Virus record (IMG/VR): IMGVR_UViG_3300030389_003544
Location: 1-33,938 of that record
DNA from: a virus
DNA: 33,938 bases
Direction: 5' to 3' (one strand)
Positions 1-33,938 of the stretch are shown here, in pieces. The stretch's first letter is position 1, and every line of letters starts with the position of its first letter. The notes under the pieces were generated by a model. The model saw only the letters and a program-made list of their open reading frames with translations. It ran no database searches and was not told the DNA's origin. The position numbers were made by a program, and so were the translations under genes.

Positions 1-27
1 ACTTTGATAAAGCTGATTTAAATTAAA

Positions 28-59
28 TTTGTATATGTAAAATATATTTACTAATATTG
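28..59 (+). promoter_or_regulatory. Early promoter with operator-like inverted repeat
   Basis: A TTTG box (28-31), a 20-nt spacer and TAATATTG (52-59) fit the Bacteroidota promoter form TTTG-N19-21-TAnnTTTG with one mismatch. An inverted repeat GTAAA-ATATA-TTTAC (37-51) ends exactly where the -7 box begins. The same arrangement recurs at 2896-2917, which suggests shared control by one DNA-binding protein. The first gene starts 22 nt downstream. Confidence 0.65.
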
Positions 60-80
60 CCTAACCAAAAACTAAAAACT

Positions 81-293
81 ATGAATACACAAACAACTTT
101 GCAAGAGGGTAAAGACTACGAGGTAGTAGTAGATGCCTATGTTACCAACGAAGATTTAGAAGTCAATAGTATTATGTTTCATTGTAGAAAGACAATGACT
201 GCAGTGGATATTACAGACTTCATGTACGACTACCTTAGTGTAGATTGTATCAACGATTTAGACCAAAGAATTATTAACAACTCGAAAGACTAG
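81..293 (+). CDS. Small hypothetical early protein (70 aa)
   Basis: First gene after the promoter at 28-59. I start it at ATG 81, preceded by the A-rich leader CCAAAAACTAAAAACT that also precedes other genes here. A TTG at 57 would lengthen it but overlaps the promoter. The product is acidic, soluble and without recognisable motif (begins MNTQTTLQEGKDYEVVV). It has no signal peptide or membrane segment. It lies 4 nt before the next gene and is probably cotranscribed with it. Function unknown. Confidence 0.7.
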   Translation: MNTQTTLQEGKDYEVVVDAYVTNEDLEVNSIMFHCRKTMTAVDITDFMYDYLSVDCINDLDQRIINNSKD

Positions 294-297
294 CACT

Positions 298-591
298 ATG
301 GAAGAAGATAACAAACTTATAGCAGAATTTATTGGTTACATATACGAAGATGATAGATTCTTTATGGAAGATTCAAAAGGAGTTAGAGTATATGAAAATC
401 TACATCACGAACTAAAATACGACTCATCTTGGGATTGGCTTATGCCAGTTATTGAGAAGATAATGGATATATCTTTCTTCAATGGAGACCCCGAAGATTT
501 TTATAAATTAAGAGATTCAATACCCGATATTAATGAAACACACGAATCAGTAGTAAACTTTATTAAAGATTATAACAATGGGAAAAACTAA
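298..591 (+). CDS. Hypothetical acidic early protein (97 aa)
   Basis: An acidic soluble protein rich in Asp, Glu and aromatic residues (for example DSSWDWLMPVIEKIMD near residues 42-57), with no membrane segment and no motif I recognise. It starts at ATG 298, four nt after the upstream stop, and its 3' end overlaps the next small gene by 14 nt. This is typical of a translationally coupled phage early operon. Small acidic early proteins of phages often bind host proteins, but nothing in this sequence shows that. Confidence 0.7.
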   Translation: MEEDNKLIAEFIGYIYEDDRFFMEDSKGVRVYENLHHELKYDSSWDWLMPVIEKIMDISFFNGDPEDFYKLRDSIPDINETHESVVNFIKDYNNGKN

Positions 592-754
592 AGAATTATT
601 TATACAGATGGCTCAAGGCTTCGTAGAGGGCTTAAGCATAGAGAGAGAGCTAAGAGGTAGAATGGCTGATGATGAGTATCGCTACGCTTTATATAAGAAA
701 GAAAATACAACTAAACATATAACAAATACAACTAAAGATGGAAAAGAACAATAA
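578..754 (+). CDS. Small hypothetical protein (58 aa) overlapping both neighbours
   Basis: ATG 578 opens a 58-codon frame ending at TAA 752-754. It fills the apparent gap between the genes at 298-591 and 738-1040, overlapping the first by 14 nt and the second by 17 nt. The product begins MGKTKELFIQMAQGF and continues VEGLSIERELRGRMADDEYR. It looks like a short amphipathic helical protein followed by a Thr/Lys-rich tail. The overlap pattern and the absence of another explanation for the gap support a real gene. Function unknown. Confidence 0.65.
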   Translation: MGKTKELFIQMAQGFVEGLSIERELRGRMADDEYRYALYKKENTTKHITNTTKDGKEQ

Positions 755-1040
755 AGAAAACCTCAACGAACAAGTATTAGAGTGGTTTAATCATTTTGTG
801 GACTATGTGGGTAATGTAGACAGCAATTTATATAATGAGGCTCGTGAGTATGCTGACAAAAAAGAAAACAACGAAAGAGAATACCCTTTCAATGAGGGGG
901 ATGATTACTACACCATAGAAGATGGTGAAGTGATTTGGTCTTGTTGGGATGACATATCAGAAGAACTACATAATGATAATCCAAACAAACAATATTTTAA
1001 AACTAAAAAAGAAGCAGAAAATTATAACAAAAACAACTAA
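738..1040 (+). CDS. Hypothetical acidic protein (100 aa)
   Basis: A highly charged, acidic soluble protein with many Asn, Glu, Asp and aromatic residues. The N-terminal half is probably helical (NEQVLEWFNHFVDYVGNV, residues 10-27) and the C-terminus is Lys/Asn-rich. It starts inside the end of the upstream 58-aa gene and ends 5 nt before the next ATG. No domain is recognised. Its position in the small-gene early operon suggests a host-interaction or accessory role, but this is inference. Confidence 0.7.
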   Translation: MEKNNKENLNEQVLEWFNHFVDYVGNVDSNLYNEAREYADKKENNEREYPFNEGDDYYTIEDGEVIWSCWDDISEELHNDNPNKQYFKTKKEAENYNKNN

Positions 1041-1045
1041 AAATT

Positions 1046-1450
1046 ATGGGATACAGAAGCGAGGTACATATAGCAGTACCAAAAAAAGATGAGAAAGAAT
1101 TAGATGCTATCATGAACAAATACAAATTACTTGAGGGAGATTACCCTGCCTTTACTAAAGAGGACTACACACAGAAGTGGGTTAGGTATAATGATAATGA
1201 TGATCTTGTAGATGAATCTACGGAGTATGTTATCTATCATGGAAACCACCTCAAATGGTACGAGGGATATAAGGATGTAGATGCAGTAAACTCTTTTATA
1301 ATGGATAAAATCTACGATTATTGTGATGAGTTTATTAATGAATTGGGGGGTAGAACTATGGTCTGTATAGGAGAGGACAACGCTATACATGGAGTAATAG
1401 GAGATTACTACGAGATATTTAATATCAACATGGTTGTAGAATTACAATAA
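1046..1450 (+). CDS. Conserved phage hypothetical protein, MGYRSEV family (134 aa)
   Basis: The product begins MGYRSEVHIAVPKK and has an alternating beta/alpha look with a KWYEGYKDVDAVNSFI segment near residues 69-84. I associate this N-terminus plus the later KWY..Y.DV motif with a widespread phage and bacterial protein family of unknown function. The family assignment is from memory, not a search. The gene starts 5 nt after the previous stop, following the leader CAACTAAAAATT. It is soluble and acidic. Function unknown. Confidence 0.75.
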   Translation: MGYRSEVHIAVPKKDEKELDAIMNKYKLLEGDYPAFTKEDYTQKWVRYNDNDDLVDESTEYVIYHGNHLKWYEGYKDVDAVNSFIMDKIYDYCDEFINELGGRTMVCIGEDNAIHGVIGDYYEIFNINMVVELQ

Positions 1451-1467
1451 CCTTAAAACTAAAAGAC

Positions 1468-1740
1468 ATGAGAAAAGTAATAGTAAGTGAAAGGAGAGTC
1501 TTTCACAAATATGTAGAAATCGAAGTTAAAGTACCTAAAGGTGTAGAAATAGAAGATATAGAAAATTGGCTTTGGCTCAATGAAGATATTGATTATATGA
1601 TTGATAAAGAAATGAAAAAGAAAGAGGCTATATTCGGAGATGGTTTGGATAAATACAAAGGTATGTGTGAAAACACTGAAAAAGAAATGAGGTATGATGT
1701 TGTTGTTAAGGGTAAAAAAATATATGGGGGACATTTATAG
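1468..1740 (+). CDS. Hypothetical protein (90 aa)
   Basis: Starts at ATG 1468 after the leader CCTTAAAACTAAAAGAC. The N-terminal half alternates charged and hydrophobic residues in a beta-strand pattern (RKVIVSERRVFHKYVEIEVKVP, broken here at residue 22), followed by acidic helices and a basic C-terminus. It has no membrane segment and no catalytic motif I recognise. Its stop codon TAG overlaps by one base the GTG start proposed for the next gene. Function unknown. Confidence 0.7.
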   Translation: MRKVIVSERRVFHKYVEIEVKVPKGVEIEDIENWLWLNEDIDYMIDKEMKKKEAIFGDGLDKYKGMCENTEKEMRYDVVVKGKKIYGGHL

Positions 1741-2015
1741 TGGAAACTAGACAACAATTTATAAGTAGGATGATATGGATGGTAAGGGAAGTAAACTCAT
1801 CTAAATTCAACTCCCTTGAATCCCTACCTATGCTAGAGTTTGAACTAAAGATGAGGGATGCTCAAGTGTTAAAACAAATTAGAGACTTGATAGTAAACTT
1901 TTTAGAGTTACAATCTAGAGAGGTGGGTAGGTCTGACTACTTTAAGAGAATATCAAAAGATATATCTATAAAAACAGAGTTAGAGTTTAACAGAATAATT
2001 AGAAAACTAGAATGA
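1740..2015 (+). CDS. Hypothetical helical protein (91 aa), GTG start
   Basis: The frame opens with GTG at 1740, sharing its G with the upstream TAG stop, so translational coupling would explain the unusual start. An internal ATG at residue 11 is the alternative. The product is predicted to be mostly helical (QVLKQIRDLIVNFLEL near residues 41-56) with alternating Lys/Arg and Leu. It ends in an ATGA overlap with the next gene. No domain is recognised and no function is assigned. Confidence 0.6.
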   Translation: METRQQFISRMIWMVREVNSSKFNSLESLPMLEFELKMRDAQVLKQIRDLIVNFLELQSREVGRSDYFKRISKDISIKTELEFNRIIRKLE

Positions 2016-2251
2016 TGATAGACTTTAATAAACACACATGGGTGCATCAAGGAAATATAAACAAAGTAAAAAAACTAATTATGGAAGTAGAAGAATTTCA
2101 AAGAATAAGAATAGAGGCTATGGAGAATAAGATTAAAGAACTTGAAGATACTCTAACCTTAGATAGAGAAAGGTACAGAAGTATTATAACTGAATTAGAA
2201 GTAGAATTAGATAAATTTAGAGAAGATGAACAACCAAGTAAGGACAATTGA
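2012..2251 (+). CDS. Small coiled-coil protein (79 aa)
   Basis: ATG 2012 overlaps the previous stop as ATGA. From about residue 15 to 72 the sequence carries hydrophobic residues at heptad-like spacing (for example KIKELEDTLTL and ITELEVELDKF), a convincing short coiled coil, with a polar C-terminal tail. It probably dimerises. Its 3' end overlaps the next gene by 26 nt. No functional motif is seen; it could be a structural spacer or an inhibitor that acts through its helix. Confidence 0.65.
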   Translation: MMIDFNKHTWVHQGNINKVKKLIMEVEEFQRIRIEAMENKIKELEDTLTLDRERYRSIITELEVELDKFREDEQPSKDN

Positions 2252-2564
2252 TGTAGACCAAGTTTGGATGAGAGGAGAGAAAGATCCCTGTACTAAGTAT
2301 GTTCTATACGCTAAAGTACAGAGAAAGTATATCAATCCTATAATTAATGACATAGATAGTATACAGTCCCTTTTAAAAGGTAAAAAACTATTTAAACTAG
2401 ATACATCAAATAATAAAGTTAAAATATATAACATAATAGATGCAGTAGATAGATCTTTTAGCAACGAAGATCTTGAGGAATTACTAGAAAAAGAGTTATC
2501 TTTAATAGAATTTATCTACAAAGTCTATGCAATACGAAAAAGAAATGCTGGAGAACTTACTTAA
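2226..2564 (+). CDS. Hypothetical protein (112 aa)
   Basis: Starts at ATG 2226 inside the end of the coiled-coil gene. The N-terminal half is beta-rich and basic, with VWMRGEKDPCTKYVLYAKV near residues 13-31. The C-terminal third is acidic and helical (NEDLEELLEKELSLIEFIYK). There is no membrane segment and no recognised domain. It overlaps the next gene by 38 nt, an unusually long overlap, so one of the two starts may lie further downstream. Function unknown. Confidence 0.6.
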   Translation: MNNQVRTIDVDQVWMRGEKDPCTKYVLYAKVQRKYINPIINDIDSIQSLLKGKKLFKLDTSNNKVKIYNIIDAVDRSFSNEDLEELLEKELSLIEFIYKVYAIRKRNAGELT

Positions 2565-2889
2565 AGAGTCGGGTATAGACTACAAACTAGACAACCGAAT
2601 AAGACCTAACAAGCATCCAAACATGAAACGTTTAGAGGTTGCTTTAAAAAAGCATGGAGTAAACTATATGTACTTTCATCAGACAGATAGTCTAGCAGTA
2701 ACACAAGTAGATATAGGAAAGCATAACGCCTTGTGCCACACCCTTATGATGCCTTCAGAAGATGGTATAAGTGTTTTAATGGTAGTAAACAATGATATTG
2801 ATTTAGAGCTAGTTATGGAAGGTATAACGCAAAGCCTAGACAGAATAATGCCTGAAGATATATCTTATAATATTTTAGGAATAATATAG
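2527..2889 (+). CDS. Hypothetical protein (120 aa), last gene of the first early block
   Basis: ATG 2527 lies within the upstream gene; ATG 2545 (residue 7) is an alternative. The product is a soluble alpha/beta-like protein with a basic N-terminal segment and a hydrophobic central strand (GISVLMVVNNDIDLELVME, residues 79-97). No catalytic motif is recognised. A promoter-like site begins 7 nt after its stop, so it ends the first small-gene block. Function unknown. Confidence 0.65.
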   Translation: MQYEKEMLENLLKESGIDYKLDNRIRPNKHPNMKRLEVALKKHGVNYMYFHQTDSLAVTQVDIGKHNALCHTLMMPSEDGISVLMVVNNDIDLELVMEGITQSLDRIMPEDISYNILGII

Positions 2890-2895
2890 TAATAT

Positions 2896-2917
2896 GTAAA
2901 ATAATTTACTATATTTG
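2896..2917 (+). promoter_or_regulatory. Promoter -7 box plus operator-like inverted repeat ahead of the recombination/replication genes
   Basis: TATATTTG (2910-2917) is a perfect Bacteroidota -7 box. Directly abutting it is an inverted repeat GTAAA-ATAA-TTTAC (2896-2909). The block aligns with the site at 28-59: both read ATATGTAAAATA..ATTTACTA, and in both the repeat ends one base before the -7 box. The -33 region is weak (no TTTG at the expected spacing), so an activator or a phage factor may be needed. Confidence 0.65.
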
Positions 2918-2952
2918 CATCAGAAGTTAATTAAATTTAAAAACCAAAAACT

Positions 2953-3525
2953 ATGGAAAAGTCAGAAACAATTGGCAAGCTAACCCTTGCCTTATCGAAA
3001 GTGCAGTCTCAATTAAGACCTGCAAAAGAAAACTCAAAAAATCCTTTCTTCAAGTCAAGTTATGCCGATCTTGGATCAGTATGGGACTCTGTTCGTAAGC
3101 TACTAGCAGACAACGAGTTAGCAATTATTCAAATGCCTACTGACGTGGGTGGTGTAACAACAATCCTATCACATTCTAGTGGGGAATATCTAGCATCAAC
3201 ATGTTATATTCCCGCTAAAGAAGACGCACATGGCGTAGGTTCTGCTATATCTTATGCTAGAAGATATGCTCTTGCATCATTTGTTGGTGTAGTTACAGGA
3301 GATGATGATGATGGCAATATGGCTGTTAAAGGTTCTAGTCCAAAATCAACTACAACCTCAAAGTCTAAACCTAAACTAACAGACTCTCAGTATAAGTCTA
3401 TGATGAAGGCTATTGAGGATGGTAAAGGTAGTGTAGTAGAGCAAAAGATGGCTGGATACACTATGACTAAAACCCAACAAGATAATCTTAACAAAGTTCT
3501 TAAAATATCTAAGACCTTAGTGTAA
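2953..3525 (+). CDS. erf: ERF family single-strand annealing protein
   Basis: A 190-residue protein of the ERF superfamily, which binds ssDNA and anneals complementary strands during phage recombination. Typical ERF features are visible: KNPFFKSSYADLGSVWDSVR near residues 29-48, the signature GSAISYARRYALASFVGV near residues 95-112, and the acidic DDDDGN stretch directly after. Residues 125-145 form a Ser/Thr/Lys/Pro linker, followed by a small helical C-terminal region. It starts at ATG 2953 after the leader AAAACCAAAAACT. Its stop overlaps the next ATG (TAATG), coupling it to a RecE-like exonuclease, the usual exonuclease plus annealase pairing. The name follows the family, not a specific orthologue. 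Confidence 0.95.
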   Translation: MEKSETIGKLTLALSKVQSQLRPAKENSKNPFFKSSYADLGSVWDSVRKLLADNELAIIQMPTDVGGVTTILSHSSGEYLASTCYIPAKEDAHGVGSAISYARRYALASFVGVVTGDDDDGNMAVKGSSPKSTTTSKSKPKLTDSQYKSMMKAIEDGKGSVVEQKMAGYTMTKTQQDNLNKVLKISKTLV

Positions 3526-4292
3526 TGAGTTTAGATAAGTTTATAAAGAAGCTAGTCGATGACTCCTTTTATTACTCTGACTACGAGTTTGTAACGAACT
3601 CGCAGTTAGGGTTAATAAAGAAGGATGTTAGGACTTATAAGATGATGAGGGATAATCCTGAACTCAACAAGGAGACTATGCCTATGATCTTTGGTAGAGC
3701 ATATCATGTAGCTATGTTAGAGCCTAATGACTTTAATAACAAAGTTTTAGTGTTTGATTCAGCTACAAGGACTACTAAAGGCTTTAAAGAGTTCAAAGAA
3801 AATAATCCTAAAGCATCTACAATAATTTTACAAAAAGAATACGATAAGATTATGTATATGCAAGATGTATTGTTTAGTCATTCTGAAGTTAAAGATCTTC
3901 TTCAATCAGAAGGAGAGAGGGAGATAGCTAACGCTTGGAAGGATGATGATACAAATGTTTTCTGTAAGGGTAAAGCAGACTATCGTAATGGAAAGTTATT
4001 GGTGGACTTAAAGACCACTGCAGATGGTAGCTTTTATGGGTTCTCTAATTCTTGCAAGAAGTATGGATATGATAGACAATCAGCCTTTTATATGGATGGT
4101 TTTGGTTGTGATGAGTTTGTATTTATAACTCAGGAAAAAGAGAGACCTTATAATGTTTCTATATTTTATGCTGGAGATGAGTTTGTAGATAGAGGTAGAC
4201 AAGAGTATAAGTATCTACTAGATGTTTACAGAAGATTCTTTATAGACAACGAGGAGATCGTTGAACAACATTTAATAATGGAAACACTATGA
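3525..4292 (+). CDS. RecE-like PD-(D/E)XK exonuclease
   Basis: A 255-residue nuclease of the PD-(D/E)XK superfamily, probably of the DUF3799/RecE-like type, expected to resect dsDNA ends and give ssDNA to the ERF protein. Motifs in order: N-terminal NSQLGLIKKD; GRAYHVAML (about 56-64), with the family's Gly and His; GEREIANAW (about 129), with the active-site Glu; KGKADYRNG followed by LVDLKTT (about 148-165), with catalytic Asp, Asp and Lys; and YDRQSAFYMDGF (about 183-194), with the conserved Gln. All key residues are present. It starts at ATG 3525, overlapping the erf stop, and ends in an ATGA overlap with the HTH gene. Confidence 0.9.
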   Translation: MSLDKFIKKLVDDSFYYSDYEFVTNSQLGLIKKDVRTYKMMRDNPELNKETMPMIFGRAYHVAMLEPNDFNNKVLVFDSATRTTKGFKEFKENNPKASTIILQKEYDKIMYMQDVLFSHSEVKDLLQSEGEREIANAWKDDDTNVFCKGKADYRNGKLLVDLKTTADGSFYGFSNSCKKYGYDRQSAFYMDGFGCDEFVFITQEKERPYNVSIFYAGDEFVDRGRQEYKYLLDVYRRFFIDNEEIVEQHLIMETL

Positions 4293-4498
4293 CACTAAAA
4301 GAAAAGTTAAAAGAAAACAAAATATACAAGCCTTGGCTTGCAGAAAGATTAGGGTTAAGCCGACCTACCCTAGATAAATACTTAGATAAACCTGACGAGT
4401 TTAAAGTTAAACACCTTAGAAGGATTGCTAAGTATATAAAAACAACAGAAAGGAAGGCACTAGTTAATTATTTTATAAAAGCTGAAAGCTATGAGTAA
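4289..4498 (+). CDS. Small helix-turn-helix DNA-binding protein (69 aa)
   Basis: A basic 69-residue protein with a Cro/CI-type HTH: WLAERLGLSRPTLDKYL (about residues 15-31) shows the small residues at the turn and the Ser/Thr-rich recognition helix. There is no second domain, so it is Cro-sized. It overlaps both neighbours (ATGA at its start, 8 nt at its end) and sits between the exonuclease and the SSB-like gene. A plausible role is repression of early promoters, since two promoters in this arm share an inverted repeat. That link is inference; a replication-associated DNA-binding role is the alternative. Confidence 0.8.
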   Translation: MTLKEKLKENKIYKPWLAERLGLSRPTLDKYLDKPDEFKVKHLRRIAKYIKTTERKALVNYFIKAESYE

Positions 4499-4757
4499 CA
4501 AAACAACTAACAGAATCTACGTTGGAAACGGGGTAGAAAAATTTGATGGGGACATGGTAGAGTTCTCTTTAAACCTAACTAAATTAGGTAAAGAAGCAAC
4601 AGATCACATGTTCGAGTACAATGGTGAAAAATTCATCAAGCTAAAGGTAGCTAAGATGAAAGAAACTAACGAGTATGGTAAGACTCACTACGTTGAAGTG
4701 AACACTTATAAACCAGAAGTTAAGAAAGAAGCAGTAGCTGACGATTTACCATTCTAA
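4491..4757 (+). CDS. Short ssDNA-binding-like protein with SSB-type acidic C-terminus
   Basis: An 88-residue protein that ends VADDLPF. This copies the acidic-hydrophobic tip of bacterial SSB proteins (E. coli DDDIPF), used to dock repair and replication proteins. The body is beta-strand-like (RIYVGNGVEKFDGDMVEFSL, residues 8-27; FIKLKVAKMKE; YGKTHYVEVNTYKPE). It is shorter than bacterial SSB (about 170), so it may carry a minimal OB fold or only resemble one. Its position between the recombination genes and the helicase fits an ssDNA-binding role. A strong terminator follows 4 nt after the stop, so it ends a transcript segment. Confidence 0.7.
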   Translation: MSNKTTNRIYVGNGVEKFDGDMVEFSLNLTKLGKEATDHMFEYNGEKFIKLKVAKMKETNEYGKTHYVEVNTYKPEVKKEAVADDLPF

Positions 4758-4761
4758 AGAT

Positions 4762-4787
4762 GGAGGGGCTTGTCCCCTCCCTTTTTT
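4762..4787 (+). terminator. Rho-independent terminator after the SSB-like gene
   Basis: A perfect 7-bp stem GGAGGGG (4762-4768) / CCCCTCC (4774-4780) with loop CTTGT is followed by C and six T residues (4782-4787), the classic + strand terminator form. It splits the recombination genes from the replication initiator and helicase. Leakiness or antitermination would let downstream genes be read. The sequence immediately after it (TTAAACAACCAAAAAA) recurs after the hairpin at 9392-9413. Confidence 0.85.
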
Positions 4788-4805
4788 AAACAACCAAAAA
4801 AAACT

Positions 4806-5300
4806 ATGAAGTACAGAGTATCAGACACAGATATTATTAATATAGATAAGGTAGAATTTATTGAGGTTGATGGTAGTTGTATAAACTTTCATACTTCAAC
4901 AAACACACACCAATCTATATATAATAACGAGATGGAGTCTAATTGTGTTTTTAATAATATTGTTAATCATTTTACTGCTATCGATCTTAGGTTTAGTGAT
5001 GCTAAAAAGCCTCAGACTGAAGCTGAAAGAAAGGAAAAAGCATTTGAGATGTTTTGGAATTTATATGATTACAAAAAGTATAAGCCCGCTACAAGAAAGA
5101 CATTTATGAATTTAACCATCAAACAAATGGGTGATGCCATAAAGGGAGTTAAGGCTTATGTTGAATCTACTCCTGATAGAACTTACAGAAAGTACCCTAA
5201 AACTTGGCTTAACGCCAGGGGATGGGAGAACGATGTGCAGTTAGATAAAAAGAAAACTAACCGATATGTTAAACCTAAATACATCACAGATGAAAGATAA
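4806..5300 (+). CDS. Replisome-organiser/helicase-loader-like replication protein (164 aa)
   Basis: I start it at ATG 4806, after the terminator and the leader ACAACCAAAAAAAACT; an upstream TTG frame would run through the terminator. The N-terminal half (about 1-65) is beta-rich and unassigned. The C-terminal half carries AFEMFWNLYDYKKYKPATRK (about residues 78-97) and then KYPKTWLNARGWEND (about 129-143). This FW..Y..K / P.TWLN...WE pattern is seen in C-terminal domains of phage replication initiation and helicase-loading proteins. The position directly before a DnaB-type helicase, with overlap, supports recruiting the helicase to the origin. Subfamily is uncertain. Confidence 0.7.
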   Translation: MKYRVSDTDIINIDKVEFIEVDGSCINFHTSTNTHQSIYNNEMESNCVFNNIVNHFTAIDLRFSDAKKPQTEAERKEKAFEMFWNLYDYKKYKPATRKTFMNLTIKQMGDAIKGVKAYVESTPDRTYRKYPKTWLNARGWENDVQLDKKKTNRYVKPKYITDER

Positions 5301-6612
5301 CATGGACATGGAGATGAGGCTTATCGGTAAGATTATGTCTAATCCAAGAGACTATTACGATTGTCATAGCCTTATATCTGAGGATATATTTACCGATCCT
5401 TTAAATAGAAAGATATACAATGTGGTTTCTGAAAGGTTAGACAAAGGAGATAAGGCTGATATGATTGTCATATCCTCTGCTATTAAAGATCCTCTTGTGG
5501 ATCTCAGGGTAGCTGAGTGTATGAGCTCTGATCATTACGCTTATATAACAAAGAACATGGTCTTGTATCTATCTCAAGAAGATAAGAAGATAAGGCTTAA
5601 AAAATTAGCAGAACTCACTACAAAGAAGATTGATAACGGGGACGATTTATTTAACGTTATAGAGTTCGTAGAAGAACAAATGAAGTCTATTTCTGAAGTT
5701 AGAGGTAGTGACATACCTGATATTAAAAAGCAATTAAAGATATTGCATGATGATATAAGAAGAAGAATGGATTCTGAAAATATGGTTGGTCTACCTACGG
5801 GCTTTCAATCAGTAGACAAGTTTACTGGTGGATGGCAAGAGACAGACTTTATTGTGATTGGTGGTGCCTCATCCATGGGTAAGACATCTCTTGGTCTAGC
5901 CTTCTGCTACAATTGTGCCAAGGTAGGCATTCCCTCTGCAGTATTCTCATACGAGATGGGGGATACTCAGCTACTTCAAAGGTTAGTATCACTAGAGAGT
6001 GAGGTAAATAATAGGTATATAATGAAGGGTGCATTAGAAAGCACTGAGCTTAATAGAGTTGATAAAGCTATAGGTAAACTCGAAGGTGTTAACCTATTTA
6101 TAGATGAGTGTAAGGATTCATCTCTTAGATACCTTTTAAATAAGATTAGGCAATACGTTATAACAAAAGAGGTTAAGTTTGTTCTTGTAGATTACCTACA
6201 ACTTGTTAAGGGTAGTGGTACATCTAGAGAGCAAGAGGTAGCTATGGTGGCTCGTGAGCTAAAGAACTTAGCCAAGGAGCTGAACATAACAATTGTTGCC
6301 TTATCTCAACTTAGTAGAGGTGTAGAACGTAGAGATGGATGCAGACCTAGTTTGTCTGATCTTCGTGAGAGTGGTGAGATAGAGCAAGCATCTGACATTG
6401 TTATGCTTGTATACAGACCTGAATACTATGGCATCATGGCTGATGATAGTGGAAACTCTACCGAAGGACTTGTGGACCTTATATTTGCTAAAGGTAGAAA
6501 CATAGGTACTGGCACGCTACCTCTTAAGTTTAAGAAAGAGTATACTAAATTTATAGACCCTCAGGATTATACTGAGAAGTACATATCTGCTCAACCATCA
6601 GAATCTTTTTAG
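5290..6612 (+). CDS. dnaB: DnaB-type replicative DNA helicase
   Basis: A 440-residue hexameric helicase that unwinds the replication fork 5' to 3'. I favour ATG 5290, overlapping the upstream stop by 11 nt; ATG 5266 (eight residues longer) and ATG 5302 are alternatives. The N-terminal DnaB domain covers about 1-100. The RecA-like core has Walker A GGASSMGKTSLGLAF (about 190-204), Walker B FVLVDYLQLV (about 297-306), and the motif LSQLSRGVERR then SLSDLRESGEIEQASD (about 337-365), including the arginine-finger region. All catalytic residues are present and the length is normal. No polymerase or separate primase lies in the window. Confidence 0.96.
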   Translation: MKDNMDMEMRLIGKIMSNPRDYYDCHSLISEDIFTDPLNRKIYNVVSERLDKGDKADMIVISSAIKDPLVDLRVAECMSSDHYAYITKNMVLYLSQEDKKIRLKKLAELTTKKIDNGDDLFNVIEFVEEQMKSISEVRGSDIPDIKKQLKILHDDIRRRMDSENMVGLPTGFQSVDKFTGGWQETDFIVIGGASSMGKTSLGLAFCYNCAKVGIPSAVFSYEMGDTQLLQRLVSLESEVNNRYIMKGALESTELNRVDKAIGKLEGVNLFIDECKDSSLRYLLNKIRQYVITKEVKFVLVDYLQLVKGSGTSREQEVAMVARELKNLAKELNITIVALSQLSRGVERRDGCRPSLSDLRESGEIEQASDIVMLVYRPEYYGIMADDSGNSTEGLVDLIFAKGRNIGTGTLPLKFKKEYTKFIDPQDYTEKYISAQPSESF

Positions 6613-6614
6613 TC

Positions 6615-6704
6615 ATGGAGTGGAATTTTAAAACCATAACGGATTTTATAATGGGTATTATATTTATTTTTTGGTTTATAGAAAAAATAATAAATAAAAA
6701 ATAA
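6615..6704 (+). CDS. Single-pass membrane microprotein (29 aa)
   Basis: ATG 6615, two nt after the helicase stop, opens a 29-codon frame ending TAA 6702-6704; the next ATG follows at 6710. The peptide has a short N-terminus (MEWNFKTITD), a hydrophobic stretch (FIMGIIFIFWFI, about residues 11-22) and a Lys-rich C-terminus (EKIINKK), so it looks like a single-pass inner-membrane peptide with the basic end in the cytoplasm. It exactly fills the gap between two genes. It could anchor replication to the membrane or be an exclusion or lysis accessory; nothing in the sequence decides. Confidence 0.5.
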   Translation: MEWNFKTITDFIMGIIFIFWFIEKIINKK

Positions 6705-6709
6705 ACCTA

Positions 6710-6973
6710 ATGAGAAAAGAAATATACCACGCTACAGTTCATTACAGGTGGAGAACAGTAAGGTTTGTTAAAGGGGTGGAGAAGCCCGCTAAGAAATGGA
6801 AGGAAGCCACTCATAGAACTTGTATTAGGGAGCTTGATCCTGATAAATTACAAAATATTAAGTACTTTGTAAGGGGATTAGAGATAAAACATAAGTCAAC
6901 TAACGACATACAAATAAAAATAGATAAGGTAACTGACTATGAGTTTATATGTATGTCTCACGATGTATATTAA
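6710..6973 (+). CDS. Hypothetical basic protein (87 aa)
   Basis: Starts at ATG 6710 five nt after the microprotein. It is strongly basic at the N-terminus (HYRWRTVRFVKGVEKPAKKW, residues 11-30), which suggests nucleic-acid contact, and becomes mixed-charge with beta-like segments later (IQIKIDKVTDYEFICM). There is no membrane segment and no recognised domain. It ends the run of genes linked to the helicase; an AT-rich 58-nt gap with promoter-like features follows. Function unknown. Confidence 0.7.
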   Translation: MRKEIYHATVHYRWRTVRFVKGVEKPAKKWKEATHRTCIRELDPDKLQNIKYFVRGLEIKHKSTNDIQIKIDKVTDYEFICMSHDVY

Positions 6974-6974
6974 A

Positions 6975-7031
6975 GTTATAAATATAAATTTATTAACTTT
7001 ACAATAAAATTGTTAATTAAATTTTAAAATT
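6975..7031 (+). promoter_or_regulatory. AT-rich intergenic region with promoter-like site and near-palindrome
   Basis: The gap contains a near-palindrome, GTTATAAAT then ATTTATTAAC (about 6975-6997), and TTAAC ... GTTAA arms around a -7-like TAAAATTG (7005-7012). The -7 box matches TAnnTTTG at five of six fixed positions, but no TTTG lies at the proper -33 spacing. The leader then runs AATTAAATTTTAAAATT to ATG 7032. A middle promoter here is plausible but weaker than those at 28-59 and 2896-2917. Confidence 0.4.
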
Positions 7032-7220
7032 ATGAAAGATTTAGATGCAATTCAATGGGGTTGGGAAAAGCAATCTCCAATGGGTATGAGAAGCGAAGAT
7101 CATATAGCTTTTCTACTTAAAAGATACAACGAGGGTAAGCCAATAGAAAGCCATGTATCTACTATGGCTGAATTAAACAGAGCATTGTTAAAGGAAGAAT
7201 CAGAAAATTTGAATAGTTAA
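7032..7220 (+). CDS. Hypothetical small protein (62 aa)
   Basis: A short soluble protein beginning MKDLDAIQWGWEKQSPMGM, with a probable helical middle (EDHIAFLLKRYNEGKP) and an acidic C-terminus. It starts at ATG 7032 after an A/T-only leader following the promoter-like region. The next gene is 29 nt downstream. No motif is recognised. Being first after a possible promoter and having a strong A-rich start, it may be well expressed. Confidence 0.65.
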   Translation: MKDLDAIQWGWEKQSPMGMRSEDHIAFLLKRYNEGKPIESHVSTMAELNRALLKEESENLNS

Positions 7221-7249
7221 ATTAAGTTAAACAATTAAATTAAATTAAA

Positions 7250-7516
7250 ATGGTCGTAATAGCGATAGCAGTCGTCTGCGTTATATTTATTTTTATATCG
7301 TGGGACATGGTAAAGTATTCTAAAAAAATTAAAGAAAGTGAAAGACATAATAACAGAGTTCTTGAAGATCTCAAGAAAGAAAAATGTAAGGTTAAGCGTG
7401 GTCCAAAGGTTTCTGAAGATCAAATATCGAATAAACGTAAGTATAAGAGTATTAAAAAGAAGGCTATCGAATCTAAAGTAAAGAAAAATGCAGGAAGAAA
7501 TAAGAAAAAAGTGTAA
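7250..7516 (+). CDS. Membrane-anchored highly basic protein (88 aa)
   Basis: Residues 1-18 (MVVIAIAVVCVIFIFISW) form one N-terminal membrane segment. The remaining 70 residues are hydrophilic and strongly basic, with many Lys and Arg (for example KRGPKVSEDQISNKRKYKSI). The lack of charge before the segment and the basic residues after it suggest an N-out/C-in anchor holding a cationic tail in the cytoplasm, where it could touch DNA or RNA. It follows the leader AATTAAATTAAATTAAA and overlaps the next gene by 29 nt. No family is recognised; membrane attachment of phage DNA is only a hypothesis. Confidence 0.65.
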   Translation: MVVIAIAVVCVIFIFISWDMVKYSKKIKESERHNNRVLEDLKKEKCKVKRGPKVSEDQISNKRKYKSIKKKAIESKVKKNAGRNKKKV

Positions 7517-7847
7517 TGAGATCAGGGATCTTCTCATAGAGAAAAACAAATCTTATGGCAACTCAGTATTCGACAAAGGAGTTTTGTTTAATGTTGATCC
7601 TATGTACGCTATCCAAGCTCGTATAAACGACAAGCTTAATAGAATTAAGAGTAAGGAAACTTACATGAGTGAGAACGATCTAATGGATCTCACAGGTTAT
7701 CTTATACTTCTTCAGGTTTACATGGATGAGGTTGATAGAAGAATGAATGAGACTATTAAGTCTGCAGAAAAGTACGAAGAAAACGAAACTCCATTCAATT
7801 ATGATTGGGTAGGCAATGAAGAGAATGAGACTGGAACCCCGATTTGA
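7488..7847 (+). CDS. DUF1599/Nmad1-like protein (119 aa)
   Basis: A mostly helical protein with LLIEKNKSYGNSVFDKGVLF (about residues 15-34), then IQARINDKLNRI (about 42-53) and ENDLMDLTGYLILL (about 62-75). These match the DUF1599 family, described as a nucleotide-modification-associated domain in phages. The charged residues in KNKSYG and in ARINDKLNRI...D.DL..Y are the likely nucleotide or metal-contact positions. It could act on modified nucleotides or as a small pyrophosphohydrolase-like protein; the activity is not established here. It overlaps both neighbours and precedes a nuclease gene. Confidence 0.75.
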   Translation: MQEEIRKKCNEIRDLLIEKNKSYGNSVFDKGVLFNVDPMYAIQARINDKLNRIKSKETYMSENDLMDLTGYLILLQVYMDEVDRRMNETIKSAEKYEENETPFNYDWVGNEENETGTPI

Positions 7848-8268
7848 AAGTCAAGAAGATAGGGAGAGGGAAGCTGAGACTCTTCGTATACTTCTAGAGG
7901 GTAAAGACTTAACCTTTGAGCAACTAGATAGATATGCTCCAGTAGATGCTGAGATTATAGACAATAAAACTATGAAGGTTGTGTCTCTTTGTGAGGTTAA
8001 AACTATGAGCCTTAACATGAAGGACATTGAAAGGGTCAGAACTTCAGTTAGAAAGGTACAGCATTGTCAAAAGGAAGCACTTCAAAAGCAACTACCTTTA
8101 TGTATAGCTTGGAGATTTCTTGACGGTATTGGCTATATTTGGATGCACGAAATAACAAAAGCCACAGTTGAGTGGGGTGGCATGAAAAACCCACGACCAG
8201 GATCTATATGGGATAGAGAATTATTATTCTATATAGACTTAGATTTACTAACTATAATTAAATTTTAG
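7816..8268 (+). CDS. Putative PD-(D/E)XK-like nuclease (150 aa)
   Basis: Carries a plausible PD-(D/E)XK core: VDAEIID (about residues 42-48) with a catalytic Asp, then SLCEVKT (about 56-62) giving E-x-K, followed by a helix with HCQKEALQKQLPLCIAWRF (about 82-100) that resembles the strand after the core in Holliday-junction resolvase-like and VRR-type nucleases. It probably cleaves branched or ended DNA during replication or packaging. ATG 7816 overlaps the DUF1599 gene by 32 nt; ATG 7825 is an equally good start. The superfamily is likely, the exact family is not. Confidence 0.6.
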   Translation: MKRMRLEPRFESQEDREREAETLRILLEGKDLTFEQLDRYAPVDAEIIDNKTMKVVSLCEVKTMSLNMKDIERVRTSVRKVQHCQKEALQKQLPLCIAWRFLDGIGYIWMHEITKATVEWGGMKNPRPGSIWDRELLFYIDLDLLTIIKF

Positions 8269-8270
8269 AC

Positions 8271-8462
8271 ATGAACAAGCAACAGAAAGACAGAGAACAG
8301 CAGGTTAGACTATTAAAATTTGACTGTGAAATGAGAGCTAGAGTATTAGAAATAGCCTCAGGACTACCAACAAGTAAGAACGCTAAATCTCTTTTAGAGA
8401 ATGCAGATAAACTTGCTAAATACGTTTTTGGTATACCAACTCCTCCAAAAGAAAAGAAATAA
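8271..8462 (+). CDS. Hypothetical helical protein (63 aa)
   Basis: Begins 2 nt after the nuclease stop. A charged, helix-rich sequence (QQKDREQQVRLLKFDCEMRA, residues 4-23; then RVLEIASGLPTSKNAKSLLE) with a short KYVFGIPTPPKEKK tail. It has the look of a small helical adaptor or part of a helical bundle. No domain is recognised. It is clearly in the same operon as the nucleases on either side. Confidence 0.65.
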   Translation: MNKQQKDREQQVRLLKFDCEMRARVLEIASGLPTSKNAKSLLENADKLAKYVFGIPTPPKEKK

Positions 8463-8466
8463 TTCG

Positions 8467-8474
8467 TATCTTGC
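8467..8474 (+). promoter_or_regulatory. Possible -7-like motif TATCTTGC
   Basis: TATCTTGC sits just after the stop of the 63-aa gene and 19 nt before the next ATG. It resembles the flavobacterial TATCTTTGC -7 sequence with one T missing. A similar TATCTTAG occurs at 8741-8748 between the next two genes. No -33 TTTG at proper spacing is seen at either, so these are only candidate sites. Confidence 0.25.
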
Positions 8475-8492
8475 AGGCTACAATAATATAGC

Positions 8493-8732
8493 ATGGCAAG
8501 TAAAAGCACTAAACATTATAAAAAGAATAAGGAGTCGTATAAAAAGAAAAAAAAGTACGACTCCGAATATTCTTCCTCTGAAGAGAGAAAGAAGTATCGT
8601 GTTAAACTAAACCTTTTTAACAGAAAGAATGGTAAGAAAGGTGATAAAAAAGATGCTTCGCATACTAAATCTGGTAAGCTTGTTCTAGAGAGTCAATATA
8701 AAAATAGAGCTAGGAATAGAGGTAAGAAGTAA
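8493..8732 (+). CDS. Very basic Lys-rich small protein (79 aa)
   Basis: About half the residues are Lys, Arg, Ser or Asn. The N-terminus (STKHYKKNKESYKKKKKYD, residues 5-23) is nearly polylysine-like. The C-terminal half carries KDASHTKSGKLVLES and ends NRARNRGKK. I associate this D.SHT..G....ES...NR.R pattern with a small conserved phage protein of unknown role. The charge indicates nucleic-acid binding, perhaps DNA compaction or packaging help. It lies between two nuclease-type genes in the same operon. Confidence 0.7.
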   Translation: MASKSTKHYKKNKESYKKKKKYDSEYSSSEERKKYRVKLNLFNRKNGKKGDKKDASHTKSGKLVLESQYKNRARNRGKK

Positions 8733-8740
8733 TTATTTCA

Positions 8741-8748
8741 TATCTTAG
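8741..8748 (+). promoter_or_regulatory. Possible -7-like motif TATCTTAG
   Basis: TATCTTAG lies 8 nt after the stop of the basic protein gene and 4 nt before ATG 8753. It echoes TATCTTGC at 8467-8474. Its closeness to the start codon would give a nearly leaderless transcript if it were a promoter. With no -33 box visible it may equally be part of a short conserved leader. Confidence 0.2.
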
Positions 8749-8752
8749 CTTA

Positions 8753-9217
8753 ATGCGATTCAAGAGAAGAAAGGGAAAGCAGATAACTAAAGCTAAGAAA
8801 CACACCGCAGATGGAATCACATTTGCCTCAGGACTAGAGCTTTACTGCTACAGAGCCCTTAAAAAAGCAAAGATCCCAAATCAATATGAAGGAAAAACTT
8901 TTGAGCTTGTAGAAAAATTCAAGTTTGAAGGACTCCTTATGGATAAAGGTAAAACAAAAGGTAAAACTACCTTTAAAAAGAAGCCTGGTAATATAAGGAA
9001 TATATCTTACACACCAGACTTCATCAATCTAGATAAAGGTTTTATTATAGAAACAAAAGGAATAAGAACCCCTGAGTTTAAGATGCGATTCAAGCTGTTT
9101 TTAAAGTATCTTCATGATACCGATCAAAAATTAGACGTATATGTCCCATCAAATCAAAAGGAGGTCGATATTGCAGTCGATACCATCTTAGGTCGGGGTT
9201 CTAAAAAACGAGAGTAA
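8753..9217 (+). CDS. PD-(D/E)XK endonuclease, DUF1064-like (154 aa)
   Basis: Matches the DUF1064 phage endonuclease pattern: a basic N-terminus, GITFASGLELYCYRALKKAK (about residues 20-39) with the conserved Glu at 28, FELVEKFKF, then SYTPDFINLDKGFIIETKG (about 85-103) with the catalytic Asp of TPDF and the Glu and Lys of ETK. After these come EFKMRFKLFLKYL and a short C-terminal domain. Key residues are intact. Such proteins act as structure-specific endonucleases, similar in role to T7 endonuclease I, resolving branched DNA before packaging. It is the last + strand gene before the convergence zone. Confidence 0.85.
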   Translation: MRFKRRKGKQITKAKKHTADGITFASGLELYCYRALKKAKIPNQYEGKTFELVEKFKFEGLLMDKGKTKGKTTFKKKPGNIRNISYTPDFINLDKGFIIETKGIRTPEFKMRFKLFLKYLHDTDQKLDVYVPSNQKEVDIAVDTILGRGSKKRE

Positions 9218-9238
9218 GTTGCGAAGTGCTTGCGAGGA

Positions 9239-9370
9239 CTAATCCCAAATAACATAGAAGCATATAACTCCAGCAAATAGCTGGAGTTCGTTGTATGGCA
9301 TAGATTCTGTTGGAGGGAATAGTCTAAATCCAAACACTACCCCATTGATTAATTGTATACCTATTTCCAT
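9239..9370 (-). CDS. Small hydrophobic-tailed protein (43 aa)
   Basis: On the minus strand, ATG at 9370-9368 opens a 43-codon frame ending TAG at 9241-9239. The peptide begins MEIGIQLINGVVFGFRLFPP, continues TESMPYNELQLFAGV, and ends ICFYVIWD. The G....G.R...P.E...Y.E...F.G.I.FY pattern reminds me of tiny proteins in other Bacteroidota phages, from memory only. The C-terminal third is hydrophobic. It lies 14 nt past the T-tract of the late-operon terminator, so it needs its own promoter (TATATTAG at about 9380-9373 is a candidate) or readthrough. No other gene covers this stretch. Confidence 0.55.
   Translation of the reverse strand: MEIGIQLINGVVFGFRLFPPTESMPYNELQLFAGVICFYVIWD
9266..9288. 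repeat. Perfect 9-bp hairpin in the convergence zone
   Basis: AACTCCAGC (9266-9274), loop AAATA, GCTGGAGTT (9280-9288). The stem is perfect but neither side carries a T tract, so it is not a canonical terminator. It lies inside the 43-aa minus-strand frame (encoding NELQLFAGV) and 49 nt after the last + strand gene. It may stabilise the 3' end of the early transcript. Confidence 0.6.
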
Positions 9371-9384
9371 AAGGCTAATATAGT

Positions 9385-9413
9385 AAAAAAAAAGGAGGGA
9401 ACTACCCCTCCTT
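9385..9413 (-). terminator. Rho-independent terminator of the late operon
   Basis: AAGGAGGG (9392-9399) pairs with CCCTCCTT (9406-9413) around a 6-nt loop. Read on the minus strand the hairpin is followed by a run of T residues, the complement of A at 9385-9393. It lies 122 nt beyond the stop of the 2461-residue gene and would end the long leftward late transcript. On the + strand the T tract is absent. Confidence 0.85.
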
Positions 9414-9415
9414 CT

Positions 9416-9482
9416 TAAACAACCAAAAAACTAATCTATGAATGCGAACAAAAAAGCAAACTGTTCCAGAATGGAACGTTAG
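9416..9482 (+). other. Orphan leader and 14-codon frame, possible gene remnant
   Basis: TTAAACAACCAAAAAA (9416-9430) repeats exactly the sequence after the 4762-4787 terminator, and an ATGAA follows at 9438, as ATGAAG does at 4806. Here the frame stops after 14 codons (TAG 9480-9482). This suggests the remains of a + strand gene start, or a copied leader. It contains the inverted repeat at 9463-9477. Confidence 0.35.
9463..9477. repeat. Inverted repeat GTTCCA-GAA-TGGAAC
   Basis: A perfect 6-bp inverted repeat with a 3-nt centre, 58 nt after the stop of the 2461-residue gene on the minus strand. The size and symmetry suit a protein-binding site or a small hairpin. The rest of 9483-9534 is almost pure A/T with no further feature that I can support. 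Confidence 0.4.
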
Positions 9483-9534
9483 AAAAGTATTACAAATTTA
9501 ATAATTAATTATTTAATTATATGGTGTTTGTAAA

Positions 9535-12500
9535 TTATTTATCGTCAATACTTATTGCATCCTCTAAATACCTGTCGAGATACCTATTATAAGCTTCATC
9601 TATAACTGTTTTAGATACTCTAGAGCTAGAAAGGATAGCTTTAACATTTTCTCCGTTAATACTATTTAATCTTGCTGCAGCTATAAGGTCAGCTAACTTA
9701 TTTAAATCCTCATTAAAACTAGAATTTTTTCTTGCCTCTTCTCTTAGAGCAAAAGGATCTTGCAAAACTTCTTTACCTACTCTACTTATCATATTTTTAT
9801 GTAGTAAGTTAGATTTTATTGCTAAACCTTTGTTAACATTAACTCTATTAATTCTTATACCAAATATAGCAAGCATTTCATATCCTGGAACTAATTCAGA
9901 GTCTTCATCGTATACAGATTCAAAACCTCTTTGAACTGTTCTACCAACACCAGGTTGAACTTTATCTCCAACATATATAATCATCTTTCCAATTGCCTTA
10001 AGTCCAGTATCTGTTTCATCAAATACTTTTCCACCTTTATTTGTTAGAGCCTCTCTTACAGCAATAGCAGTCATTTCTTCTCCTAAGAATGGAGCATATA
10101 TTTTTTCAAGAATATTTAAAGCACTATCTTGACCAAGCTGTGTGTCTATATCTGTAAATGCCAACCTCATAATATCTTTCATGTAACCAACACCAGATAT
10201 ACTAGAGAAGTTTATGTAGTCAAAGTATCTATCTCTTTCAGTCTGATCTTCAGATTGTTTAGATTCTAAAAACCCTCTGAACATGTAAGATATATTTCCT
10301 GGTGCGTCCCACTCAGGAAGTAAAAGACGCATCTTTCTTCTCTCCACATCATCATCATCTTCTCCACCAAAACCTAAGAACTCACCTAAGAATTGAGCTG
10401 TATATAACTGAAGACCCTCCATTAGAGTCATTGTAGCAATAGTTCCCGCTATTCTTGTAGCACCAATTCTTCTTATCTTTGGGTTACTACTACCCATCTC
10501 TTCAAATCCTAACATAACAGTGTTCTTAGCGTTACGAACAGATTCAGCCTGGAAAGCAACGAATGATCCTACTAAAGGAGAACGACCAAGGAATCTTATT
10601 ATACGAGGTATCTCGTTGTAATTAGGATAAAGGTTTCTAATATTCTTAGCGGCCATTTCCTCAGCTACCGTAACATCTAAACCAGCCTTTATATATCTAC
10701 CTCTTTCAGATAAGTATCCAAATATCTTCCACACATCATCTTCAGCTTGATAAGCCCTCATTAGTTTTTCATCAAATGAAGATATTCCTTCTTTAACAGT
10801 ACCAGATACTTTAGCTACTCTTTTTTGTATCTTGCCATTTTTTTCGTTAATATATTCAGTCAAATCAAAATTAGTATTTCTAAGATCCTCTGATATGTTT
10901 TGAATTTCAGCCAAAGAAGCAGAAGAATTTACTACACCTAATCTTATAAGCTTATCATACAATTCTTTAAATTCTTCACTCTTCGTGCTTTTAAAAGCTT
11001 CTATAGATAGCTTACCATCTTGATAAATTTGCTTTAGATCAGGAGTTAAGTGGCCATTCATCATAGCAAACGAGCTATTACCTATAATGTTTTTAGCATG
11101 TGTACCAGGATTCCATACAGTCTTCATTTTTTTATTAAACAAAACAAGTTGCATGTACTTATCGTATACCTGTTGAAAACCATTTTTCTCAAAAGTTCTA
11201 TTAACTTGATTCATTACAACGTACATCTCATCGTCAACCCACTTACCATCTAAGTCTCCCCATTTAGAACCCTCCAACTTATTTCTAGTGGAAGGTGTTC
11301 TTTCGTTTGATATGAACTTTCCTTGACCTATATTATTAAGTTCTCTATACATTCTCTCAGCAGAGATTGTTTTAGCAACTTTAGATATGGTATTACTATA
11401 GTTTATCAAAGGACTGTCTATCTCACCCCACAACTCTCTTATCTCTTTAGGGATAACTTTCTTTTGCATAAATATAGAGTTAACCCTTGTTAGTCCTTCT
11501 AAGCTAGAAGATCCACCTGAAAACTTTAAGAAATCTTTTTCTTTAACTAACTCATCATAAGCTTCACCTGCTTTATTTAAAATAGCATCTTCAGACATAA
11601 GTGTTATCAGGTTGCCATCTTTATCTATCTTACCATCCTCAACATCTCTTATGTTTTGATTCTTAACCTCTCTGTATAGAAAGTCTTTAGCGTTTTGTAT
11701 TATATCATTATCTGTTTGCTCCCAATTTTTAGTCTCAAACTGTCTGTAAGATCTTGTAACATATAATCCCATATTAGAGTCAATGGTAAACATAGTCTGT
11801 CCCGCTACTAGACCCTCTCTAATAAGTGTTCTACTTAACTCATCTATATGAGTTCTCATCTCTAGAAGAGCTGTTCTAAGCTCAGACTTCTCCATAGCTT
11901 TTATATCTTCAACATTATGTAGAAGATCATTAACTTGCTCAGGAGTTATGTTAGAATCTTTTATTGTGTTTTTCAATAACCTAAGGTTGTCATCAACTCT
12001 AAGAAGTTCAGCTTGAAGATCACCTCTATTTCTAACCATAATCTCTTTTATCTCCTCGTTAGAGTGAGAGCCAAATGGTTTAGCCAATAGTTTAGACAAC
12101 CTTATGTCGTAACCTTCAAATTGTTTTCTAGGTTTATCTAAACCAGTTTTAGCTACTTGCTTAGTAACATATTTACCTGCCTTATAATCAGCATCTACAA
12201 CTGACTGAGCAATATCAAAAGCTATAGTTGTTAATCCTGAAGTGTAAACTACATTTTCTGTCTCCTCTTGAGTAGCCTGCATTCTAATATCACTTATAAC
12301 TTCAGACTTTACGCCTACAGGATTTACAATATTATCAGGAAGTATGCCCATCTTTTGATCAGCAAAAGGTCTCTCAGACAAAGGAACATAATCCTTGTCA
12401 CCCTTTTTAGGTATAGTCCCATCTTCTCTTCTAATATTCTTATTATAATTTACCCAAGAGTTTTGACCTCTAGTCTCAGTAGTCATTGCTTTTCTAGCTT

Positions 12501-15500
12501 CAGAGCTATACATTCTAGAATGATTAAGCCAAGCATTTTCTTCACCGATAGGACCAAAACCATTACCAATCTCTGTGTGACCAAAGAAATCGTGAACAAA
12601 TCTAAATATATCATTTACAACAAGAGGCTCTCCATTTACATCTTGATACTCAGTTCTAGAAAGCATAATATTTTCTTGCCTTTGTTCAGGTGTAATAACA
12701 CCCTCTCCAAAGCCAGCTTCTGTTCCAAATATATATAAATGTTTATTATCTCTAACATCTTGAATCATTTCAGCACTATTAGCGTAAGGTTCACCCTCAC
12801 CCTTCCATATTTCAATCTTATAACCTTTATTTATTATAGACTTGTATTGTTCTAAAGTTTCATCAGCTAAAGCTTTGTAGGCTCTTATTACCTGTGGATT
12901 TTTAGGATCATCAACTAAACTATCGTAAGCATCTGCAATCATCTTAGAGTTATCTTCATCTAAACGATTAACAAATGTTGGGTCAGAGTACTGATCTATT
13001 CCAAGTTCTGTTGCTTTATCCGAAAGATAAGACTTAGATATGTCTGCAGTTTCTGGATTAGGCTCACTAAATAAATTTGGATTTTTCTCTCTAATCTCAG
13101 CCAACCTATCTATATCTCCAACCTCAAACTCAACGCCACCAACAGTAATTTTCCTACCATTTACTAAGGCTTCAGATAAATTTGTTTTTACATCAGATAA
13201 AGACATCTGATTAAGGTCTATAGCTTCAACATTTTCAAAAGGAGATACAATACCAATTCTAGATAATATTTCTCTTATAACTCCTCTAATTCTAGATAAA
13301 TTAGATTGCTTATTTAAAAAGTGACCATAAGCAGCGTCACCCATCATTTCAGCAAAAGCCTGTTCAGTAATATAACTAAATCTTTCAGGTCTTTCTTTTT
13401 TAAATTTCTCTAAATCAAATTGATTAGTTTTTGTATTATAATAAGCCTCTACCTCTTCTTTTGTAGTATAATTATTTAAAGACCAATCAATGTAAGATCC
13501 CTTCATTCTACGACCATCCTTCATCACCCTTCTTTTAACATCACTCTCTTGAACCTCAGCCTCTATTCTTTCATACAAGTCAGCGTCATTCTTCTTGATA
13601 AAGTCAACCATAGGGTGAATGATCTCTTGGAACAAAGTGTTACCCTGAATAGTTTCAAGGTTTACGTATATAGTTTTATTAGAGCCTCTAAAGAAAGAAC
13701 TCATTTTTTTAGAAGGGTCTTGACCTATGGCTTTTAATTGTTCAGCCATTGCGTTACTGTTTCTAATAACAGTAATGTTAAGCCCACCAATAGAGTTAAG
13801 TAGTTTAAAGGCAAAACCTAAAGCTCTCTTTCTGCTTTCGTCTAATCCTTGGAATAACTCAGCATCATAGTTAGCATTACTCTCATCCAGCTTATGAATG
13901 TTATCTGAGTTAAAGTTTTTACCATAACTAGTTTTAATTTCATCTAACCCCATGTGCATAGAAACTTTTCTACCACCAATATTCATTATGGTCATATCTT
14001 TTCTTTTTCTAGCATCTGGTCCTTTAACAACATCACCATTTAAAGGAACTACACGTCCATCACCAAACATTAACCCATTCTTAGATGAGAAGATGGACTC
14101 TTGTTGGAACTGATTACCTATGTTTAAGGCAGTAGCATTATCTATTCCTGTTACCACAAGGCTTTCTTCAGCAACCCCGTTATAAATACCCTGAACGGTA
14201 TAATAAGTTGCACCAGACTTATCTAACGTAGACTTAAGATTCTCCATTCTAGAGGATATTTCTTTCTCTGTTAAACCCTCTCTCTGTGAAGATAATATGT
14301 AGTAATCGTTGTTATCTATAACCTCTTGAGGTATCTCATCAAGGTTTTGTTTTTGAGTATTTGTAAAAATCTTATTATTAATAGGAAACAACTCACTATC
14401 TAATATCTCACCTTTCTTAGCAGCATCTCTCTTAAGTTCAAAGTCTTTCATAGCGTTTCTAGCTGCAGAAACACTTTTGAACCTACCTTGAGTTATCTCT
14501 GAAGTTTGAATAGTCTCACCATTAACCCTTATACCGCTTTGATTTTGAGACTGAACTATTGTCGGCTTTCTTTTACCGTTTTTTAACTGATTCTTAACAG
14601 AGTTATACTGTTCTTGACTATCTATCTTTGTAGCATCTACAGTTTCATTAACATTAGAAATAGATACGTCTTGAGAGTCGACAGCATCTACTATTTCTAT
14701 GTTGTTATCATCAAGTATTTCTTTAACTTGAGCCCTAACAGCTTTAGTACTTTCAGTAACGTTGTACTTAGATTTTTTAGCTTCAAGATTTAATTCACTT
14801 AATTGTTTAGCTAGATTAGAGACATCCTCTGTAGAAACTTCGTAATCCTCATTATTTGCCTTAGCATCTTGTTTAGATTGATTTATCTTTTTAGACAAGT
14901 TAGATACAACCTTCTCTTTTTCAAACATCTTAGCTTTAGCCTGTTGAGCATCAGGTGCAATGTTACCATAAACTAAATCATCTATAGCTTGTCGAGCCTC
15001 ATTATTTAAAGAGTAGTCTACCTTAATTTTACCATCCCTAATTTGCTGAGCTATTTCTGGATCTTTAACAAGATTGACAGCCTCACCTCTAGACACTTCT
15101 CTTGTTTCACCATTTTCATTCGTAAAGATTACAGAGGTATTGTTATTGATTATATTTAAATTTTTAGTAATATCTTTAGCACCTCTAACTGTAGTATACA
15201 TACCACTACTAAATAATATTGACGCAATACTTGTATCTATCAATCTAACACCAAACTCTCCAGAGTCAAAATCTTCAAGCTCCACAGCCACATCAGATAA
15301 ATACTGAATCCCCTCTGTTGCTACCTCAGAAGAGGTTTCTACAAACATAGACTTTTTAATACCGTTAAGATAGCTATCTAATAGCAAGCCAGGATCCACT
15401 ATAGCTTTACCTCCTCCAGCTTTTCTAGCTTGATTTAGTATTCTTAAGGTGTATTTCTCAAAAAACGCTTCAGTAGCAATGGTTGCAGCCTCACTAAAAT

Positions 15501-16920
15501 GTATCTGCCAATTCGTTATATCCGCATCTCTGGTACCTTGCTCTATACCAATTCTTCTTCTTTCTTTAAGTTCTAAAGATTTCATACCTCCAGCTGCTCC
15601 ACCACCAGCAAGTAAGGATTTTGTCGGACCAATAAGACGAGAACCTACACCTATAGATAAAGTAAAAGGAATTGCGTTAGCCACAGCGTTACCAGAGTTA
15701 AAAAACGCATCTTCATAGTTACCGCTTATAAGAGATTTGTAAATAGATTCTTCTTCAGGTACTCTAGTATATTCTCTTATGCTTTTTGCATAATCACGAA
15801 CCTTATTAGCATAGTATCCACCATATGTCATATAGTAATCCCAACCAGACATATCTTTAAACTCTTCGTCATACATTATAGGAGTTGGTAATTGATCTAA
15901 AGCAGCACCACCTTTCTCTAACTGCTCAATAAGCCCAGCAGATAAATCCGCAAATGTAGCCATAAAATTCTGGACAATATCTCCATATCTGCTCCCAGAA
16001 TTAATCTGTCTATTCATCAAATCTTCAACGTACTTTAGAGACTCGTAATTTGGATCACTTGGATCTGGAACTTGTATATTAAAGTTTAAGGTTTCTCCCT
16101 CTTGAGCAGCGTTAACATTATCTGTATCTAACCAATAGTCTAAAGCTTCATTAATGGAGGCTTCCCTACCATCTATCGTTATGGCAGACATTCTTATATT
16201 ATTTAGGTCTATACCTGATTGCTCTACAGATTCAGAAAATTCTTGAGGTGATTGAGATGATCTAGCTATGGATTGAATCAAATCATTATCATAATTTACC
16301 TCTGCAGAACGAATTTTGTCTTTGTTTTCGGAAAAATATGTATCGTAATTTACTATAGCAGTTGAGTAAGGATCTTCTTCAAGTATGTTATCATCCTCTC
16401 TAATTATCTTATACAATCTCTCAAAGAAACTAAGTTTGTCTAACTCCTCCTTATCTCTCTTCTCCGAATATTCAGCAGAAGTTTTCTCTTTACGCAGTTT
16501 TAGAAACTTATCGTAATCTAATCCTTGAGCCTCAAAGAAAGGTCTTTTGTCTTCTTGCCTAGCTATCTTTATCTTCTCCTCTTTGGATACATCACCATAA
16601 CTAGCTAATCTTTCCTCTAAGCTAAGTTGCGTTTTTTGTTCCAAAGAAGATTGACCACCTTCCGATACTGAAGTAGAAACCTCTGTATCCACTTGGGCAC
16701 TCGTGCCTTGAGGCATAGAAGAATCTTTTTTTTTTACATCACTCCATGCTGATTGAAAAGTCTCAAGATTTGTCGTATTAAATAAACCTTTATTTTTTCC
16801 TAAATCGTAAAGCTTACCTTGTACATCAATATCAGAATCTTTAAACTGTTCTAAAGATGTTTGTGATGTTAAGATGCCTTTATCTACATAAAGATTATAA
16901 AGTTGTTCTAACTTATCCAT
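9535..16920 (-). CDS. Giant virion protein, probable DNA-ejection (gp16-like) polyvalent protein (2461 aa)
   Basis: Last late gene, third of three that follow the nozzle in T7 gp14-15-16 order. Residues 1-65 hold two related motifs (LYNLYVDKGILT..TSLEQF and LYDLGKNKGLFN..TNLETF). Hydrophobic segments lie near 410-445, 565, 2105-2135 and 2155-2185, fitting insertion into the cell envelope. Near 1100, ..FQEIIHPMVDF with a later EQAFAEMMGD looks like a degenerate metallopeptidase. Near 1435-1475, FRFVHDFFGH, GEENAW and TTETRGQNSW form a conserved His/Glu-rich phage domain of unknown chemistry. Near 1935, WNPGTHAKNIIGN resembles polyvalent-protein-associated domains. I found no DxDxD motif of the giant crAss-phage RNA polymerases. 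Ejection role is inferred from order and architecture. Confidence 0.8.
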   Translation of the reverse strand: MDKLEQLYNLYVDKGILTSQTSLEQFKDSDIDVQGKLYDLGKNKGLFNTTNLETFQSAWSDVKKKDSSMPQGTSAQVDTEVSTSVSEGGQSSLEQKTQLSLEERLASYGDVSKEEKIKIARQEDKRPFFEAQGLDYDKFLKLRKEKTSAEYSEKRDKEELDKLSFFERLYKIIREDDNILEEDPYSTAIVNYDTYFSENKDKIRSAEVNYDNDLIQSIARSSQSPQEFSESVEQSGIDLNNIRMSAITIDGREASINEALDYWLDTDNVNAAQEGETLNFNIQVPDPSDPNYESLKYVEDLMNRQINSGSRYGDIVQNFMATFADLSAGLIEQLEKGGAALDQLPTPIMYDEEFKDMSGWDYYMTYGGYYANKVRDYAKSIREYTRVPEEESIYKSLISGNYEDAFFNSGNAVANAIPFTLSIGVGSRLIGPTKSLLAGGGAAGGMKSLELKERRRIGIEQGTRDADITNWQIHFSEAATIATEAFFEKYTLRILNQARKAGGGKAIVDPGLLLDSYLNGIKKSMFVETSSEVATEGIQYLSDVAVELEDFDSGEFGVRLIDTSIASILFSSGMYTTVRGAKDITKNLNIINNNTSVIFTNENGETREVSRGEAVNLVKDPEIAQQIRDGKIKVDYSLNNEARQAIDDLVYGNIAPDAQQAKAKMFEKEKVVSNLSKKINQSKQDAKANNEDYEVSTEDVSNLAKQLSELNLEAKKSKYNVTESTKAVRAQVKEILDDNNIEIVDAVDSQDVSISNVNETVDATKIDSQEQYNSVKNQLKNGKRKPTIVQSQNQSGIRVNGETIQTSEITQGRFKSVSAARNAMKDFELKRDAAKKGEILDSELFPINNKIFTNTQKQNLDEIPQEVIDNNDYYILSSQREGLTEKEISSRMENLKSTLDKSGATYYTVQGIYNGVAEESLVVTGIDNATALNIGNQFQQESIFSSKNGLMFGDGRVVPLNGDVVKGPDARKRKDMTIMNIGGRKVSMHMGLDEIKTSYGKNFNSDNIHKLDESNANYDAELFQGLDESRKRALGFAFKLLNSIGGLNITVIRNSNAMAEQLKAIGQDPSKKMSSFFRGSNKTIYVNLETIQGNTLFQEIIHPMVDFIKKNDADLYERIEAEVQESDVKRRVMKDGRRMKGSYIDWSLNNYTTKEEVEAYYNTKTNQFDLEKFKKERPERFSYITEQAFAEMMGDAAYGHFLNKQSNLSRIRGVIREILSRIGIVSPFENVEAIDLNQMSLSDVKTNLSEALVNGRKITVGGVEFEVGDIDRLAEIREKNPNLFSEPNPETADISKSYLSDKATELGIDQYSDPTFVNRLDEDNSKMIADAYDSLVDDPKNPQVIRAYKALADETLEQYKSIINKGYKIEIWKGEGEPYANSAEMIQDVRDNKHLYIFGTEAGFGEGVITPEQRQENIMLSRTEYQDVNGEPLVVNDIFRFVHDFFGHTEIGNGFGPIGEENAWLNHSRMYSSEARKAMTTETRGQNSWVNYNKNIRREDGTIPKKGDKDYVPLSERPFADQKMGILPDNIVNPVGVKSEVISDIRMQATQEETENVVYTSGLTTIAFDIAQSVVDADYKAGKYVTKQVAKTGLDKPRKQFEGYDIRLSKLLAKPFGSHSNEEIKEIMVRNRGDLQAELLRVDDNLRLLKNTIKDSNITPEQVNDLLHNVEDIKAMEKSELRTALLEMRTHIDELSRTLIREGLVAGQTMFTIDSNMGLYVTRSYRQFETKNWEQTDNDIIQNAKDFLYREVKNQNIRDVEDGKIDKDGNLITLMSEDAILNKAGEAYDELVKEKDFLKFSGGSSSLEGLTRVNSIFMQKKVIPKEIRELWGEIDSPLINYSNTISKVAKTISAERMYRELNNIGQGKFISNERTPSTRNKLEGSKWGDLDGKWVDDEMYVVMNQVNRTFEKNGFQQVYDKYMQLVLFNKKMKTVWNPGTHAKNIIGNSSFAMMNGHLTPDLKQIYQDGKLSIEAFKSTKSEEFKELYDKLIRLGVVNSSASLAEIQNISEDLRNTNFDLTEYINEKNGKIQKRVAKVSGTVKEGISSFDEKLMRAYQAEDDVWKIFGYLSERGRYIKAGLDVTVAEEMAAKNIRNLYPNYNEIPRIIRFLGRSPLVGSFVAFQAESVRNAKNTVMLGFEEMGSSNPKIRRIGATRIAGTIATMTLMEGLQLYTAQFLGEFLGFGGEDDDDVERRKMRLLLPEWDAPGNISYMFRGFLESKQSEDQTERDRYFDYINFSSISGVGYMKDIMRLAFTDIDTQLGQDSALNILEKIYAPFLGEEMTAIAVREALTNKGGKVFDETDTGLKAIGKMIIYVGDKVQPGVGRTVQRGFESVYDEDSELVPGYEMLAIFGIRINRVNVNKGLAIKSNLLHKNMISRVGKEVLQDPFALREEARKNSSFNEDLNKLADLIAAARLNSINGENVKAILSSSRVSKTVIDEAYNRYLDRYLEDAISIDDK

Positions 16921-16938
16921 TAGATGTAAATTTTATTG

Positions 16939-18366
16939 TTAATCGAATAAAGCGTCTCCCTCTGCTTTAGAGGTAGACTCTAATTCAAATTGACCTATCT
17001 TATATCCTACAGAATCTTTTTTAAGTTCCTGTATTTCACTACTTATAGACTCGTAAGGTACTAAGTATTCTTTTTTACCAAACTTAACTGAAGCAACCTT
17101 AACGTTGTCTGTTGTTAGTCCAAGTCTAGTAACTTGACCTTTAACACTTTTGTTAGTATCTGATCCTACTTCATCCTTGTATTGTTTTTCAAAAAACTCG
17201 TTAAGTTCACCTTGACCTGGCAGCAAAGATTCAGGTACTATATTAACCTCTATGTTCCTATCTGTAACGTCATCATACATTCCTGCGTCAAACTTAAGTT
17301 GAACATCACCATAAGATAATGTAGACGTAGAAGGACCTGAAAGAAAATCAATGTCCTCTTGAGATAAACCTTCTTGTTCATCATCTTTTTTAGTAGGCTT
17401 TTTAGTTAACATTGTATTTCTGTTCGCTGTCTCTCTTTCCCATATCTTTTCACCAAGATATTTAACGTACTTAACGTGAAGTTTTTCATCAAAAAGTTCA
17501 GACTTAGGATTAAATTTCTCTCTTTCTCCTGCGGAAGGATCATTATCAATACCTTCTTCTTCCTTCAAGTAAGCACCTATACCATCATAAACATTACCAT
17601 CTATGACAAATCTCTCATTAGTCATGTAATCTTTTTCAGCTTGAGTAGATGGAAAAGTTCCTGTTGTAGGATTTATTGTGTGATTTTTTGTAAACCTATT
17701 TAAGAACTGAGTTTTTTCTCCAGGAGCTAAACCTTTATATTGGTTGCCATCATCTCCAATAAAAGATTCTGATTGAATGTCATCTAAATACCCCATATAT
17801 CCAGGAGTAGTTTCATCTTGTATAACCTGACCGTCAAAATCATTTTCAAATGAAGCGATACTACTTTTTAGGTCAAACGTACCATCTTCAAACTGTTGAA
17901 AAATCCTAGCTTTGTTTACCTCAATCATACTATTACCTTGATCATCAGTTTGATACCTTAAAGAGGCAGCATCTGGATTCAAAGGATCATACTTAGTTAT
18001 TTTAGTGTCAAGGCTCTTACCGTACTCTACAAATAGTTTTAACTCGTCTCTTCTACTCTGTATGTCAGACTGAACTAGAGGATCTTCACTATCGTAATTA
18101 TTTGCAACAAAATTATTAAACTCAGATGTTTTCTTAATTATTGCTGACTTTATTCTATCATCAGATATACCAGTAAAATCAGCCTTTGCAGAAGATAGAG
18201 TAATACCTTCTCGTCTATCTTTAGATCTCTTGTCAGCAGCAGTTTGTTTTTGCGTGTTAATTTGCTCTTCAAGAAGATCTAAACGCCTCCTAGTAGCCTC
18301 TTCTTTTATAATATCACGATTGTTTTTTAAAACAACGCCTGTAAAAAATAAACCTGACTTAGACAT
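16939..18366 (-). CDS. Putative internal virion protein (475 aa), gp15-like by position
   Basis: A soluble, acidic protein. Residues about 12-55 are charged and helical (NNRDIIKEEATRRRLDLLEE and onward), probably coiled coil. The rest is Asp/Glu/Gly-rich with no membrane segment or catalytic motif. It lies 3 nt after the 406-residue gene and 18 nt before the 2461-residue gene, so all three are cotranscribed. The order nozzle, small hydrophobic-start protein, medium soluble protein, giant protein parallels T7 gp12-14-15-16, so a periplasmic ejection-tube role is inferred. No sequence similarity to gp15 is claimed. Confidence 0.65.
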   Translation of the reverse strand: MSKSGLFFTGVVLKNNRDIIKEEATRRRLDLLEEQINTQKQTAADKRSKDRREGITLSSAKADFTGISDDRIKSAIIKKTSEFNNFVANNYDSEDPLVQSDIQSRRDELKLFVEYGKSLDTKITKYDPLNPDAASLRYQTDDQGNSMIEVNKARIFQQFEDGTFDLKSSIASFENDFDGQVIQDETTPGYMGYLDDIQSESFIGDDGNQYKGLAPGEKTQFLNRFTKNHTINPTTGTFPSTQAEKDYMTNERFVIDGNVYDGIGAYLKEEEGIDNDPSAGEREKFNPKSELFDEKLHVKYVKYLGEKIWERETANRNTMLTKKPTKKDDEQEGLSQEDIDFLSGPSTSTLSYGDVQLKFDAGMYDDVTDRNIEVNIVPESLLPGQGELNEFFEKQYKDEVGSDTNKSVKGQVTRLGLTTDNVKVASVKFGKKEYLVPYESISSEIQELKKDSVGYKIGQFELESTSKAEGDALFD

Positions 18367-18369
18367 ATT

Positions 18370-19590
18370 TTACATTTTTGATTTTATGTAAGAGCCCATT
18401 CTAGCCTTCACCTTATCTAAATATCCACCACCCATCATCTCTTTCTTAGGTGCATCAACCCTTCCTTTTTCTTTAATAAGAAAGTCTCTATAGTTTTTGA
18501 TAAACTCAATCTCAGCTTTATTTGTTGAGTCTATATCAAAAGAAAGCTTATCACCAACATACTTAACAAGCCCTGCAGGATTTTTTGGATCTTCATCGAA
18601 AGGAAGCTCTCCAGCGTTTCTAACTTGATCAGCATTATCCTTCATTACCTTAACAATCTCTTGAGCTCTATCATCTTTTAAAGGTGGTACAGTAGGTTTT
18701 TTAACTTTACCCCCCTCTTGTGCTTCACTATCATCATCTTCGCCTATAGTATTTTCATCATACTTAGCTACTAAATCTTCCATTAATTTAAAAGCCGCTT
18801 CTTTATCGCCATTTTTCAATGCAGATCTAATATCTTCAACATCATCAGGAGGTAATATCAACTCTCCACCTGTAGCTTCACCAATCTTTTCACCATCCTG
18901 AACCATATCTATAGGGTTAGTATCATGATCAAACTTCCCTGGTGTTACTCCACCATCTTCAGAATCAATTTTACCACCTTCTTGAAATAATCCTTTAACA
19001 AATCCTGCAGCACCCTTAAGGCCTTTACCAATCTGATCTAAGCCACCTTCAGAAATTCCACTGCCAATATCTTCAAAACCACCATATATATTTTGTTGAC
19101 CAGCAGATTTTTCAGCTTTTATACCTGCAATTTCGCTCTCAGCTACACTTAATCTTTGATCCTCAACCTTACCTTGCTCTTTAGCTAAGTTCTCCATAGC
19201 CTTAGTTTTAGCATCCTGTTGCATACCTAAAAGAGCTGTTCTTTGTTTTGCAGCTTGTCCTTCTAAATTCTGAACTCCTGCTAAAACATTTCTAGGGTCT
19301 TTAGCTAAAGCACCCATAGCAGATGCTCTATCAGCAGCCTGCTGTTGTTGAAGTTGATTTATATAACTTTGATCTATAGGTTGATCAGCCATCTTTTGTG
19401 TTGCAGAGCTAACTCCTCTCTCTAATCTACTCTTATCAAAAGCTGCTTCAGCCTCTTTAGCTCTTTTAGCTTGCCTAGCACCAAATATAGATTTACCAAG
19501 TCCTAAAGCAAGAGTTGCCGCACCAGCAACAGCCTTTGGTGATTTTTTATTTTTCTTATATTTAATACTGGGTTTTACTCTACGTGCCAT
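18370..19590 (-). CDS. Putative internal virion protein (406 aa), gp14-like by position
   Basis: Starts with a basic stretch (RRVKPSIKYKKNKKSPK) and a hydrophobic Ala/Gly/Leu segment (AVAGAATLALGLGKSIFG, about residues 21-38), then a long helical, Gln/Ala-rich region (about 40-165). A Gly-rich part follows with QEGGKIDSEDGG (about 201) and GKFDHDTNPIDMVQDGEKIG / ATGGELILPPDD (about 218-250), and a second QEGGK near 288. The hydrophobic start plus helical body resembles small ejection proteins of podoviruses, and the place just after the nozzle agrees. A promoter-like TACATTTG precedes it. Confidence 0.65.
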   Translation of the reverse strand: MARRVKPSIKYKKNKKSPKAVAGAATLALGLGKSIFGARQAKRAKEAEAAFDKSRLERGVSSATQKMADQPIDQSYINQLQQQQAADRASAMGALAKDPRNVLAGVQNLEGQAAKQRTALLGMQQDAKTKAMENLAKEQGKVEDQRLSVAESEIAGIKAEKSAGQQNIYGGFEDIGSGISEGGLDQIGKGLKGAAGFVKGLFQEGGKIDSEDGGVTPGKFDHDTNPIDMVQDGEKIGEATGGELILPPDDVEDIRSALKNGDKEAAFKLMEDLVAKYDENTIGEDDDSEAQEGGKVKKPTVPPLKDDRAQEIVKVMKDNADQVRNAGELPFDEDPKNPAGLVKYVGDKLSFDIDSTNKAEIEFIKNYRDFLIKEKGRVDAPKKEMMGGGYLDKVKARMGSYIKSKM

Positions 19591-19605
19591 ATTATTGAAT
19601 TTTTA

Positions 19606-19613
19606 CAAATGTA
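19606..19613 (-). promoter_or_regulatory. Promoter -7-like box ahead of the internal virion genes
   Basis: On the minus strand, TACATTTG (complement of CAAATGTA, 19606-19613) is a perfect TAnnTTTG match 15 nt before the ATG of the 406-residue gene. No TTTG is found at the -33 spacing. It lies in the only gap (37 nt) between the nozzle gene and the ejection-type genes, so a secondary late promoter is plausible. Confidence 0.4.
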
Positions 19614-19627
19614 CTAATTTTTTTTTA

Positions 19628-22600
19628 TTATTTATTACTAAGCTCACTCTTGTCTACGTCTGCGTTTGCAGCGTAAAGATTAAACTTCTTTTTAGACTGG
19701 TTAGTGTTAGTGGCTAATATAGTCCTCATATAACTACCCTTCATTCTCTCACCCTCTATAGATCCTGTTTTAGTCATAAATAAAAAGCCTCCACTATAGC
19801 TAGGGTCATAAGAATAACTCCCAGCAATAAGTATCTTAGTTGCATTATTTTCATTAAAAGTACCAGAAGTTATCGAGTATGGGTATCCTAAAAATTCAGT
19901 CGTTCCATCAAGTTTTTTAATATACAGTCTAAGATCAGCACTCATAACTCTACTACCTGTAGCTGAAGATACACCATTATGTATTATAATGTTACCTATA
20001 GATGATTCATCAGACTCGTAAGATGAGTCAGAAGCACCAATTAAATCTTCTTCTCCTTCAGCTATGTATGTTACAACATATCTTGCTCCATTAACCATAT
20101 CACTTGGTGGTATCTGTTTGTTAATATCTGCAGATGTTAGTTTTGTAAGTATAGACAAGTTTTCTCCATCATCATCTAAACCTGAAACTACACCAACACC
20201 CTGTATATCTGATCCGTCACCAAAATTAAGGTTATCTTCCCTAGACTCTATATCAGATGTGCAGAAAGGAATATCAGCATATTGTATACCCTCTTTGGTT
20301 TTATAGTCAATGACTAACATAGTATTATTATCCAAATCCAAAGCGACCTCTTCTTCAACCTCTATCAAGGTATTTGATATTACTTTAGATACTATGTGTT
20401 GTTCTTCAGATGAGTTTCCAATAACTTTAATTAAATCACCTGGAGATACATCTTCATAAAATTTAGTGTCTAGACCTTTTATTTCAAAGGCAGAAGAAAC
20501 TGAATCACTACTACACTTACCTCTAACCTTTTTAAAAGCAATGTTTGTAGTTATAACTTCATCATAACCACCATAGTGTTGACCCATATTAGAGAATAAA
20601 CCCGTAATAAATTTTGTATCACTCTCTAAAGCTAAAGCATTATAAGTCTTAATAGATGAAGGCTCTGCGTTAAATACAAAGTCAATATATGATAAGTTGT
20701 TGTTACCATAAAACTTATTATACGATTGGGTGCTTCTAGAGTATTTATCTGAATCGTTATGTCTGTACAATCTACCCTGCTTGAAAGTAACAAACTGTCT
20801 ATTAACCTTACAGTAATATTCAGGAATATAAGAGTAGAAAGATGTCCATCTATTTGATTCTTCGCTAAAAGCTACAGTAACAGGGTTAAATATAACAACC
20901 TTATCATCAAAAGCATCTTCAGGTTTAGTTGTTATATCATCCCAAGTAGCGATGCTATCACTCCAAACATAAGTTTCAGCTGTATACCCAGAGTCTGTAT
21001 TACTAATTATTGAAGGGAATGTTACTACATACTCATTATATTTAGGATCATAACCACCAACAATAGAAGGAGTAAACTCTAAATCGTTATTGTACTCTGG
21101 GTTATACTTTAAGAACATTTCACCTAGGTCTCTAAAGTAATCCTTCATGCCATTGTCAGATATAACTGTAATACCATCATTAGATAGTCTAAGAACAGAT
21201 CCTCTTTGTATGTCTGTAAAATAGAATACATTACCTTGCTTTACTACGGACTCAGGATTTAAACTACAACCATATTGACCTGAATAAACCAGAGCATAAT
21301 CACCTATAATCTTGTTAGATAAAGAAACTAAACCTTCTCCTGAAGCTGTGTTAAGTATATCCTTACCTACTAAAACTCTACCAACCTTACTCTCGTGAAA
21401 TATAATTAAGTCGTTGTTCTTATTGGTTAAATATTGAATAGATCCAAAGTCTTTATTATAATCAAAGTAAGGTATGTTTGCTAAGTTGAAGTTACTTAAA
21501 CCGTTTATAGCACCTGTACTTACATAAGGCTCAGAGAAGAATACAGAAGCTTTGAGTCTTCTTTCTTTTGAGTTGTTGTTAACTACGTTTATACGACCTT
21601 TGTCGTAGTGATCAGTTCTATGAAAATCGTTTAGGAAGTAGTCTTCACAGGCAAACGTATGTGAATTAGCTCCACCTGTGGTAGTATACATAGATCTAGA
21701 TTTCAAATAAATATCTCCACCTTCTAGAACTACTGTAGCAGGAGTTAAAGAAACTTCTGTATTTACATCTTTATCGTAAAAATATTCAGGAACTTGATTT
21801 AATTGACCTCCATGGTATCTATTTATTTCACCAGGGTTTCCGATTTCAATTTTATTACCAATCTCGTAATAAACCAAGTTTTCTTCTTCTTGATTTAATC
21901 TAGGTCTGTATATCTCAGCTATAAGTTTATTATAGCCACTAGTAGAAAGAGAGAATCCTGTATGAGATATACTTACAGAATCACCACTTTCAAGTTCAAC
22001 ATCGTCACCACTATCTGCTGGGTTAGCAATTCTTAAATAAAATCCATCTCCATCTTCTGATGCTGATATAGGGTTATCTACATCGTGAAGATCAAATCCT
22101 GTAATTTCAAAATCTAAATATTGAGTAAATAGTTGTCTTTCATTGTCTTTCTCGCAGCTAATAAACCTAATTCTATCTCCCTTAACAACGTCAAAATCTA
22201 CTAAAGCACCTGAAGAATTTATATAACCTACATCTTCTGCTTTTAAAGACTCTAAACCTAAATACATTTGAGTATCGTTATTATCTCCAGCAGCAGTTTT
22301 AGCTATTGTAACTTGTATAAACTCACCAACAGAAGTGTTACCAGCATAAAGCATTTGATAATGAGTAGCCCATTTAGGAGGCTTATTGTATATGTTAAAA
22401 GTAACATCTGAAGATTGACCAGATAGTGCCCCTGACTCAGTGATAAAAGGGTTGTAACACCTAGTACCATTTAAATTAACATTAACAGAAGGTTCTCCAA
22501 AACCTTCTTTTAGCTCAATATTAGATCCAAAATCAGGAGCTACATTTACAAAAGAACATCTGTTTGTCTCGTCAAAGTACGCTATACCAAAATCATGAAA

Positions 22601-25600
22601 AGCACCTGATTTAAAAGAGTTAAGAGATGCAGATCCTTGTGAATAAACAACACTAATATTAGAACCAACTTTAACCCATCCGTTATAATTAGTACCCCAT
22701 TGAGTAACTGCTCCATTTAAACCCTGGCTATTTTCAACACATGTCCATTTTACTTTTAACTTTGTACTTCCACTAACTGTTACAGTTAAACTGTCTAAAT
22801 CTTCGTTATTAGCGTCCTCTATACTGAAAGAGTTTACACTTGCCCCACCTTCAAAACCGCCATTTTCAAATTTAGTTATAATTTCCTGCCTAACCTGATT
22901 TATTGTAGTCAATCCAGTAAGGTTAACATTCATTGAAAATTTACCAGACCTAAAAAACATCTGTTGACCACCAAGAGTAGAAGCTCTTCTTTTTAGACCC
23001 CAACCTAAAAATATAGATATAAATTGAGACTGCTCATCATCAAGATTAATCCCGTCTAGGTCTATAAAAAGACTAACCCTACACTTAGCATTACCACTAG
23101 TACCCCAGCTAGCTACTGAAATGTCTCCCTCATTAATAGTTTGAGCTATAGGATGAGAAGCAGCAGCTGAGCTTGGACTATTACCACTACCTAAAGTAGA
23201 GGTGGTAACTTGATTGGTATTATTGTTTTTAGCAAATACATTAACATCTGTAATAAACGTATTAATAACAGGGTTGTCTTCAGTTGAAAACTCACTCTTA
23301 ACCACCATAGGTGTATTGTCAAAACCTTCAACCACGTTACCATAAGCAATTCTATTGTTAGATAACATTGTTTGTGCTTTAGCGAGCTTAGGAACAGAGT
23401 CAAATAGCTTGTTAGAATCAGCTCTATCTACAAAAGGATAAACACCATTATTCTTAAACTTAATTATAGACTTAGGTACGTCAAAGTAAAAAGCAGGATC
23501 TGATATAACAGTATTCTTAATCTTCTTTAAATAACTAGTAAAATTATTTTGAACAGTGTCCACTAAAACAAACTCACCATCATTTCCTGTTCTAGCTACT
23601 ATCTCTATTTTTTCAACATCAGATATAGTATCAAAATATTCTACATTAATAATGTTTTTAACATCTTGATAGTCAGTATATTTTAAAGGACTGTTTCTTA
23701 AAAATGTAGTATCTGGGTTTATATCAGATATACCACTGTATGATGTGTTTTCATTATCATAGTGTATGTACCTATATTTAAACTGAAATAAATTATCTAA
23801 TATGTTATTTTTACCAGAAGAATCAAAAGACAATTCAGTCTGAGGTCTTAACTCAGGTTGGTGTTTAATAACATCTAAATATTTTACTTTGTCGTCATAT
23901 TTACCAAAGCTAATTAAAGGTGAGTAAGCGTCATCAGGATCTGCATTCATTAAAATACCTGAAGCTACAGCACCAGACTCAAAAGGACAGTTAGTTAGTA
24001 AACCTCCTATACTTGTTTCTATACCGTTTAATAATATATTTAAAGGTTTTGCAGCTTCTGCTGTAAAGTTAGGTGGAGACTCAACTGTTATTGTAGTTGA
24101 AACTATATTTGTAACCTTAAAGAATCTAGGGAAATTGTCGTTATCCATAATCCCAATAAACTCTCCTGGAGCTAAAATATTGTCACTAAGTATTGACTGA
24201 CTAGCAGTAATTGTGTTACTACCACTAGTAACATTAAAGGTAAATCCAGTTTCAGGGTCATTTGATATTCTTCTAATAATACCAATAACTTCAGACCAAC
24301 CATTAAATTGAATTTGATCGTTGTCACCAATCTGTGAAAACACGTTGTCACCGACTTTAAATGACCTAACCTTTTCATCTTCAAAAGATAAAAATGCTGA
24401 ATTATTAAATCCACCAGGGAAGAATACATCTTCAACCTTAAGAGAGTTTTCAATATTTTCCTCGTTCTTTTTACCTAACTCAACGTTAATTTTTCTAGGT
24501 CTGTTGAGGTTATCTGTAAAGTATAAAATATCATCAATCTTACTAACACCTGTAATTAAGTTAGACTTACTAAAGTTAAGAACAGTTTCTGCCTCACCAT
24601 TATAACCTAATCTACCATCTTGGTATACAGTTTTAATTCTATCTAGTGCTAAGTCATACTCTAGTATACAATCAAAATTATTCACAGAGGTGTCATGAAT
24701 AAAGTAATATATCCTACTTAAAGGTTTGTCTTCGTAAGATCCAATACAGATAAAGTCTTCACTAGCTAAACTAACAGACCTATTTGTATTTAATATTGAG
24801 TTATAAATGTATCTTCTAACACCCCTTGTTATAGTAGGACTCTCATCTGTAGATTTGTTTACTATAATATCAGAATCTGAAGATGGCATCGTTGATGGCA
24901 CATCTAAGCTATAATTATTATAGTTATCAGAAGATGCTGCCCTAACAAATCCTTCTACAGTACCTGACTGCTGTGGTTGTGGTATACTGAGAGATCGAAC
25001 AACATAATTAGTTACTGTACCTGAAATGTTTAATGAGTCATCTTCTACGTGGTGACCAGCACCAAGGCTAGTTCGATCTGCCCAACCTTTTGTAGCAATA
25101 TCTCCCGAAAATTGTAACCCAACAATATCAAATAATTTATAACTTGAATTATTTAGACTAGTTGTCTCTGCAGTATCAAGATTATTGTCTATCACTATTG
25201 CTGATTTAATTTCCCATCCGTCTCTATTTTCGGGGTCTTGAACATGAACACTAAATCCAAAATTACCTAACGCTGAATCCTCCCAACTAACATCATTATT
25301 GTCACTTAGAACTGATACTGCATAATCAGTGTAATCCACATTATGAAAGTCGACAATTATTGGTATATCTTCCCCTCCAAAAGGAACAGTATAACTATAA
25401 GAACCAGGATTCAAAAGGTATCCAGTCTCAGAATCATAGCTACCTCCAGTTGCTTGAAGATCTCTATAATAATCTTGAGTAGTACCTGTAACACCATTAT
25501 CTTGAAGATACTTCGCCTTAATAGCATTTTTTACAATTTTTAAAAATGGAGGTCCATCATATCCTACGGTACCATCCCAAAAATCAAAAGTACCTTGAAG

Positions 25601-28600
25601 TCGCCTTCTATTTTCTGTTTTCAGATGATTCTTGTCACAGTAAGCCCCAAAATTATGTCTTTCACCTGGAAAAACATCTTCGTTTGTTAAAAAAAGATGC
25701 CACCTATATTTATCCTCATCAAATCCTAAATTAGTTATTGAGCTGCTCCAGATAGAATTATTTCCAGATATTACAGGGGTTACTCTGTCTATCTCTATTT
25801 CAAAGAAATTACCTTCTTGTGCTGGGTCGGTGTTACCCGCACTATCAATTTGATTTTGAATGTAATTTGTAAAATCATTTAAAGCAGTTAAATCATCATC
25901 AAGGTTAGCTTGGTTATTTTGAAAAGCAAGTGTTACACCATCAATATAACTTTCATCTATAGTGCTTGTTAATAACAACTCTGTTATAGTAGAATTTATA
26001 GATTCTTGAAGTAAAGCAGAGGAAGTAGTAAATTCAGTCAATAAAGCTTCATACTGTTGTATTTGATCAGTAATAACACTAAGACCAGAAGATAAATCTT
26101 CTATAACAGTTTCTGCAGTCTCATCTACAGCCTCAACATCTTCTTGAAGGCTAGAGAAAGAATTTTGAAGATCTTCCAAAAGAGCTTGTGTTAAGCCTGA
26201 AACACTTTCAGCATAAGCTATAGACATACTCTCTATAACAAATAAAGGACCTTCAGTATTTAAAGCTTCATCTGATAAAGCTCCTTCGGTCTGTATTAAA
26301 ACTATTACGCCAACTATATCCTCAGGTGAAAAATCAGATGGAGGTTCAAGAACATAAACACCAGGTTCTGATATTGTAGGAAAATAAAAGTAAGGTGATG
26401 CATTTTGTCTTGCCACTCTAACAGTAAAAGGATGAACACAAAAAGGTACGTTAATAGTTAATCTAAGATTTTGTACCTGTGAAGAAGGTATATTAATGTC
26501 ATTATTTATTGGAAAGTGAGCAGATTTAAAGGCACCATTGTAAACTGAGCCATTATCTGCAGTTTGAGAAAACTTTATAGAACCATCAGACTGAGAGAAA
26601 AAATTACCTTGTGGTTGACTAAAACCAATATTAGTGTTAAGAGTTGGGTCTGAAACAAGTTCTAATGAAGTTATAGTAACTTGATTGCTAAATTCATCTA
26701 TTGTTTGTTGCAAACCATCATTAGCAGTATTAGCTGCATCTAATAAATCTTGTAAGGCATCTAGGTCTTCAGAAAGTTGCGAAGCTTCAAGAGCAGAAAC
26801 AGCAGCAGCATCTTCAGCAGCAGCTTGAGCAGCTTCAGCAGCAGTAACATTAGCAATTGCTTCTGAATTTATATCAGCTATCTCTTCAGCTTGAGTGACT
26901 TGTAAATCAGATATTTCAGCTTCGTGAGTGGCTTGTAAATCAGCTATCGCTGCATCGTGAGTCTCTTGTAAACTACCTATCGCTGCATTGTGAATCGATT
27001 GCAACTCCTCTATCGCTTCAGTATTAGACTCGCTTATCTGATCTATCTCTGCAGTGTGAGTGTTTTGTAAATTAGATATTGCAGCTTCGTGAGTGGCTTG
27101 CAAATCAGATATTTCAGCTTCGTGAGTGGCTTGTAAATCAGATATTGCAGCTTCGTGATTGGCTTCAGCAGCATCAGTTAAAGCTTGAAGAGCATCTAAA
27201 TCTTCTTGAGTAATACCGTCTTCTGGAATTACTGAAGCAACACCATCTTGATAAGCAGCATCATTATCTGTAGTAATATCTACCGAATGAACACCATTAA
27301 AAAAAGATGTATTTATATTAAGTTGTAACTGAGCAGCTGCAAGGGTAGCAGTAGCTTCATTTACTGCTATAGTAGCGTTATCTACTGCGTTTTGAAAAGC
27401 AGCAGTAGGACCACCACCATCTGGAAATTGTTCAATAATCCCATCCAGGTTTGTCTGAGCATCATCTAAATCTTGCTGAGCAGCATCTAAAGCTTCTTGT
27501 GCAGCATTAACAGCATCTTGTGCAGCATCCTTATTAGAAGTGGCATTATTAAGTGCAGTCTGATAATCAATTTCACCTATCTGTCCTGCTAAAGCTGTAT
27601 TATATAAGGTTTGTAATTCATTATATTCACCTGCAGCAATATTTTGAGCAGTAAGAACAGCAGCGTCTATATCCGCCTGACTTATTCCATCTTCTGGAGT
27701 TACTGAAGCAACACCATTGTCAAAGGCAGTATCAATAAGAGCTTGGTTATCTACAGTAATATCTACTGAAGCAGCACCTTCTGCAAAGGCAGCATCAAGA
27801 TCAGCCTGAGTTGCTGCAGATTGAGCATCAGTTACTTGAGATTCAAGATCGAGAATTGTTAAGTTATAACTATCTGCTTGAGCATTAAGAGCACTAGAAA
27901 TTAAAGTAGCAAGACTCTCTAAAGTAGGATTTTCACTTAAATAATCAGACGCATCAAACAACGCACTACCTACGTTAGCCACATAACTATCATAATTCAA
28001 TTGAACAGTATTTATGCTATCCTGAAGTTCAGAGAGCTGACTGTTTAGATTACTGTTTGCATCTTGAAGATTAGTTGCAGCTTGAATTAAACTTATCTCT
28101 GTATCGTTTTCGCTAATAATTATATTCGATAACTCATCCAACTCAGCTTTTAATTCTTGATTTTCTGCTGTTAAAGCATCTATTGTAGCTTGAAGATTAG
28201 GATCGGTAACAGTGGTTGTAGTTACGTTAACTAAATCTGCAGCTATTAAATTAAGTGAATGACTAATAGCATCTATACTTCCAGCATAAAGATTAATAAG
28301 TACATCTGGTTTTGGATCTGACGTTTCTAATATAAAGTTTGTTATAACATTTTTAAGCTGTCTTTGAGAGTCAAGAAGAGTTTTATTTTCACGTTGAAGT
28401 ATGTCTACAGTAATATTTGCTTTATCTAACTCGATTTGAACTTGAGCTAAATTTGAATTAGCTACATCTAATTGTTGCTCTAATCTACGTATTTCAGAAG
28501 TGTACTGGGATGTTATTGAGGCTATCTGTGCTGTCAATATTTCTATTTGAGCATTAGCGTTTTCTAACTCTAACTGCAACTGTTGATAATCAGCGTTAAC

Positions 28601-30406
28601 TGAAGATAAATCAGTTACTCCAATAGATCTATTAATAAGACTTATTGAAGTACCACTGTACCAAGATGGTAAAGTAGTAACTGGATTTCCAGCTGCTAGA
28701 TCGTTTCTTAACTCAGTTTCACTTGACGCAAAGGCTAATTTAAACCTTGTCAAACTTGGTGAAGCTAATCTAATAGTTAGACTATCTACTTGTTCGTTTT
28801 CTAAAAATAATCTAACATTTGTTAAGGTAAGAGTGTCAGAAGACGTAAAATCTTCATCAAACTGCAGAAATATAACAGAAGAATTGTTAGGATCATTTAT
28901 AGGTATACTATGAGTTCCATCAGTACTTATTGCACCAAAGGAATCATTACCTATATTAACAGTAAAACTATTACCAGATGGTAATCCTGACACAGTTAAA
29001 TCTAACTTAAAGTTTTTACCCTCTATTATATTTGATTTAAGAGTATAAGTGTTTAAAGCTTTTACCTCTTCACCACTAAATGTTAAAGTACCTTCACTAA
29101 TACTAAAACCATCACCCTCTATTACTTCTTCACTATTGAAATAAAACTCTAACTGAGAGTATGAAATAGCGTCTGGGTTGTTTCTACCTAAAGTAGAAGA
29201 TTTACCACCAAGACGTGTAGTTTTAACAAAGTTGGTTGTAATACTTGATAATTCAGTAGTACTCCCATTACTACCTTCTATGAAGACTTCTCCAAATTTA
29301 TCATCAGATATAGCATCGTGAAAAAACTGAGATATACTATCTTGAGATGGTCCAAACTCAAACTCACCACCAGTGTCAAATTTACCAGTTGAATCAGTTA
29401 GGTTTAAAAATTCTGTTACAACATAATCATTAATAGACGTGCCATCTCCAGCAGTTTGATCATAAGTATATATATTAACACCACCAGTTGTAACTTCACC
29501 CGTATTGGGGTTAGTAATCTGAGGATCACCAGGATAAGTTTCTGATTGATCCCCCTCAATAACTACATCTATTATTCCACCTCCTACGGTAGTTACTCCA
29601 GGTCCAGGACCAAATACGGTTCCCTCATCATCTACATTGGTATTATTGTTGGATTGCGAAAATCCAATAAAGCTAGTAATTATAGTATTGTCTCCAACGA
29701 AATAATTTTCATTAAGATCAGAATAATCTTCATCTACAAAATATGCTCCTTGACCATAACTTAAGTTATAAGGATAATTTAATCCAGATCTTATAACTAT
29801 ATTGAATACACCGCCAGGTTGATTAGATGTAAAAGTTACTGCAAATTCATTTGAGCCATCAAATAAATCACCAGGTAAAAAATCTACTGAAGCACTTATA
29901 TTTAAACTAAGACCTGTATTGTGATCTATTACGTTAAAAGAAGAAAGAGGTCCTCCTGGTCCGAATAAATCATAAAGTGTGTTTGAAGTAGATGTTAATT
30001 GATTATTACCATACCAAGCAGTGTAAGAAGTATTAATATAAGTAGGATCAGAATCACTAGAGCTAGTGTAACCTAATGTAAAACTAGATGGATAATCTAT
30101 TGATTCTACTCCTGAAAAAATTATAGTTTGAGATAGGTTTACAAGATCAGGTTGAACATCTTCTATATTAACGTTTGTACCATTAACACCTATACCTGAC
30201 TCTACGTTTACATACTGATTATTTTCAGTAATAAAATTATAAGGCACTAAAGTGTTACCCTCTATGTTTTCAACAGATCCTGCTGTAGAATCTGATGATG
30301 AAACACTTCTTATGTTTAAGGCATCTCTGTAGTCACCTTGCTTAATCAGGCGAGGATCAGAATCTTTATCCATCCCACCTGTAAAAACTTTTTTATCTTG
30401 TGCCAT
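19628..30406 (-). CDS. Giant tail nozzle/muzzle-type protein with large fibre-like insertion (3592 aa)
   Basis: N-terminus FTGGMDKDSDPRLIKQGDYR..ALNIR then ENIEGNTLVP (to about residue 56) is typical of crAss-like nozzle/stabilisation (gp12-type) tail proteins. Their expected continuation appears only at about 1882: FICIGSYEDKPLSRIYYF, LITGVSKIDDILYFTDN, KYRYIHYDNE, PPKWATHYQMLYAG, YGCSLNPESVV, and a C-terminus with EGERMKGSYM and NADVDKSELSNK. Between them lie beta-rich modules (about 60-600 and 1239-1399), coiled coils (about 600-690, 735-815, 1400-1530), Ala-rich repeats and nine 11-residue repeats (about 1082-1180). The insertion probably forms a fibre or adhesin at the tail tip. The gene starts 6 nt after the ring gene stop. 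Motif matches are from memory. Confidence 0.85.
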   Translation of the reverse strand: MAQDKKVFTGGMDKDSDPRLIKQGDYRDALNIRSVSSSDSTAGSVENIEGNTLVPYNFITENNQYVNVESGIGVNGTNVNIEDVQPDLVNLSQTIIFSGVESIDYPSSFTLGYTSSSDSDPTYINTSYTAWYGNNQLTSTSNTLYDLFGPGGPLSSFNVIDHNTGLSLNISASVDFLPGDLFDGSNEFAVTFTSNQPGGVFNIVIRSGLNYPYNLSYGQGAYFVDEDYSDLNENYFVGDNTIITSFIGFSQSNNNTNVDDEGTVFGPGPGVTTVGGGIIDVVIEGDQSETYPGDPQITNPNTGEVTTGGVNIYTYDQTAGDGTSINDYVVTEFLNLTDSTGKFDTGGEFEFGPSQDSISQFFHDAISDDKFGEVFIEGSNGSTTELSSITTNFVKTTRLGGKSSTLGRNNPDAISYSQLEFYFNSEEVIEGDGFSISEGTLTFSGEEVKALNTYTLKSNIIEGKNFKLDLTVSGLPSGNSFTVNIGNDSFGAISTDGTHSIPINDPNNSSVIFLQFDEDFTSSDTLTLTNVRLFLENEQVDSLTIRLASPSLTRFKLAFASSETELRNDLAAGNPVTTLPSWYSGTSISLINRSIGVTDLSSVNADYQQLQLELENANAQIEILTAQIASITSQYTSEIRRLEQQLDVANSNLAQVQIELDKANITVDILQRENKTLLDSQRQLKNVITNFILETSDPKPDVLINLYAGSIDAISHSLNLIAADLVNVTTTTVTDPNLQATIDALTAENQELKAELDELSNIIISENDTEISLIQAATNLQDANSNLNSQLSELQDSINTVQLNYDSYVANVGSALFDASDYLSENPTLESLATLISSALNAQADSYNLTILDLESQVTDAQSAATQADLDAAFAEGAASVDITVDNQALIDTAFDNGVASVTPEDGISQADIDAAVLTAQNIAAGEYNELQTLYNTALAGQIGEIDYQTALNNATSNKDAAQDAVNAAQEALDAAQQDLDDAQTNLDGIIEQFPDGGGPTAAFQNAVDNATIAVNEATATLAAAQLQLNINTSFFNGVHSVDITTDNDAAYQDGVASVIPEDGITQEDLDALQALTDAAEANHEAAISDLQATHEAEISDLQATHEAAISNLQNTHTAEIDQISESNTEAIEELQSIHNAAIGSLQETHDAAIADLQATHEAEISDLQVTQAEEIADINSEAIANVTAAEAAQAAAEDAAAVSALEASQLSEDLDALQDLLDAANTANDGLQQTIDEFSNQVTITSLELVSDPTLNTNIGFSQPQGNFFSQSDGSIKFSQTADNGSVYNGAFKSAHFPINNDINIPSSQVQNLRLTINVPFCVHPFTVRVARQNASPYFYFPTISEPGVYVLEPPSDFSPEDIVGVIVLIQTEGALSDEALNTEGPLFVIESMSIAYAESVSGLTQALLEDLQNSFSSLQEDVEAVDETAETVIEDLSSGLSVITDQIQQYEALLTEFTTSSALLQESINSTITELLLTSTIDESYIDGVTLAFQNNQANLDDDLTALNDFTNYIQNQIDSAGNTDPAQEGNFFEIEIDRVTPVISGNNSIWSSSITNLGFDEDKYRWHLFLTNEDVFPGERHNFGAYCDKNHLKTENRRRLQGTFDFWDGTVGYDGPPFLKIVKNAIKAKYLQDNGVTGTTQDYYRDLQATGGSYDSETGYLLNPGSYSYTVPFGGEDIPIIVDFHNVDYTDYAVSVLSDNNDVSWEDSALGNFGFSVHVQDPENRDGWEIKSAIVIDNNLDTAETTSLNNSSYKLFDIVGLQFSGDIATKGWADRTSLGAGHHVEDDSLNISGTVTNYVVRSLSIPQPQQSGTVEGFVRAASSDNYNNYSLDVPSTMPSSDSDIIVNKSTDESPTITRGVRRYIYNSILNTNRSVSLASEDFICIGSYEDKPLSRIYYFIHDTSVNNFDCILEYDLALDRIKTVYQDGRLGYNGEAETVLNFSKSNLITGVSKIDDILYFTDNLNRPRKINVELGKKNEENIENSLKVEDVFFPGGFNNSAFLSFEDEKVRSFKVGDNVFSQIGDNDQIQFNGWSEVIGIIRRISNDPETGFTFNVTSGSNTITASQSILSDNILAPGEFIGIMDNDNFPRFFKVTNIVSTTITVESPPNFTAEAAKPLNILLNGIETSIGGLLTNCPFESGAVASGILMNADPDDAYSPLISFGKYDDKVKYLDVIKHQPELRPQTELSFDSSGKNNILDNLFQFKYRYIHYDNENTSYSGISDINPDTTFLRNSPLKYTDYQDVKNIINVEYFDTISDVEKIEIVARTGNDGEFVLVDTVQNNFTSYLKKIKNTVISDPAFYFDVPKSIIKFKNNGVYPFVDRADSNKLFDSVPKLAKAQTMLSNNRIAYGNVVEGFDNTPMVVKSEFSTEDNPVINTFITDVNVFAKNNNTNQVTTSTLGSGNSPSSAAASHPIAQTINEGDISVASWGTSGNAKCRVSLFIDLDGINLDDEQSQFISIFLGWGLKRRASTLGGQQMFFRSGKFSMNVNLTGLTTINQVRQEIITKFENGGFEGGASVNSFSIEDANNEDLDSLTVTVSGSTKLKVKWTCVENSQGLNGAVTQWGTNYNGWVKVGSNISVVYSQGSASLNSFKSGAFHDFGIAYFDETNRCSFVNVAPDFGSNIELKEGFGEPSVNVNLNGTRCYNPFITESGALSGQSSDVTFNIYNKPPKWATHYQMLYAGNTSVGEFIQVTIAKTAAGDNNDTQMYLGLESLKAEDVGYINSSGALVDFDVVKGDRIRFISCEKDNERQLFTQYLDFEITGFDLHDVDNPISASEDGDGFYLRIANPADSGDDVELESGDSVSISHTGFSLSTSGYNKLIAEIYRPRLNQEEENLVYYEIGNKIEIGNPGEINRYHGGQLNQVPEYFYDKDVNTEVSLTPATVVLEGGDIYLKSRSMYTTTGGANSHTFACEDYFLNDFHRTDHYDKGRINVVNNNSKERRLKASVFFSEPYVSTGAINGLSNFNLANIPYFDYNKDFGSIQYLTNKNNDLIIFHESKVGRVLVGKDILNTASGEGLVSLSNKIIGDYALVYSGQYGCSLNPESVVKQGNVFYFTDIQRGSVLRLSNDGITVISDNGMKDYFRDLGEMFLKYNPEYNNDLEFTPSIVGGYDPKYNEYVVTFPSIISNTDSGYTAETYVWSDSIATWDDITTKPEDAFDDKVVIFNPVTVAFSEESNRWTSFYSYIPEYYCKVNRQFVTFKQGRLYRHNDSDKYSRSTQSYNKFYGNNNLSYIDFVFNAEPSSIKTYNALALESDTKFITGLFSNMGQHYGGYDEVITTNIAFKKVRGKCSSDSVSSAFEIKGLDTKFYEDVSPGDLIKVIGNSSEEQHIVSKVISNTLIEVEEEVALDLDNNTMLVIDYKTKEGIQYADIPFCTSDIESREDNLNFGDGSDIQGVGVVSGLDDDGENLSILTKLTSADINKQIPPSDMVNGARYVVTYIAEGEEDLIGASDSSYESDESSIGNIIIHNGVSSATGSRVMSADLRLYIKKLDGTTEFLGYPYSITSGTFNENNATKILIAGSYSYDPSYSGGFLFMTKTGSIEGERMKGSYMRTILATNTNQSKKKFNLYAANADVDKSELSNK
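26867..27163 (-). repeat. Nine tandem 33-bp repeats encoding hendecad coiled coil
   Basis: Within the giant tail gene, nine consecutive 11-residue units occur, such as ATHEAEISDLQ, ATHEAAISNLQ, SIHNAAIGSLQ and ETHDAAIADLQ. Position 3 is usually His, and 7 and 10 are Ile and Leu. Some copies are almost identical at DNA level, suggesting recent duplication. Hendecads form right-handed or straight coiled coils, suited to a rod in a fibre. Confidence 0.85.
27190..27790 (-). repeat. Two copies of an SVDI-ASV-PEDGI(S/T)Q module
   Basis: Two segments of the giant tail protein share the same order of motifs: ASVDITVDN..., DNGVASVTPEDGISQADIDA (about 27660-27790) and HSVDITTDN..., DGVASVIPEDGITQEDLDA (about 27190-27300). 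They flank an Ala/Gln-rich helical stretch. Similar PEDG(I/V)xQ.D.DA modules occur in other phage and surface fibres. An internal duplication is the simplest explanation. Confidence 0.75.
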
Positions 30407-30412
30407 TGTAAA

Positions 30413-31612
30413 TTATATCTTAGGAGATTGCTTAAACGCTTTTCTAGAAATCTGCATAGCAGCCTCTTTATTAAAGTTCATCATTCTAGCTCTAGCTAAT
30501 CTTTTCTCGTTGTAATATGCTCTCTTAGCCATTTGTTTTTCGTTAGCAGGAACACCACGTTTTCTTTGAATGTATTTATAATACATGTAGCAACGTAGAG
30601 CCTCCTCACAAAATTTGTGAACTCTAGGGCCTTCTCCTTTAACGCCTTTTTGAATTAATTTAATTGAGTTTTGTAAAACCTTAATACCTGTAGTAGTTTC
30701 CCCATCAGAGTCTACATCTTGATTTGTATTAATTGAAAAAGTTGAATTTTCAATAGAAAGAGGATTTACAGTTATATCTTTATATGTTAAAGTAACTATG
30801 TTTGAACCTGTATTTTGAGACGCTTTTATTTTAGTGTCTAAAGGAAGTTTATTAGTTGCTCCAAAGCTAGGATAACCTTCATTTATTACAGTAGAGAATT
30901 TTTCTGCTACAACAGAATGGCTGTCATTTTCTTCAATTTGAATAAAACTAGAATTTAACGCAGCATTAGTTGTAAAAGTAAATTCATGAGTAGTAGTAGA
31001 AAAATCAGATTTTGGTATTCTTAATTTAGCTCCAGAAATAATTGCACCAGAGTCATTAGTTGAAGCTTTATTAAAGTTAAGTTGAATAACATGATCTCTT
31101 GGCTGAACGGATCCTATACCATCAGAGATGTATTCCATAAATACTATTTTACCAGAAACGTTTGAAGAAAAGTTTATAGTATTATCATTTCTGTTTAATC
31201 TATAATAACCTAAGGCATTTTGACCACCTCCTACACCATACTTTCTACCAATATCAGTATGAAAATAAGGATTGTTTTCATCGTAAAGGTCTGTGTTTAT
31301 CTGTGAATCTACGCCAGAGTCTAAAGATAAATTAGATTTATAACCTAAAGAAACAAACTCATCATCACTGTTTTTATAACCTATTCTTAATAGTTTAACA
31401 AAGTCAGAAGGAAGATCAACATTTAATCCAGAACCTACAGTTTTTGTTAATGTTTTAACTTCTTGTTCTGCATCAAATTTTAACTCTCTAAGCCCTTGAA
31501 GTGCTAATAATCTTAACTGATAAATTTCTGCGTCTTTATCATAAGACGTGTCATCCATCATTAACTGAAAGTCATTTACGACCTCATCTATACTTGTATA
31601 ATCTATTGCCAT
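30413..31612 (-). CDS. Tail ring protein, gp11/tail-tubular-A-like (399 aa)
   Basis: N-terminal SIDEVVNDFQLMMDDTSYDK (about residues 7-26), then EIYQLRLLALQGLRELKFD and LPSDFVKLLRIGYKN (about 58-75), and a C-terminal helix-rich EEALRCYMYYKYIQRKRGVP / AKRAYYNEKRLARARMM (about 336-380). This layout (helical N-terminus, LP.D...L..IG strand, Tyr/Arg-rich C-terminal helices) matches adaptor or ring proteins between portal and nozzle in crAss-like podoviruses. The middle (about 160-310) is a beta-rich insertion. It starts 2 nt after the other ring gene and ends 6 nt before the nozzle gene. Confidence 0.75.
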   Translation of the reverse strand: MAIDYTSIDEVVNDFQLMMDDTSYDKDAEIYQLRLLALQGLRELKFDAEQEVKTLTKTVGSGLNVDLPSDFVKLLRIGYKNSDDEFVSLGYKSNLSLDSGVDSQINTDLYDENNPYFHTDIGRKYGVGGGQNALGYYRLNRNDNTINFSSNVSGKIVFMEYISDGIGSVQPRDHVIQLNFNKASTNDSGAIISGAKLRIPKSDFSTTTHEFTFTTNAALNSSFIQIEENDSHSVVAEKFSTVINEGYPSFGATNKLPLDTKIKASQNTGSNIVTLTYKDITVNPLSIENSTFSINTNQDVDSDGETTTGIKVLQNSIKLIQKGVKGEGPRVHKFCEEALRCYMYYKYIQRKRGVPANEKQMAKRAYYNEKRLARARMMNFNKEAAMQISRKAFKQSPKI

Positions 31613-31614
31613 AA

Positions 31615-32340
31615 TTAACTATCTGCTTTTAATTCACTAGCCTGTGCGTACTGAACAACATCAGCCTCTCTAATTGAAACTCCTAAATATTCTAATATCT
31701 TTACTACAATCTCTCCATGACATCTACTAGATATTTTAAATTCAGTTGATGATGAAGAATCATGAACAGGCTTACCTGCTACAGTGACGTAACTCCATTT
31801 TGGATTATTAGCGTATCTGTAATGATAAGCTATAACTTTTTTTATAGCGTCAGGAAACACGCTAAACTGCTTTGATGTACCACCATCTGCTCCAAGTAAA
31901 GCTATAGGATACTCTATAGATGGCTTGACCAAACTACTTCTAAGTATTTGATTTACATCTTTTGGCTCTACAATATCTAAAGGAATGTGATGTGAAATAT
32001 CGTGATGCTCATCCACATGAATAAACATGGATTCTACATAATCAGCAGTTACAATCACACTTCTTCCCTTGTATGGTACCGATGATTCATTCGCATCTAC
32101 ATCAGATCTAAATAAAAAGGTAGCTATATCTTGCCTTGCCAGCTCTGGAGATAAATTTTCTGCGTATAATCCTTGAGATTTTCTTGTAGGTGATTTTTGC
32201 TTTATTATAGAAAGTCGTTTATTGTATAGCTCAAGTTCAGCTTGCTTTGCTAAAAGGTTAAAGTCAGACGGACTTATAAATCCCCTCTGCTCCTTATTTG
32301 CAAACACCTGAACTAGCTTATATACTTCATCAATCGTCAT
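31615..32340 (-). CDS. Tail ring/adaptor protein (241 aa)
   Basis: N-terminal TIDEVYKLVQVFANKEQRGF followed by ISPSDFNLLAKQAELELYN (residues 2-40) is the recognisable signature (NKEQ.G...P.DFN) of a crAss-like ring protein of the tail barrel. The central part has PLDIVEPKDVNQILRS and the C-terminal part KVIAYHYRYANNPKW and HGEIVVKILEYLGVSIREADVV. It is soluble, without membrane segments. It heads a transcript just after a terminator and a perfect -7 box (32363-32370), which would give tail genes separate expression from capsid genes. Confidence 0.8.
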   Translation of the reverse strand: MTIDEVYKLVQVFANKEQRGFISPSDFNLLAKQAELELYNKRLSIIKQKSPTRKSQGLYAENLSPELARQDIATFLFRSDVDANESSVPYKGRSVIVTADYVESMFIHVDEHHDISHHIPLDIVEPKDVNQILRSSLVKPSIEYPIALLGADGGTSKQFSVFPDAIKKVIAYHYRYANNPKWSYVTVAGKPVHDSSSSTEFKISSRCHGEIVVKILEYLGVSIREADVVQYAQASELKADS

Positions 32341-32362
32341 TATTGTGTATTTTATTCCCTAG

Positions 32363-32370
32363 CAAAAATA
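32363..32370 (-). promoter_or_regulatory. Late promoter -7 box ahead of the tail genes
   Basis: Minus strand TATTTTTG (complement of CAAAAATA, 32363-32370) matches TAnnTTTG exactly and is followed by C, as in other boxes here. It lies 22 nt upstream of the ring protein start. At the -33 spacing there is TTTT from the terminator's T tract rather than TTTG. Its place right after a terminator supports a real promoter. Confidence 0.5.
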
Positions 32371-32389
32371 CAAAATAAATCGACATAAT

Positions 32390-32414
32390 AAAAAAAGGGG
32401 ACCGCTAAGTCCCC
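32390..32414 (-). terminator. Terminator after the 292-aa virion gene
   Basis: On the minus strand GGGGAC - TTAGCG - GTCCCC (arms 32409-32414 and 32397-32402) is followed by seven T residues (A at 32390-32396 on +). It lies 27 nt past the stop of the 292-residue gene. It separates capsid-associated from tail genes. Confidence 0.9.
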
Positions 32415-32441
32415 TACATTATTATATATTACATTAATCCA

Positions 32442-33320
32442 TTATCCATTAAGAGCTTGTAATCTACGTTCTATCTCAGCGTATATCTGCTCTCCCTCAC
32501 CTTCAGAACAGTAATCTACCATTCTTTCAATAGGCTTAACACCGATAGCAGGAACACATATTGTGTTACCTGATGCTACCCATGTAATAGCTTTCTTCTT
32601 CATAGATATAATACCTGACTCTTCAGCCATAATTAATAACTGCTTCATAGTCGTTCTTGGGTCATTCATACCTGCTAAGAAAGCTTTAGGGTTTTTCTCA
32701 GCTTGAACTTTCATGTCCCAACGAATCTCATCTACACTCTTGTTAGTTTTTATACCTAACACCTTAGCATACCCTATAAGGTCATTTAAAGGCATTTTAA
32801 GAGCAGCTTGTACAGCGTCCATAGTTGTACCTACTTGTTCTATTTTTTGTTGTGCAGACTTTTGATCGTCCTTTAAAGTAAATAGAATGTTTTTAGATTT
32901 TATTCTATGAGGATTACTACCATTAGCGTTACAAGTATCTAAGTATTTTTTAAGGGTAGGGTTTGTTTGGTCTACGAAAAGAAAACCATTATTGAAAGCA
33001 ATAGGCTCTCTCATTTTAGCTGTCTCTGGTTGTTCATCAGCATATATAGATGTTTCACCAGGAACGTATCTTATCTTTTTATTTTCACCCGATACAGGGT
33101 CAAATATAATATCCTCAGCTTTTAATAAAGATACAACAGGATACTGTGGCATACCGTTTTTCTTTTTAGCCTTAGGGACTAGCCTATAAACAGAAGCCTT
33201 ATATTCTTGTTTTCTATTAGTAAATTGAGGAGTGAATTTTTTTTCTACTACGGGAGCTTTAGCTTCAACCTTAGTATTCGTAGGAGGCGTTACAGCCTTA
33301 CGAGTTTTTGTTGGTGTCAT
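32442..33320 (-). CDS. Hypothetical virion-associated protein (292 aa)
   Basis: N-terminal 35 residues are Pro/Lys/Thr/Ala-rich and disordered-looking. Next come SVYRLVPKAKKKNG..YPVVSLL (about 43-67), IAFNNGFLFVDQTNPTLKKYL (about 107-127), and CNANGSNPHRI. The C-terminal half is helical (PLNDLIGYAKVLGI, MKQLLIMAEESGI) and ends with ERRLQALNG. No membrane segment or catalytic motif. It lies between a small capsid-side gene and the tail rings and has its own terminators on both sides, so it is probably made in quantity: a capsid-associated or head-completion protein is my inference. No family name can be given. Confidence 0.7.
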   Translation of the reverse strand: MTPTKTRKAVTPPTNTKVEAKAPVVEKKFTPQFTNRKQEYKASVYRLVPKAKKKNGMPQYPVVSLLKAEDIIFDPVSGENKKIRYVPGETSIYADEQPETAKMREPIAFNNGFLFVDQTNPTLKKYLDTCNANGSNPHRIKSKNILFTLKDDQKSAQQKIEQVGTTMDAVQAALKMPLNDLIGYAKVLGIKTNKSVDEIRWDMKVQAEKNPKAFLAGMNDPRTTMKQLLIMAEESGIISMKKKAITWVASGNTICVPAIGVKPIERMVDYCSEGEGEQIYAEIERRLQALNG

Positions 33321-33358
33321 AATAATTATTTTCTAAAATTAACTTAAAGTTTTATAAA

Positions 33359-33381
33359 GGGGGAGAGTAAGTCCCTCCCCC
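33359..33381 (-). terminator. Terminator-like hairpin after the 119-aa gene
   Basis: GGGGGAG (33359-33365) and CTCCCCC (33375-33381) form a perfect 7-bp GC-rich stem with a 9-nt loop. Read on the minus strand it is followed by TTTATAAAACTTT, a weaker T tract. It lies 28 nt past the stop of the 119-residue gene and probably terminates part of the capsid transcript. Confidence 0.75.
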
Positions 33382-33408
33382 AGTAATATAATTAACTATC
33401 TCTAGTTA

Positions 33409-33768
33409 TTAGCTAGCGTCAACTACAGCAATAGATGCACAAGCTGTAACATGCTCGCTGCAAAATACTGAATTTTCACTGTCTGCAATATTGATGAAAC
33501 CAAAGTTACCACCACTTGGTCTATTGATAGCTTCAACAATATCTTGTATAGCTTCTTTGTGCTTACCAGTAGCAACAGTAAGTACAACATGAGCTGCGTC
33601 TATACCTGAATCATCATCATTTTCTTGACTAGATTCAAAGTAAACTCTCAATGCTGTTGCTGTTGCCATCTCAAAATGAGACATTTGACTAGCAGGGAAG
33701 CAAACTACTTCTTCGGTAGCGGCTGCGCTATCAGCAGCAGCACTTGCGAAATATAAATAATTCTCCAT
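33409..33768 (-). CDS. Small Ala-rich virion-type protein (119 aa)
   Basis: An acidic, Ala-rich protein (FASAAADSAAATEEVVCFPA, residues 7-26), followed by beta-like and helical segments (AHVVLTVATGKHKEAIQDIV, about 59-78). It lies 26 nt downstream of the probable major capsid gene and just ahead of a terminator, which implies high expression. Small proteins in this position are often capsid decoration or cement proteins; that is inference from place, size and composition. No membrane segment, no recognised motif. Confidence 0.7.
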   Translation of the reverse strand: MENYLYFASAAADSAAATEEVVCFPASQMSHFEMATATALRVYFESSQENDDDSGIDAAHVVLTVATGKHKEAIQDIVEAINRPSGGNFGFINIADSENSVFCSEHVTACASIAVVDAS

Positions 33769-33794
33769 TTTCTTATGTCTTTATATATTAATAA

Positions 33795-33938
33795 TTATGA
33801 TTTTTTGAACAATAAGAAACGGTTAGGAGCAAATCCTTCAAAACCACGTTCAGTACGGTAGTGACATCGTAATTCGTCAACATCACTAGTTTTGTTTTGT
33901 AGAATAGCACCACCAGTTAACCAGTGCTCCATCTCACG
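33795..33938 (-). CDS. C-terminus of probable major capsid protein (partial, 47 codons in window)
   Basis: On the minus strand an open frame enters from the window's right edge and stops at TAA 33797-33795. The visible residues start REMEHWLTGGAILQNKTSDV and end ERGFEGFAPNRFLLFKKS. A conserved-looking GF.G.AP..F.LFK ending, the place upstream of a small capsid-side gene and the ring/nozzle genes, and the single-gene gap all fit the C-terminus of the major capsid protein. Only the last 47 residues are visible, so the identity is an inference and the start lies outside the window. Confidence 0.55.
   Translation of the reverse strand, partial: REMEHWLTGGAILQNKTSDVDELRCHYRTERGFEGFAPNRFLLFKKS

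Follow-up and report, generated by a model that had tools for sequence, protein, structure and literature searches.

Short-tailed phages normally carry their tail appendages as separate fibres held by docks, and in crassviruses the muzzle is the counterpart of the T7 and P22 nozzle. The 45-residue N-terminus of T7 gp12 supplies three strands of the nozzle platform (PMC6702177). In the SU10 nozzle, the chain passes from the N-terminal platform into the propeller at blade 1, and propeller blades 1-3 are distant from the channel (PMC9509320). The length variation and insertions reported for the crassvirus muzzle family are confined to its crass and IG2 regions (PMC10172136). The locus described here carries a giant arm between the N-terminal segment and the propeller, and in some of its relatives that segment and the arm together occupy a gene of their own.

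The window, the whole 33,938-nucleotide stretch of viral DNA that was analysed, contains a single unbroken ORF of 3,592 codons at 19628-30406 on the minus strand, where all parts of this gene given below also lie. ORF, strand and length are as the first-pass annotation gave them, and the nozzle-type character that it assigned to the product holds. Its name, crAss-like nozzle, is more exactly muzzle, given a C-terminal match to PF25729 (crAss_MUZ_C; aa 3228-3264, 20615-20725; 30 bits, cut-off 27) and the fold of an armless relative, L135. The C-terminal half matches PHROG 14478 (E 3.8e-75), and a tblastn search with aa 1853-3592 matched structural proteins of Cellulophaga, Flavobacterium, Tenacibaculum and Maribacter phages; aa 1-1852 gave zero matches in 50,697 phage records. 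A PDB sequence search with the core, a core profile and the insert matched nothing. L135 scores 77 bits against PF25731 (crAss_MUZ), and when its AF2 model (pLDDT 76) was submitted to Foldseek, the top PDB match was the phiCrAss001 muzzle 7qok_A (E 3.3e-33), followed by the nozzles of SU10, cyanophage A4, P22 and T7. It is on L135, rather than on the window protein, that the platform-and-propeller fold is established. By homology, PF25729 and the L135 comparison, aa 1877-3592 (19631-24778) would comprise the propeller, an IG/crass-type region and the C-terminal platform strands, so that the C-terminal part is indeed muzzle. The gene also adjoins ring-protein genes. The product is best read as a tail-tip muzzle, presumably hexameric, from a crAss-like phage that would infect Bacteroidota; the closest isolates with family names belong to the Pachyviridae and Pervagoviridae, neither of which is listed under Crassvirales.

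Together, aa 1-54 and 1877-3592 make up an ordinary muzzle of about 1,770 aa, close to the roughly 1800 residues first proposed, and aa 55-1876 (24779-30244; 1,822 aa) are extra. Phage homologues match window aa 1-54 and then, past 10-15 residues of their own, window aa 1882 onward, so the insert limits placed earlier at about residues 56 and 1880 were nearly exact. In pairwise alignments with these two window regions, the segments aligned were residues 1-53 and 67-165 of Manatee, 3-50 and 64-163 of phi38:1, and 11-57 and 62-154 of elemoF. To measure the spacing, small profiles were built of the N-terminal motif and of the first propeller region; the distance between their matches is 4-28 aa in about 80 viral-contig homologues, against 1,822 aa in the window, and 8-20 aa in 72 further homologues from deeper in the family. 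The comparison of relatives that the first-pass annotation had called for thus found the insertion absent from about 150 muzzles and present in one clade, outside which no homologue aligns colinearly through aa 60-1850. Among the homologues compared, an arm at this site is confined to that clade; each large scan used the best 80 homologues out of more than 500 that were confirmed, and rarer armed cases may occur elsewhere. None of the phage isolates in the collection carries the arm, the armed genes all coming from uncultured viral contigs, and one scan of genome contigs found a single distant muzzle, L161. One locus, L034, was dropped from the core model because its C-terminal part looks incomplete. 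A core stretch of some 190 aa (aa 1991-2177; window about 23876-24436) is absent from most armless homologues, which gives the window clade further insertions of smaller size.

Arms in the clade are either giant (about 1,180-2,120 aa) or small (about 160-250 aa). The insert measures 1,382-2,122 aa in one-gene giant-insert relatives and 209-251 aa in one-gene small-insert relatives; in the corresponding two-gene forms, the first gene encodes 1,181-1,526 and 209-245 aa. Some single contigs bear duplicate locus identifiers (L016=L108=L160, L017=L123, L008=L100, L007=L103, L013=L111).

From its sequence and an AF2 model of the L115 arm, the arm appears to run from a beta-rich base through helices, a beta module, further helices and a second beta module, with a return linker in fused forms. 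The base (aa 55-600; 28607-30244) is conserved among giant arms, with 57-90% identity per 100 aa to L008, and shows strands in the L115 model. Beyond it lie a heptad coiled coil (aa 601-760; 28127-28606; hydrophobic autocorrelation 0.27 and 0.19 at lags 7 and 14) and hendecad repeats (aa 1086-1225; 26732-27151; 0.34 and 0.35 at lags 11 and 22), and the PEDGI motif occurs twice, at aa 904-908 (27683-27697) and 1061-1065 (27212-27226). The coiled coils, hendecads and duplicated PEDGI modules noticed in the first-pass annotation are therefore real features of the sequence. A putative beta-sandwich module (aa 1271-1425; 26132-26596) precedes the second helical segment (aa 1426-1575; 25682-26131), with helices at the corresponding position of the L115 model, and a second beta module (aa 1576-1800; 25007-25681), which was recognised from sequence. 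The return linker (aa 1801-1876; 24779-25006) ends where split relatives have a gene boundary. Pfam and PHROG matches of the arms were mainly to coiled-coil families, and tail-fibre families gave one weak PHROG match, in one of 26 members. Pfam, PHROG and Foldseek revealed no known receptor-binding domain in the arm. A split arm modelled alone reached a low-confidence pLDDT of 52.7; in Foldseek it showed weak jelly-roll likeness (EphA ligand-binding domain, CBM22, gingipain adhesin; none at E<=0.001), and its BFVD matches were uninformative. Receptor binding is a reasonable, putative role for the arm.

In two-gene phages, the first ORF consists of the N-terminal segment, which we call the anchor, and the arm, and ends in a stop codon; the second starts at an ATG 3-28 nt past that stop, shortly ahead of the propeller, and continues from the propeller onward. 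Gene order is kept, the arm gene and then the muzzle gene following the ring gene and preceding the next structural gene. Like junctions recur across separate data sets (L109/L120, L112/L131, L126/L127/L137/L139/L140/L154, L128/L129/L143 and L138/L142/L158). On a tree of the core region, the one-gene or two-gene state switches four times, at the arm's end, and with an armless one-gene outgroup the shortest history is four separate splits, two of which (L016 and L119) are each seen in a single contig nested among one-gene relatives. Anchor and arm form a unit able to live on its own gene, and this is a stronger result than the insertion itself. We found no description of such a unit in the open-access literature that we searched. 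The C-terminal end of the muzzle offers a separate observation: its last ~240 aa form a structural gene of their own in Cellulophaga phage phi19:3 (gp121, L001:16342-17067) and in the Manatee Spring phage (L002:17020-17823). The 241-aa gp121 is 38-41% identical to the C-terminal ~240 aa of phi38:1-type muzzles, and gp120 and gp121 are both annotated as structural proteins; by homology, this gene marks a second split point of the muzzle chain.

The anchor (aa 1-54; 30245-30406) aligns in all homologues and, by analogy with T7 and SU10, would supply the N-terminal strands of the platform, the domain that joins the ring. Between the window and L008, its dN is 0.008 and its dS 0.54, a dN/dS of about 0.015. 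For detached anchors, seven split pairs were compared: six have dN of 0-0.05 and dS of 0.06-0.42, and one is near-identical, too similar to judge. The detached anchor is under strong purifying selection, and therefore it probably still completes the muzzle platform domain from a separate chain. The 220-aa first ORF of L126 matches crAss_MUZ positions 3-54 at 22.9 bits, under the cut-off of 27. In AF2 models, pLDDT is 72-92 over residues about 10 to 55 of L135 and below 40 for this segment when the arm protein is modelled by itself; a segment whose folding requires the muzzle would behave in this way, although low confidence can have other causes. Mutual information between anchor and core gave no decisive signal (Meff 83).

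The arm evolves faster towards its tip. By Nei-Gojobori estimates from few pairs, dN/dS is about 0.4 in the arm base and 0.6-1.07 in the distal arm (0.6-0.8 in the second beta module), against mostly 0.2-0.45 in the core and about 0.2 in its first part. The distal module at aa 1271-1425 has a dS of 0.10 relative to L007, compared with about 0.5 over most of the gene, and about 30% identity to L008 in aa 1301-1400; it therefore looks to have been swapped recently between two relatives. The core-region tree places the armed phages on one side of a branch with support of 100/100, which supports a single origin of the arm at this site, and resolves small-arm (100/99) and giant-arm (99/97) clades. 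In profile comparison, small and giant arms have the anchor alone in common (58 columns), so the two types may differ in content and origin, and there may have been two separate gains of arm content.

Next to the muzzle gene, a 399-aa ring/adaptor protein (30413-31612, minus strand) carries an insertion of ~140 aa at approximately 30665-31090; its match to the SU10_adaptor and CrAss_Ring_1 models is below cut-off. A second, 241-aa ring-type gene (31615-32340, minus strand) is a conserved neighbour. The ~140-aa insertion is present at 31 of 33 giant-arm loci and at none of 17 small-arm loci, where the ring protein has 241-256 aa, making a dock for the arm possible. An obligatory dock was rejected, as two giant-arm loci (L102 and L116) lack the insertion, which is not strictly required.

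The first-pass annotation had also supposed that such an arm would spare the phage a separate tail-fibre gene, and here it was wrong: the same 59,981-base record encodes one (L019:5535-7268, G000 about 52535-54268, plus strand; PHROG tail fibre, E 2.6e-39) with a GNAATAT-type repeat, and a LamG-domain protein. Elsewhere in the record, outside the window, a minus-strand gene (L018:12027-13562 joined with L019:3-1385) encodes a product rich in GCTDPxAxNY repeats, with a T9SS sorting domain (Por_Secre_tail, 50 bits) at its C-terminus; it adjoins other secreted-looking proteins and is unusual phage cargo. Within the window, 9535-16920 on the minus strand encodes a protein of 2,461 aa that matches DUF3293 weakly, scoring below cut-off; related phages have giant proteins at the same downstream place, one of them likewise with DUF3293.

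We suggest that the window protein is a muzzle with a strand-clamped, outward, host-contacting arm, joined to it or separate, and put the probability of this whole proposal at roughly two in three. Residues 1-54 would add beta-strands to the platform and so clamp an arm to each muzzle subunit. Because, in T7 and SU10 nozzles, the chain passes from platform to propeller at blade 1 on the side facing away from the channel, the arm, which would sit at that crossing, should project outward near the level of the adaptor; this placement is drawn from published descriptions and our alignment rather than from coordinates. Its exit point would be on the outside of the tail where ring and muzzle meet, which is the position of the fibre docks in T7 and SU10 nozzles, and its distal modules would contact the host surface. 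If the anchor pairs its strands non-covalently with the platform and so completes it, the covalent link to the propeller becomes dispensable, and the arm could be either joined to the muzzle or separate. That the platform is completed in trans by the N-terminal strands of a fibre-like protein, with fibre-muzzle continuity repeatedly broken or restored at one junction, we hold to be somewhat better than an even bet.

Could the fusion be an artefact, a chimeric assembly or mis-called frame joining a fibre gene to a muzzle, with sequencing errors producing the splits? That all armed genes come from uncultured contigs, with no armed isolate in the collection, would suit it. However, the identical fused architecture recurs at the identical site in many distinct contigs, the splits turn up again in independent data sets, with the stop/ATG junctions clean and gene order conserved, and one-gene and two-gene states follow the tree. 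This explanation is refuted in the main and hardly credible, the L016- and L119-type splits remaining single-contig.

Two other readings accept the arm and differ on its direction or role. An inward arm, acting as a tail-lumen plug or tape-measure-like element, would accord with the long helices, with weak matches of a few arms to tape-measure PHROGs and with phiCrAss001, in whose tail interior a cargo helix lies next to the ring-joining domain. Six such arms, each about 1,800 aa long, would nevertheless be a very large mass for the lumen, entry at blade 1 in SU10 places the crossing where blades 1-3 are far from the channel (PMC9509320), and distal dN/dS near 1 with apparent recent exchange of a tip module suits an exposed surface; we regard this reading as improbable. 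Somewhat less improbable, though still unlikely, is an arm that acts as a structural spacer or adds a layer to the tail, perhaps wrapping the barrel or reaching the capsid, and has no receptor-binding role. The arm base is conserved, the arm has no recognised receptor-binding domain, the phage has a separate fibre gene, and the enlarged adjacent ring protein in most giant-arm phages could pack against the arm. Such a role is harder to reconcile with distal modules that are fast-evolving and mosaic, and with the weak jelly-roll or carbohydrate-binding likeness of a beta module (none at E<=0.001).

An arm that is inserted in the muzzle of some phages, and shares a separate gene with its anchor in others, points to a new means by which a phage may fix host-contact arms on its tail. 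If the proposal is correct, it is a natural example of attachment modules being gained, joined or separated, and swapped, and it provides a direct test case for strand complementation in a phage tail. The short anchor sequence could then flag muzzle-bound appendages in unannotated phages. Arms that probably contact the host would also be located on the very assembly controlling the release of DNA.

Among known systems, phiCrAss001 gp44 (PDB 7QOK; PF25731/PF25729) shares with the window muzzle its core family, its fold, as judged through the armless relative, and its neighbouring ring genes. Unlike the window muzzle, it is described without an arm between the N-terminal part and the propeller (PMC10172136). 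The muzzle chain of phi19:3 (gp120/gp121) is also split, but near the C-terminus and without a giant arm. T7 gp12 and SU10 gp17 are alike in having N-terminal strands that complete the platform, entry into the propeller at blade 1 and fibres at the adaptor/nozzle level; their fibres, however, are separate trimeric proteins seated in a dock, whereas the window arm is continuous with the muzzle or would be anchored to it by strands.
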